From: Clonostachys chloroleuca
Taxonomy: Eukaryota; Ascomycota; Sordariomycetes; Hypocreales; Bionectriaceae
Length of the DNA: 64,000 nt
Assembly: GCA_037952775.1 (NCBI GenBank)
Contig: JBANAY010000003.1
Location: 23,684,001-23,748,000 of the forward strand
Direction: 5' to 3'
The first letter of the stretch is position 1, and every line of letters begins with the position of its first letter. Below, one piece after another: positions 1 through 64,000 of this stretch. Both the position numbers and the translations under genes were made by a program. Under the pieces are notes generated by a model. The model made no database searches. It saw only the letters and a program-made list of their open reading frames with translations, and was not told the origin of the DNA.

Positions 1-406
1 GGCAGCTGCCGCAAATTGGAGTCTTTGAGGTTGCCGCCAAATTCAGAAGGTATAAAGCGCTTCACACCAGCTCTTACGGCAGCATCAATCAGTGGGATCT
101 GGAGCAATGTAGCCTCCCTGGACAAAGTCGAGATGATGGCATCTTGTCCTCGTAGTCCTCTAAACAGGCTCTCTTGATCGTGGTAGTCGACCACGACCAG
201 TTTAGCACCAGCTGGCACGTCAGTGAACCCGGCTCGACCGAGTATGGTAACCGTAAAGCGACCTGATTCGATCAAAAGCGGTACGAGCTTGGAGCCGATG
301 ATTCCGCTCGCCTAGAACAAAGTTAATTCATGGGATACTAGAAAAGGGCAAATGGAGGGAGCCTTACTCCTGCGACTGCAACATTTCGAATATTATCGGA
401 GCTCAT
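1..406 (-). CDS. NmrA-like / isoflavone-reductase-family NAD(P)-binding protein (3' end off window)
   Basis: Partial gene; its C-terminal part lies beyond the left edge. The ATG is at 406-404, exon 1 is 406-368, a 56-bp GT-AG intron follows, and exon 2 runs from 311 off the window. The joined N-terminus reads MSSDNIRNVAVAGASGIIGS, which contains the GxxGxxG dinucleotide loop (GASGIIG). Further on are LRGQDAIIS and AGVKRFIPSEFGGN, both typical of NmrA/isoflavone-reductase (atypical SDR) proteins. These are either NADPH-dependent reductases of phenolics or redox-sensing regulators; the fragment cannot decide. A second family member lies at 51846-52952, so the family appears at both ends of the cluster. 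Confidence 0.85.
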
Positions 407-752
407 GATAAGTGACTGTTAATGACTAGGACGTATCTTCGCCTAGCAGAAGCAAAGAATACTTTATATAGCATTTCCCGCGGGCGGAACCAGTGCGAGT
501 TCGCCCCGCCTGCTTTGACCGACTAGACACTTGGGAATGATAATGCAATAGGTTACTCCTCATCATTAAGGAGCCACAGTTTGGCGTCGGAACGGACTCC
601 GAGCAGAGCTCCCGTCTAATGTGGCAGAGGTTGATGCGCTGTGTGACAATCACTACATCCAAAACAAGAGTTGGGACAGGCATCAAAGTTGATCATGCAA
701 GTGTTTCAACATCAGGGACCTCTTTATTGTCATCCACGTTCTCCATAAAAGT
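407..752. other. intergenic, upstream of the NmrA-like gene and 3' of the FAH gene
   Basis: No coding signal found on either strand. It serves as 5' region of the leftward NmrA-like gene and as 3' end of the leftward FAH gene. No recognised repeat. Confidence 0.5.
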
Positions 753-1708
753 CTATTTGAAGACAACCTTGTTAGAGATGGAGCCCAGATCGCTTATCTC
801 AATGTCGACCACGTCACCGTGCCCGAGAAGACCATCCGAGAACCAGCCCACGCCGCTTGGCGTACCTGTCATGACGACGGTGCCCTTCTTCAAAGTCCGA
901 TTCTTGGACCCGTAGGCAATCAATTGTTTAACGCTAAAGATCATCTCGGATGTGCTGATGTCTTGCCGTATCTGGCCGTTGACCTTGGTCACCAGCCGCA
1001 ATGCCTGCGGATTGGGGATCAGTTTGGCTGAGGTGATGGCCGGGCCGATGGGGCCAAATGTGTCAAACGACTTTGAATAACCCATCTGACCACCAGATAC
1101 CTCGACGGGGACCAGGCTTCTGGCTGAGACATCATTACCGACTGTGTATCCTAGGACATAGTCGAGCGCATCCTCCTCCTTGACGTCCTTGGCATCCTTG
1201 GATAGGACAAAAGACAACTCGCCTTCGTAGTCGAGCATGGGTTGCGCGTCGTCGTGGGCGATTACATCGTCCAAGGGTCCGGTGAGGCGTTCGTTGGGTG
1301 TCATGAAGATGACAGGCTTAGTCGGAATAACAAACTTTGGGTCGTTGTACATGGTCAGTGAATGGCATTCTATGGGGTCTTTTCCATCACACGTTGCTCA
1401 CATTTGTCTCATTCGAGTGCAGTTTGTAGTTCAGACCAACGCACAGAACTGCGGGGGTGTCAGGAAGAGGGCAGAGGAGCTATCGGACAACGTCAACGAA
1501 CTGTAATCCCAGCTCTGGTCGCACACTTGGCCCATACCTTCTTAACCTTGCGCTTCTCACTTGTCTTTGTGAAGCCATATTGAAAAGTCCCCACTAGCAC
1601 CTGAACCTCAGAACCAATGATGTCCTTGGCTGACAGAGGTTTGTCAAGGTCGCCGAACGATTTTCGGCCTTCTTCGTCCACGAACCTGATCAATCTATCG
1701 AATGACAT
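753..1708 (-). CDS. fumarylacetoacetate hydrolase (FAH) family protein
   Basis: Three exons (1708-1538, 1479-1402, 1334-753) give 276 aa. The second acceptor (CCAAAG, 1335) was chosen because it is the only one that keeps phase. Visible family features are CVGLNYKLHSNETN near residue 75, the metal site built from DYEGELSFV (Glu and Glu) and the following VGNDVSAR (Asp), and TGTPSGVG near the C-terminus. The family includes fumarylacetoacetases, 2-hydroxymuconate decarboxylase/isomerases, acylpyruvases and oxaloacetate tautomerases, all Mg2+ or Mn2+ enzymes acting on diketo acids. The gene is head-to-head with an extradiol dioxygenase, so hydrolysis or isomerisation of a meta-cleavage product is the likely job. 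Substrate specificity is inferred, not seen. Confidence 0.92.
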
Positions 1709-2173
1709 TTTTGAATTAATAGTAGTAATATTCTACTTGTGTAGGATATGCGGAAATGCTTGTTGGGCTTTGGTTTTAGGGTGTGATATTGACAAAATTT
1801 GTACTCGCGATGCAATTTTCGAATCGACCCACGTGGCTGACTCCTCTCATCACGATGACCGAGGCGCCAATTCCCACACACTTTCAATCTTCTTTGCAAA
1901 TGAGATAGGAGTCCGGATTGCCGAGCTTGTCTACCTCAGGTAGTCACGGACTGGGCCCCGCGACGGAAGTCTTCGGAGCCTGAGGCCGAGGGTCATCCAT
2001 GTCGGCTCCCAATAATCTACAATTATGTAGGAGACACTCAGCGCGAGGTTGCGATCACTCAGGCCTCAGCTCTTCTTCGCTTTGTTTACTCCTATGCCGA
2101 GCGCTATATTTATCCTACTTTGATCATCCATTGCAGTATCATTCCGCAAGTTAGTTTCCATAACCTTTTTATC
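1709..2173. promoter_or_regulatory. bidirectional promoter region, FAH / extradiol dioxygenase
   Basis: The 465-bp space between two divergent starts (1708 leftwards, 2174 rightwards) must contain both promoters. A TATA-like CTATATTTAT stretch lies about 65 bp before the dioxygenase ATG. Head-to-head arrangement of a ring-cleavage enzyme and a downstream hydrolase implies co-expression. Confidence 0.6.
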
Positions 2174-3269
2174 ATGTCGCCCTCCGCAAAACGCATCAGT
2201 CTCAAAAGTCTTATGTACGTTTCTTACACACACGCGGACTTTGATAAAACTCATAGGTTCTTGTCCGACTTCGGTTTGATACCTACCAAGACGCTACCTG
2301 ACAAGATATGGTATCGCGGCTTCGGTGAGAGCCCCGTGTGCTACATATCGCAGAGAGCCGACCATGGCAAGCCTGAGTTCCTGGGCGGAGGATGGGCCGT
2401 TGATTCATACCAGGACCTCGAGTTAGCCGCCAAGCTGCCTGGTGCGACTCCCATTTCCGAAGCAGAGAGTCCCATCGGAGGAAAGACTGTCACCATCAAG
2501 GATCCCGCCGGCGGTTTGGTGCACCTCCACTGGGGTCACGAGGAGCGCACCGTTGGCCAACAGGACAAACCGAAGACGCTTGTCTACAATACATGGGCTG
2601 AGAAGCCACGCAAAGGGGAGTTTCAACGATTCGAGGACGGGCCTAGTCACGTCCACAAATTGGGCCACTACGGCTACGAGGTTCACCATGATGTGTTCCA
2701 AGAGGTCCGCCAGTGGTACTTCGACAACTTGACATTGACAGCGACGGATTCTCTCTTTAATCCTGCCACGGGCAAAGACATCATGACCTTCTGCCACCTA
2801 GACAAAGGCGAGCAGTTTGTCGACCACCACGTAAGCCTTCTATGGTGTAGCAAAAAATGGTTCCCCAATGCACCGTAGTTAATTGACAAGAGCGCAGAAT
2901 TTCTTCATCTCCGCGGGAGACTCTAAAGATTGCATTGCTCACCACGCTAGCTTTGAAGTGGATGATTTTGACAGTGAGCTCAAGGGGCACAACTATCTGG
3001 AGAAGAGGGGATGGCAACTGGTATGGGGCGTGGGCCGGCATCTACTCGGAAGCCAGATATTCGACTATTGGTTCGACAACGACGGCTTCGTCTTGGAGCA
3101 TTATGCAGATGGTGATCTCGTCAATTGCAACAATCCTCCACAGAGAGAGCCTGCAGAGCCCGATTCTATCTCCATCTGGGGCCCTAACGTTCCCCTCGCT
3201 TTCCTCACCAGGAAGCAAGAAGATATGGGCAAGTTCCTTCCTGCAGGGCCACCTTCAGCTGCGGCGTAA
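2174..3269 (+). CDS. type I extradiol ring-cleaving dioxygenase (VOC/glyoxalase fold)
   Basis: Two exons (2174-2830 and 2898-3269, 67-bp intron) encode 342 aa. The protein has two VOC half-modules. The C-terminal module carries the expected Fe(II) 2-His-1-carboxylate set: His in HKLGHYGYEV, His in IAHHASFEV and Glu in FVLEHYADGD. WGVGRHLLGSQIFDYW just before the Glu ligand is characteristic of the catechol 2,3-dioxygenase / 2,3-dihydroxybiphenyl dioxygenase group. It would open a catechol ring next to the diol (meta cleavage). The start at 2174 is the first ATG after the AT-rich leader and gives MSPSAKRISLKSL; an upstream in-frame extension lacks an ATG. Extradiol enzymes are much rarer in fungi than intradiol ones, so having both types in one cluster is notable. 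Confidence 0.93.
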
Positions 3270-3800
3270 TGAACGCGCCAGGAATGACGGGTGGGAGTCT
3301 ATGCTCATTTTTTTTGTGTCATTTCTATATAGCTTATTTTTGGACCCTAGCCTACATAGTCTACGCTGAATGGAATGAATTGAATGCAACAGAACCCCGC
3401 AGTTCGTATTGATGGCATAATACCCCCTTGACTTCGGGCCCATCCTCCGCATTTGAATTTTGTGGGCAAACCCCGCGGGGAAATGAACGATAGAGCGGCC
3501 CCGGGCTTGTTGTCCATGTCCGGCCTACGGGGTTCGGGATAGTGCCTTAGGTGTCCGGCCATCTAGAAGCACCAGCGCTTGCCAGACTTGATGTTGCTTT
3601 ATGAAGTCCACCCTACATGAAGCATTCAACCTATGTCACTTCGCATTCCGTGTCCCACAAGATCGTAAGCCAGCCTGACGTTGACAGACTGTACGCCATC
3701 TGGATCATTTTCGTGGAAGGAATTATTTCCAGACTGTTCATTCATCCAGCCTCTGCCAACAAAAGACTTAGCAACAACAAAGCGGTTTGGCAAAACCAAG
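3270..3800. other. intergenic, promoter of the amidohydrolase
   Basis: Tandem gap between two rightward genes. No convincing coding potential: the amidohydrolase frame is open upstream to 3681 but contains no ATG and no family sequence. No repeat seen. Confidence 0.5.
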
Positions 3801-4781
3801 ATGCCTTTGCAAACACCACTCATCACGTTGGAGGAGCACGTCTTCACTCAATTCATGTGGGACAAGTATGACGTGAATGCAAGGAGAGCCATGGCTGCAA
3901 GAGATCCAACTGTGCAGGATAAGTTGCTAGAGACTGGCGATGGACGTATCGCAACGCTTGACGCCGGATCCATCCAGACGCAGGTGCTCTCACATATCCC
4001 ATGCCATCCGAGTCTTGAGGATATGCAAAAGGTCAATGACGAGCTTTCTGAGACGAAGAAGCAACGTCCCGATCGATACGAATGTTTTGCATGCCTGTCG
4101 CTCAATGATCCGGTAGAAGCAGCAAAGGAATTGGAGCGTTGTGTCGTCAAGTACGGCTTTTTAGGAGCCCTGTTTCCCAACACTCTTGATGACGGGACTT
4201 TTTACGATACGGCCCGGTTCTACCCACTGTACGAAAAAGCGCAAGAACTCGACGTGCCGTTGTATCTGCACCCCATCTTCCCCACCGCAGACGTCAGCAA
4301 GCTGTTGTTTGACGGGCCATACCCAAAGCCAGTATCTATTCAAATTGGCGGGTGGTGCTACGGCTGGCACGCCACTGTGGCCATTCACGTACTGCGACTA
4401 TTTGCAGCCGGCATTTTCGACAGGTACCCCAAGCTCAAGATTGTCATTGGACACATGGGTGAGACCTTGCCCTTTATGCTGGACCGTATCATCCCGCAAA
4501 CGGCCAACTGGCCCGGCGCTACTTCTCGGGTTAAGGAGCTCCGCCAGGTATGGGACGAGAACATCTGGGTCACCACGAGCGGCATGTTTGCGCTTGGTCC
4601 AATGGCATGTCTACTCCGGACAACCAAGATCGATCGTATCCTCTACAGCGTCGACTACCCTCTGGAGGACAACCAAGATGGGTTCAAGTTTTTGGAGGAG
4701 CTGCGAGACAGCGGGCTTGTTAGCGAGGGAGACTTTGCCAAGATAGCGTATCAGAATGCCAAGGCACTCCTGCGAATTTAG
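3801..4781 (+). CDS. amidohydrolase-2 family, hydroxybenzoate decarboxylase-like (ACMSD superfamily)
   Basis: Single exon, 326 aa, ATG at 3801. The metal-binding set of the ACMSD / gamma-resorcylate / 2,3-dihydroxybenzoate decarboxylase group is present. Glu-Glu-His occurs at the N-terminus (LITLEEHVF), His in LYLHPIF, His in IGHMGETLPF and Asp in YSVDYPLE. The family decarboxylates ortho-hydroxylated aromatic acids without oxygen, using a divalent metal in a TIM barrel. Likely products are catechol or resorcinol for the hydroxylase and ring-cleavage enzymes nearby. Which isomer it takes (2,3-, 2,6-dihydroxybenzoate or salicylate) cannot be read from the sequence; 326 aa is a usual length. 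Confidence 0.9.
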   Translation: MPLQTPLITLEEHVFTQFMWDKYDVNARRAMAARDPTVQDKLLETGDGRIATLDAGSIQTQVLSHIPCHPSLEDMQKVNDELSETKKQRPDRYECFACLSLNDPVEAAKELERCVVKYGFLGALFPNTLDDGTFYDTARFYPLYEKAQELDVPLYLHPIFPTADVSKLLFDGPYPKPVSIQIGGWCYGWHATVAIHVLRLFAAGIFDRYPKLKIVIGHMGETLPFMLDRIIPQTANWPGATSRVKELRQVWDENIWVTTSGMFALGPMACLLRTTKIDRILYSVDYPLEDNQDGFKFLEELRDSGLVSEGDFAKIAYQNAKALLRI

Positions 4782-5289
4782 CCATCATATGCCAGTCATA
4801 TTGTTCGGAATCTTGATCCAAGGGAAGTGTCGACGGCTACGCCAACTATACATATTTTAGTCTGTTTAAATTTATTCTTGTGCCGAAGATGCTACGCTTT
4901 AGCTGTGTTCAATGGTCTTTCTATTTGCTCATTGTTTTTTGCTGACCAAAATTCAACACCAACTGTGAAAACATTTACTAGTCACTGTATCTAGGCTCGA
5001 GCGATGTATGTGTGGCATAGTCAACTCTAAAGCCACCGTTATTCATCTTCATGCATACTGTATTGGTTATAATCCAGAAAGAGCAAGCATTGAACCCAGT
5101 CGATCGTGTTTAACGAATTTTGTAAAGTAGAATATTCTCCTCGTGTCGCATCAAAGCGACAGCCATCTATGTATATACTGCTATAGGTGAATCCACGCCT
5201 TCAAAATAGAGAAAAGAGGGGAAATCCGCAAGACTAGGGAAGGGGAGCCCTTCTAGATGAAGTTAATCAACTAACAAACTCGTATTCAA
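4782..5289. other. convergent intergenic region
   Basis: Tail-to-tail gap between the amidohydrolase (+) and the first P450 (-). AT-rich 3' flanks, no coding signal, no repeat recognised. Confidence 0.5.
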
Positions 5290-7201
5290 TCATGCATTGA
5301 TATCCCTCATCAAAATGTCCGCTTCCGTGTTCGGCATTGTCTTTATGGAAGTCAGTCATGGATAGGTGGAGGGCAATCGGTTACACTCACCTGGCCGTCA
5401 AAATTAAAGCTCTCATGTCGAGCTATGCCTTCGGGGTTCTTTAGTTCGAAACGAAGTAAGATTTGAATCATGACGAGTTTAATCGCCACCTCTGCCATGT
5501 ACCTCCCAGGGCAGGCGTGCCTACCGTAGCCCCACTCGAGATCTCGAGGGCTGACGCTAGTAAACTGGTGTTTTACACTCTCATTCTCGAGCTGCCTTTT
5601 CTTCCAAAATCGAAGCCCGTCAAAGATCTTTGGATGGTCAAAACCCTCAGGATCCATTGCAATGGCGCCAGTAGCAACCTCCAGAGTTGTTCCACTCGGG
5701 ATATGGAAGCCATTGGACAAGGTGACGTCTTGGGAACTCTTCCTGACAAAAGTAGCTACGATTGTGTGAGTATAGAAGTCCCTGCAATATCAATGCGGCA
5801 AGTCTTACCGAGATCTGGTGAGCTGAACCTGAGCACCTCCTTGATGAAGCTATCTAGCTTCGGGAGCTGTGATAGATGCTCGCGTCTAATAACGCCTCCG
5901 CAGCTTGCGTGTAGCTGCTGAACTTCCTCTCGCACTTGCGCAATGCAACTTGCATTGACAGCAGCATCGAAGAGGGCTTGTGTCAAAGTGGCCGCAGAGG
6001 TGTGTACGCCAGCAACGAAAAAGGTGACCTGCAACGACAGGTGTTCATCCACACTCATATCTCTATAGGTTGATGCGACAATATCAAAAAATGATGGGGG
6101 TTGTTGAAGAGGCTCCCAGTTGTTGGCTTTTTTTCTGGCTAGAAAATCGGCCACAATAGCTCTCCCTTCGTTCCACTGCTTTCTCAACGTGCTGTAGCCT
6201 TCAACGTAACGATAGACAAACGGGCGCAACGCCTTGGGCCATTTTTTGAGGGCTTGGACGTAGGAAATGGCTGTACCGATGTAGTCAGTCTGCACTTGGA
6301 GCCAGCGGGGGTTCTCTGCGGCCGCCTCCCCTAGCAAAGATCTCGCGGCGCTCTTGCAAACTAAGTGGAAGAGAATGTGGTATATTTTGACGGATTTCCA
6401 ATCTAAATTTGTCAGCAAGCTTCTAAACGTATACGGCATACTCTGACGTACTGTTATCTTTAGGAAGAGCTGCAAGAAGTTCCGTCTGAATCATGGTCTG
6501 CATGTCAGGCATGAATGCTCCTATGTACATGTCAGTGAGTGCATGGCTAATAGAACAACAATCGGACAACACAGACCCAGGGATGGATTGAATTTGCCAA
6601 TGAATAATTTTAAGATAACGGGAGTAGCAGCGTGAATCCTTGTGTACTCTGGCAAGGTGAGCTGGGCCCTTTGGAGTAAGTAAACTGCTGGAATATAACA
6701 TGCGGCCAGAGAAGGACTTACGGTGTCAAAGGTGGCGCCAAAGCTCAATGCCGCGTGGCTTTTTAGCTCATCTATGAAATGGGTGGGAAGTACCATGATA
6801 ATTCCTAATGGATCGTGGTAAGTAATAGGCTTAAAAATGATCGAATTGTTCATACCTTCGCTGGTGTCCAAGCCAAAAATTTGATTTTTGAACTAGAATT
6901 GGTGAGATAATGCACGAGAAGAATTATATGGGGCAGAAGTGTGCAGTACCTGAGTGTATCCCTCAGTCAACACACGCCGCGAGTCAAAGCGGTATTGATC
7001 GATCCTCTTATTGCGGCTCGCTATGTTATCTGACAATGCGATTGGGACCTGCGAACGATTCGACAGCATAAATCGCACGCCGATTGACGTTACGAGTATT
7101 GCTACAGCTGCAATGAGGGGGCTAAGAGCTGGCATGCGCCCAATGAATGGGAAGTGAAGGCTGTCAGTCATGCTGGCAGAGGACGTATTGGCGGAGGACA
7201 T
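5290..7201 (-). CDS. cytochrome P450 (first of four; CYP68/CYP503-like style)
   Basis: Eight exons joined in phase: 7201-6950, 6892-6856, 6804-6722, 6661-6577, 6520-6452, 6402-5809, 5755-5391 and 5340-5290, giving 511 aa. A hydrophobic N-terminal anchor is at about residues 25-45. The I-helix reads FVAGVHTSAATL, a His instead of the usual Asp/Glu; this AGxHT form is common in fungal CYP68/CYP503-type enzymes. The K-helix ExxR is KEVLRF. The heme loop is WGYGRHACPG, with Trp where Phe is usual. Both Cys and ExxR are intact, so an active ER-bound monooxygenase is likely. It is separated from the rest of the cluster by the transposon island on its 5' side. Confidence 0.9.
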
Positions 7202-7690
7202 TCTGCCCTGTGGCTCTGTAGAATTTGTTTACTGGGAAATAGGTTCATCAACGAAGTATCTGAGACTATAAGCAACGCTTCCTTGTCGGCTGGGAGGCCT
7301 TATCCCAGAAAATAGCTTATCTCGGTATTTGATATCAACGATCCGCTAGGCTTTGCCAAGGTTCGTATCAGTCTCAAACAAATTGAGCAAGGCTTCGCTG
7401 CATAAAAGGTAATTTCTGGGCTTCCGGTGCCCGGCCAGACACCCCAGAGACAAATGGAGCTGATTCTTTGTCGTAATTCCGGACTTTCGGGTTCAGCCTC
7501 TTCCCCACCTCGGACTAACTGCCACCACCGCGAATCTTATCAGCACTCCAATCGACTTGCTTTCGTTTGCTTGAATTTGACGGTAAGGCATGTCCGTGGG
7601 TGGGGCTTGTCCGTAAACGCCGACAGAGGCTCTCCAAGTATCAGGTGGCGTTATCTGTCCAGTTACTCACATTGAAATCAGGGCGGTCAC
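7202..7690. promoter_or_regulatory. upstream region of the first P450, bordering the transposon island
   Basis: Normal base composition up to about 7690, then an abrupt fall in GC. TCCCCACC at 7502-7509 and GGTGGGG at 7599-7605, about 300-400 bp before the P450 start, are copies of the octamer found across the intergenic regions. Confidence 0.5.
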
Positions 7691-8558
7691 TTATTAGCCT
7701 TCCTAGGTATAGATTTATTTAAAAGTTATTTTAATCTGAATTAATTTAACGTAATATATTATATTTTTTATTTCTTTTTTAATTATAAATAAGATTATTC
7801 TAAGATTAGATAGAATATATAATTTAGTTTATTATAAAAGGTTTTTTTCTTATATAGAGTTTATTATCTATATTTAGATTTTCTATAGAATATAGATTAA
7901 ATATTATACTCTTAGTTTAGATATAGATATTAATATTTTTAAAAACTCTAATAATAAGAGCTATTTATATAACTAGATATATATAATCTAGTTATAACTA
8001 TAGTAAGTACTAGTAGAAATTCCTAACTAAAAATACTATAACTGTAAAACCAGATAGATCTATAATTTTAATATTAGTATTAGTTAAAAGAAGGGTTTAT
8101 AATTAAGCTAGATAATTAAAACTAATAATTATAATTAAATATATATATATTTAGTATTTAGTTTAAGCCTTCTATAATTAATTAATTAAATAAGATTATC
8201 TAGATTATTATATAAGCTGAACTAGCTATAGAATAATAAGTTAAAGATTATAATTTTAAAAATAAAGAATAAGTTCAGAATAAAGTTTATTTTTATTTTA
8301 TTTTAAATAAATAGCTAGTTAGATTTAAATATTCTATAGTAAAATATATTCTATTAATTAAAAAGAGAATCTATATATATTCTTATATCTCCCTAGATAT
8401 ATTATAATAAAATATATAGATTTAAAGCTATTTTACTTATATATTAACTAATTAAGAGTACTAGTAGTACTAAGTTAATATTATATATATATATATATAA
8501 TTTTTTATTAGTTTTACTATAAATAAAAGTATATTCTAAGATCAGATAATATATAATC

Positions 8559-8869
8559 TGTTGAATTGAGAGACTATAGCCACTATAAGTTAGTGACCGT
8601 ATCGCTATAAGTTAGCGGTTGCAACCACTAACCTCTAGCGGTCGCAACCACTAACTGTTAGCGATCGCAGCCACTAACGGTTACCGATCGCTATCCCCTG
8701 TAACAGCTGGCCAATAGCGATTGAGATCGCTATCCGATAGCGATTACGATCACTAGCCAATAGCGGTTGCAGCCACTGTGGGTCAGTGGCTACAGGCCGC
8801 TACAACCGCTACGGCTTAGCGGGCTCCAGTTCCCCTTTAGGGCTAGGAGCGTCAGCAGCGTTATTTATA
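8559..8869 (-). mobile_element. left part of split hAT-like non-autonomous element (copy 1)
   Basis: This is the reverse complement of the right-hand ~290 bp of the element at 9699-10562, and nearly identical to it. One difference is a ~24-bp insertion of an extra repeat unit near 8660-8690. It begins TGTTGAATTGAG and ends at the TA dinucleotide 8868-8869, where a mariner-like element has inserted. The other part of the same copy resumes at 11128. The segment contains imperfect ~22-bp repeat units built on CAACCACTAAC. Confidence 0.75.
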
Positions 8870-9018
8870 CAGTGGGTGTGCAAAAGTTTGCGACCACCTG
8901 ACCCTACTGCCTTTTCGCGCCGATGTGTTCGCGATCCAACCTCCTTCTTTTAATATATACAATACAGCTAATTTATAAGTAAAATACATCGCTTTAGGGT
9001 TGAGATATCAGGAAATCA

Positions 9019-10850
9019 TGGTCGAGGCTGCTAATTTTCTCCTGAAGCAAAAGGAGCTATATTAGGGCAGCTAGCTGTAGGAAGGTCTGTATATACAGTT
9101 GCTCGTAAGTTCTGGATTATATATACTACAGTCTTAGCCCTTAAAAAGCAGTTTAAGAAAACAGGCTCTATAGATTATAAGCTAAGATCCGGATAGCCTA
9201 ATAAGCTTATAAAGATAGAGAAGTAATATATTATATATATAGTATATAAAGATTATAATATTATATAGGGAGCTCTAATAACTGAGGTAGATAGCTATAT
9301 TAGTATTAATATAGTTTAATATATTATATATAGCTATTTTAAGTATAAATAGAAGGTTATAAAAAAGCTAAAGCTAATAGTAGAAATAGTAGCTATCTAG
9401 CTTTATTAGATATAAGCTTAGTTAGAGGATATTAAGGATTTAGTTAAGGTATTACTCTTTAAAGATAAGGATCTTATATAGTAGCTTATACTCTTAGATA
9501 ATTAACTCGGATAAGATTTCTATTTAGAATAAATTAAATAACCCTAATATATATCTCTTCTGATACCCTTATAAGAAGTATAATAAAGAGCTTATTAATA
9601 AAATAGATTATAACTAGTTTATACTTTCTTAGATATATTAGAGAGGAATCTGAAAGATAGAAAGAATACTGTTTATACTAATAACTTATAATAATAATTA
9701 TTGAAATTACAGTGGCCTACAAGGTGTATTAGGCCTTGAGACCGCTATAACTAGCAGCAGTGGAAATTTTAGCTTCTAACTTATAGCGAACACTCCTCTA
9801 TAACTTAGTCAAACTTCACACTAGAAAGTCGGTTTATAGTGCATTTTATAGCGCAAAAGGATCTTATTTTAGTGAGAGGAACCGGAAAAATATACCAATT
9901 TCTCTCATAGGTCTACCGACTAAAAACTACTCTAAAACCCGCTACAGCAGCTTCCCGGGCCACTTTTGATTTTCCGCAAAATTCATTACTATAGGAAATC
10001 TAAAAAATCGACTCACAACTACCAAACTATAAGATAGATATATATAACCTTTTTAAGACCCACTTTTATCTGAAAGAGCTAGTTAAGCTGATCAGTTAAG
10101 TATAGATATTAGATATCTTATCTTTAAAGCTGAAAGAGATATCTAAGATCTAAGGTCTAGTCTAGGGTAGGTTGGTTATAGGGTAGCTTGGGTATAGGTT
10201 AGGCTACTAGAAGTTACTCAGATTTTTTCCTGAATTTTCTAGACCCTTATTTAGGCTAATATAGCCTAATAACCTATAAATAACGCTGCTGACGCTCCTA
10301 GCCCTAAAGAGGAACTGGAGCCTGCTAAGCCGTAGCGGTCATAGCGGCCTGTAGCCACTGACCCACAGTGGCTGCAACCGCTATTGGCTCGTGATCGTAG
10401 TCGCTATCGGATAGCGGTCTCAATCGCTATTGGCTAGCTGTTACAGGGGATAGCGATCGCTAACAGTTAGTGGTTGCGACCGCTAGAGGTTAGTGGTTGC
10501 AACCGCTAACTTATAGCGATACGGTCACTAACTTATAGTGGCTATAGTCTCTCAATTCAACAATAATACTCCTTATAAGAGCTATATAGCTTAGAGCTAT
10601 TAAAAAGCTCTCTATAAAGAGCTTCTGCTATTATATAATAGAACTAGAAGATTTTAATAGGATAATATAAGGATTTATATATCTGAGAGCTCTATAGTAT
10701 AACTAGCTATATATAGAATTAAGCTACTAGAGTAGTTTTCTTATTCTCTAGATTTAAACCTAATAGAGAATATTTAGAGCTTTCTTAAGTATTAATTAAG
10801 AAAGAGATATCTCTTACTTTATTATCTTAAAAATAATATAATTAATAGAG
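9019..10850 (+). pseudogene. degenerate Tc1/mariner transposase
   Basis: The N-terminal half (about 9019-9690) preserves a helix-turn-helix-like stretch (GRSVYTVARKF) and a decayed first catalytic-Asp region. The C-terminal half (10563-10850) has DNARIYISES near 10650 and, at 10724-10777, LLE-stop-FSYSLDLNLIENI. The last is the family signature WPPYSPDLNPIEN with W to stop and P to S/L changes, exactly what C-to-T and G-to-A mutation gives. The two halves are separated by the second hAT-like copy. Non-functional. Confidence 0.7.
9699..10562 (+). mobile_element. hAT-like non-autonomous element (copy 2, intact length 864 bp)
   Basis: The ends are TATTGAAATTACAG and, on the reverse strand, TGTTGAATTGAGAG. 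Flanking 8-mers ATAATAAT (9691-9698) and ATAATACT (10563-10570) match 7 of 8, the 8-bp target duplication typical of hAT elements. There is no reading frame, so it is a MITE-like passenger. It lies inside the mariner transposase remnant and keeps CpG- and CpA-containing sequence that is mutated in copy 1, so it is probably the younger insertion. Confidence 0.7.
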
Positions 10851-11127
10851 TAATTTTTATAGAATATAATTTAGTAGATATAGTAAGATATCCCCTAATC
10901 TTAAATATATAGATTAATAGAGTTACTACCTAATAGATTATATATAGTTATCTGTATATATAGATAGTATATAAAATATTAATCTACTAGCTTTAGGTTA
11001 TCTAGAAATATATTTATTATTCTAATTAGATACTTTTTAGGCTAAAAATATATAATCTAAATTAGAAGGTTAGAATAGGTATATAGTATTATAGTAGGGG
11101 TAGTTATAAACTTTTGCTAGGTTAGTT

Positions 11128-11708
11128 TAGGTTATTAGGCTATATTAGCCTAAATAAGGGTCTAGAAAATTCAGGAAAAAAAACTAAGTAACTTCTAGTA
11201 CTCTAACCTATACCTAAGCTACTCTATAACTAACCTACCCTAGACTAGACCTTAGATCTTAGATATCTCTTTCAGCTTTAAAGATAAGATATCTAATATC
11301 TATACTTAACTGATCAGAAAGACTAGCTCTTTCAGATAAAAGTAGGTCTTAAAAAAGGTATATATATTAGTTAAAGGTTTTAGTAGTTATAAGTTAATTT
11401 TTTTAGATTTCCTATAGTAATAAATTTTACAGAAAATTAAAAGTAGCCCGGGAAGCTACTATAGCGGGTTTTAGAGTAGTTTTTAGTCAGTAGACCTATA
11501 AGAGAAATTAGTATATTTTTCCAGTTCCTCTTACTAAAATAAGATTCTTTTATACTATAAAATATACTATAAACCGACTTTTTAGTATAAAATTTTAACT
11601 AAGTTATAGAGGAGTGTTCACTATAAGTTAGAAGCTAAATTTTCTACTGCTGCTAGTTATAGCGGTCTCAAAGCCTAATACACCTTGTAGACCACTGTAA
11701 TTTCAATA
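11128..11708 (-). mobile_element. right part of split hAT-like element (copy 1)
   Basis: Reverse complement of the left ~575 bp of copy 2, but with many differences, nearly all C-to-T or G-to-A relative to copy 2. It ends with CAATA, the complement of the TATTG terminus. The flanks 8551-8558 and 11709-11716 agree in 5 of 8 positions, compatible with a decayed 8-bp duplication. Confidence 0.7.
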
Positions 11709-12640
11709 CTATATACTTAATTAAATAAGTTCCTTCTAAAGATATTCTAAGTAATAAATTATAATATTCTTAATAATCTAGTTATTACTTCGTAATATAT
11801 TAGTTCTTTATCTATCTTATTACTATATTATATTAAGAAAATTAGAATAAAAATAATTTTTAAAAATTAATTATTTAAACTTTATATTTTTTTTTAGTTA
11901 TATTTAAATTAGGATATTATTTAAATTAGATTAAAGTATATTAGAGTTTATTTTATTTTATTTTAAAATTATATATATTTAGAAATAAGAAAAGTTAATT
12001 ACTTAAGGTTATTAGTTAATTTATCTCTATAAGTATAGTATATATTTATAGCTAATAAATATTTTTATTTAGAATAATATAGATTTAATATTAATCTAAT
12101 ATCTATTTATATATAATTAGTTATACTATATAATAACGAGTAGATTATATTATAATTAATTAATTAATTATAATAAGCTTTAAATTAGAAAGAAAAAATA
12201 ATTATTATTATTAGATAATAAACTTCCTTCTTTAGAGATTATAACTATAACTAGATTATTTATATATCTAGTTATATAAATATCTTTATTATTAGAGTTC
12301 TTATAAAATTAATATCTATATCTAGATTAAAAATATAATATTTTAATTTTATTTATAATATTAAAAGTTTAAATATAAATTACTAATTATATTTTTAAAA
12401 AATATATAATAGATTATATATTATCTGATCTTAGAATATACTCTTACTTATAATAAAACTAATAAAAATATATATATAATTAAAAATTAGATATAAACTA
12501 GAAATTAGTTAAAACTAATTATATAGATTATATTATATATAGCCTGATCTTAGAATACCTCTTATATATAGTAAAAATATTAAAAATAAATTAAAAATAA
12601 ATAAATAAGTAAAAATAGCTCGTTACTCTAAATTGGTATA

Positions 12641-13021
12641 CTTTTAAACAGATTGTGAGTTATCCCCTGGCCCAAGACAACATGATTTACCCAGGGCAGA
12701 AGCGAGAATCTCGACGGCAAAATACTGTTCCAGGAACCTCTGGGAAATAGAAGTTTGACCAACTCATAAGAGATTCAATACGTTGACTTTTATCTATGTT
12801 ATTTCAACACAACTCAAGAATACAAAGAATTTATGCTCTCATAGCTTCAATTTCGTCATTTAATAGAGTATTAATATTTGATTTATCGAGATGATTGGCC
12901 GAACTAAGTCATATAGGAACTCCGTGAGGTCTCAGATATCATCCTGCTTTACATGTTTGGTAGCAACGCACTTTGTCCATCATTCCCTCAATTGCAGCCC
13001 CTCCTCCCTATCATCAAATCT
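12641..13021. other. intergenic between island and YCII gene
   Basis: Base composition returns to normal. This is the 3' flank of the leftward YCII gene; nothing else recognised. Confidence 0.45.
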
Positions 13022-13489
13022 TTAAGGCGCGGGCGGAGCTCCTCCAGGTAACAAGGGCTGCCTGAAAGTACTAACGAAGGGCGTAATAACTAGAGTTTCC
13101 GGGTCCCACACACCCTCAGTGACAAACGCGTCACTTTTGATTCGGGCTTCGAGCACTTCCTTACTAGATGCCCGGCCGACAAGAACTCTGCCTGTCAAGG
13201 TGGCGTTCTTCCTGTCCTGCACGTGTTGAACAACATTGTAGCCTATGAACAATGGAGGAGTGTTATTAATCACAAAATCCAGGTTTTAGGGAAGTGTACT
13301 TACCTGCAAACACCCATCTATCCTTGGGGTCCGCTCGCATGCCGGCTAAATGGGCGCTGGAAAGAGCTGCTTAACGTGTGTGTTCCAGGAATTGGGATGG
13401 AAAATCGACGGTACTTACCTCACACGTGTAGTGTGCTTATCGCCAGCATCCTTGCGATCCTTGATGATGATGAGCCACTCGGGGTCCAT
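13022..13489 (-). CDS. YCII-domain small protein
   Basis: Three exons (13489-13419, 13356-13304, 13242-13022), 114 aa. It starts MDPEWLIIIKDRKDAG, continues with AHLAGMRADPKDRWVFAGY and ends with a Pro/Gly-rich tail. This fits the YCII superfamily (ferredoxin-like fold, related to muconolactone isomerase and EthD), with the conserved His in AHLAG. Members occur as small enzymes or helpers in chloroaromatic and aromatic degradation gene sets. A lactone-isomerase-type role on a ring-cleavage product is possible but not shown. Divergently transcribed from the SDR at 13911. Confidence 0.75.
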
Positions 13490-13910
13490 GTTGATAGCTA
13501 TTCTTGATATGGATAGGTGGTAGTTGGAGAGTCGTGATCTGGATGGTGCTGAGGATAAAGAATAATGAGAGGTTAAATGCCCAAAGCTTTACACCGGGCC
13601 ATGCCACTCGAATTCCGTCGCGCGGAATCGCACTTCCCCTCCGACCAGAGAAAAGCCCCAGACAATGTCCGACTGACTGGCAGAGCCCTCGCGCCGATGT
13701 CGTCTTTCAAGTCGTGTTGGCAGCTTCCTATGCGCGGTCGGTCATGCATGCGAGGTGCACAACACCAGAGGCAATTTATAAAGTGATTTAGCAACCGCGT
13801 TCTAGAGCAGTCTCGATATTCGAGCCATTGCTTCCTCATCCCACCTCAATAACGATCATATCTACCAGACCAAGTCTTGTTCTCACGGTACCCTTCGAAA
13901 TAATATCACT
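13490..13910. promoter_or_regulatory. bidirectional promoter region, YCII / SDR
   Basis: 421 bp between two divergent starts. CATCCCACCTC near 13838-13848, about 65 bp before the SDR ATG, resembles the recurring CCCACC element. No coding frame with family similarity. Confidence 0.5.
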
Positions 13911-14732
13911 ATGAAGTCTGTGCAAACGAACAACAACCTGGCACCCCTGCAAGGCAAGACAGCCATCATCTCCGGATCATCATCAGGCATTGGCGTTGCC
14001 ATAGCTCGGGAACTCTCAGCCCGCGGAGCCAGCGTCGTGCTCAACTACCCCTGGGAGAGTCTAAAAGGAGAATGCGAGGCCGTAGGCGAAAGCCTTGCGA
14101 CTCCATGGCTCGCAGTCTGCGCAGACCTCTCCACACTAAAAGGTCCAAAGAAACTCGTCGCAGAAGCGGTGGCGAGGTTCGGCCACATCGATATCCTCGT
14201 GAACAACGCCGGATGGGTTCCAATGGCGCCGCTGTGGGAGGCCGAACCTGAATCGTGGGAGCGGGCGATGAATCTGAATGCGCGCGGATACTTTTTACTT
14301 ACTAAGGAAGTCCTGCCTCATCTCACGCCCTACAAGCCATCCGGGGCAATGTCTGGGGCTTTGGGCGGGTCGCGTATCATCTGCATCGGCTCTGCGTCCT
14401 CGCGGACTCCGGAACCGGGGCAAGGTGTCTACGCCGCCACGAAAGGGGCCATTGACGCTATGATTCGCGTTTGGGCGCGCGAGCTGCCGCCCAAGTACGG
14501 CTGCACTGTCAACGGCGTAGGGCCCGGTCCAATCTTGAACCAAAACTTCGTCGACATTCTAGGTGACTCTTATGAAACTGTGCGGCAAGAGGTGGAACAG
14601 GCCACTCCTTGTGAGGGAGCCTTTGGTTCAGCCGAAGACGTTGCCTGGGCAGTGGCCTTCTTGGCCGACGAAAGGTCCAGATGGATCAACGGTGAATACA
14701 TGATCTTGAGCGGAGGAACCTATATGTCTTGA
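13911..14732 (+). CDS. short-chain dehydrogenase/reductase (SDR) 1
   Basis: Single exon, 273 aa. Classical SDR motifs: SGSSSGIG cofactor loop at about residue 20, NNAG near 95, a Ser in GSASS and YAATK as the catalytic Tyr-x-x-x-Lys, and PGP after the active site. The Arg-poor loop followed by a 'VVLNYPWES' strand end leans towards NADP(H), though this is weak. It resembles the SDR at 46108-46890 in the stretches ELPxKYGCTVN and WINGxxxxxSGG, so the two are paralogues. Probable role: oxidation or reduction of an aromatic side-chain alcohol or ketone, or of a cis-diol. Confidence 0.93.
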   Translation: MKSVQTNNNLAPLQGKTAIISGSSSGIGVAIARELSARGASVVLNYPWESLKGECEAVGESLATPWLAVCADLSTLKGPKKLVAEAVARFGHIDILVNNAGWVPMAPLWEAEPESWERAMNLNARGYFLLTKEVLPHLTPYKPSGAMSGALGGSRIICIGSASSRTPEPGQGVYAATKGAIDAMIRVWARELPPKYGCTVNGVGPGPILNQNFVDILGDSYETVRQEVEQATPCEGAFGSAEDVAWAVAFLADERSRWINGEYMILSGGTYMS

Positions 14733-15635
14733 TTTTTCTTCTTCAATTTCCGGTTCGGGCTTAAAGTTGCCCTCCCCTTGTTATTTTCACCTTTGTTCCC
14801 TCCTGGCAGTAAATATTGGATAAGTTAGCAACCTACTACAGTTTACTAGCTATCTACCAATAGTATCTATATATATTACTAAGCTAAGGTAAAATATTAG
14901 TACTATATACTTCTAAAAATATATTTATTCAATAAGAAAATAAGTTTAAATATACAGTTGAAAAATAATAATAATAAAAATATATAGTAGAATATTTTAG
15001 AGTAATTTAAAGTTATAGTTATATAAGAGAAAAGTTTTATAATCTTTATACTTTTTTTTAAAAAGCTCTAAAACAATATATACTAAAATAATAAAGCTTA
15101 AAATAAATATATAGAACTTAAAGTGAATTAATTTTATAAAGATTTCGATTTTAAATTTTTAATAAGTTATTATAAATAAATATCTTTAAAAAAAAATCAG
15201 ATTAATAATATAAACAGAGCACAGTAGCTAGAAGCATTTAAGGCTTAATAGAAGAAAGCTTTGATAGTAATACTTTTCAGCCTCTAAAAAAAACATTAGT
15301 GGTTATTGCTACATACCTACACGAGCCTAGAAGTGGTCCTAAATACGGAAAGCTTTTTACGATGCTGAAATGCCCGGTGCGTTCGCTTTCGCCATCTGCT
15401 TGGCGTCGGAATTCAGCCCGAACGGGCTGGATCCAGCGACGGCTGCAGCTCTTTGGTGCTTTTCCAGTCCAGCGCAAATTGCATTGGCCTTTGCAGAGAC
15501 GAAAAGTTGCTGCTGCTTTGTTCGCTATCTCAATACGATATAAGCTGGAGACCCCAACTCTCTGTATGGATTTGCCCGAATCAGCCATTCACGGCAAACG
15601 GTAATCCCAATACCATCTCGACCCATTTGTTCAAC
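14733..15635. other. intergenic with a second AT-rich decayed patch (about 14820-15290)
   Basis: Roughly 470 bp of very low GC, TpA-rich sequence resembling the 7.7-12.6 kb island but without a recognisable element end or transposase motif. It is flanked by normal sequence on both sides and lies directly upstream of the beta-lactamase-fold gene. Probably a fragment of a RIP-mutated repeat. Confidence 0.5.
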
Positions 15636-16990
15636 ATGTCGGCAGCAGCCTTCAATCTCTCCATCAATGAGAGCATCGCCAAAGAGGCAAATGGACTATT
15701 TGGTGTTGTCCTCGCCGCCATTGACGGATCTGGTAGGCTACCCCTCGCAGGAGCATGTTTGCCTAGTCCTTCATCTAACACATCCTTTCTTCTTCTTCAT
15801 AGGGAATGTTTTTTACAAGAATCAGGCTGGGCGAAGATCCTTGTCGTCTAAAGAAACCTTGCCCTATGATGCATTTTTCTCTTGCTACTCCGTCACGAAG
15901 CCCCTGACTGTCATTTGTGCGCTCCAATGCGTCGAACGGGGGCTTATTGGATTGGACGACGATGTGACAGCTCACCTACCCGAGCTTTGCCAGCAGCCTC
16001 TCACCTCGCTCAGCAACGACTCGCTATCATACACATCGCCGACAAGGCCCGTCACACTTCGTCACCTTCTGACACACACCAGCGGCTTGGCATACGATGG
16101 GACCAATCCTATTCTAACCCGCTGGCGAAAAGAATCTCAGGACCTCCCCCCAATGGAAATGTGGAGATGTGCTCAAAGCATACTCTACACCGCGTGTATT
16201 TGAAGCGGGTCAGGACTGGCACTATGGCAGTGGTGTGGACTGGGCAGGACTACTCGTGTCAAGACTGAACAAAGGTAAGACTCTGGGCCAATACATGGAG
16301 GAGAACGTGTTCCGCCCTGTCGGTGCAACAGATTCAACCTTTCACCCCAAGCAGAAACCCGACCTCGAGAAGAAGCGTCTAGAAATGGTTGGTCGCAGCT
16401 CGACTGGAGGTTTCGAACCAGCCCCTCCATATTGGCCGTACCCGGAGGACGCCACGGGTGAAGCTGGTGGACTTGGCTTGTTCTCAACAGTGCCAGATCT
16501 CATCAAGGTCATTGGAGACTTGGCTAGCAAATCCCCGATCCTGTTGAATGCAGCTAGTATCGACCTGATGTTCACACCACAGTTCCAGTCTCATGAGGGT
16601 GTCAGGGAGGGACTGATACGTATGCAGGTAAGCCAAGCTCAACTTTATCCAAGGCCCGCAGATGACAGCTATACGCACGACGCTAAACAACTAATTGTGC
16701 AGTTCATGTATCAGAACCTGACGGGTCAGGGCCCCTTGGGCGAAGATGGCAAGATGAATGTCGCCCAGGGTATTGGTGGTGCTTTGACCTTACAGGATAC
16801 TGCGAATCTGCCGAAGAATACTTTGACATGGGGCGGGATGCCTCATCTAGCTTGGTTTGTCAATCGAGATCTCGGCGTGGCGGGCATATTTGCAAGCCAA
16901 CTAGTGCCACCGGGGGATAGAGAGAGCAACGCTATGATTGCATCTTTCTTCAAGGAGATGATCCGGCAGGCCAGCCAGACTGGTATCTAG
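15636..16990 (+). CDS. class C beta-lactamase/esterase-fold hydrolase (LovD/EstB-like), apparent frameshift
   Basis: Exons 15636-15732, 15803-16627 and 16703-16990; about 402 aa if one base is dropped. Ser-x-x-Lys is present as YSVTKP near residue 85, the second motif Tyr appears as WHYGSG, and WGGMP marks the C-terminal motif. Family members hydrolyse or transfer ester groups. The reading frame breaks inside the second exon. Up to WRKESQDLP (about 16140-16150) one frame is coding, and from VLKAYSTP (16169) the +1 frame is coding, with no intron-sized gap between. A run of six C at 16145-16150 is the likely spot. Either the gene is broken or the base count is a sequencing error. Expected role: removing an ester from a conjugated plant phenolic. 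Confidence 0.75.
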
Positions 16991-17508
16991 ACCTTGTGCA
17001 ACCAAATAAAGTACTACTCTAGGTCTTTTCAGTTCTACTATGCTAATTCTGCCACAGCCCTGCTCGGTTCAAAGCCAAGCAAATGTATAGTATCGCATCG
17101 TATTGGTCGAGGTGCTGCAGGGTCAGAAATAGTCGACGTCTTACCTTTTTAGATACTTGAGTCGCCGGGGTGTATTGTCCTGTAACTTATCAAATGATTT
17201 CTCTGACGTGTATAGTTTGTTACTGTCAAATGCCCGAAAAGGTGGCAAGTATGTAGCTTTGGCTTGGATGTTAAAGAATTAGATAGACTCGATCCTGGGC
17301 CATGGAGAAATTAAGACAAGGGGTAAGAAATGTGTCTCCAAGATTGAGGTTATGTGATTAACCAATGAACTCTCCACCATTGACTAAAATTCATGTCTAT
17401 CAGTGGTGATTGCATATCTGACACTAAGCCACGATGAAACGATACATTAGTGAACAAAGTGCTAGCTAATATGACCACGACATTGTTTCGTTACCGACCA
17501 GCAAAGAT
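16991..17508. other. convergent intergenic region
   Basis: Tail-to-tail gap between the beta-lactamase-fold gene (+) and the sugar-porter MFS (-). No coding signal or repeat recognised. Confidence 0.5.
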
Positions 17509-19446
17509 TCAGGGTCCCGAGGACTTCTTTTCAAGACAGTCGGCGAGCTTCTTTGGAACGACGAGCTCACCTGTGACATCGACATCTTTCTCAAACACGC
17601 CGTCAATCTCCTCCAGCGTCCTCCCTTTCGTCTCCTTAAACCATAAATAGACAATGATGAGAATTGCAGCGTTCCAACCGGCATTTGCAGCATAATAACG
17701 CCATCCGATCCTCTCAATGGCAATCGGGATAGTATACAAGTTAAGGAACCCAAACGCATAGCCAATGGACTGCGCAATGGCCATTCCTTTGGCTCGCTGG
17801 GAGAACTTGAGAATCTCGAGAGGATAAGAGAAGCTCAGGAGCATCCACGAGAGACTTGATGCGAATTGGAAAACTACGACCATGGCAATGGAGCATATTC
17901 CATACACACGGTCCCCACCCTCGCCGTAGTAGCCCAGGATGGCTAACACGGCCAGCGCGGCTGTCATAGATGCTGTTCCAGCAACTATAATGAACAGGTT
18001 AGTAGACTGATGGTGAAATGATTAGACAAGCACAGTATAGGTCCTGGATGTTGGGACACCAGAGCCGAGTAATCTGACTTGACACTGCTGTATCACTCAC
18101 GAAATAATATTCTTCTTCCAACTCGTTCTGACAAGTAGCCGCCAATTGGCGTTAAGAAGAAGGTACCACCAAAGATACACATGTTAATGATGATCAGCAT
18201 ACGGGTATCCGTAATACCGGCAGAAAAGATGATGATTGGAAAGTAGCTCCTGTGGAAGAGTTATCAGCACCTTGGCTACCAGTGACCCATCTGGACATCC
18301 ATACTTACAGCAGTGTGTTGGAACCTGTCACTTGGTAGAAGATTTGTGTCAGAATAGCTATGGAAAACCGTTCTAAATTGGGCTCTACAACTCGTGAAAT
18401 CAGCCAACAGAACCCCAGTGGATCGTGCAGAAAGAGCCATACTGGGATGTATGAGTGTTTTCCAAGCGCTCTCATTTTGGCTCTCCGTTCGTATCGCATC
18501 TACAATTTCTGCCATCTGCACCTGGACCAAAGGGTGCTCGCGGTCTCCTTTTGCATGAAGGCGGGCAATGATCTCCATGGCCTGTTCAAGATGTCAGCAC
18601 AACCGGACAATCACGAACAAGACGAACGTGCCTCTTCGTTGCGGCCTTGAGAAACAAGCCATCGGGGTGACTCATCGGCGAACAAAATAAGGACGATACT
18701 AATGACGGCGAATGCGCCCTCGACCTAACGTACAATTGAGTCAGAATGGAAGAGATATTTGCACTGACGAGTGAACATACAACGAAACCCGGTCTCCACG
18801 CCCAATCGCTGTCCAGATTAAAGGTCCACAAGACAGTCAGACCGACCAAGACTCCCATGAACAGCAAGGATGAGATTAAAAGCCCGAGGTAAACACCACG
18901 GCTTGTCGGGGGAGCAAGTTCTGCCACCCAGACTGGAGCGCCAGCAAGAACGATACCAAGACATATACCGACGAAAAAACGACCGACCGCTAGTTGCGCT
19001 TCTGTTAAGCCATAAATCAGTAAGTGCCCGTGCTACCTTTCTCGAAATGTTTGGTAATTCACTTACCAGTTTTCGCTGTAGTTTGAAGAGTAGTCGCAAC
19101 CAGTAAGAAGACCGAGCCAGCTATCATACCAGCTCGTCGGCCCCATCGATCCAAGATGGGCCCAGCAAAAGGTCCTGTCACCACCTGACCCGCATTGACT
19201 AAAGCGAGGTTGAGGCCTAACAATGAAGCATCTAAATGAAAGGCTTTCTGAAACATTAGCGGACCTATCTTCTGTGATCAGTCAGTCTTGTTATGTGAAG
19301 ATCTTACTTTCACTATATTTTGGGACCACGTTCAAGTTGCCCAACAAGTTTGGGTCAAAACTAGCGACGCAGCAGTTGGAAATGGCTGCGATGATGATCA
19401 ACGGGAACGCTGCATAGGGCCCGAGACGAGGCCCAAAAGTCATCAT
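17509..19446 (-). CDS. MFS transporter, sugar-porter family
   Basis: Eight exons in phase (19446-19308, 19264-19067, 19001-18781, 18724-18632, 18581-18443, 18390-18309, 18249-18101, 17984-17509), 498 aa. Family marks: DRWGRRAG after helix 2, GRFFVG and PVWVAELAPPTSRG around helix 4-5, DESPRWL before the central loop, ERVGRR after helix 8 and KETKGRTLEEID at the end. The protein resembles fungal lactose-permease/hexose-type porters, which also carry quinate and other polyols. Uptake of a glycoside or aromatic acid is plausible. One intron (18631-18582) needs a GC donor (GCACGT) to keep frame and the expected RNEEAMEII junction. The first of two adjacent ATGs (19446) is used; the true N-terminus could be longer. 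Confidence 0.87.
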
Positions 19447-20585
19447 ATTGCGTATCTTTACAAGTGCCTTTGTCCAAAAAGGGTCAATTTGTACTCGTGA
19501 CAAAATAGAGCTCGGGAGAGAAAGTAACAAATTGGTGCAACTTAGATGGTGAACCTTGGATATAACGGGAACCGCTTTCGAGTCAGAATGAGAAGAGTAA
19601 GGGCTTTTATTAACGGCTAGCACCCTATGGCGACTCGTTCTAAACCCCCAATTAATCTAGGCTTTTCACAGCTTCCCCGCAATCTCTCCCCCCAACGATG
19701 AACCATTAGGTCAAAACGATAGGTCAGTCACTTTCATGGATGCAACTGCGCTAGAGATGCAGCCAATACGCCATCGGTCAATTGCACATAGGCCGATTGG
19801 CTGCTGAGGTATCTTCATTTGAACACGGTGCCTGAAGAGGGATTGGTCCGCCTAATGGAAATCCAATTTGATAAAGAAAGCGAGCGAACACACCTTCAGG
19901 GCAGATATTGAACCTTGCCAAGAACGACATGGGATGGAACCTAGGGCAGTAACCCAATCCACATCCGGCTTGGCCTTAATGCACTCTAGTAGCAGAGTGG
20001 CAAAAGCTAAGAAGAACGAACGGTACAATGTACGTGGAGGCCGTGCTTATCAATTGCCGTCCAATGGATAGTGGATTAATTTGGTTAGAAAGGGGAAATT
20101 GGTCGGATCACCCGGCATCCACGGCGGACTGCCCTCCGACTGGTCTCGGACACTTCAAGGGGTTGTCCGAAGCTGTATCTCCACCTTTGGACGACACGCG
20201 ACTATACCGAGGATGAAAGGTTTCATATGGACGCGGCCGTTTGTCCTATCAAGATGGCTGTAATAAATTGCCTGAAATTCAGATTCGGCAATACGTCCGG
20301 ATACCCGCCGCTTGAAATTTCCACATATCTTGTCGTTGGCCTGAGTTACCTGCCCGTCTTTACCTACTGCATATGTATACACGCCTTGAACTTACCGGCA
20401 ATAAACTTGCTTACCAAGAACGGGCATTTTCATTCACTTATCACTTTCTTCTGAACAGCCGCTGTAACGATTCGGGCGACTCCTGTCTAAGTTAGTCCTT
20501 AAGTCCCCTTTTACTCATCTCCGTGGAATAGTTTCTACCACAAACCTTGAACGCGATCGCTAAGAAGCGATTGTCAACAATTATA
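19447..20585. promoter_or_regulatory. bidirectional promoter region, MFS / P450
   Basis: 1.1 kb between divergent genes with no supported coding frame. CGG/CCG-type triplets occur near 20105-20145 (CGGATCACCCGG, CGGCGGACTGCC), possible but unproven sites for a Zn2Cys6 factor. Confidence 0.4.
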
Positions 20586-22893
20586 ATGGGCTTTTTCACG
20601 CAATATATGGTGAGTTCGAAAATAGTCGTTTGGGGCTTCACCATGTTAGGAGTCTTCTTTCTCTTTCAACTGGTCTCAGCCAAATTATGGAAGAAGAACT
20701 TGCCTCCAAGCCCGAAAGGATATCCTCTAGTTGGAAACCTTCCTGAGATTGTAAAGGCGGGAGGCCTATTTTACAAGACCATGACACGCTGGGCTCAGGA
20801 GCATGGCGAGGTGATGCGCCTTGTCCTCGGACCAAACAGCGAGTATATTATTAATTCTGACCGAGCTTGCCAAGCCGTCTTTACTGCGAATTCTGCCGCC
20901 ACTTCGGAGAGGCCTTTTTGGCACGTCGGTCAGAAGTACTTCACAAACTACCAAAGCATGGACCTGCTAGATGCGAGCAATCCCCGATGGAAGGTGTGTT
21001 TATACAGACTGTGTATCTTGTAGAGACTACGTAGATGCTGATGTCATGTGTCGCGACAAAGTTGCAAAGAAAGGTGACGCTGCAGAACCTCACAAGCGCC
21101 CAGCGACTCGACAATCTGTTTCCCTTCCTCTACCACGAGACACTCAAATTCATACACGAAATAGCTGTCGATCCGGATGCCGGTACAGAAAGGCAAACCC
21201 AGCTCTTTCAAAGCTTAGGCCGCTATGTCTATAGCACATTCACTTCCCAGCTCTTTGGTCTAGAGGTACGTTTGCGAAACGGCGTCTCCGCAACGATGAC
21301 TAAAATGCGACTGGCAACAGATCCCCAAGACGAAGAGCAAGGCGTCTGAGTATATTTGGGGTACTGTATAACGGCTCTTCAATTTAATTTTTATCACTGA
21401 CTAACCAATTTAAACAGCAAGCGGAATCGATGAGATCACTAGTACGCTTATTTCTCCCTGGGCTGAAGGGAGTCTGCTAATCACCATTTTCCTAGCCACA
21501 ATCTCTGGCTTACCTCGCAGACATTTTCACGTGGCTAGATTATCTCCCGTTAGGACTGAAGCCTTGGGCGAAAAAAGGAATCAGCAGATTCAACGCTGAT
21601 GTCGACTTTGTCGAATCGAGAATGGCGGTAAGAGCTAACCTCCCTCCTCTCCTCAGGACAGTGCTGATATTGTTGCCAAGCATGCAAAGGATCTCTTTGA
21701 CCGAGGAGAAGCGGCCGACTCGTTCCTAACTCGCATTTTCTCGGATATGGACAAGGCGGGCATGACACATTCCGAGGCCGCCTATTTTGCACTGAAACTC
21801 GTTGTTGCTGCCTCAGATACTGTATGTGCATGTGGTGCGACTGGTTCCAAAGACCGAAACTTTTGCTGAGTGATCGCAAACTACAGAGCCGGATCAGTTC
21901 ATGGGTTTTCCTGGAGCAAATGGTCATGAATCCCGAGATACAGGCCAAAGCCCGCAAGATTATCGGTACCTCACTCACCACTCGTTTCGCAAAGTTCTTG
22001 TGGTTACTGACAGGACTAGACGAGGCTGTTGGAGACCGTTTGCCCGTCTGGGAAGATGTTGAGCGCATCCCTTACGTGAGATATCTAATGAAGGAGACGT
22101 GGCGGATGCGCCCACCCGTCGGTAATGGCCTAGGGCACCGCACAAAAATTGACATCAATTACAATGGTTATGTCATTCCGGCCAACTCTACCATTCGACC
22201 TAATATTTGGTAAGCGTCTTTTATCTCTTACTCTCAAACCCTCATTCTCTCCAGGTTGCTTAAATTTAATCCAGGGCTATCGGTCGGGATCATGAGCGTC
22301 ATCCCGACCCTGATGTTTTCAAGCCGGAACGCTGGGAAGGCGATGTCAGTACGGTAAGTAACATTCCTCCAATCAAGGTAATCAGAAAGACTAAGCCAGT
22401 CCAGTCTCAGGAATCTGGGAACTATGCCGACAACACAAAGAGAGATCATTTTGCGTTTGGCGTTGGCCGCCGCTTCTGTACGTGACGATACCTTTTCTTG
22501 GGCTTATTAGAACCACTACATAGCAACCATTGTTGGGCTAGTAGCTAACACATGTTTATGTTTCAAGGTCCTGGTGTTCAGGTAGCTGACCGCTCATTTG
22601 CCGTCGCAATAATGCGCTTTCTCTGGTCTTTTGATATGGGCATTAGACCAGGCGTCAAACTGCCTATCAACCCAGACGACTACATGGAATCTGCTCTTCC
22701 CGGAATCCCGGGTTCCAGGTTTCCATTGAGTCTCATGGTGCGAGAGAATCGGAAGGATCTGATAATCAAGGCTTGGGAGGCGGAAATGCCCAATTGGAAG
22801 CTCAAGGTATATCATTCACTGACATCAAGGCTTTTCAAAAATCTTCAGCTTATTAATTCTCATATTTAGGGAAGCATGGACTATGGACTATGA
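20586..22893 (+). CDS. cytochrome P450 (second; CYP fold with FGVGRRFCPG loop)
   Basis: Twelve exons keep frame: 20586-20993, 21062-21265, 21321-21365, 21418-21441, 21496-21627, 21657-21821, 21887-21965, 22014-22209, 22275-22353, 22405-22477, 22568-22806 and a short last exon 22870-22893 (about 555 aa). An N-terminal anchor lies at residues 10-32, then a proline-rich hinge (LPPSPKGYPLVGN). The I-helix reads VVAASDTSRIS, the K-helix ExxR is KETWR, and the heme loop FGVGRRFCPG is split by an intron. The pattern resembles fungal O-methylsterigmatocystin-oxidoreductase-type (CYP64/CYP620-like) enzymes. If the last intron is not removed the protein ends at 22869 instead. Substrate unknown. Confidence 0.85.
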
Positions 22894-23241
22894 AAGTAAT
22901 TTATCAATAAGATAAGTTAAAGTTAGTGGTTAGGTTTGATCAAAGATAGGTATGGGAAAAAAGCCTATGCTCGATCCTTACTCAAAGCATTTCCAACCAC
23001 AACTCGAAGACCATGCAGATACTCAATTTCAACTTGGGCCTTACATCGTCATAGCTTAGAACATACTCGGAAGAGGTATATTTAAACACCAATTCATAAC
23101 TAGTTTTAATTTGAGTGCATGAACTGCCCTGAAACTATAATATCTTAACTACTATTGACAGCTTCTATAAAATTGAATACAATTTATGCATAATAGCTAG
23201 CCTCCCTTAAACTTCTCTCTTATCATAAATTTGTTATTTAA
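22894..23241. other. convergent intergenic region
   Basis: AT-rich tail-to-tail gap between the second P450 and the dienelactone hydrolase. No coding signal. Confidence 0.45.
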
Positions 23242-24192
23242 TTAAGCCAGATATTTAGCGAACCATCTAACTAATTGATCTTCTGCTTGATCAGCCATCT
23301 CCTTATCCTCCTTGTTATTCGGATCACCTCTAACAGCAAAACCATGCTTCGCGTTGGGAATAATAACCACCTCGCTGTCCAAATCCTTCTTCCCGTCCAG
23401 AATTTCAGCTGTTTTCTGCACGTCCTTCAGAGGTAGTGCAAAGTCGATATCGCCGATGACCATGCTGTAGGGGAGCTTCACGTTTTCGATATGCTCAGGG
23501 ACCTTTATCTCACTCGGGTGAGCAGTGAACGCTGCGTCAATAAGCCTTTTGCCATTTCCGGCCAACCCGCCATGAGCCAAGTGCGTGACGCCGTAGGCGC
23601 CCCAGCAGAAGCCGACGACGCCCACCTTTACATTAGATGCTTCGGAGCACCGCAGGTCATCCATAAACTGTCGAACGCCTGGATAGCGCTTCTCGGGGTT
23701 GTTACGTATACTGAAAGGCACCATAAAATACGCTGCCTTCAATACGAGCCATCTGTTTCTTTGCATTAGAAGGAGAAAACTGGCCTGGTAAGTCTCTTAT
23801 CTTACGGCTTTACTAGCCATCCCCAGAAGCCTTTCTCGGTGAGGACTCTATCGATGACTGACTTGATCGATGCAGGTGCAGATGTTCCTGAGACTACATT
23901 AGCCTTGAATTTCTGGGGAAAATAGAAACAATGAATCGAAAATTAGCTCACCATGCATAAAATCAGGCAGGTACACTTTGAAGCCGGTCCGTTCTGCGTA
24001 CCTATCTGCCACACCACGAAGATTTATCGTGTTCCATCCAAAAGCATCCGAAAGGACAACGATCAGTCCCGTCTGGGAAACCGGTTTGGTCTGAGGCTCA
24101 GTGATGTACACGTCAAGGCCATGTAGCATGGCCTCGTGGCCGTGAACAGGACCTAGATGATCATGGCCCCGGTAACAGTCGGCGCACGGCAT
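23242..24192 (-). CDS. dienelactone hydrolase family protein
   Basis: Three exons (24192-23952, 23893-23806, 23752-23242), 279 aa. Nucleophile elbow GFCWGA (Cys as nucleophile), catalytic Asp in the IGDIDFALP segment and catalytic His in AKHGFAVRG; the early strand LIVVLSDAFG matches the family. Dienelactone hydrolases open 4-carboxymethylenebutenolides to maleylacetate, so this enzyme would feed the maleylacetate reductase at 38695. Fungal relatives also act on other lactones and esters. The second intron (23805-23753, 53 bp) removes what at first looks like a frameshift. Confidence 0.9.
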
Positions 24193-25038
24193 TCTGTCTC
24201 GATACGATCTGATGGTCACGATTGGGGTTAGAGCAAAAGAATAGGACGTAAATGCATAACAGGAACGCGTTTTAGTCTCAGCAGTCGATTGTTCAAGCTC
24301 AGCCAACTAAATCTTAGTGAGGCTTGACCTTATTAAATTTTGACTGTGCTGTTCTGTGTGGGGTTCCGAGCATCCGCGTGCGGGTGGGCATCCAATCCAT
24401 CAAATAAAGTCCAAACCCACCCACAGCATCATCCATACCTTCCCCGCTCGGCAAGAAGATTCGTCTCATCAGGTGGCACCGAAAAGAAATTTGCTTATCG
24501 GGAATTACGCATATTCCGTCCTATGTCCAGAATATGAGGCTTTATTTCTTTCTCTTTCTTTAATATGTGTTGAATTATACAACATCTTCAAGGTTCCATC
24601 TATATATCCTTTAACTATTCCCTAAGAAATTGGATAGAATTGTTCCATTATCAACATCGGGTGGCACCAAGTCAGTTTCGCATCGCAGACTGGTCAGTGA
24701 CACTCCACTATGGTTATCAGAGCTCAAAAACATTCATCGGAACCGTAGGAACCGGTAGCTCGCTTGTGATCCGGGGGCTAGTTAGCTCTAACAAGTCTCG
24801 CACTTAAATTGATATACATCTTCATCCTAGCAGCTCCGTTCACCTGTTACATGCTATTGCGATTTCAAAATGATTCCGCCGCAATTGGTGATATTATTGG
24901 TTTGTTTAGCTGTACCCGTATGCTCATCAAATTGTATTCAGCTAGTCCTTTCAAATTTACAATCATATTTTCAATCTGGCGTTGTGAACTGAATCATCAA
25001 TCGCCATAGAACAACTGCAATTGAAACTATGTAAAATT
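24193..25038. promoter_or_regulatory. upstream region of dienelactone hydrolase
   Basis: GCGGGTGGGCA near 24380 and AACCCACCCAC at 24414-24424 lie 190-230 bp before the start, resembling the recurrent cluster motif. The remainder up to the MDR 3' end shows nothing supported. Confidence 0.45.
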
Positions 25039-26184
25039 CTACCATGCATTAGGTGCAATGTCTGTGTAGACTCTGAAGCCGCTGTTCTGCTTCGCATCTT
25101 CGAAAGCTTCGTGGTGCTCCTCTAATTTGTACACCTTGTGACTCGAGCCTCCACGCTTACCGAGCTTGAGAACCCCAGAGTTCACCATCTTGATAGTCGA
25201 CTCTATTCCTGCCCGTGTGACCATGACTTTGCCAAGGATCTTGATGTTCTGATGCATGACGAGCGTGTACGGGATGGTGATAGACCCAGAAGGTGCACCA
25301 CTGAGAACAACTCTGCCTTCTGGTAACACAGCCTGGAGCGCAGCCGAGAAGAACGGAGAGCCCGTCAGGCTGCCCGATGCCCAGTCGTTGTATACTTCGA
25401 CACCGCGCCCATCGGGACTTGCCTTACGGATCGCGGCCGCATCGACTTGATCATCGCCAGTCATGACAACGTAGCTGAATCGCTCGTGGTTTCCGAGCTT
25501 CTTCTGCAGCTGGGCGAGCTTTTCTTCGCTACGACCGATAGCAATGACGTTGGCACCTAGAGCTAGTGCTATGTCAGATGCAATACCCCCATAGGTACCA
25601 GTGGCCGGCCCGAGGACAATTGTCTCTCCAGGTACCAACTTGGCACTCTCAAGTACTGCTCCAGCACCAATGGTGTAAAAAGAAATCTCGTGAAGGTCCG
25701 CAGGCGTATAGCCTAGTTGTCTGCAAAGCCGATCTTCGTCCAGTACAAAGATATTCTCAAGGGGAACCCTTTGATACTCCTGGAGGGCACCATCACGCCA
25801 TTCTCCATTCATGAGCTTGTGACCTCTGGTGCCCTCTCCGCCATGGTGGCCCTGGATGATGTTGACGCTAGGATCATCTCGTGCATAGATGGCTGCCGAG
25901 AAGAAGACCAGATCGCCGGGCTTGGCGAGTATGGCATCGGATCCAACGCTGTGCACGCGACCGATGTGGCTTGGATGCGGTACGAGAGGAAGAGAAAGGT
26001 TGAAGACGGACAATTTTCCTGTGTGGATGTCTTCTGCGTAAGGGAACACCACAGTGTTAAGAACCTTGACAACCACTGAGCCTGCTGTGGCCTCGGGAAC
26101 AGGGAGTTCAACGAGTTCCAAAGGCTTGTCAAACGAGGAGAGCCATAGGGCTCGGTTCTTGGTAGGATTTGAGTGAGAACCCAT
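25039..26184 (-). CDS. medium-chain (zinc-type alcohol dehydrogenase-like) oxidoreductase
   Basis: Single exon, 381 aa. GroES-like N-terminal domain, then a Rossmann domain with GPATGTYGGIASDIALALGA (residues ~190-210) and IAIGRSEEK. The usual structural-zinc cysteines and the catalytic Cys-His pair are absent (PHPSHIGRVHSVGSDA replaces the zinc-binding loop), so it belongs to the zinc-less quinone-oxidoreductase/enoyl-reductase-like side of the superfamily. Likely NADPH-dependent reduction of an unsaturated or carbonyl intermediate. Its promoter (26185-26528) carries CCCACCCACCC. Confidence 0.88.
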   Translation of the reverse strand: MGSHSNPTKNRALWLSSFDKPLELVELPVPEATAGSVVVKVLNTVVFPYAEDIHTGKLSVFNLSLPLVPHPSHIGRVHSVGSDAILAKPGDLVFFSAAIYARDDPSVNIIQGHHGGEGTRGHKLMNGEWRDGALQEYQRVPLENIFVLDEDRLCRQLGYTPADLHEISFYTIGAGAVLESAKLVPGETIVLGPATGTYGGIASDIALALGANVIAIGRSEEKLAQLQKKLGNHERFSYVVMTGDDQVDAAAIRKASPDGRGVEVYNDWASGSLTGSPFFSAALQAVLPEGRVVLSGAPSGSITIPYTLVMHQNIKILGKVMVTRAGIESTIKMVNSGVLKLGKRGGSSHKVYKLEEHHEAFEDAKQNSGFRVYTDIAPNAW

Positions 26185-26528
26185 GGTGAGGCAGCAAGGG
26201 GGGATTTGAGGGACTAAGGGCGAAAGGGAGTCAAATCCAGATCACAATTGTTACAGAATAAGATGGCAGTGTATGAAGAAGCTCGGTGACTGAGTGAACG
26301 CAAATGACTGACTATATACTCTAACCGGTCTTAGCAGTTGTTTTCAGCTCTTATCACCGATGCTCCCGAAGAAGTATTCTGAATGAAAGGGTGGAGTCGA
26401 TTCCCACCTGGTGAAATGTGCTACCCACCCACCCATCCCATCTTGGTCCGCCTTGTCGTGGCATTAGGCACAACGATATCGCGGTTCTCTATGTTTGGCA
26501 TTCGACGGAAACAGCCATGGCATTTTAT
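26185..26528. promoter_or_regulatory. upstream region of the MDR gene
   Basis: TACCCACCCACCC at 26422-26434, about 240 bp before the MDR ATG, is the longest run of the recurring CCCACC element here. The left half is otherwise ordinary. Confidence 0.45.
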
Positions 26529-28692
26529 CTATGAGCTTATGAAGAAATTACCCAAATTAGACTTTGCCATCCCGTTCATTTCTTTCAAGTAATCTAACTC
26601 TCCCTGATACTTTTGGTTTGTAATGCCAGCTTCGCTTAGTTCTACGTTGCCGAAGATCTGGCTCCAAGTTTCCTTGTCGTATTCGTATATGACATCTGGC
26701 ACAGGGGTCTGTGAATTCGTAATTGAACCTGTTTCTTTCCTCAGTCAGCAATAGCAAGCACGAAAATAATAGTTACCTACCTTCTGTGCGACAAGACTGG
26801 GCTTGGGCCTGACACCATGCAGAATAACTTGTATCAATGTTGGCATACTCGGAGGAGTCCGCTGGTGTTGGTAGATATGCCGGGAAAGATTCGCTGCTCA
26901 TAACAGAGAATTGGAGATCCTCGGCAGGGCCTGGCTGCAAACGCTTTGAGTCTAAAGCTGAGCCTGGGTCGTTGAAGCAAGTCGCGTTCCTATTGCCGAT
27001 GATTTTGTAGCTTTTGAAAATCGCAGGCATGCTACCAGTAGACGCCGTAAAGTCATTTTCGCACCGTGACATGAGGCATTCGATCAACGAGTCAGTCATT
27101 TTTACACTTTGCTTACTGATTAGTCCCCTTTCTGACAGCAGCCCATGCTTCGCCTTGAGGATCATTGCCGTGCTCTTGAAAGCGAGGTGGAGGTTGACGA
27201 GTTGCGGTGACGATCTCTGCACAGTCTCCAGCTGGCCCTGACCAGGCGGTGGGGAAATAACACAATGCTCTGGGAGATGGTCATGCCAATGGCTCAGTGC
27301 CAGTAAGTACTTGATGCAGAGATGGTCTGATGCCATGGGGTCCATCATGACATCGTTGAGTATGCGTACTACACCGACATACTGATTGAAGATGCTGACT
27401 GCCCGTGATGGCTGATACGTGGGGCTCATGTTGTATGACTTGCCAAGAGACAAGGCCTGCAACTCCCACTCATCTGGGCCCGTTTCCGCTAGCATCGATG
27501 AGAGGTTCACGTCCTCTGTCCTAAGATGAGGTGGTTTTCGTAGCTGGCAAGAGACGATTGTGTCAAGTACAAAGCAAGCCAGCAGCAGTCGCCGCTGGTG
27601 AGAATCATCACCACCTTCGAGTTGCAATGCTTTGTCGGAGAGAGATGGCGTATTCGGGTTTAAACAAATTCTCACTGCCTGGCCAATCAAGCACCAACAC
27701 GCTGTGACGTCTCCCTTTTCTAGCTTGAAGAGACTCAAGATGAGGAACGCTTGGGCGTATTCGGGCAGAGATGCCTCCTCGTTCGGTAGCTGCTGTCTTG
27801 CCTTGGCATACAGCTGTTCCGGTGTAGGGACCGAAACCCTATGTTCGACCGGAGTAGAAGTATCCCGAGAATCCTGGAGGGATGCGTAGGCGAGAACTGC
27901 CCAGAGGGTAGCCATATTTCCCCTTTCGGTCTCCCTGTTCCGTGATGGTGTATATAGTAGTTCCAACATCTTGTACTTCTTCACGATAGGTAACCAGAGG
28001 TGAGTCTGGGCAAAGTAGGCGTCAAGTAAACCTTTCAAGTGCTCAGTTAAAATGGTAGTTGTACCGAAATCGTGCTGCAACGCGGCCTGAACCGCCCTCG
28101 GAAACAATTGAGTCTGTGTATCTGCGTTATGTGACTGCATGGAGTCTGAGCCGACCACAGATGCACTCCGAATAGCCTCGAAAGTCAACTGTAGAGGAAT
28201 ATCGGCGGTTTCAGATTTCGTCTTGTCTGCAGCCGCGAGGCTTCCACCAGCAACATCAATTTCCCGAACCCCTGATAGGAGCTGGTCCAACTGTCCCTGG
28301 ACACCACTGTCTTCCCAAGCCTGCTTGAGCGTTTCGGAATCTTTGGTATATCGACTCTTCATGACAAGCCTGGAACGAGAATCCAGGCTAAACTGAATAC
28401 CCGACATGAGAGTCTTGACTATGCTTCTACTGTTGGGCACGACAGTGAAGACCAGAGACCAAAGCAGCTCAAGGGCGTGTACGTATCCGGTTGGCAGCCC
28501 GCGTTTCCTGTTATCGGAGCCGTAACTGCATGATTGGTGGATCGCAAAGCATGGTGAGCAGGTTGGGTAGGTGCCATCGCATCTGTGCTTTCGAATGCGG
28601 CAGGAGTCGCATGCTCGTGTGACTCGTTTTCTCTTGTTGACTCGTGTGCGTTTGACTGGTTTTTCTATCCTGGCCGTGGCCGTGACAGCCAT
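26529..28692 (-). CDS. Zn2Cys6 transcription factor, QutA/Qa-1F-like
   Basis: Two exons (28692-26781, 26728-26529), 703 aa. A basic stretch (KRTRVNKRKRVTRA) precedes a complete binuclear cluster with Cys spacing 2-6-6-2-6 (residues about 28-55). It is followed by KRGLPTGYVHALELLWSLVF, which matches the segment after the zinc cluster in quinate-pathway activators. A fungal-specific middle homology region covers about 210-450 (ALQHDFGTTTI, AKARQQLPNEE, LLACFVLDTIVSC). The short C-terminal exon adds PVPDVIYEYDKETWSQIFG. It is probably a substrate-responsive activator of this cluster. The clustered CCCACC copies upstream (28880-28970) suggest it is itself under the same control. Confidence 0.92.
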
Positions 28693-29220
28693 TGTTTGTG
28701 AAGTTGGTGGATGAATGCTTGATGCGTTGTAATGGAGGAAGCAGAACGAAGAAGAAGCTCAGCCTTGGCAGTGGTCGAACATGCCAGATCCCTGGCAGTG
28801 AGTCTTAATTAATTCAGTATTTAAGATTCTACTAGCAGCTGCCCAACTGTCAGCCACACAAGCAGTCTTTCCATTCCATCCGAGGTGGGTAAATCCTCCA
28901 GCACGGTAGCTATAGTTGGTCGATCCACCCGCCCACACCACAAGCCAAGCCACCACAGTCAGGACAGTGGGGTTTACTCAAGCGCACCCTGAGTACTGTA
29001 CCACTTAACTTGGCACAGTTATGTAATAAAAAGTTGAGTAAACAATATTACATGAGAAGACGGATGCCGGATTGACCGGCTCTTCTTGGGGCATTTTGAT
29101 GAAGGCATGCATGTTGTATATGTTGCATATTTGAAACTCCTCCTAGTTTAATCTGACTAACTGCGCCCTGTAGCTGTAGCCTCTCTATCCGGCTGTGTGT
29201 ATAGAGGACGTCTAACAATC
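28693..29220. promoter_or_regulatory. upstream region of the Zn2Cys6 gene
   Basis: Contains AGGTGGGT at 28882-28889, CCACCCGCCCA at 28925-28935 and CAGTGGGG near 28965. From about 29000 onwards it is the 3' flank of the alpha/beta hydrolase. Confidence 0.45.
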
Positions 29221-30255
29221 TCAGACGTGAGCTCTAAGGAAATCAAACCCTTTCTCTAGAAGACTAAATTCACTGTCGCCAGGTTGTGCCCTATCGTCAA
29301 AACCATGCGGTCCCCCAGTTACAAGTACCAGTTCAGTCTCCACTCCATGGCTCTCGAGCTCGCCGTATGCCTGTTGTGAGAGCTTCGCGGGCACCAGCCT
29401 GTCCTCAGTACCATGGATAAAAATTGTAGGAGGGAAGCGAGCCTTGGAAAATTGCAAAGCTGGGTCCACGCGGTCATAGTTGTCGTCCCCAACGACCGTC
29501 TTCAATTGTGTCCCCTTGCCCAATTGGTCAAACATCCACGCAACGCGATAGTTGGAGAAGTCAGGCCCGGACGGTCCTACCGGAGGAGGGGCTGTGGTCG
29601 GGGGAGGGGTGTCTTTCCATATCTGGCTCACGAAATCTTGATCGATTTTGGGAGCACCCGGCGGCGCAGGTAAGGCGGTATGAAAGGCCTCGTCCGTGAA
29701 GTATTTGATGCCGTATATGTCGAGAATAGCGCGAGGCGGTTGGGTTGAGCTAGCCTATATACCTTGGATTAACACATCGTCGTGTCAAAATGACTTTGCG
29801 TACTGACCATAAGGAGTGCCAGAGTGCCACCACAGGAGTGCCCAAAGGTCACAATGCTGGAGCCATCAATATCTAAGCCTGCATCGTTCAGGAGCAACTC
29901 CGGTAGCTTGGTCTGTGACCATTTATAAGCGTCCAACGCATCTTTGACTGGCCCTTCAAAGACGGTGATGGTGGGAGCAAGTCGATAGTTGGCGGAGACA
30001 ACCACGAACCCCAAATCCAGGAGTTTCTCTGACTGGGAATGTGGCAGCATTTCTTTTGAACCGATCGTGAAGTTTCCGCCGTGAAAGTGCAAAGCTACGG
30101 CTCGGGGCGTCAAAAGATGGAATCGTAACAAAAGAACATGTCCTCGACGTACCTATTGGAAGCCTAGAAGAAGTGGCGGCCTTTCTGAAGTAAACATCAG
30201 CAGCTACCGAGACGCCATTGGCGATCTTGTAAATGTATTCCTTGCGAGTGGTCAT
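29221..30255 (-). CDS. alpha/beta hydrolase-3 family esterase
   Basis: Three exons (30255-30153, 30100-29808, 29754-29221), 309 aa. Oxyanion motif HFHGGNF, nucleophile elbow GHSCGG (Ser), catalytic Asp in HGTEDRLVP and His in GGPHGFDD. This is the hormone-sensitive-lipase-like (HGG) group. A Pro-rich insertion (PPPTTAPPPVGPSGP) sits before the last third. Probably releases acyl or feruloyl-type esters before ring degradation; the substrate is not indicated by sequence. Confidence 0.9.
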
Positions 30256-30917
30256 GGTGTTTGTTGTTTTAAGGTCAGAAATAGATGTCGATGATGAGTT
30301 TTGTCTAGTGACTAGAACAATCTCAATTTCTCGCAATACAGAAGAGGTACATTAATTGCCACTGATGCTTTTAGATCGATAGGAAACAAGGCGGGAATGG
30401 CTGGGGAGACTCTCTCACGTGTTGTGCCACCGGCCCACCCAGAACCTCCCCACCCACCCACACCAGCTGTGGCCAGCTTCTCAAGATTGAGTGGTCAAGA
30501 GAGGTACGTCTATATATCACGTTGGATTCAAGATAAAATTTGGAAATGTAAACATGTAAATACAATAATTAGGCCTTGTGGCTGACGACATTCTGGAATT
30601 TGTGTGCGCTTGGTTGCGCAATTGTTCAAATATTGACTGTCTCCTATAACTCCGCCACCAATGCATGATGAACTGGAACGCAATAATGGGAACAAAACAT
30701 CAAGGTCAGGTATTCATTTATACCTTTCGGCGTGATACCAGCACTAAATAATGAGTAGAACAATTTATTTGGTGGGAATAATGGCCACTTCCTTGCGCAT
30801 CCATGCTTTGACTAAGCACACGGTCATGACAAGCATGTTCAACCCGTCACTATGAAGGATAGGCTGTTGCGACGTGTATGGTAGTATCTGATTCCTCGAG
30901 CTTTTTGATCAATAACT
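30256..30917. promoter_or_regulatory. upstream region of the esterase with CCCACCC cluster
   Basis: GGCCCACCC at 30432-30440 and CCTCCCCACCCACCCACACC at 30445-30464 sit about 180-210 bp before the esterase ATG and include the exact octamer TCCCCACC (30447-30454). The rest is the 3' flank of the C2H2 regulator. Confidence 0.55.
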
Positions 30918-33513
30918 TTAACCTTCCCGACACGAAAGAAGGCCCTGTGCAGATTGACAATTTAGCATGCGATCAAAATCATATCTGACAAAGACATCAC
31001 ACTTACACTTCCACACTGAGTCGTCTGAGAATAGTATCACCGATACAAGAAGTGGCAAAGCCGAAAGCCTATCGTGAACTTCAGATCGCAGCTCAGAGAC
31101 TTCTGCAAAACTGTCGCTTAGCAATGCGTTGAGCGTATCGCGTGACCCGACGTGTGGCAGGCGGTTTTGCGCAAATTGAAGGTACCAGGACAGGAGAAGA
31201 CCTGCATAGAATATCGGTCAGCCGATGGAACAAACGATCAAAGAAGTCAAATGACATACAGCCCTCGTAGGCACCCACCGCATCTTCTGGTCCGAATTTG
31301 ATTGGTCCCATTTTGCCGAGATATGATAACCCCAAACGGCAGTCATATCTGAGTTCCTCTGCCGCACGGATGAATGCCTTTAAGAGATCAGGTGAGCTCG
31401 CTTCGCACGAGAGGCGTAAGATCTCGGCGTCCTGGGGAGTGGCAGGTGACCACAGTAATTTTTTCATTGCAGTTAGCGGAATGCTGGCGTAAAGATGATA
31501 GAAGGCCGAGTCAAGCATGGACTTTGCGCAGTGGACGGTAGAGTCTGGAGCCAGCTCAGCGTCTTGTTGGCCCATGCGCCTCCTGAGAATCCTGTCAAGC
31601 ACATCCAGCGACAGACCCATTTTCTCGGCATACGTAGTATAAATCTCCCCGTGTTGTGAGCTTGTGAGCAGCTCGAAGGAACAGATCCGGTAGAGAAGGG
31701 CGGAAACGACGGTGATGAGGCCAAATTCGCTCATGGGCTGAGAAGGCGTTTGGCCATTCACAATGGCGTCCATTGCCTCGTCACTGTAAAGTACCTGTGT
31801 CGGGATCTCCAAACTAGACTCCGGTTTTTGCCAGTCTGCGGTGCTGGACGGGAGGGCGAATTTGGCTTCAACAATGGGCCATGCAAGCCATGCTTCCTGT
31901 TCTTTTGAACATAACGAGGCTCCTATCAAGATTGTGGTTGAGATGCACCTGGTAGCACATGAGTTAGTAACTACAAAGTATCTGCAACGCAGAGATAAGG
32001 CTAGTATACCTATTGATGCTCTCACGGCGAACCCAATCCTTATACGATGTAACCGAACAAGTCTGAAGCTCCTTAATTGCTTCTCGGCTAAGCTGTGAAA
32101 CTACATGTCAGCCCCACGTATATATACCATAGCTTAGGACTCAAGCGAACCTTGTTGCAGTGGAGGAATGCATGACCCGATTTTGCATCTGGGCCGCAGT
32201 GAACCTCAAAGTATCCGAGGAGCAAATATGTCTGCAACATCCAGACGAGAGTCTCGAGGTCGGCCTTGTTGAATGAGCTCATCTGTTCGTGCTGTGATCT
32301 TGTGTCAACGAACTTGGGTTATTCTAATGCTCTTTCCGGTGAGCCTTTCTCCTACCTCGAAAATCAATTGTACAGCGATAGCATGCATAGAGATAGAAGT
32401 AGAGGATTCGCCGAGGTAAACAGCGCCGCAAGCCATGATCGCGAACAGGAGGGGTGCTGTATTAGAGCAGTAGTCAGAACTTTTTGCTAGTCGATTCATT
32501 GCGGTACTACTTACAAGGTGTAGTGGCAATATCAAATGTTGGTTCATGTACAATGGGTATATGAGCCGCAAAGTGCTCGAAAAAAGCTTTGACGAAGCGC
32601 TTTACGGCATATTTGGAGGGGAAACGGAGAGAAGCGAGTACGTGGGCCGGATATTTGGTGAGATTGGCCCGCGCATTCTCACAGTTATTGTCGTCTGCTA
32701 CGAGGTGATGTCCGGCAGGCTTACTATGGACAGGGCCAGAGGGTGGCACGCTGGGCTTTGGCGGTTCCAATCCCGAGATCGGAAGCTCTGGGGTATTACC
32801 AGCCGGCATGTCGTTGAGAAACCCCTGCGCGAGAAGGGCATCAAGGTCGAACATATCTGAAAGATTTGGATTGACGAGCTCGGGGTCCATAAATGCGGGA
32901 TTGAATGCTAGAGGGCTCCCTGACAAATAGGCCGGGAACATTTCGGGGTGGGAGGGCATGGCGTTGTCGAGCGAGTTTGTTTGGCTGCTCTGGGATCCGC
33001 CCCCGTCGTTATGTGTCGGGGACTCTTCGAAGCCCTGAATTGCGTGATCGGTTCCCTCGGAATGGCGATCATCTTCTCCTCGACCGGTCGTCGAAGCTGG
33101 TGAAGCTCGTGAGGCGTTGTTCTTACGTGCCCTCGGCCCAGACGCCCCAGGATGGGAACTGGTGCGACGCCTGCCCCGGAACCCAGATGATTTTTTATTG
33201 GTGAGCCCGTGGTGGAAGTTTTTCGTGTGCCGGACGATTACATCCTTGCGAGAAGAGGTCAAGGAACAATACAGACAATTGTATGGCTTCTCGTTTCCAT
33301 CTGCACATAGGCGAGAGGGTCAGCTAGTCGTGGAAAACTTGATGAAGAATGGAGGAGGGACTTACGCGTTAGCTCGTGGCGTCGTAGATGGGCCAGGCGG
33401 TTAAACTTGGCATTGCACTGGTCACAAGAGAAGCCGTAACTAGCTTTAGTAGAGTCCTTGGTTACATGTTCGCGATTAATCTGCTGCGTAGAGGTGGTGG
33501 TCTCGGACGACAT
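30918..33513 (-). CDS. C2H2 zinc-finger transcription factor with fungal-specific domain
   Basis: Seven exons in phase: 33513-33366, 33300-32515, 32456-32356, 32291-32151, 32092-32010, 31948-31260, 31201-about 30918. Two tandem C2H2 fingers are at about residues 35-80: CDQC...H...H with HELTRH created exactly by the first splice, then CLYC...HTKNFH. A low-complexity Ser/Gly/Pro linker follows, then a fungal-specific TF domain (FFEHFAAHIPIVHEPTF, LFAIMACGAVYLGES, WMLQTYLLLGYFEV). This combination occurs in several Pezizomycotina regulators. The 3' end is uncertain: a further intron after TGGAAGT (donor 31005) is possible and would change the last 30-40 residues. It is the best local candidate for a factor reading a G-rich element such as GGTGGGGA. 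Confidence 0.85.
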
Positions 33514-34208
33514 CTCAACAGTCCATCGAAGGGGGGAGCAGCGCAGAAAAGGGAAGGGAATCAAGGGTTGGGAGGAAGATTACGGGGGTTGACATATCCG
33601 AGCTGAAATTGCGGGGGATGAGATTGATTGCGGGGGGATCTAGCGAATCTTAATCAGCATAGGGTCTAGAACGATCTTCGTTATAGCGATATATCCCGTC
33701 ATAAGTATGCACCCAGGCAGATTATCCTGGAACACCTTTTAGGCTGCAGCACTGACTCTGCATTTAATAAAAAAAAAATCCATCTAGACATCTGAATAAA
33801 TGTTGCTTGTCAACCGCCAGAATTAAGACGCGCATGCCCCAGTCCGCTACGCACCGCTACAGTCTATGCCGGCAGTTTCTCGGTCCATGCATGCACTCAA
33901 GTGGGTCCGACCTGTTCCGGGGGCATGTTGGGGCCCCGGTCTCCCAGGTTTGGCTTATTCTCGATACCGCAATCAGAATGCGTGCCAAAGTCACGAAGTC
34001 TACAGAGGAGATGCATTATTTCATGGAGGAAAAAAGAGGAGAGAGAGAGAGAGAGAAACAGATTAACATTTCAACACCCCGGAGTAAATGAGATAGACCT
34101 CACAGGGTAAGCGATGGCTGAGAAAGCAACTTCTGCTATTGGTCCCTTGGATGCCGCGTTTTCTCCGAGTGGGTACCCACCGACTACATGCCAGGCGCCC
34201 AGCCTCCC
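33514..34208. other. intergenic, upstream of the C2H2 regulator
   Basis: Contains a (GA)n run at about 34036-34056 and an A-run near 33770-33778. No coding frame supported. The right part is the 3' flank of the aldehyde dehydrogenase. Confidence 0.45.
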
Positions 34209-35830
34209 CTAATCTCTCCATGTAATTGTCTTGTACCTGAGAAACTCACCTAGTCCCTGTGAGGCATTGAACCTCCCGTAGCCGCTCTTCTTGGCTCCCC
34301 CGTGAACAAGTGAAGCTTCGTCGTGCACGGTCATGGAGTTGATGTGGACCGCCCCGGTTTCGTACTTCCGGGCGATCCGCAGCGCCGCCTTGAGGTCCTC
34401 GGTAAAGATAGCCCCCGAGAGCCCGTAGTCGGTGTCGTTGGCGATGCTGAGAGCCTCTGCCTCTGTCTCAAACGTCATAACGGATACGGTGGGCCCGAAA
34501 GACTCTGTGTGGTAAATCTCCATGTCCTTGGACACGTTGGAGATGATGACAGGTCTCATCTTTGTGGGCTGGTCCTCTACGGCCTCGGCATTGCCCACAA
34601 GGGTCGTCGCGCCCAGAGACACCGCGTTGGCGATCAAACCCTTGTTCTTCTGCACAGCCGCTGAATTGACGAGCACGAATGGCGGGTTGGTGGATCCAAA
34701 GAGTTTCTCAGTAGCTTCTTTGAGGGCGACGCCGAATTCTTCAGCGACCGCCTTATGCACAAGGATGCGCTCTGTCGACATGCATACCTGGCCGCTCTGG
34801 GGAAGTAGATTGTAAGCAAAACGAAAGCAGATGTGATAAAATATGATGGGCAATCCTTTAACACGGCTAGATATAACTTACGTGGATGAAGGCGCCTAAA
34901 ACGCACGCCGTAGCGGCCTTTTTCAGGTCGGCATCCTTGAGGACTATGGCGCTGGCCTTGCCCCCAGCTCCAGAAGAAGCGGCTTAACGTGTTTCCCAGC
35001 GAGACTGGCAATGATGCTGCCCACGAGCGTGCTTCCCGTAAAGTTAATCTTCTTGATCGCCCGGTGAGCGATGAGAGATTCTGTGATGGCAGCCGCATCG
35101 GCCGTTCGATGATAGATAACATTGAGGCAGCCGTCGGGCAGCCCAGCTTGGCGGAACACGTCGCCGAGTGCCCAGAAGACGCGCGGGCTTAGCTCGGAGC
35201 CCTTGAGGACGGTTGTGTTGCCGGCCGCGAGAGCGAACGCGACTGAGCGTGCTCCGAGCACGTAGGGAGCATTCCTGCAGACGAGGTTTGTGAGAAAGGC
35301 GTCTATGTATAGGGGCACTAATTAATTGTCTAGACATACCATGGGGCAATTGCGAGGACAACACCATATGGCTCCTTGACTATGATGGCATGGGAGCCCT
35401 CTTCCGCCGTCGTAGGAACCGATCCTTCAACTGCAGCCTCGATCCTCCCGCCGATGTCCCTCAAGATCTGCACCGTGGCGTTGAGGTTAATCTCCATGAA
35501 CTGCCGGCCCGCACCCGTCTCCTGGCTCTGGTACGTGAACAGCTCTTCCTTCCTGCTGAGGAAAATATCGGCAGCCCGGAACAGGATATCTCTACGGAAG
35601 CTTGGCTTTGTCTGGGACCACGAGGGGAAAGCTGCCTGAGCTGCTTCAACTGCCCCGTGGGCGTCGCTTATTGAAGCTGCGGAACCATCCCATAGCTTTT
35701 TGGCGTTAACAGGGCTAGTTACTGGGAATGTCGTTGTGGACGTGACATCCTTTCCATTGATGATGAATGGAACGATGTCGAGAGTATTGGGCTTGTCAGA
35801 CCCACCGTTGGCCTGTTCACTTGGGCTCAT
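34209..35830 (-). CDS. aldehyde dehydrogenase (salicylaldehyde/vanillin-dehydrogenase-like), one-base frameshift
   Basis: Exons 35830-35340, 35274-34882 and 34796-34209; 490 aa if one base is restored. Family marks: PFIINGKDV start, NFTGSTLVG, the Glu loop LLLELG, catalytic Cys in SGQVCMSTER, and ESFGPTVSV with GAVHINSMTV near the end. This style matches NahF-type salicylaldehyde dehydrogenases. In exon 2 the frame is lost directly after LLLELG. A run of five G at about 34961-34965 would need six to continue into GKASAIVLKDADL, which is present in the next frame and leads correctly into the last exon. Either a recent null mutation or a homopolymer sequencing error. Function in context: oxidising aldehydes released by the stilbene-cleaving enzyme. 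Confidence 0.87.
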
Positions 35831-36659
35831 GTTTAACAATGAGGGTATAAGAGTCGCAAAATAGTTTTAAAAGAAACCTTTGGCACCTTAAGACGTAGTC
35901 TAATGGGTATTTAACCTTTCCTATATTCGAATCACCTGCTGGTGGCGATGCCAATTGCTACAACATTCATTCAGCTCCAGGTGGATATTTCTTTGAGTGG
36001 CAGTATGTTCTTTTCCTCACCTCGCTCCACCCGAATGAAACCCCATCTATATCTCCATTAAAAGAAATAAGACTCGGCAGTGGCTTCGAAACATCTGCCA
36101 TCAATGCTTCGGAATTAGCCTAATAATTTGTATTTTATTTCTGTGCCAGCTGATATCCCTTTTCTCGGATTGTCAGGTTATTGTGATACACTACGCCACT
36201 GCAACTCCCAGGGTGGGGAGGACGGTGGGGAGTTGGCTCAGTACCACCGGTGGGGAGTCTCGATGGATTCTCATACTGTACGATTCCCGCGCTCAGCTAC
36301 CATGATGGATGCCTCTCTAGAACTAATCTGTGTTGGAGATCAAACTGCAGATTCCCAGCTCCATGGGGTCGTCACCATTATTAGCCTTATAGTCCATCTT
36401 GTCCGGCTCTCGCTTTAGGTTCATCTGGGCTGGCTTTTCTTTATGTAGCTATAGGGTAACCCAAGCTTTCACAGCTCGACAGCACTTCGCGAAAGTTACC
36501 TACGGCCTCATCAAATCTTCGGGCTCATACTGCCCACCGTGTTGAGTATTACGCGTCCTCGGTCCGACCCATCCGTTGTAAATTGCCAGACTATATCAGT
36601 AGATATCATTACAGACGGTAACCGAGTCCGACCCGACTTTCAACCGCAACAAAACCAAT
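35831..36659. promoter_or_regulatory. bidirectional promoter, ALDH / P450, with three GGTGGGGAG copies
   Basis: Three exact GGTGGGGAG copies at 36212-36220, 36224-36232 and 36249-36257, all within 46 bp, lie between the divergent starts (35830 leftwards, 36660 rightwards). This is the densest cluster of the motif in the window and sits 380 bp from one start and 400 bp from the other. Confidence 0.65.
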
Positions 36660-38453
36660 ATGAAGCTGCTTGAAAAACATTCCCAAGTGTCGCTGCTTGC
36701 TGGCGCATTGGTTTTACTATGGATTCTTTATCAAGCATATCTATTCATCTCATTCCGTCAAAAATACAGTTTCCCCAATCTCGTTCCTGGAGGACTGCCC
36801 TTCTTTGGAAATATGTTCCAAATCCCAACCGATACAGCGGAGCGGCGCCTCTACTTTCATGGCCTGGCCAAAAAATACGGTGAAATGTATAATGCTGAAT
36901 GAGTCTATAGCTGAAAAAAGAAAGAAAAAAATGCGATGCTGACATCTCATTTCGCACAGATTCACACTCAAAGTCGGTTCTAACTACTTAATGTTCATCA
37001 ACTCTCAACGCGTTGCGAATGAAATATTGGATAAGCGTGGGGCTCGGTATATTTCGCGACAGAATCTACCTATGCCAGGCGATGTTGCCTCTGGCGGCAA
37101 ACGCGTCGTCTTCATGCCATACGGTAATCTTTGGAAGTGGGAGCGCAAGCTCATTCACGAAATCATCGGCCCCGGAAACCGCAATGTCTTTGCCCCTCTG
37201 CAGGACATGGAGTCACGAACATTGCTCTATGACTACCTCATGCAGCCGGACTTGTGGCACCAGGCTCACGCTCGATATGCTAGCTCCCTCATCATGAGCA
37301 TGGTATATGGGAGGAGGACGAAGTTGGGAGACCCTAACGTTGACAGAATCATTGACACAAATAACGAGATCATGAAGATGTTTGAACCCGGATCGAGCCT
37401 GATTGACGCGTTTCCATTCTTGGCTTATATACCCCTCCCGCGCTCTATCCAGCCATGGAGATGGTGGGGAGATAGTGTCTTTGAAGCATCCAAGAGGTAT
37501 ATTTCGACCACTCCGTAGTTCCCGTTCAAGGTACGGTTGTTGACTTTCAGCTAGGAACTTCATCGAAGAGTATGAAGGCCTCGCGGAGCGAGAAGCACAA
37601 GGCAAAAATGTCACATGTTTCATGTCTGAATTCAAGAGGCTTGGAAGAGACAAGGCCCTTGATTATGAGTCGACTGTGTTCTTGGGTGGCTCCCTCATTG
37701 AAGCCGGATCTGACACCACACGTGTGGCTCTGAACCAGTTGATGGCCGGGGCAGCCCTGTTTCCCGACTGGATTCAGCGAGCGCGCAAGGACTTGGATGA
37801 TATTTGTGGCGCTAATGCTGAGAGACTTCCGACTGCTAGCGATATCACGAACCTGCCTTACGTAAAAGCAATCAGCAAGGAAGTTCTGCGATGGAAGTAA
37901 GTACACTTACCCGGCGTCATTTGTGGCAGGCTACCAACCATGGTCTAGTATATCACTCCCTGAGATCCCGCACTCGTTGATCGAGGACGACTCCTTCGAA
38001 GGCTTTAACATTCCCGCGGGAACCAGCGTCATGTGGAACAGCTGGGGCCTGCATATGAGTTCTTCCGAGTATGAGCAGCCTGAGCGATTCTGGCCCGAGA
38101 GATTCATGAACGATGACGTGGACAAGCCGATCAAGGGACACTTGGCATTTGGGACAGGTGAGTTAACAAATTCGCCCTTTACCGTGTATCATAGCCAAGT
38201 TACTGACCGTCTGGGTTGAATAGGTCGGCGAGTATGCCCCGGTTGGACCATTGCCAGCAACAGTCTCCACTTGTTGATCGCGCGTGTCGTCTACTGTTTC
38301 GACTTTCATCAAGTTTCGGGACATCCGATCCCAGTTGGAAAGCCGTTCGATATTGGAACAGAGAAGCCATACGAAGTGAAAATTACGGTCAGAAGCCCGG
38401 CTCACGCGGCGTTGGTCAAGAGGGAGTGTGAAGAATCGGCGAATATTGAGTGA
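36660..38453 (+). CDS. cytochrome P450 (third; FGTGRRVCPG)
   Basis: Five exons (36660-36886, 36960-37496, 37555-37896, 37949-38157, 38224-38453), 514 aa. N-terminal anchor at residues 10-30, PNLVPGGLPFFGN hinge, I-helix EAGSDTTR, K-helix KEVLRW and heme loop FGTGRRVCPG. Family resemblance is to fungal O-demethylase/ring-hydroxylase CYPs of the OrdA/CYP64-like type. The acceptor at 37948 (TCTAG) rather than the nearer CAG at 37929 restores the frame and the expected IPHSLIEDD. Divergent from ALDH; O-demethylation or hydroxylation of a methoxylated aromatic is a reasonable guess. Confidence 0.9.
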
Positions 38454-38694
38454 TTATGAGATTGAACGAAGTAGATGTCGGGGCGTGGAAAAACATGACA
38501 GACGTTTGATAGATGAGCCTGCTGAAACGTCGAGAAAGAGAGGGATAGACTAGCCCTAAATCCATCCATCTTACAGTTTCACTTTTTCTTGCATCATAAA
38601 TGGATCACCACATGTCAAAACATTTAGTGGTATTAAACCAGTCCACAAGTTGCACAATCTAACTAGAATTGATATTTCTGCTTGTCCCTCGAAT

Positions 38695-39774
38695 CTACAA
38701 GTCTGCTCTCGCGTCCTCACCAGCCCATGCTCTCCTAATGACCTCCCTGATAAGATCTCTGTCAATATCTCTTGGGTTAGGATAAGACTTGCTGACGGAA
38801 ATATCAGCCGCCTTATCAATATCATCCTCCCTGAACCCTATGGATCCCAGACTACGGGGAACACCCAGCCTGTTGAGCAGGCTGTTAAGACCGTGGAGAG
38901 CATCGCCGTTGCTAGTTGGAAGGGCACTAGCAAGGGCTTCCATGGCTTTAGGGACTTTGGGCGCGTTGTACGCCAACGCATGCGGGAGGACAATTGTGTG
39001 CGTCTCGGCATGGGGTAGATTGAACGAACCACCCAAAGTGTGGCAGAGCTTATGATGGAGAGACATTCCCACACTACCCAAGCATGTTCCGCACAACCAA
39101 GCTCCATACTGACACGTAGATCGAGCGGAGATAGAGTCGGGATCATCTAGCAATTGCACTGCTCCTCTTGCGAGTGCCCTCACGCCCTCTATAGCCATGA
39201 GACTGACGATGGGGTTAACATTAGGCGCGTACAGAGCTTCAACGCCGTGCGCAAGAGCGTTAATAATGCTCGTGAGGGACATAGGCAGAGGAAGCGTGAG
39301 GGTCAAGTCGACATCGTAGATGACAGTCTTTGGGAGAATTGAAATGTTGGTCTGGGTTGTCTTGATGCGATCAACAGTCTCTCCGAGAATGGGAGTCACC
39401 TCACTACCAGCGTATGTAGTAGGAATTGCAATATGGTAAAGATCTTTGCGGAAGCTGATGGCCTTTCCAAGGCCAGTGGTGCTACCACCTCCAATTGAAA
39501 TGAGTACATCGGACTCTTTGTCTTGACAAAATCGTAGAGCTTTCTCAGTAATGCCCAAGGGAGTGTGCATGGTAGCCTCGGAGAAGATGGAAGCATCCTC
39601 TACATGAGGCTTCAAAATCTCAGTGATCTGCCTTGCTTGTTCGATCTGGTATGGCGTAGAGAGGACTAAAGGACGACGGAAGCCGAGTGCCCGGAGACAC
39701 TGTGGAAGTTGCCGGGTTGAACCACGGCCAAAGATAATTTTGTGAGGCAGCGGACTGTAAACGAAGGACTCCAT
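38695..39774 (-). CDS. maleylacetate reductase (iron-containing alcohol dehydrogenase family)
   Basis: Single exon, 359 aa. It starts FVYSPLPHKIIFGRGS, has the nucleotide-binding SIGGGSTTGLGKAI, the strand IPTTYAGSEVTPI and the metal/active-site run NALAHGVEALYAP followed by HHKLCHTLGGSFNLPHAETHT. These are the hallmarks of maleylacetate reductases, which lack two of the iron ligands of ordinary group III dehydrogenases. The enzyme reduces maleylacetate to 3-oxoadipate with NAD(P)H. It is head-to-head with a hydroxyquinol-type dioxygenase, which makes maleylacetate, so the assignment is strongly supported by context. Confidence 0.95.
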   Translation of the reverse strand: MESFVYSPLPHKIIFGRGSTRQLPQCLRALGFRRPLVLSTPYQIEQARQITEILKPHVEDASIFSEATMHTPLGITEKALRFCQDKESDVLISIGGGSTTGLGKAISFRKDLYHIAIPTTYAGSEVTPILGETVDRIKTTQTNISILPKTVIYDVDLTLTLPLPMSLTSIINALAHGVEALYAPNVNPIVSLMAIEGVRALARGAVQLLDDPDSISARSTCQYGAWLCGTCLGSVGMSLHHKLCHTLGGSFNLPHAETHTIVLPHALAYNAPKVPKAMEALASALPTSNGDALHGLNSLLNRLGVPRSLGSIGFREDDIDKAADISVSKSYPNPRDIDRDLIREVIRRAWAGEDARADL

Positions 39775-40165
39775 TTTTGGTGATCTAAGTTTTTGTTCGC
39801 AGTGAGAATTGAACTAAGTGATGAGACAATATTTCTTCACATCCATCCGCCACCTTTATTTCCGGGAAGCCTCCGAAATACGCCTAGAGCTCATTCCTAA
39901 CAGTTGTCAGTTGTTTTCCAGTACCCACGCGGGCTTCCGCGCTTTCCACCCATAGCCACCCGCGGACCACCCGCCTCATCCCCACCATCGATGGCATCGA
40001 TGGGTCTCTTAATGCTACTGTAGTCGTTCCGGTGCCGATTCATAATCCGATGCATAAAAATTGATCCTGAAGGTATGAAAATACGTCCATCTTCATTGGA
40101 GGCATACGCCAACGATACGAGATTTAATCATATTGGCCAAGGTAGTCCAGTAAACACATTCCACC
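39775..40165. promoter_or_regulatory. bidirectional promoter, maleylacetate reductase / intradiol dioxygenase
   Basis: 391 bp. Contains TACCCACGCGGG near 39920, AGCCACCCGCGGACCACCCG around 39955-39973 and the exact octamer TCCCCACC at 39979-39986. Confidence 0.6.
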
Positions 40166-41200
40166 ATGTCTCATATTCGCCCAGATACCGCCCCGTTGAA
40201 AAACCTCACCACCGACAATATTACTGAGAATGTCGTGGCCATCAATTCTTCTTGTTCGGACCCCCGTACTCGCTTCCTCTTCGAGAGGCTTGCTCATCAC
40301 CTTCATGACTTCGCGCGCGAGACTCGGCTCACGACATCAGAGTGGATGACAGCTATACAATTCCTCACCAGGACAGGGCAGATTTGCACCGACACTCGAC
40401 AAGAGTTCATTCTTTTGTCCGATGTGCTTGGACTATCCCTGTTGGTGGACTCAATTGATCACCCAAAGCCGCCCGCGTCTACCGAGGGGACTGTTCTCGG
40501 CCCCTTCCACGCCCACGGAGCTGAGCAATTGGCCTCGGGTGAGGCCATCTCGCATGATCCCGATGGAGAGCCACTGTTAGTTGTGTGTTCAGTGAAAGAT
40601 TCACGAGGCAACCCACTGCCAGACGTGGAGATTGATATCTGGGAGACAGACTCCAATGGCTTCTATGACGTGCAGTATGCGGACCGTGAAGGATTCGACA
40701 ACCGAGCTATACTACACAGTGACAAGCAGGGAAATTTTCATTTCAAGGCTATTGTCCCAGTTTCATATCCCATTCCAGACGACGGGCCTGTAGGACAGCT
40801 TCTCAAAGTCCTCAATCGACACCCCTACCGACCTAGTCACATGCATTTCAAATTCAACAAGGCTGGTTACGATCCGTTGATAACGTAAGTTGTAATTATC
40901 CCAACAAACTAGGGTTCGACTGACGTGATCAGGGCACTCTATGTTCGTGGTGACCCATATGAATCCTCTGACGCGGTCTTCGGTGTTAAGGAGTCCCTCA
41001 TTGTCGATCTGAAGAGGGCGTCTGATACACCTGGGCTCTCTGAGACATATGGAGTACTGGAAACCACAAAGGTACTGACATACGACTTTGTCCTAGTCTC
41101 CGAAGCCGAGGTAGATGCGTTGCGGCATGAAAAGGCAACACAGTCGGCTGAAAATCTTAGGAATGGTGTTAAGGTAGTTAATGGCACTCTTTCTTATTAA
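40166..41200 (+). CDS. intradiol ring-cleavage dioxygenase, hydroxyquinol 1,2-dioxygenase-like
   Basis: Two exons (40166-40884, 40933-41200), 328 aa. An N-terminal helical dimerisation region is followed by the motif TEGTVLGPFHAHGA and the Fe(III) ligands: Tyr in GFYDVQYADRE, Tyr in RHPYRPSH and two His in RPSHMHF. GPFH after the TEG turn is characteristic of hydroxyquinol/catechol 1,2-dioxygenases. Together with maleylacetate reductase it forms the hydroxyquinol branch: 1,2,4-trihydroxybenzene to maleylacetate to 3-oxoadipate. Catechol cleavage to muconate is the alternative; the partner gene favours hydroxyquinol. Confidence 0.93.
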
Positions 41201-41627
41201 TCCAAGTTGATATTAAAGCTCTACTAAAAAGAAAAGATGAACGGTCCTGCATTTATAAGATGAAAAAGCTCCCTATGTTGAGATATAAACTTAACCGGTT
41301 CTAGAGCCATAGCCATTTTTGCATTTAAACACGCTGATGTTCCTTTCAAAAAGCTCGCCATACAATGATGAAAAGCTGTCATGTGGAGGAACGCTGTAAA
41401 CCGTTGAGTTGTGGCCTTGCCATTGTTCGCTATAGAGACCTTTACCCATCTTACTGCTCGGGAATGTAGTATGCAATGGTATCAATTTAGATGCATATAT
41501 GTGCCAAGACACGGAATAGACTAAAGTCTTTGACTTGCATTGTCTCTGGGAGCTGATAAAATGATGACCTATGTCACTGGGGAATGAGCTTGTAGAATTA
41601 CTGTATTATATGTGGTAAACACTACTT
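41201..41627. other. convergent intergenic region
   Basis: Tail-to-tail gap between the intradiol dioxygenase and the VAO-type gene. No coding signal recognised. Confidence 0.45.
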
Positions 41628-43569
<1,942 letters not shown>

Positions 43570-44077
43570 TTGGACTATCTTTTCTGTGCTGTTTAAACAA
43601 GGTTGGAAGAATATATCAATTGCGGGCAGGTTCAGTCCTTCTTGAACAACATGGAGGGCGGTCCTAAAGACCTTAGAATAACTAGACAAAAAGAATCCCA
43701 CCATTATTTGCCTCACAATTTGACAGTAGAGTAGCACATGGTTCGATCCGGGTGGCACAACCTCATCGCGTCTCATGTGGTACAATCACTTAACACAGTG
43801 TAGTCGAGACCACCGGAATGGTGGGGATTTGATACATACCAAGCACATTTTACCCACTCTTGGGCCACATCCACACCGGCTTCCCCCACACAGCAGTGAA
43901 ATGAAGTCATTAGCTGGCTAGCAAACCAGTGGGATCTTGTACTATGAGGAGAATGGAGATGTTTGCCGGAGAGTCCGGCGAAGATATAAATTCGAGATGC
44001 TATATCCAAAATTGCTCGAACTTGCCATCTGCACCTGACCATAAGATAGAAAAAGGAAAATCATTATTTATTCCACC
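43570..44077. promoter_or_regulatory. bidirectional promoter, VAO / CAO-like dioxygenase
   Basis: 508 bp between the two aromatic-side-chain enzymes. TTACCCACTC near 43852 and TTCCCCCACAC near 43883 are looser relatives of the shared element. No coding support for the open frame upstream of the VAO ATG. Confidence 0.5.
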
Positions 44078-45658
44078 ATGGCACACGTCGTTCCAGGAGT
44101 CCCAGGCACCCGCTTCCCCAAGCACTATGCCATGAGCAAGTGGAACGAAGACCATCTGCGCTTTGAGGCCGACGCCTATGAGCTCGAGGTCATCGGATCA
44201 ATCCCCAGCGAGATTCATGGAGTCTTCTACCGCGTCCAACCAGACCACGCATTCCCACCCATCTTTGCCGAAACTGAGATCCCTCTCAACGGCGACGGCA
44301 ACGTCAGCTCCTTCACTATCAAGGACGGCCATGTAGACTTCAAGCAGCGCTACGTGCGCACGCCTAAGCTCATCGCAGAGCGTGAGGCCAGGCGTGCCCT
44401 CTTTGGCAGATACCGAAACAAGTTCACGGATGATCCTCGAGTGCAGAATGTTCTCAAGGGCACCACGGCCAATACCCATGTTGTATTTCACGACAACAAG
44501 CTCATGGCGCTCAAGGAGGATGCTCGTCCCATGGAGCTTGACCCCATCACGCTCGAGACCCTCGGCTACATTGACTACCACGGCACAATGCGTGCCCCCA
44601 CGCACACTGCGCATCCCAAGGCGGACTCTGCCACGGGAGAGCTTGTGTCCTACTCTTATGAGGCTGCGGGTGAAGCAACCCCAGACATCTGTTCCTTCAC
44701 CGTTGACAAGGACGGCAAGCTCTCCGAGGAGGTCTGGTTCAAGGCCCCATGGCCCTGCATGATCCACGACTTCTGGGCCACCGATAACTGGGTCGTTTTT
44801 CCTATCAATGGTCTCAAGGCCAGCCTAGAGCAGATGAAAGCCGGTGGTGACCACTTCTACTGGGACGAGAACCTCGACTACCAGCTGCTTGGTGTAATTC
44901 CTCGCAGGGGTGCCAAGCCAGAGGATGCAAAGTGGTTCAAGACCCCTCAGGGCTGTTACTCGCACACCATCAACGCCTACGAGGAGGATGGCAAGCTGGT
45001 ACTCGATGCAAACGTCTGGACCGACGCCCACTTCCCCTTCTTCCCTAACACCAAGGGTGAGAGGTTCTTCACTGATCCCCGCAAGGTCAAGGCACCTATC
45101 CTCCGCTATAGGTTCGACCCTACAGCTAGCACGGACAAGATGATCCACCCCGAGGGTGTACTCGTCGACGGCGTGAATGAGTTTGGCCGCATAGATGACC
45201 GTCTGCTGGGCAAGAAGTATTCACGCGTGTGGATTCTCAAGATCGATCCCACGCACCCTATCAAGCTCAACGACCACGAGGACGCCGCTGGAAATGTCGG
45301 TTTCAACACCCTGGTTTGCTTCAACTTTGACACAGGTGACCTGCAGTCGTACCGTCACGCGGACGATACCACATTCCAGGAGCCCGTCTTTGTACCCAGA
45401 CACGAGGGTGCTGACCCCGAGGACGGGTATATCCTCGTCGTAGCTGATCGGTATCGCGAAGGTCGCAACGTTGTGCTGCTTTTTGAGGCTTCGGATATCA
45501 CTAGAGGACCCCTAGCTGAAATCAAGCTGCCTTTTAAGTTGATGGATGGCCTGCATGGTAGTTGGGTGGATGGCAAGGATGTTGATGCAGCCAGGGCGGC
45601 CAGTGAGGCCCGACGAGCCAATGCCAATGGAACGAATGGAGTTGCAAAGAATCAGTAG
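44078..45658 (+). CDS. carotenoid-oxygenase-family stilbene/lignostilbene-cleaving dioxygenase (CAO-1-like)
   Basis: Single exon, 526 aa, the length of the characterised Neurospora resveratrol-cleaving oxygenase CAO-1. Seven-bladed-propeller RPE65 family with the four iron-binding His in order: THTAHP (~179), CMIHDF (230), CYSHTIN (296) and DGLHGSWV (~505). PSEIHGVFYRVQPDHAFPP and LNGDGNVSSF are typical of the fungal stilbene group rather than retinal-forming enzymes. The reaction is O2-dependent cleavage of the interphenyl double bond of a 4'-hydroxystilbene, giving two aromatic aldehydes. High GC in the third codon position suggests strong expression. This gene defines the likely upper-pathway substrate of the cluster. 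Confidence 0.93.
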   Translation: MAHVVPGVPGTRFPKHYAMSKWNEDHLRFEADAYELEVIGSIPSEIHGVFYRVQPDHAFPPIFAETEIPLNGDGNVSSFTIKDGHVDFKQRYVRTPKLIAEREARRALFGRYRNKFTDDPRVQNVLKGTTANTHVVFHDNKLMALKEDARPMELDPITLETLGYIDYHGTMRAPTHTAHPKADSATGELVSYSYEAAGEATPDICSFTVDKDGKLSEEVWFKAPWPCMIHDFWATDNWVVFPINGLKASLEQMKAGGDHFYWDENLDYQLLGVIPRRGAKPEDAKWFKTPQGCYSHTINAYEEDGKLVLDANVWTDAHFPFFPNTKGERFFTDPRKVKAPILRYRFDPTASTDKMIHPEGVLVDGVNEFGRIDDRLLGKKYSRVWILKIDPTHPIKLNDHEDAAGNVGFNTLVCFNFDTGDLQSYRHADDTTFQEPVFVPRHEGADPEDGYILVVADRYREGRNVVLLFEASDITRGPLAEIKLPFKLMDGLHGSWVDGKDVDAARAASEARRANANGTNGVAKNQ

Positions 45659-46107
45659 CTTATTAATTACCTAGCAGTAGTGTATCAGATTGTATATCGG
45701 TTGAACTCGATTGAATCTAAAAAGACTCCAACTCGTCGTCAAGACAACAATAGTCGCTCACCGCACGGAATGTAGCTCACGTAAAGTTTCTTATATGAGT
45801 ATATAACTCTTCTTCACCAGGCTCAGATTAGCTTAGCTATTTGGCCAATACAGGCTGGAGAGTAAATGCACGTTACTTGAACTACAACGCGGATTCTTGA
45901 ACTGTCGTTCTGCTCGTATCTATACGCATCTAGAGCCCCGATTATAGACATGAACGTAGACCTTGGGATGGCGTTCATTCGGCACAATATCTGCGGTATC
46001 TATCAATACAGCACGTCGGCATGCTACATAAATCGCGCGGTGCGGTAAAATGCTGTATTAGAGGCAACTACCCAAGCTACCGACTATCCATATCATCGCT
46101 TCCTACT
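45659..46107. other. convergent intergenic region
   Basis: Tail-to-tail gap between the CAO-like gene and SDR 2; no coding signal recognised. Confidence 0.45.
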
Positions 46108-46890
46108 CTAAAACACACCACTTCCTCCGCTGATGGGTATAAACGCCCCGTTAATCCAGCTCGCCTTGTCTTCAGAAAGAGTCGCAACCGCCCAAGCAAC
46201 CTCCTCGGGTGTACCGACCCGAGGAGCTACAGGCGTGGCATCGATCACGGGCTGCAAGGCCTCCCTCACAAAGCTGGGCGCCGCGTTAAACGCGTCTGTC
46301 CCAATGGGGCCCGGGGCGAAGGCGTTGACAGTGCATCCGTATTTACGGGGCAGCTCTATCGCCCAGCACCGGGTGTAGACCTCAACGACGCCCTTGGTGC
46401 CCGCATAGATGCTCGAATCCGGGGCGGGGCATCGGGAAATAGAGCTGCCAATGTTGATGATGCGCGAGTTCTTGCGTGACAAATGCTTGAGAACGGCACG
46501 AGTGAGAAAGAAGAATGTTCCCCTCGCGTTGAGGTTGAAGACATCATGCCACGTCTTGTTGACCTTTTCATCATCAGGATCGTCAAGAGGTGCGGGACGG
46601 TTGATGCCGGCGCTGTTGATCAGGATGTCAATCTTGCCAAAGGCCTTGGCTGCCGCGTCGGCAAGGGTCTGTGGTCCCTCGGGGGTTGACAGGTCGGCTT
46701 CTACAGCGACTGCTCTTCCTTTTGCATTGAGGTCCTCGAGGACCTTTTCTGCATTGGCTTTCTCGCTGGCGTTGGGATAATTGATCACCACCGACGCCCC
46801 GCGGCTAAACAGCTCGCGTGCGATGGCGGCGCCTAATCCTGACGAAGACCCGCTGATTAGAGCGACTTTACCGGAGAGCGATGAGGACAT
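46108..46890 (-). CDS. short-chain dehydrogenase/reductase (SDR) 2
   Basis: Single exon, 260 aa. SGSSSGLG cofactor loop, NSAG in place of NNAG, catalytic Ser in GSSIS and YAGTK as Tyr-x-x-x-Lys. It shares ELPRKYGCTVN, the PGP turn and a WINGAF...SGG ending with SDR 1 (13911-14732), so an in-cluster duplication with later divergence is likely. Alcohol/ketone interconversion on a phenylpropanoid or a benzylic alcohol is the plausible role. Confidence 0.93.
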   Translation of the reverse strand: MSSSLSGKVALISGSSSGLGAAIARELFSRGASVVINYPNASEKANAEKVLEDLNAKGRAVAVEADLSTPEGPQTLADAAAKAFGKIDILINSAGINRPAPLDDPDDEKVNKTWHDVFNLNARGTFFFLTRAVLKHLSRKNSRIINIGSSISRCPAPDSSIYAGTKGVVEVYTRCWAIELPRKYGCTVNAFAPGPIGTDAFNAAPSFVREALQPVIDATPVAPRVGTPEEVAWAVATLSEDKASWINGAFIPISGGSGVF

Positions 46891-47292
46891 TTTGTTGAGG
46901 TGGGTTTTGTTCTATCAAGATAGTAAGAGTAGGTAGTCTTGAGAAATGTGAAGGTGTGGATGAATGGGTCTGTCACTGTTACTAGATACTCATCAAGACG
47001 CCGTTATGATCCTCATCTTTATAGACAGACACGATTGAGATCTGTCGACAGCCCCGTCATAAACGCATACAGGTGGGTTAAAACCAATCGTAGGATGTAA
47101 CTCGGGACAGTGACACTGGGGTATGTTACACCACCGTAGTCAAACTGCTGACCACCCACCTGAGCAGGGTGGGGAGGTTGGAGCCACCGTGTCCCATTGG
47201 CTCTCTATAAAGACAAAACAAGCACAACGAAGCATGTGATTTCGATCATGTTAGCTGCTTTGAATCCAATCACACATATTCCTGTCCTCAAC
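46891..47292. promoter_or_regulatory. bidirectional promoter, SDR 2 / FAD monooxygenase
   Basis: ACCACCCACC at 47151-47160 and GGTGGGGAG at 47168-47176 lie only 8 bp apart in opposite orientation, 117-142 bp before the monooxygenase ATG. Confidence 0.6.
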
Positions 47293-48995
47293 ATGCCCTT
47301 GAACATCGTTATCATCGGAGCTGGGCTGGGTGGGCTCGCTGCCGCCTTGTCTATTAAGAAAGAGACACCAACCCATGATGTTTTCGTCGTGGAATCTGCT
47401 CCTGTTTTGGCCGAGGCAAGTCTTTCGAAACTCGTCTTCGTTGACATGGCCCGCTTACAGTTTCGTGATGTAGATTGGTGCAGGTCTCCAACTCACCCCG
47501 AATGCTACACGACTGCTCCTAAGGTGGGGTTTGAAGCCTAGCCTAGAGAAGCTGGCGAGTAGTCCCGAAGAATTCCTCGTTCGTCGGTTTGACGGGCGCA
47601 AGGTTCTTGGTAACCGCCAAAACTTTGCCGCTGAGATGCTCGACAAGTATAACTCACACTATTGGGACATGCACCGAGCCGACCTACAACTCGCCATGTT
47701 CGAGCGGGCCAAGAGCCTTGGCGTCCGCTTCAAGTTCGGTACCTTGGTGAAGGACGTGGATCTCAGCATACCTCAATTGACGACAGATAAGGAAGAGAAG
47801 ATCACGGGAGATCTAGTGATTGCTGCAGATGGTGAACAATAGAACCTCTCCCCTCCTCTCGTGTGATCAGTTGCTGACATGATGCAGGACTCTGGTCCAA
47901 GACTCGATCCACGGTTCTTGGTAGACCCAGTCCTCCTATCGCCACGGGAGACCTTGCATACCGTATCGTTTTGAAGGCGGAGAACATCAATGATCCCGAG
48001 TTGCTTGACTTCATCAAGAAGCCACGTGTTTGCTTGTGGGTTGGCCCGGAATGCCATGCCATCTACTACCCACTCAGGAACAATACGATGGCAAACATCG
48101 TCCTGCTGGTTCCGGATAATCTGCCAGACAATGTGGCCAAGATGGCTGGTGACCTTTCTGAGATGCGAGAGATCTTCCACGACTGGGACCCACTGTAGGT
48201 TGATTGCTGGCGTCGTTTGACATCCAAAGCAGCCAGCTAACTGATGGTATCAGACTACAAAAGTTTCTATCTCAAGTGGAAAAGATAGAGAAATGGAAGC
48301 TTATGCATCGTGAGTACCATCAAACCTAGGCTGTAGAGGGCCTCTAACAACGAATAGTGGATGAACTGGAGCGCTGGTACAATGACGAGGCCACCGTCGC
48401 ATTCCTGGGCGATGCTTGCCATCCCATGCTTCCCTATATGGCGCAAGGAGCTGGCTCCGCGATTGAAGACGGTGCTGCATTGGGCATCATTCTCTCCAAG
48501 GTCAACAGCAGACAAGAACTTCCCGATGCTCTGAAAGCGTATCAGGATCTGAGAGTTCCTCGTAGCACCGCGCTGCAAAAATGGAGCATGAAGCAGGTAC
48601 GTCTAGTATTTGGCAGAGGCTTCGATTGCAAGATGGGGGATCGGCGTATGATATTAACTTTTGGTGCAGAGACATACTAACCATTTGTCTGACGGACCGG
48701 AGCAAGAAGCCAGGGACCATCTCGCTGAATCTCAACTTTATAATCAGCAACCTGGATACCCATTCTACTGGTTGGTGCCGCCTGCGTCATCAATGCTCTG
48801 GGACCTATCGCTGACATTGTTCATAGGATTGATCCGGCCGCACAAGATTTTGTATATGGGTATGATGTTGTGGCTGAGGTGAGTGAATCCTGAAACCCCT
48901 GTTGGACGTATCTCGTGCTTTGTTTCCATACTCATATACACCTGGGATAGCTGGACAAGATCGGCATCAAGACTACAGCATCAGTTAGTGTTTAG
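47293..48995 (+). CDS. FAD-dependent aromatic monooxygenase (salicylate-hydroxylase-like)
   Basis: Eight exons (47293-47415, 47474-47831, 47888-48194, 48254-48309, 48358-48596, 48670-48770, 48827-48878, 48951-48995), 426 aa. N-terminal GxGxxG (IIGAGLGGLAAA), DG motif IAADGLWSKT, and the FAD-binding GD motif FLGDACHPMLPYMAQGAG. This is the group A flavin hydroxylase pattern of salicylate 1-monooxygenase, 3-hydroxybenzoate 6-hydroxylase and resorcinol hydroxylase. With a decarboxylase and a hydroxyquinol dioxygenase in the cluster, formation of catechol or hydroxyquinol is expected. The first intron (47416-47473) has a GCAAGT donor. ATG 47293 is preferred over 47248 because family proteins start just before the GxGxxG loop. 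Confidence 0.9.
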
Positions 48996-49806
48996 AGAAG
49001 CCGAGTAGTTTATCAATCAAGAAACAAGAGGAATTTGGGGACTGTCCATCGCATTCTTTATATTAAATATGAGAATCTCAATAAAGATTGTTTGTCAGTT
49101 GGTTTATCGTCCTGTTTATTACTGATATACTGAGTTCCATGCCTTTGAGACCGTCGTATGGGTGAAATTTAGTATAAACTCTGTGTCTTTTAATGTGTTT
49201 ATATAGTAATAACAGATTCTACGACTGAAGGTTCTCTTGGTGTCTCAAGTACCTCTTGTCAAGTGCACAGCGCCTCTTTCAACTTCAGACCTTGCACCTA
49301 GCATACGCGAAATCAATCAGTGATCTTCCTCAGCAACATCAGATATTTGATACCGTAAAAAAACCCAACTTTCCAGGATTCCGATATAGCTCAAGGTTGT
49401 ACAACCCCACGGCAGCGCAGCTCCACATCCTTCAACTCTACGTATTGGTTTCAGTGTAGCATTATCCCCCCCCCCCAAAACCCCAACGGTGATAGTTTCA
49501 CTAACTATCATATCAAGTAAATTGTTTTCTGCCGTTGATAAAATCAAAAGGGCTTATGTGGCTACTCCAATTTCAGTGAATGGGCATCGCTTAGGGCGGG
49601 GTGGCGGGTGGTAACGCTTGCGTTTTCACCCACCTCACTCAACAACAAACAGGTGGCAACCAACTCTGGTGGGTGCCCGAGTTTCCCGGTTCCACTGGCA
49701 CGGCTATCTGCAACTAGGCATTTTGGTTCTAGCTTTAAATAATTCGACTTTTTGACAAGTTTATTGACACATCCTTCCCCATCATTTCACGTACAACACA
49801 ATCATC
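48996..49806. promoter_or_regulatory. upstream region of the berberine-bridge-type gene
   Basis: A C11 run lies at 49466-49476. The last 220 bp hold several loose copies of the shared element: GGGCGGGGTGGCGGGTGG (about 49594-49611), TCACCCACC (49627-49635) and GGTGGGT (49665-49671). Confidence 0.5.
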
Positions 49807-51331
49807 ATGGCCTCAGTTCCAAACACTCTGTCTCAGGGCTCTGAGGGCTACGACCAGCTTCGTCGCAAGTTCTTCAACACGCGAGTCCCTGATGTCCACC
49901 CAGCCGAGATAGCCAGCCCAACCACCACATCAGAGGTTGTGGCCGCCGTCAAGAGGGCGCGGGAACATGACTGGAAGATTGGCATCCGTTCCGGTGGCCA
50001 CTTGTTCTTCTGTAACGCATTACTCGAGGGCGGCCTCCTCATCGACACGCGTAATCTAAACCGAGATATTGAATACGACCCTGCGACCAACACAGCTGCC
50101 ATCAGCCCTGGTCACAAGGTTGAAGATGTGACCAAGTTCCTCGAACCCCGTGGTAGGTTCTTCCCGACTGGCCATTCAAGATCTGTCGCTGTTGGCGGCT
50201 TCTTGCTTGCTGGTGGCCAGGGATGCTTCCTACGCGGGTGGGGTTACACCGCCCCTACCTGGGTCACGCAGCTGGAAGTCGTCACCTCAGAGGGCGAGAC
50301 AGTCATTGCTAGTAAGACCCAGAACTCCGACCTGTTCTGGGCAGCACCAGGCAGCGGACAAGGCTTCTTTGGAGTCATCACCAGAATTTGGGTCAAGACG
50401 ATTCCGACGAGAAAGCTCTTCGATATTACCATGATCGTTGATTCCACTGATATCTTCAAGCCTCTCCTCAAGTGGACACTCGCAATGTCCAGCAAAGTCC
50501 CCAAGTACGGCGTGGATCTGTTCTACGCAACATTTTACGCTGACAAGGACGACCCCAATGGTGGCCACGAGTCAGCCGCAAAGCGCGTCTTTCTTGCTAT
50601 CAACTTGACCATCTTTGCTGATTCTTTGGATGAGGCCAAGGTATTGGCTAGTCCGCTAGACTCATTCCCTGAGGAATTTAACAAGCACATTGTTACTACA
50701 GTTCCATTGATGGAAAGGACCTGGGAAGAGCTCTGGGGCCTTCAGGAAAGCTTTCAGCCTCAAGGAAACGGCGAAAGATGGAATGTCGACAGCATTCTTG
50801 TCGATCCCAAAGCTTCTGACGACGAGGCAAGTTGCTCAATATTGATTCAATAATTAAGTGCTAACAATGGGGCCTTTAGGTAATTGATGCCATCACCCCG
50901 GCCTTGTTCAACTTGCCTTCCCGTCTGTCCTCGGGCACATTGTGCCCCATAGACTATTACCCCAATGAGGCGGATCAGGCTCTGAGTCTACCTCAGAAGA
51001 CTTATGTCTCCACCATGCTCTGCTGGAAAGATCCCAAGAAGGACGCGGCTATGGATAGATGGTTGCTCGACGCATATACCAAGGCAGATAAGGTATCGTG
51101 CGGTGTATACGTCGCCGATTTTAACGAGAAGCACAGGAAGCCGAAGGTGAGCCTGGCCAAGACTTCTAGTCTTACAATCGATACTGACTGGTAGAACAGG
51201 TCATGACAGATTCTGCGCTGAAGAAGTGGCTTGAGATAAGGGACAAATGGGATCCTTCCGAGACCTTCATTGGTCATCGTGGGTTCAGTAGTGTTTTGGA
51301 TAAGAGCGCGGGTACTGGTAGCAGGCTATAG
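49807..51331 (+). CDS. FAD-linked oxidoreductase, berberine-bridge-enzyme type
   Basis: Three exons (49807-50826, 50880-51146, 51200-51331), 472 aa. FAD_binding_4 domain with IGIRSGGHLFF (His for 8-alpha flavin linkage) and VAVGGFLLAGGQGCFLRGWG, then a substrate domain. The usual C-terminal BBE NY-x-N is not obvious; the end reads WDPSETFIGHRGFSSV. Enzymes of this family oxidise phenolic alcohols, sugars or alkaloid precursors. There is no secretion signal, so it is probably intracellular. The first intron (50827-50879) uses a GCAAGT donor with a clear GCTAAC branch site. Confidence 0.9.
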
Positions 51332-51845
51332 ATAATACAGCGGGTACCATTTGGGTCAAATTAACATAGTTATCTTGTCTTTGCTATGGCAAATAGCAAA
51401 TATCACCCACGGTCCAGAAGTGTGACCCAATTCGCCACGTTCACACGCCCACATATGCCTGTGAATAAACATTGAATCATAGTGACTGACAGCCGTTTTG
51501 AATATAGGGCAGTTGCCTCCAACTCAATACTCAACGTGTATGTCCATGCTAAGAGCTAAAAGTGATGCTTATTACTGCCAATATACTAATAATAGGCAGA
51601 TTGGAAGGTACTTGCTTATGTGTGGGAGTGGAGGAGTGGCAGTCAAGCAGGACACAAGTTCTACGAACTCCAATGCTCAAGAAACAAAGTCTCTCGCACT
51701 TGTGTTGGGTGGCATTTCAGATCAAATAGAATAGTCAATAAGACAACTAGAGATCAAATGCCATTTTCTAGACTGATGGGCAAAGTTTGAAAAAAGATTG
51801 GACCTTCCACCTCAAAGCGAGCCAACGACTACCAGTTTGGGTATC
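51332..51845. other. convergent intergenic region
   Basis: Tail-to-tail gap between the BBE-type gene and the second NmrA-like gene. Nothing recognised. Confidence 0.45.
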
Positions 51846-52952
51846 CTATGGATGGTTGGAGTGAAGGTGGCCTTTTTTGAGTTCATAGTTGGGAAGCTCA
51901 TCCGGCTGCCAGTGAACGATTCCCTTCCATTCGCCCGAAAGAGGGCCTCTCAAATCATCTTCCAGGGTGGTTTTGGGCAGATCAAGTTTCTCATTCCATA
52001 TTCCCAGCGGGCGGAAATCGCCGATTGCCTCGCCATCTGGGCCGTAATCGAAGAGAATAGCCTGGACCTGGTGACCCAGGCCCCAATTCAAGCCTTTTTT
52101 GACATCTTCCAAGGCCTTTGGCATGACTTCCTTCGAGGTGACGTTCTCGATCTGCCATTTCTGGCCTGTTAACTTCTCCACCACGGCCAGGATCTCGTTC
52201 TGCGTAACTGTGTAAGATGCAACGTGAATGTACGTATTCTTTGCCTCCTCCATGCGCTCTGGGTTGGTGATGAGCGAATAGAGAGCCTGGGCAGCTAGAT
52301 TACGGGGACCCGTAGACATTGGAACGTTGCCACCATTGTAAATACGTACTTTCTGTTCCTTCATGTCAAATCCTAGAAGTCCGTCGATAACGCACTATGA
52401 ATTTAGGTCAGCTTCCGAGTCTGAGATTCGGTTCTGGAGACTCACGTGGTCGACCCAGGGATTACACAAGATAGCAGTCCAGCTCATCGTATCCTGGGTT
52501 GTCTCTAGATGTTTGACAATAGATCGTTTCTTGGTAGCGAGCAACATGTTTTCAGCAAAAGCTGGGTAGTAGGTCCTGACTCCGTACTCAGAAGGGAAGA
52601 AGCGCTTAACGCCTGCCTTGACGGCTGCATCGATGACAGTCTCATGGTCGACGGTGGACTCTGGTGGGAGAAGCATGATGACAACATCTTGTCCTCGCAA
52701 ACTTTTAACAAGTGACTCAAAGCTGTAGTCTGTGGCGATGACATTCAAGCCAGTACGAAATTTGGCACCCGAATCTTTCCTCGTTAAGACGGACACGTGC
52801 AGTGGCGAGTCTTTTTGAGACAGAAAATGGTCTTGGATATTAACTCCAAGGTTACCACTGGCCTATCAATTCGTTAACATCATGAATCTAGATGTGCTAC
52901 CCATATTCATACGTACGCCAATCAGAACAACGTTCTTGAGCAGGGCTTCCAT
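51846..52952 (-). CDS. NmrA-like / isoflavone-reductase-family protein (second copy)
   Basis: Three exons (52952-52917, 52862-52446, 52394-51846), 333 aa. The dinucleotide loop VVLIGASGNLG is assembled across the first intron at the same place as in the left-end homologue (1-406). AGVKRFFPSEYG follows at about residue 100. The family reduces isoflavones, lignan precursors or related phenolics with NADPH, or acts as a redox sensor. Shared intron position and motifs argue for a common ancestor of the two genes. Confidence 0.9.
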
Positions 52953-53817
52953 ATTTGCTGGGTGACGAGTAGTAGTGGACAATCACGCATAAGTTTTGAC
53001 GAGAATGAGCGACCGAGGATACCTTTAGATTGAATCGAAGACGGGCAGGTCGATTATATCTTATTTCCATCAGAAAAGATTTGTAACTACAAATTGAACT
53101 GCAGGAGTATGTTTCCGGCTCGTAGCCTTTTTACCCCGCGCTTGTGCCACCGAGCGGGTGGCTCCAGCATTTCGATACCCTCACGTAAGCCTTTACATGA
53201 GACCAAGCCTGGATTGTGTTAACTAACCCTAAACGGGAAAAATCAACGACTCTCTGTGGGATGTGACTAGTTGAGAGGAAGGTTTTGCCTACGCTTGCCC
53301 TTGCAAAGTACAAGAATCTAGATTAGCTTGCGGGACCCCGCCTTTACATTCCACTACTTACTCCGCGTCTCCAGGTTTTCTCTCAACCGGAGGGATAGGA
53401 TGATACCCCCCACCAGGAAACTTCCCACTCTCGATAGGTGGAGAGTTGACGTCTATAGCACATGCCAGTTGAAACAAACATCTTGTTATCTCATCTCATA
53501 CCTAACCGTATCTTCATCGACAATGCGGAAAGGCCATAGAAATGGACTGCTTTATTATCCAGTATACTAATTGGTTCTTTAGAGTCGAGAGCGTATAGAG
53601 TGCCCAGAGGTTTTATGTTATGTACCCTCAACCGTGCAAATACTGGCCTCTCATTTGAACATCTAAGAGTACAGAGACGTCATTCGCAAAATTAATGAAT
53701 CGATAAGCGGGTGGAATCGTGAGACAACGCGAGAGGGAGCAATCATTAGGCAAATGTCTCTCTGTGGAAGAGCTTCTTCCCCTAACTACTGATTCCGCCG
53801 CTTCAATAACCTCCAGA
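52953..53817. promoter_or_regulatory. upstream region of the second NmrA-like gene
   Basis: CCCCCCACC at 53406-53414 and an AGGTGG about 25 bp further on, roughly 450 bp before the start, match the shared element loosely. No coding region supported. The right part is the 3' flank of SnoaL 1. Confidence 0.4.
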
Positions 53818-54291
53818 TCAAGCAACAGAGTTCCCATGCTTGATATTTTCAGGATGAACCTGTTGAATAACGTCCCAGTGCTCCACAACCTTGCCGTTCT
53901 TCCATTTGTACAGGTCAAAGACATGCTCGCCTGAGTCGCCTGGCCAGCGCTCGGAGAAAATCTGTGCCACAATATAATCTCCATCAACAAGAACCCTCTT
54001 AAACTGCATGTTGAAATGCGGCTCCCCGGGCCCCGTCCAGTGCTTTGCCGCGATAGACTTGAGAATCTTGGATGCTTCAATGATAGATTCGCGTCCGTCA
54101 GCCACCAGCTGGCTATGTTGTTTGTAGTTTTCATCTACAAGCTCAAACGTTCTATTGTAGTCGTAATATTTGAAAGTCGCTAGATGCAATTCGATTACTG
54201 CTTTAGCCATGATTGCTTGGTCTTGGGTGTGAGGAGGTTGGTCAGTGAGTCCGGCGTAGATCCTCTCGACTTCGGCAGTATAGGCACCCAT
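53818..54291 (-). CDS. SnoaL-like (NTF2-fold) protein 1
   Basis: Single exon, 157 aa. It starts MGAYTAEVERIYAGL; the typical HxxxFKYYDYNRTFELVDENYKQH and a C-terminal FDLYKWKNGKVVEHWDVIQ match SnoaL-like polyketide-cyclase/ketosteroid-isomerase folds. The conserved His-Trp-Asp near the end is retained. Could isomerise, hydrate or bind a small aromatic or lactone intermediate. Divergent from the fourth P450. Confidence 0.85.
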   Translation of the reverse strand: MGAYTAEVERIYAGLTDQPPHTQDQAIMAKAVIELHLATFKYYDYNRTFELVDENYKQHSQLVADGRESIIEASKILKSIAAKHWTGPGEPHFNMQFKRVLVDGDYIVAQIFSERWPGDSGEHVFDLYKWKNGKVVEHWDVIQQVHPENIKHGNSVA

Positions 54292-54962
54292 CTTTTAGCC
54301 GTTGAAAGATGATGCTTTGACTTTTATACTAATTTATTCAGAAAAGGGAAAAAGTTGATCTTTATAAAGCTTTAATACGGCCAGGAGATCAAGATAGGCT
54401 TGGTTAGCTCTTGAGGCTGGTCGGCTGGTGAGTGCTCTATTTAGTGCCTTTATTCCTGTCGATATTCTCAGTGGGGAGACCACTGATTTACTCTTCCAAT
54501 CGGTGGTGGTACTATGATTTGTTGCTGTGCTTTTAGGACAACCTAGTTGAGTGGGAGTGGGAACTTGGTGGGGAGGTTCTATCCGTTCAACTTTCGACCA
54601 TCTGCATGTATTGGTGGGGAAAGGCATCAAACGACCATAGAGCTTCCAGAATGTTAGAGCCAATGGTGCTAGGCAACATATCATGTCCACGACAGTGGGG
54701 CCACACATGGTGCTCGTCGTATTTGACACCTTCTCTTGTTTCGAAGCGAGACGCCATACCTCGTAAGAATCATTGTGGGCAGTGGAACTAAGGAATAACC
54801 CCACCGATAGTCGGGGGAATCATGCCTCCCGAGAGTCCGCTCTGGCTTTGCTCTTGTCAACAATCTGTCGCCGTACATATGTTAAAATAGCGCAGAAGCG
54901 CCCCAGATCTGAACAATATTCAGTCCATATCGAGATTATTCTCGCCACTTCATCCAACGACG
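54292..54962. promoter_or_regulatory. bidirectional promoter, SnoaL 1 / P450
   Basis: GGTGGGGAG at 54567-54575 and GGTGGGGA at 54613-54620, with a GAGTGGGAGTGGG run at 54549-54561 immediately before. Confidence 0.6.
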
Positions 54963-56765
54963 ATGGCCCTACTACGAGGTTTAGAAGATTCGCCCATCGC
55001 ACAGGCTATCCTGTTACAACTTCAGCATGCGGGGCTCAAAAAGCTTGCCCTTGGCTTCTTCCTGGCACCAGCTAGTCTTGTGTTCGCTTATTATCTGGCG
55101 GCATTGTTTTATAGTCTCTTCTTCTCGCCTCTGAGGAAGATCCCTGGTCCGCTCTTGGCTCGTATAACACGCTGGTGGGAGTTTCAAGTGGTCAAAAATG
55201 GCAAATCCAACCTAGAATTTATACGCCTGCATAGGCAATACGGTTCGTCTTGTCAATATTCATTAAACCTCATAGCTTAGTCCATTTCATTAACAATGCT
55301 TTCCCAGGCCCGGTTGTCCGAATAGGACCAAATCGATACAGTCTCAGCCAGCCCAAGGATGTCAAGAAAATCTACGAATTAGGAGGCAAATTCATCAAGA
55401 CTGACTACTACAAACCTCTTCTCAATCCTGTCGTTGAAGAGCAGAATATATTCCCCATTCAAGACAATAACCTCCACAAGGAAAGGCGCAGAAAGATCTC
55501 ACCAATGTATACTATGTCATCAATGGTATCATATGAACCCGCCGTCGATGAGATGACAACTATCTGCATTGATAAACTATATCAGTTCGCGAAAGAAAGT
55601 CGTCTGGTTCATGTACCGCATTTTGTGCAATACTACGCGTTTGATGTCATTGGCGCTATCACCGTGAGATTCCTTGTGTGACCCTTGCGTCGCGATTAAC
55701 TAGCTAACTCCATCCAGTTCAACAGGAGTTTTGATATGATGAAGAACGAAGGCGATACAACCGGAATGATCGAAGGTATTCGAGCAGGTAACGACTTTCT
55801 GGCCTTCTGGGGCATCGTCCCAAGCATGCTCCCATGGGTCAATGGTATCACCAAGGCACTAGGTCTTAATACCAGAGCCTCGGTCCTTCTTAGCTACACT
55901 CTTAAACAAATCGACAATCACCGCAATATAAACGCAAACCCGACTATCAAGGACACAAAAAAGTATGACACATTCTTGAAGAAGGTGCTTGACCTAGAAA
56001 AGGAAGGTCGTCTTAAGCAGCCCAACCTTCTTGACGCATGCGGCAGCAACATTGGAGCCGGCTCAGACACGACCGCCGTCACGCTGAGCTCTGCTCTGTA
56101 TCATCTCTATAAGAATCCTGACAAGCTGGAGAAGCTACGACATGAGATTGACCAGAAGGCCAAGCAAGGAGTTATTTCGGATCCGCTCACCTTCCAAGAG
56201 GCACAAGATATGCCGTATCTACAGGCAGTCATTAAGGAAACACTGCGTATTCACCCCGCCGTCGGTACCATCCTACCCCGTGTCGTGCCTCAGGGTGGAA
56301 TGGAATTATCAGGAATCTACTTCCCTGAAGGAGTATGTGATTTCCGGCCTTTTTATGTACTTCTGCTAATGAAACATTTAGACCGAGGTTGGTGTCAACG
56401 CATGGGTCTTGCACTACGATGAGCAGATCTACGGCCCAGATCCCAAAGTTTTCAGGCCAGAACGATGGCTTGAGGGTGAAAGGACGAGCATGATGGACTC
56501 GATGATGTTTGCGGTATGTATACCCACGAATAAAAGGACATAATTTCAAGACTAAGATTCATGACAGTTTGGAGCTGGTGCCCGAACCTGTATCGGCAGG
56601 AACATCAGCTTGCTTGAACTCACCAAGGTGGTGCCCCAGATTGTCCGAAAATTCGATATGGTGATCGAGGGTGCAGACAAGCCCTTGGACACCTTTTGTG
56701 CCTGGTTCGTGTATCTTAACTTCAACGGCCGATTCAAGGTGCGAGATACTAAGGCATCGGCTTGA
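54963..56765 (+). CDS. cytochrome P450 (fourth; pisatin-demethylase-like)
   Basis: Five exons (54963-55242, 55308-55663, 55718-56332, 56382-56513, 56568-56765), 526 aa. Anchor at about residues 30-52 followed by LRKIPGPLLARITRWWE. I-helix GAGSDTTAVTL, K-helix KETLRIHP, and heme loop FGAGARTCIG. The GPLLAR hinge and FGAGARTCIGRNISLLE are typical of the fungal CYP57/pisatin-demethylase-like group, several of which O-demethylate or hydroxylate plant phenolics. Confidence 0.92.
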
Positions 56766-57637
56766 TAAAACATGTCTAGTCAATCATTAGATGGTTATAA
56801 GGTTTATTTGGCCCGTTTATAATGTCAGATTGGATATCCATGTATACCAGTTAGCTCATGCAAGTATAGTGGCATTAAGAAACCTGGTTATATCAATATA
56901 CCAGAGTTTAGTTCCCGTTCAAAGGAATATTATACATGCCTGACTATATTATAGCCGTGTTCTTAATAGAAGACAAACCAGCCGTGTTCTTACGTTCGTG
57001 TGGGGGCTTATTTATGCAAGCTGACAGGTTAACTAAATAAACATATATTGCAGTTATATAAATATAGTAAAATTTTCTTTCGCTTTGACGAAGCAGACAC
57101 AGCCAGGGTGATCTTTGGCAATTGTATCTCGACATCGTCATTGTATTCTTCCTTCCAGAGACTACGGGAGGTGGCAAACGCACCTCAGATTTGTCTAGTT
57201 CGGTAAAGTGTCTAGCCCTTGTCCTTCATACGGCTGCGATCAGATAACAGCGCTAGCGTGAAAATGTGGCGGTAACCATATCGTTCCAGTCAAACTTGGC
57301 TAAATCCACACAAGCTAATATGATGAATGGGCATCCACTCACACGCACAACCAGACACTCATATCAGTGTTCCACCCCTTTACCCACCCATTTAATATAC
57401 CTCTCAACCCCACTGGCACGATTTCCATCCAGAAAATTACCACCGGCGCTAATAGTCCTCATTGGCGGTGGTTAGCGCCTTAGGACTAGCGCCACTTTGC
57501 GGGGAAGTCTGGAGAAGTCCGATATAAGTTACAATAAAGAGATAGTTTTGATAGGCCCAAACTCTCAGCTTTGACTTTTTGCCACCTCGACAGTTTGCAA
57601 CATTAACAAACACCACTTCTATCATACACTCAGAAGC
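56766..57637. promoter_or_regulatory. upstream region of SnoaL 2
   Basis: TCCACCCCTTTACCCACCCA at 57371-57390 is a double CCCACC-like element about 250 bp before the ATG. The rest shows no coding signal. Confidence 0.45.
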
Positions 57638-58614
57638 ATGGCCATCTCTACAGATCTCCGTATTGGAACCAAGTCGATTCGGACCAAGGCCGACTTTGAA
57701 GACTACGTTCGTCACTTTAACCGTGACGACAAGGCTGAGTATACAGCTTACTACGCTGAAGATGCTGTGGTGAGTCAGCGTCCCATCATTGTCCAATTTT
57801 TTGTCTCACATTTTCACCAATAGTTCAGGTTCAGTGGTTTCCCCGACAGGAATCTCGACGAGTTCATAGCCTGGGCCGATCAGATACATGCTGGTATGCG
57901 TGAAACCCTCAACGTAGAGAGGATAGTCTTTAGCCCGGATGTTGTCGTTGCCGAGTTGCACACGCAGTTTCGAGGCATCAATGGCTATGAAACCGACAAC
58001 CTGGGCGGGAGATGGGGCCCAGTCTGGGAGGGAAATGGCCCTCTTGTCAAGATGTTCGTGTGGTATTACCTTGACAAAGACGGGCATATCCGCCTACTGA
58101 CTGAGGACGCTTATGTCATGAAGGAGGCCTCAAGGGACGTGATTCGTTCCCGAGACGACATGAACAAATATCTTGATGCATTCAACGCCAACGACTTTGA
58201 TGTCTTCCCACGTTATTACACGCAGGATGTTGTTATCTCTCTGGATAGCAATCAAACCCTTAAAGGCAAAGATGAGGTCGTAAGCTTCTTCCGCAATGCG
58301 CGCAACAATATACTCGAGGAGGTCGATATCCAGTCTATTGCCCTTAGCCCGAATGCGGTTGCCATCAAGTCCAATATCAAATTCACTGCTCTGGTGAATA
58401 TAGAGGTACGACCCTAGACTCCCGTTCTAAGTCACACGGCAACTGACTTCAAGACAAAGGATATCCTACAATTTGGCTCGGGAGTAAGAAAGGGGGAGGC
58501 TACGAGGCCCAGTTCCTGATTTATTACGAGCTAAACCCCGAAGGAAAGATTCACAGAATCACTGCCGCCCATTCCGCACCTGTTAAGATCTTTAATCCTT
58601 GGAAGCAGTCTTAA
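57638..58614 (+). CDS. SnoaL-like protein 2 with two tandem NTF2-fold domains
   Basis: Exons 57638-57769, 57824-58405 and probably 58489-58614, about 279 aa. Domain 1 (about residues 15-150) and domain 2 (about 160-275) align with one another: YAEDAVV with YTQDVVI, VWYYLDKDGHIRLLTE with IYYELNPEGKIHRITA. An internal duplication therefore produced a two-domain protein. The last acceptor is uncertain: the one at 58488 keeps frame, while upstream codons GYPTIWLGSKK look like protein but would need a one-base shift. Function unknown; a cyclase, isomerase or lipocalin-like binding role is possible. Confidence 0.75.
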
Positions 58615-59680
58615 GCACCATGGAATAAATGTACAGTGTTGTATAGCTTAGGCAATTCACCAAGATAACTACACCTGATCCCGGTATATTTGTATCATTG
58701 TTTGACATCCTCTTGATCGCAAATGCCTCGAAGTAATAATCCAATTTCACCAATCCTGCGTTACTCCCGGGTACTAAGTCCGTTTATTACCTCTCTATTA
58801 GTTGTCATTAAGTGTTATCCTGAAGTTACCGAAGCGTTAAAACCATGGGGATAACCTTCTTAGGCTGGACGACGCCTGAAGGTTAAAAACCGTCTTAGGC
58901 TCGGAAGGATTGAGTGTTACTTATTTCCAATATGCCTTTGAAACTAACCATTAGAAAAGTTCCAATTCTAAAAGAACTCTTCAAATGGGCTTCACCCGCT
59001 TAGTAGAACCAATTATGATGACCCAGCTTTATTGCCGATGTCGACTGCATAGACGACCACCAAACTAATATGAAAAGACCAGTCGCTATTAGATACTTAG
59101 GATGGCGAGGTGCCTATAGAAACCGGTATCAATAACCCCCATTGGACTTAAAACTACTGAGCATAAGCCGTTATAAAGGGATTATCGCCATCAGACCAGA
59201 AATCGGGCGGGGTTAATGGAACGGACGACTTACACATGCACTAGGGAAGCTTTGAATCAGCGAAGTACACAAATGTCCCACCCAACTGCCGTCATTATGC
59301 GCTCAGGAACCCACCATTCTTTCAGTGGAGTGCAAACTGGTTGGTTGTTATCCGTAGGGCGGTTTTATCGATGCGGACACCATCAGTGATAGATGGTACT
59401 TGGCTTACTGCATCTCTGACAGTCAAAACAAGAATCGGAAAAAAACCCGTACATGTTCTCACCCACCTGTTGTTCTTTCCAGGTGGTTGTAGTCCTTATT
59501 CCTTCACTGACCACCGCACATATGCCGGAGGCGATCGGGAAACGACTTAGCCGATAGCCTTTCCCACCAAGAGCTATCGTTTACTCCATGTGCCACCTCT
59601 CCGCATTGATCCACCCTTTATAATAGATTATCTAGCCGCAGCTGGTGAGTTAGTTCCCCCAAGACTCGTCAGTGGTCTGA
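58615..59680. other. intergenic region, possible 5' exon of SnoaL 3
   Basis: About 1.07 kb without a supported gene. Loose copies of the shared element (CCCACCCAAC at 59278-59287, ACCCACC near 59310, CACCCACC near 59459-59466) suggest the promoter of the following gene. A missing first exon with the start codon of SnoaL 3 may lie here. Confidence 0.4.
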
Positions 59681-60483
59681 CCGGCAAAGTTTCTTCTACC
59701 CAGCAAAATAGTCGATCTACATAGCCTCCCGTCGGGGTCAAGACCCGATGGCGCTGTTCGCAACAATGGACCTGACCATTTAGCACTTGAGAGGTTCAAG
59801 CTACGCGAGCTAGCTGAAGGCTGGCCCGCATACAGGTAATGCAGTTTCGATGCCCCTGCTGGACTCATAAGGACAGGAACCAAGGTCGACATTCTACTTT
59901 CAGAGACTCCTGTGAATGGGAGAACTTCGCGTCAATCTTCCATCCCGGAGCACATGTTTACACGACCTGGTCTGGCCGTGTCGCATACGAGGAATTCATC
60001 ACTGCGTCTCAAACTGGCATGGATAAAGGAGCTTTTATTATGCACCGTTGCCATGGAGCGAGCACAGACATCAACGTCGAAGCCACGCGAGCAGTGACCA
60101 AGCTTAAGGCAACAATCACGCAGCGTTTTAAGGTAGACGGTGTGGAGTTCGATATGGAAGCAGACTGTCGGTTCTGCTTTTACTTTGAAAAGATTGATGG
60201 CAAATGGGGTGCTCGGCTTGTGAGGCATTGGTATGAGAAGGACAAGATGATCCTTAGCAACCCCACTAAGGGCCTCCAGCCTGAAATCGATGAGGATAAG
60301 CTGAACAAGTACCCTGGAGGATATAAATATCTCTCATACTGGCAGGAAATCACGATGGGTGTCCGAGTACTAACGGACATGCCCGGGCATAGACGGCATA
60401 TCGACACAGTGAATCTCGAGAAGTATGATGAGCTGTACTGGCTAGCAAAGCGCTGGATGGAAGGGGAGCATACTAAGGTATAA
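59681..60483 (+). CDS. SnoaL-like protein 3 (5' end not resolved)
   Basis: Two supported exons: the open frame ending at 59835 (starting no earlier than 59681) and 59904-60483. They join as [20 protein letters not shown], which fits the family. The domain continues through [33 protein letters not shown] and [14 protein letters not shown] to a C-terminal helix-rich tail. No in-frame ATG is found before the first exon, so either an upstream exon supplies it or the gene is truncated. The fold is that of scytalone-dehydratase/SnoaL proteins; activity unknown. Confidence 0.72.
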
Positions 60484-61393
60484 CCTTAGTTAACAAGAGA
60501 GAGAGCAGCAGCGCAATACTTGGAACAAGATATCCAAGTACAGGTGCATGTACTGCGTGATTCGCACAAGAGTGTGACAAATTGTTCTGGGTAACCTAGG
60601 GGCCTAGAATCCTGTAGTTCTAGACTATATCATTCTCCTTGCCACATGTCGCAGTAGTACATACATTTTATGGAAGCTTTTGCATCATTTCCTCGCCAGA
60701 AACGGTCTAGTAAGGCGAAGGGTGCTGCACAGGTCTGACCTGACTGTTAAGACGCCTGTTGACCGTACACTTAGAACTTATCCCCACCCACCCTAAGAGA
60801 GCCACCCGTTCACTACACACTTTTGACTATCCCCACCCTAAGGGAGACGCACTCCACCCAAAGGTCTACTTACAGACTTCTCAAATAGAAAAAGTGGTCA
60901 GGCTATTGCGATCGATAGGCGACTCAAGATATCGACTAAAGTGGTAGGTACCGTGGTGCTTTTGTTGCCCTGTTTGAACAATGTGTTATGAGGAGGCACC
61001 CTATGCGGAAACAAACAGCTTTGCTTCAATTTTGAACGTCCCGTAAGACCTTGACTATGAGTGTTTGGTGCTTGCTTAATTTCTCCTGTAAAGCAACTCA
61101 CACAAAATTCTAGGGTGGGTTGCTTGGAGGTGCCAATGTAAACATGACGAATTATAGCAGGCTATCCAGCGGTAAACATATCATTCTCAATTCTCGAGCA
61201 ACTTGGAACAGTTATTGACTCTTAATTAACAATTTACGGAAGTTGCATTTTAGGATTTGGGCTGAAGGTCAGCACCCGGAGTTCGTGCCAAGACTCAAAC
61301 TCAATTTCCGCCCACGCCGAACGGAAACAAGACCATTGGTCCCATTTCCCCCCTTTACAACACCTTCTTCGTAACTCAGTATCGATTCTCTCC
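60484..61393. other. convergent intergenic region with CCCCACC repeats
   Basis: Exact octamer TCCCCACC at 60781-60788 and 60830-60837, in the same orientation and 49 bp apart, although both flanking genes point into this gap. No gene recognised between them. Confidence 0.45.
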
Positions 61394-63356
61394 TCAAACC
61401 TTATGTGGCGTCATCTTGTCAAGGTTTCCATTACCGTTATTCTGCGCCCCAAGTGCATCACCAATCTCCTTGCCGTGGAGGGTTTGTGCTAATTCATCCT
61501 CAACTGGAGCATCCACGTGCATGTTGAAGCTGCTGCGGGGATCCTTTACAAAGAGAGCGAGGATCAATCCAAGGGCTGAGACTGCTGCGGCTGTACTCCA
61601 GGTACCGCGGAAAGCTATGTAATAGGCTGACCTTAAACCGACCACTCCCGCGGAGATGATCTCAGGAGTAATATCTGGAATGCTCGCCAAGGTCTTTTGA
61701 TCATTATTAGCAAGGGCACTAATAAATTCTGGCAGGTCTTCGGCTGATAGACCAAGAGGGAGAACTCTTTGGGCTATCTCGTTGCCAAGGTGCTCTGTCA
61801 GGAGGGAATTGAGAATGGCTGTATAGACGGGAAGGGCCACCGAGCCTCCTAGAGATCTTGAAGTCAAGATCAAACCGCTGGTAGTAGCAATCAGACCGGG
61901 TGGTGTGCTTATTTGACCAGTCGTCACGGCAATAACAAGGCCAAACCCAAGACCAAGACCCGCCAAGACCGTATAGCCCCAGATTGCGTCTGACTGGCTA
62001 GGCTTGAGAGTAGCCATGCAAGCTTAAGAGAAATTGCAATTAGCTATAATTTCATAGTTATTTGAACGAGAAATCTTACCAAAGTAAGCCACAAACAGCA
62101 CCATCCCAAGTGTTAACGGCGGCCGAACTCTTTTTGACTGTGTAGAATAGATGCCGCCAATTATCGACGCAATGGTACCAGCGATGAAGATGATCGACAT
62201 CAAAACGCCAACCTTGAAAAGATCGCTGTCAAAGTAGATGGAGTATACAAGTGGCAAAAAGTTGTTGGCGGCATAAAATGCGAAACCTTCAACGAAGATG
62301 AAGACCAGGGCAAGCGGGAAGTTGCGGCCGGTTCGAAAGAGGCCATGGTGACAAAATCCGTCTTTTTTCTTGATCTCCCAGATGGCTGTAAAAATTATAA
62401 ACACCAAACCGACGATAAAAGTGCTCAGAACCTGAGCACTCTTCCAAGAGTAGGGGTTATTCGCCCAGGTCAATCCTACGCTGAACATGATCATTCCAAT
62501 AGAGAACAGGATATAGCCAATCCAATCAAGAGCACTGACCTTCTCTTTCCAAGTAAGGGATACCTCCAATCGTCTTTTAGGCGGGTTGAAAAGGAAGAGG
62601 ATGGCGAGAAAACTGACGATGAACAAGCCTGTGCCAACATACCAGACAGTCCGAAAGCCTTCATCGCCTTTCTTGATGAGGCCGAAGCCTAGTAGGAGTG
62701 TAAATAGACCACCAATTGAGTTTGATATATTCACGCCAGCTTGGGCAGCTGGTCGATATTGTCGTGGCATAATCTCTGACGCAACCGCATAGAGCAGTGA
62801 GCTCGATCCCGATCCCACCCCAACGATCAAGGATCCAGCGATGGCCATAGTCATAGACGAAGCCCGGCTGATCAAAACGGATCCAACGATACAGAGAGCG
62901 GTGCAGATAAGGATAGGCATTCTGCGGCCCCAGAAATCCGAGGATTGCGCAATCGGAGCAGCCGTGAATGTGACACAGATAATCAGGCCTTGGGGTACCC
63001 AGATGTACTTGTCATGTCCACCCAAAACATTCGCCATATTTCTGGAGAACTAGCATGTCTATCAGTAGTTGAGACAGTTTCGGCCTAGGTGGAAAACTTA
63101 CCGCACCAGTTGCAACAATCGCAAGGACTTGTGCAAGACAAGCAAGAAGAATAGACTAGATGAATAGTCAGTTTCTTTGCTTTACTCTACTGCTAATGAT
63201 ATTCGGTGGATATTTTGTATAACGAGCTCATACCAGATATACTATGACACATTTCAATGTAAGACCTTGATAGTTCTCAGCCTCGTCTACATTGAGGAGT
63301 TCAACCTCGACTGCGTTGGGCAGCTCGTCGGTAGTCTTGTCGTGTTTTCCTGACAT
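61394..63356 (-). CDS. MFS exporter, TRI12-like (DHA2, 14 membrane segments)
   Basis: Four exons (63356-63234, 63155-63102, 63049-62080, 62022-61394), 591 aa. A hydrophilic N-terminus is followed by paired membrane segments. WVPQGLIICVTFTAAPIAQSSDFWGRR marks the helix 2-3 loop. GSGSSSLLYAVASEIMPRQYRPAAQ and SNSIGGLFTLLLGFG follow, and the C-terminal half has ISTPPGLIATTSG and SRSLGGSVALPVY. The pattern belongs to the fungal trichothecene-efflux-pump (TRI12)/siderophore-transporter group. In this setting it probably expels toxic phenolic intermediates or parent compounds. An exact TCCCCACC at 63550-63557 lies 194 bp upstream. Confidence 0.9.
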
Positions 63357-64000
63357 TGCTCCAGGTTTAGATGTTAAAAAATATTAGTATATGCATATGG
63401 TATCTTCGATAGCAAAACAACAGGCGGGATTAGTAAACTAATATAGATGTCCTAGATGTATTAATGAATCCGGGGTACATACCCAACCTCTGGGACGGCT
63501 TCTCCGTATTACGCTAAGGGTGGCACAAAGGCGGGGAAAGTGTAATTAGTCCCCACCCCCGCCTGGAATCGAGACTCCCTACCAGAAGCTTGATCATAAT
63601 CTTTGGTGGAGTATACACACTGAGGTGCATAGGGAAGCCCTCTAATCAGACCCTAGGAATATGACTCAATAAATCACAAGTACAACGACTCAATCGATAA
63701 TTTATTGCCAGACAATTTTAACGTTCGTTCTGCTGCTAGCTATGGCCGTCAATGAGACGGGGGCGACAGTCAATCACAAACCCGCGTCGGTTAACAAATT
63801 CATGTCCTAGAGGGACCCACAAGGTCGTCAAGCAAATCACACCAGCCACCAAACGAGGTGACCTAGACACCAATCAAGCCATGCTAAAAAGGCAGAGAGA
63901 TAAGAATAATGGGAATAATGAGGGTTTCTGTAAAGAAGAACGTAAAGGCCCCTGCACGTCAGTACACCAAAGGGATTCATCGCGAAATCAAGCTGGACGA
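63357..64000. promoter_or_regulatory. upstream region of the TRI12-like exporter
   Basis: Exact octamer TCCCCACC at 63550-63557, extended to CCCCACCCCCGCC. No further gene seen before the right edge. Confidence 0.5.

Follow-up and report, generated by a model that had tools for sequence, protein, structure and literature searches.

Gluck-Thaler, Vijayakumar and Slot are said to have distinguished three types of stilbene-oxygenase (SCO) cluster with alternate phenolic-degradation modules (Mol Ecol 27:5120, 2018), and the SCO enzymes assayed in that study reportedly required a 4'-hydroxyl. Gentisate catabolism (GC) clusters with sdoG were reported by Greene et al. 2014 (PMC3914699). These clusters contain an SCO-type oxygenase, an aldehyde dehydrogenase (ALDH), a salicylate-hydroxylase-like FAD monooxygenase and a ring-cleaving dioxygenase, as well as a C6 regulator and an MFS transporter, as does the 64,000-nt stretch of DNA analysed here (the window). 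Ring opening differs, being by a cupin gentisate dioxygenase and a fumarylpyruvate hydrolase in the GC clusters, whereas the window has a hydroxyquinol 1,2-dioxygenase (HQD) and a maleylacetate reductase (MAR), along with a VAO-type oxidase (PMC3914699). No cupin gentisate 1,2-dioxygenase was found among the 29 gene models of the window (by eye, with Pfam on some exons of each). The original prediction had proposed that the combination of enzymes might be undescribed; as a kind it is not, since comparable SCO clusters have been published (PMC3914699). Sequence comparison points to a version of a known kind of cluster, marked by a diverged oxygenase and a VAO, and the types of Gluck-Thaler et al. 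may include it. A second SCO cluster, of GC type with the cupin recognised by eye, lies on another contig of the same genome (C1:2.82 Mb), and its SCO is 39% identical to the oxygenase of the window (g19). A single fungal genome can thus carry a pair of SCO-type clusters that differ in their lower pathway.

The lower pathway also has precedents. The MNX1/HDX1 3-oxoadipate pathway of Candida parapsilosis resembles the window in its decarboxylating 4-hydroxybenzoate 1-hydroxylase and hypothesised MAR, but its genes are partly dispersed, and neither an SCO nor a VAO is described in the available part of that report (PMC8929692). Aspergillus niger degrades vanillate through VhyA, MhdA and OmeA (PMC8336404). 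An enzyme annotated as a salicylate hydroxylase converts vanillate to methoxyhydroquinone there and a MAR homologue is proposed, counterparts of both being predicted in the window; the annotation of MhdA is homogentisate dioxygenase, whereas the window's dioxygenase (g17) is intradiol. The hydroxyquinol cluster of Scedosporium apiospermum likewise has a MAR adjoining an HQD and a P450 nearby, although the available part of its description includes no SCO or VAO (PMC8283699).

The window is fungal, Clonostachys-like and intron-bearing. Its 29 spliced models came from a gene finder written for the analysis, and classes were called by Pfam, NCBIfam and PDB-chain comparisons, the NCBIfam figures referring to the matches listed (25 of 42). 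An ALDH, a MAR, a hydroxyquinol-type dioxygenase, a VAO, a cleavage oxygenase and a salicylate-hydroxylase-like monooxygenase had been predicted in the core (34.2–51.3 kb); gene models with Pfam or PDB matches cover every one of these classes, which are established at the level of sequence. The ALDH, g14 (34209..35830, minus strand; 467 aa, four exons), has a Pfam Aldedh match of 178 bits in its last exon, and various NCBIfam ALDH models, none at its own cut-off, are among the matches listed (25 of 42). Gene models and Pfam also identified a cytochrome P450, g15 (36660..38453, plus strand; 514 aa), a short-chain dehydrogenase (SDR), g20 (46108..46890, minus strand; 260 aa), and a possibly peripheral NmrA-like protein, g23 (51846..52952, minus strand). 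The FAD-dependent oxidase g22 (49807..51331, plus strand; 472 aa) matches Pfam FAD_binding_4 and is BBE-like by eye; all NCBIfam models among the matches listed for it fall below their own cut-offs. The core contains three divergent gene pairs, g16/g17, g18/g19 and g20/g21, with 357–391 bp between models (391 bp for g16/g17). No promoter motif common to the core genes stood out in the 6.6 kb of core intergenic sequence.

The cluster probably catabolises plant 4-hydroxyphenyl compounds whose side chain either is an alkene or can be oxidised. We infer co-regulation of the cluster and the following substrates and order of steps. The iron oxygenase g19 would split the C=C bond adjoining the 4-hydroxyphenyl ring, and the oxidase g18 would convert 4-alkyl or 4-hydroxymethyl phenols to the same aldehydes, or to an alkene for g19. 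The aldehydes would be taken by g14 to 4-hydroxybenzoate-type acids, and these by g21 to a hydroquinone through decarboxylation and hydroxylation; acting on protocatechuate, g21 would yield hydroxyquinol directly. Hydroxyquinol would be opened by g17 and the product reduced to 3-oxoadipate by g16.

The oxygenase g19 (44078..45658, plus strand; 526 aa, single exon) has a full-length Pfam RPE65 domain (410 bits, profile positions 4–469 of 469) and matches 13 stilbene/lignostilbene-type PDB chains at 325–396 bits, including CAO1 (5u8x, 375 bits). Alignment establishes its catalytic residues: H179, H230, H296 and H493 correspond to the iron ligands H197, H248, H313 and H510 of CAO1, and Y112 and K146 to its Y133 and K164. 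The family, the four His ligands, a Thr plug and the Tyr/Lys pair for the 4-hydroxyl are common to g19, NcCAO1, NOV1, LSD4 and MapADO. In RPE65-family alkene-cleaving oxygenases the Tyr and Lys bind the substrate 4-hydroxyl (PMC8191317, PMC12308385); Tyr133 of NcCAO1 hydrogen-bonds the 4'-hydroxyl (PMC12051055), and MapADO, which requires both residues, cleaves isoeugenol and resveratrol alike (PMC12308385). Both residues are unchanged in every row of the g19 clade that has a letter there (27 and 28 rows) and in 92/92 other listed proteins, while the His columns deviate in three clade rows (P0006, P0025 and P0028) and one other (P0098).

Elsewhere the pocket of g19 differs from that of NcCAO1. 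Phe-59 of LSD4, equivalent to CAO1 F91, stacks on the phenolic ring (PMC8191317); in g19 this residue is Leu70, and Leu is present in 23 of 27 clade rows. As 84 of the 92 other listed proteins keep the Phe, it is a common feature and not a strictly defining one. Cys293 replaces the near-invariant Phe adjoining an iron ligand (NcCAO1 Phe310), and the Leu and Cys changes occur together in 21 of 28 clade members, compared with none of the 92 others. There is also a His in place of Asn152 (NcCAO1 numbering), and Ser295 matches the position at which LSD4 has a Ser hydrogen-bonded to a hydroxyl on the distal ring (PMC8191317). The remodelling of the pocket (Leu70, Cys293 and Ser295) suggests that g19 acts on a different substrate from CAO-1. 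In a quick tree, g19 and 23 clade rows were separated from NcCAO1 and 31 others with an SH-aLRT of 100, NcCAO1 grouping with Aspergillus sequences; the same split was recovered at 100/100 in a tree without NcCAO1, and the stem of the g19 clade was 0.81 changes per site. We therefore rejected g19 as a CAO-1 orthologue, since NcCAO1 lies outside its branch, and the earlier label "CAO-1-like" does not hold as a statement of specificity for a protein of another clade that agrees with NcCAO1 at 42% of positions (196 of 467) and has lost the stacking Phe. The predicted activity of g19 is that of a 4-hydroxyphenyl-alkene-cleaving oxygenase, and for its substrate the description 4-hydroxyphenyl alkene, possibly VAO-made, is preferable to the narrower term stilbene.

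The VAO-type 4-phenol oxidase g18 (41628 to about 43572, minus strand; ~543–557 aa) was classified by PDB comparison; its start was picked from homologue length, and the gene model as such extends to 43704. It matches 33 VAO/EUGO/PCMH chains at 318–235 bits over about residues 70–588, among them 9h40, named p-cresol methylhydroxylase (318 bits), eugenol oxidase (304) and VAO (279–272), and is 98% identical to a Bionectria ochroleuca protein. A His and a Tyr-Arg pair align with the 9h40 chain and may correspond to the covalent-flavin His and catalytic Tyr-Arg. Linkage was assessed by a proxy, relatives of two proteins found on contigs of equal size. By this measure the VAO type accompanies 10 of 28 g19-clade members and none of the 92 other family members listed, which argues that the gene set exceeds chance; for the remaining 18 of 28 no such linkage was seen. 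Five of the ten shared contigs exceed 1 Mb, two of those five with consecutive tags; in all, three species (Cadophora malorum, Exophiala aquamarina and Fusarium falciforme) have VAO and SCO genes under consecutive locus tags. VAO and g21 types have 11 equal-size contigs in common, 7 of them without a listed clade SCO, so the g18 type may act without g19. Both linkages, SCO-VAO and VAO-g21, recur across Sordariomycetes, Dothideomycetes, Leotiomycetes and Eurotiomycetes. In addition, the identities of g18 and g19 proteins correlate (r=0.90; 36 comparisons among nine species, made up of the window's own and those of 8 of the 10 linked cases), with none of 2000 permutations giving as high a value.

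The FAD monooxygenase g21 (47248..48995, plus strand; 441 aa, eight exons) is closest to decarboxylating 4-hydroxybenzoate/vanillate 1-hydroxylases, its predicted activity, matching 4-hydroxybenzoate decarboxylase (8gsm) at 344 bits and vanillate 1-hydroxylase (8x38) at 288. A salicylate hydroxylase is less close: chains named salicylate monooxygenase or hydroxylase reach at most 125 bits, and in the comparison with salicylate and 3-hydroxybenzoate hydroxylases 4bjy scores 125 and 6bz5 101. Pointing the other way, the best NCBIfam model listed is 3-hydroxybenzoate 6-monooxygenase, though its 212 bits fall far short of a cut-off of 459. Mnx1 of Candida parapsilosis converts 4-hydroxybenzoate to hydroquinone and protocatechuate to hydroxyhydroquinone (PMC8929692). 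The affinity of g21 strengthens the proposed substrate flow, as a step of this type joins p-hydroxybenzaldehydes to hydroxyquinol. The dioxygenase g17 (40166..41200, plus strand; 328 aa) has as its best PDB match 8r2v (303 bits), named only intradiol dioxygenase, followed by hydroxyquinol dioxygenases 8r2w and 1tmx (268 and 225), 6-chlorohydroxyquinol dioxygenase 8r2x (254) and PnpC 3n9t (220). The best catechol dioxygenase scores 114 bits, which places g17 nearer to the hydroxyquinol enzymes in PDB comparison; the NCBIfam matches listed are confined to models for catechol, chlorocatechol and protocatechuate dioxygenases, all well under their cut-offs. Its counterpart in Candida parapsilosis is presumably HDX1, as a hydroxyquinol dioxygenase. 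The MAR g16 (38695..39774, minus strand; 359 aa) was likewise called by PDB comparison: 3jzd, named iron-containing alcohol dehydrogenase, gives 362 bits, chains named maleylacetate reductase (3hl0 and 3w5s) 350 and 348, 3iv7 (alcohol dehydrogenase IV) 273 and the next chain 104, while the NCBIfam matches listed are other Fe-ADH models below their cut-offs. Of the predicted flow from a stilbene to 3-oxoadipate, a likely catabolic unit with an alkene-cleaving oxygenase, an ALDH and a full hydroxyquinol ring-opening module is upheld. For hydroxylation of hydroquinone to hydroxyquinol no gene is evident in the core. Three more divergent MAR-HQD pairs elsewhere in the genome mean that this lower pathway is not unique to the g14–g22 locus.

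How g18 and g19 divide the work can be read in more than one way. Plain stilbene detoxification, as in the original prediction, is a real possibility, though short of an even chance; on this reading the substrate of g19 would be resveratrol or piceatannol, and p-cresol or 4-hydroxybenzyl alcohols would enter independently through the VAO. The nearest solved relatives of g19 cleave stilbenes and lignostilbenes, Ser295 occupies the distal-ring Ser position of LSD4 (PMC8191317), and ALDH, hydroxylase and dioxygenase genes are part of published SCO clusters (PMC3914699); yet the stacking Phe is lost, the genome already owns a gentisate-type cluster with an ordinary SCO, and nothing in the core clearly provides for breakdown of resveratrol's 3,5-dihydroxy ring. 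It is rather unlikely that g18 instead desaturates a 4-alkylphenol, a dihydrostilbene (bibenzyl) or a lignin-type dimer and g19 cuts the resulting alkene. The clade-restricted VAO linkage, the correlated identities and the remodelled pocket speak for such a relay, as do reports that VAO yields 1-(4'-hydroxyphenyl)alkenes, favoured with a large side chain (PMC12909556, PMC9684555, PMC6017454), and that VAO and oxygenase types both use a free 4-hydroxyl. However, vertical descent also yields correlated identities, VAO types often accompany g21 types alone, and g18 scores higher with eugenol oxidase, which hardly accepts 4-alkylphenols (PMC6017454), than with the Penicillium VAO; PvVAO, of a second fungal VAO subfamily, is good at their alpha-hydroxylation (PMC12909556).

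The broader proposal, that VAO and remodelled oxygenase form a widespread, patchy two-step side-chain cutter, desaturating a benzylic C–C bond and then cutting it, and move between fungal classes as a module added to the hydroxyquinol pathway, is unlikely. That the core genes are chance neighbours, or reflect general oxidoreductase clustering, is very improbable: many catabolic-looking genes occur across the surrounding 100 kb and a common promoter motif is lacking, but the recurrence of both linkages over four fungal classes argues against it. If catabolism of 4-hydroxyphenyl compounds is the correct reading, the cluster would convert phenolic dimers, stilbenes or alkylphenols to 3-oxoadipate inside the fungal cell, with a compact set (g18, g19, g21, g17 and g16) open to testing. 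It would also suggest a reason for the VAO type adjoining the g19 type of oxygenase, and a possible natural counterpart of the oxidase-plus-dioxygenase vanillin route.

The two predicted regulators and two transporters are present, though all lie outside 34209–51331. The regulator g11 (26529..28692, minus strand) matches Pfam Fungal_trans, and a Zn2Cys6 motif was seen by eye in an open frame upstream (28579–28614), its joining exon being outside the model. The C2H2 zinc-finger regulator g13 (30850..33513, minus strand; 745 aa) has two fingers by eye and no Pfam match from its two longest exons. The MFS transporters are at 17.5–19.4 and 61.4–63.4 kb. A dienelactone hydrolase at 23242 (Pfam) and a decarboxylase at 3801, of gamma-resorcylate/2,3-dihydroxybenzoate type, are both present as predicted. 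Decarboxylases of the latter type use ortho-hydroxybenzoates, and the usual stilbenes yield none on cleavage. The left group of genes (g00–g03) is divided from the rest by a RIP-like AT-rich block (about 7500..12500), with a GC content of 15–37% and a composite RIP index of 0.72–1.41 in windows within 7501–12500, compared with −0.49 for 14001–64000. The 3801 gene was rejected as a pathway member because of this intervening block and the misfit of its substrate type. At the other end, g27 (59839..60483, plus strand) matches gallate decarboxylase (PDB 6w54, 132 bits) and pea pathogenicity protein 2 (7jmr, 125 bits), and may be a decarboxylase for dihydroxybenzoates.

The RPE65-family oxygenase g19 (44078–45658) matched 13 stilbene- or lignostilbene-type chains in the PDB at 325–396 bits. 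A protein search identified 1032 proteins at E ≤1e-60 among 7996 scored candidates; in the best 120 of these 1032, the first 28 were at 53–93% identity to g19 (several partial) and the other 92 at no more than 46%. A 72-row tree of the stilbene cleavage oxygenase (SCO) type was built from g19, 23 of the 28 proteins in this clade, 46 of the 92 others and two paralogues from the same genome. In it, a branch supported at 100/100, with a stem of 0.81 changes per site, separated g19 and the clade from the remaining rows. The same split was obtained in a quick tree with 31 of the 92 others and a stretch of the reference stilbene oxygenase NcCAO1, which fell outside the clade beside Talaromyces and Aspergillus sequences.

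The equivalents of the NcCAO1 iron ligands, Thr plug, Tyr133 and Lys164 are retained in g19, and single departures in the ligand columns were seen in P0006, P0025, P0028 and P0098 of the 120 relatives. Other active site columns set the clade apart. The column of the stacking Phe91 of NcCAO1 had Leu in 23 of the 27 clade rows that carry a residue there and Phe in 84/92 others; that of Phe310 had Cys in 26/28 clade rows and Phe in 88/92 others; that of Gly312 had Ser in 24/28 (among the 92 others, Gly in 71 and Ser in 14); and that of Asn152 had His in all 28 (Asn in 81/92 others). Leu and Cys occurred jointly in 21 of the 28 clade rows versus none of the 92 others, the exceptions to the pair including P0023 (Phe91) and P0027 (Phe310). 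The original prediction of a CAO-1-like enzyme thus stands with regard to the stilbene-type family and the iron, Tyr and Lys residues, but is not supported as to specificity, given the 42% identity of g19 to NcCAO1 (196/467), the position of NcCAO1 outside the clade and the loss of the stacking Phe.

In the related alkene-cleaving enzyme LSD4, Phe-59 makes a stacking contact with the phenolic ring, the 4-hydroxyl is bound by Tyr-101 together with Lys-134, and Ser-283, a glycine in CAO1, binds a distal-ring hydroxyl of one substrate (available text of PMC8191317). MapADO, another such enzyme, requires the Tyr and Lys and cleaves isoeugenol and resveratrol alike (excerpt of PMC12308385). Based on these roles, the residues kept in g19 indicate a 4-hydroxyphenyl alkene and cannot alone indicate a stilbene. 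The lost stacking Phe argues for an altered substrate. No match named as Clonostachys or Bionectria was present among the best 120 g19 relatives listed, some of which are nameless; such relatives were listed for the VAO-type oxidase g18 (98% to Bionectria ochroleuca, i.e., Clonostachys rosea) and the decarboxylating-type FAD monooxygenase g21 (99% to Clonostachys rhizophaga), in each case as the closest relative. The distribution of g19 across the genus may be patchy.

Linkage in other fungi was approximated by protein matches on equal-size contigs (species agreeing where named) and by locus tags, with 119 of 120 values entered for two of the lists. Ten of the 28 clade oxygenases were on an equal-size contig with a listed g18 relative, five with a listed g21 relative and 11 with either. 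Among the 92 other oxygenases, no such pairing was seen with the listed g18 relatives and a single one, in Fusarium solani, with the listed g21 relatives (Fisher p 1e-7, relatedness ignored). Of the 10 contigs shared with a g18 relative, half were shorter than 0.5 Mb and the other half longer than 1 Mb. Consecutive SCO/VAO tags were found in Cadophora malorum (IFR04_006196/006195), Exophiala aquamarina (A1O9_00874/00873) and Fusarium falciforme (NW754_003905/003904). The VAO and g21 types shared an equal-size contig in 11 cases, seven of them without a listed clade oxygenase, e.g., Fusarium oxysporum g9914/g9916.

Pairwise identities of the SCO and VAO proteins were correlated across nine species (r=0.90, 36 comparisons, 0/2000 permutations as high; the partial F. 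falciforme case and one further contig omitted), as is also expected from vertical descent alone. Cadophora (Leotiomycetes) fell among Dendryphion (Dothideomycetes) and other fungi, which we take to be Dothideomycetes, in both the SCO tree (support 100/98; inner forks 99/92, 97/69 and 100/88; innermost 99/41) and the VAO quick tree (alongside a Leptodontidium; support 100, 99 and 90). On these sequences, this placement is compatible with transfer of the SCO-VAO pair. When SCO presence was considered as a single gain on the VAO tree, the label was scattered (10 changes against a shuffled mean of 9.2), which is proof of neither loss nor gain.

The core (34209–51331) has, in order, an ALDH, a P450, a maleylacetate reductase (MAR, g16), a hydroxyquinol dioxygenase (HQD, g17), the VAO, the RPE65-family oxygenase, an SDR (g20), the FAD monooxygenase and a FAD_binding_4 oxidase. 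In the PDB, g16 scored 350/348 bits to chains named maleylacetate reductase (generally named chains 362 and 273; next 104). The top match to g17 was 8r2v (303 bits, named only as an intradiol dioxygenase), followed by hydroxyquinol dioxygenases (268/225) and a catechol dioxygenase (114). For g18, the scores were 318 bits to the p-cresol methylhydroxylase 9h40, 304 to eugenol oxidase and 279–272 to VAO. A salicylate-hydroxylase-like monooxygenase had been predicted; g21 is indeed present, but it scores nearer to 4-hydroxybenzoate decarboxylase (344 bits) and vanillate 1-hydroxylase (288) than to salicylate monooxygenase (125) and salicylate hydroxylase (101). Nine proteins were also compared with NCBIfam, a prokaryote library; no family reached its cut-off among the matches listed, the best models below it being 3-hydroxybenzoate 6-monooxygenase (g21), chlorocatechol dioxygenase (g17) and 4-hydroxybutyrate dehydrogenase (g16). 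Three pairs are divergent, with 391 (g16/g17), 373 (g18/g19) and 357 bp (g20/g21) between models; the g18/g19 gap is ~505 bp if the VAO start is set by homologues. A search of 12 core intergenic stretches with 75 palindromic zinc-cluster triplet patterns (spacers 0–14) gave no convincing common promoter motif, the best of the 75 having four sites against 0.65 expected.

The genome (59.4 Mb, four contigs, window at C3:23684001-23748000) has eight further RPE65 matches, one partial only, and four neighbourhoods were examined. At C1:2815001-2835000 (L013, L014; 2.82 Mb) is a gentisate-type SCO cluster. Its gene families are those published for GC clusters and comprise an FAA hydrolase, a monooxygenase, an ALDH and an SCO, along with a cupin dioxygenase and a regulator that were both recognised by eye. 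Its SCO is 39% identical to g19 and groups with Aspergillus fumigatus sequences in the 72-row tree. Three other divergent MAR-HQD pairs (C3:5.18, C4:5.51 and C3:14.50 Mb) have MARs at 65%, 62% and, by pieces, 36–63% to g16, and HQD pieces at 49–65% to g17. There is no close paralogue of g18 (best 44% over a part), and the next relative of g21 is at 51–54% over parts. The lower module is thus a building block that recurs in this genome, and what distinguishes the locus is g18, g19 and g21. A second VAO-hydroxyquinol locus may be present at C3:5691920-5717545, where a weak relative of the VAO, matching in two pieces (44% and 34%), has a MAR at a distance of ~3.6 kb and an HQD at ~22.5 kb. The neighbours of another RPE65-family gene at C1:5832001-5852000 (L015, L016; 33% to g19) include an ALDH, a SnoaL-like protein with 35% identity to the g24 product and, by eye, a regulator-like protein.

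In the most likely order, g19 or g18 would produce 4-hydroxybenzaldehydes, which the ALDH would turn into acids; g21 would convert these to hydroquinones, and g17 then g16 would lead to 3-oxoadipate. No clear gene for the extra hydroxylation needed by hydroquinone was seen among the core genes, and the P450 g15 as the hydroxylase would be a guess. Protocatechuate needs no extra hydroxylation, since Mnx1 takes it to hydroxyhydroquinone (available part of PMC8929692).

Alternatively, g18 might make a 4-hydroxyphenyl alkene that the neighbouring g19 cuts, a possible but doubtful scheme. VAO converts 4-alkylphenols to 4-hydroxyphenyl alkenes, with large side chains preferred (excerpts of PMC6017454, PMC9684555 and PMC12909556), but one enzyme from a second VAO subfamily in fungi hydroxylates 4-alkylphenols (excerpt of PMC12909556). 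The odds are lowered because g18 scores nearer to eugenol oxidase, which hardly takes 4-alkylphenols (available text of PMC6017454), than to VAO. As the boldest reading of the locus, such two-step cutting by g18 and g19 seems to us rather unlikely.

Three SCO cluster types were reportedly described in a 2018 Mol Ecol study, and that of the window may already be among them. The gene combination had been proposed as undescribed: among the literature matches listed, no title describes an SCO, VAO and hydroxyquinol cluster, nor such a cluster among those on Clonostachys and stilbenes, but fungal SCO clusters are already known as a kind (available part of PMC3914699).

The window has 29 gene models, interrupted by short introns and predicted from codon usage and splice signals. 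The introns, with the nearest relatives of g18 and g21, point to a Clonostachys-like hypocrealean fungus. At least one exon of each of the 29, and not every exon, was scanned against Pfam; in the exons scanned, g01, g04, g13 and g18 had no match, the class of g18 coming from the PDB comparison. The left group, g00–g03, comprises a FAA hydrolase, a VOC protein with a weak extradiol-type match (32 bits in NCBIfam, far under the cut-off), an amidohydrolase decarboxylase (3801) and a P450. It is set apart from the remaining genes by an AT-rich, RIP-like block (~7.5–12.5 kb; GC 15–37%; composite RIP index 0.72–1.41 versus −0.49 across 14001–64000). This block sits inside a gene-rich, catabolic-looking region. 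To its right are, in order, a small YCII-like protein (by eye), an SDR, a beta-lactamase-like protein, an MFS transporter, a P450 and a dienelactone hydrolase, then a zinc-type dehydrogenase, a Zn2Cys6 regulator, an alpha/beta hydrolase (Pfam Peptidase_S9) and a C2H2 regulator (by eye).

The 3801 decarboxylase, predicted as an ACMSD-type pathway member, was best matched by the general amidohydrolase 3nur (167 bits), then gamma-resorcylate (162–155) and 2,3-dihydroxybenzoate decarboxylases (149–144). The substrates of the latter two are ortho-hydroxybenzoates, which the usual stilbenes do not yield once cleaved. Because the RIP-like block intervenes and the decarboxylase type does not fit, we left 3801 out of the route and dropped the idea of one pathway including it. 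The window part of this group (753–4781: FAA hydrolase, weakly extradiol-like VOC protein and gamma-resorcylate/2,3-DHB-type decarboxylase) and the left flank (L009, L010; by eye a FAD monooxygenase, a regulator, and beta-lactamase-like and NmrA-like proteins) look like a separate catabolic group, several families of which recur right of the block.

Past the core are, in order, an NmrA protein, a SnoaL-like protein (g24), a P450, a second SnoaL-like protein (g26), a gallate-decarboxylase-type protein (g27, matching gallate decarboxylase) and an MFS transporter. A role of the SnoaL-like neighbours as gamma-formaldehyde lyases of the LdpA type was rejected for g24 and g26, whose best matches were 3g0k (putative membrane protein, 55 bits) and orange carotenoid protein (28 bits), respectively. 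In the right flank (L011, window coordinates 64633–71121), the genes look by eye like an inositol-catabolism group, with an inositol oxygenase (models split), a GFO/IDH-type oxidoreductase, a VOC protein and a sugar transporter, and a polyketide synthase begins near 80.2 kb in the same coordinates.
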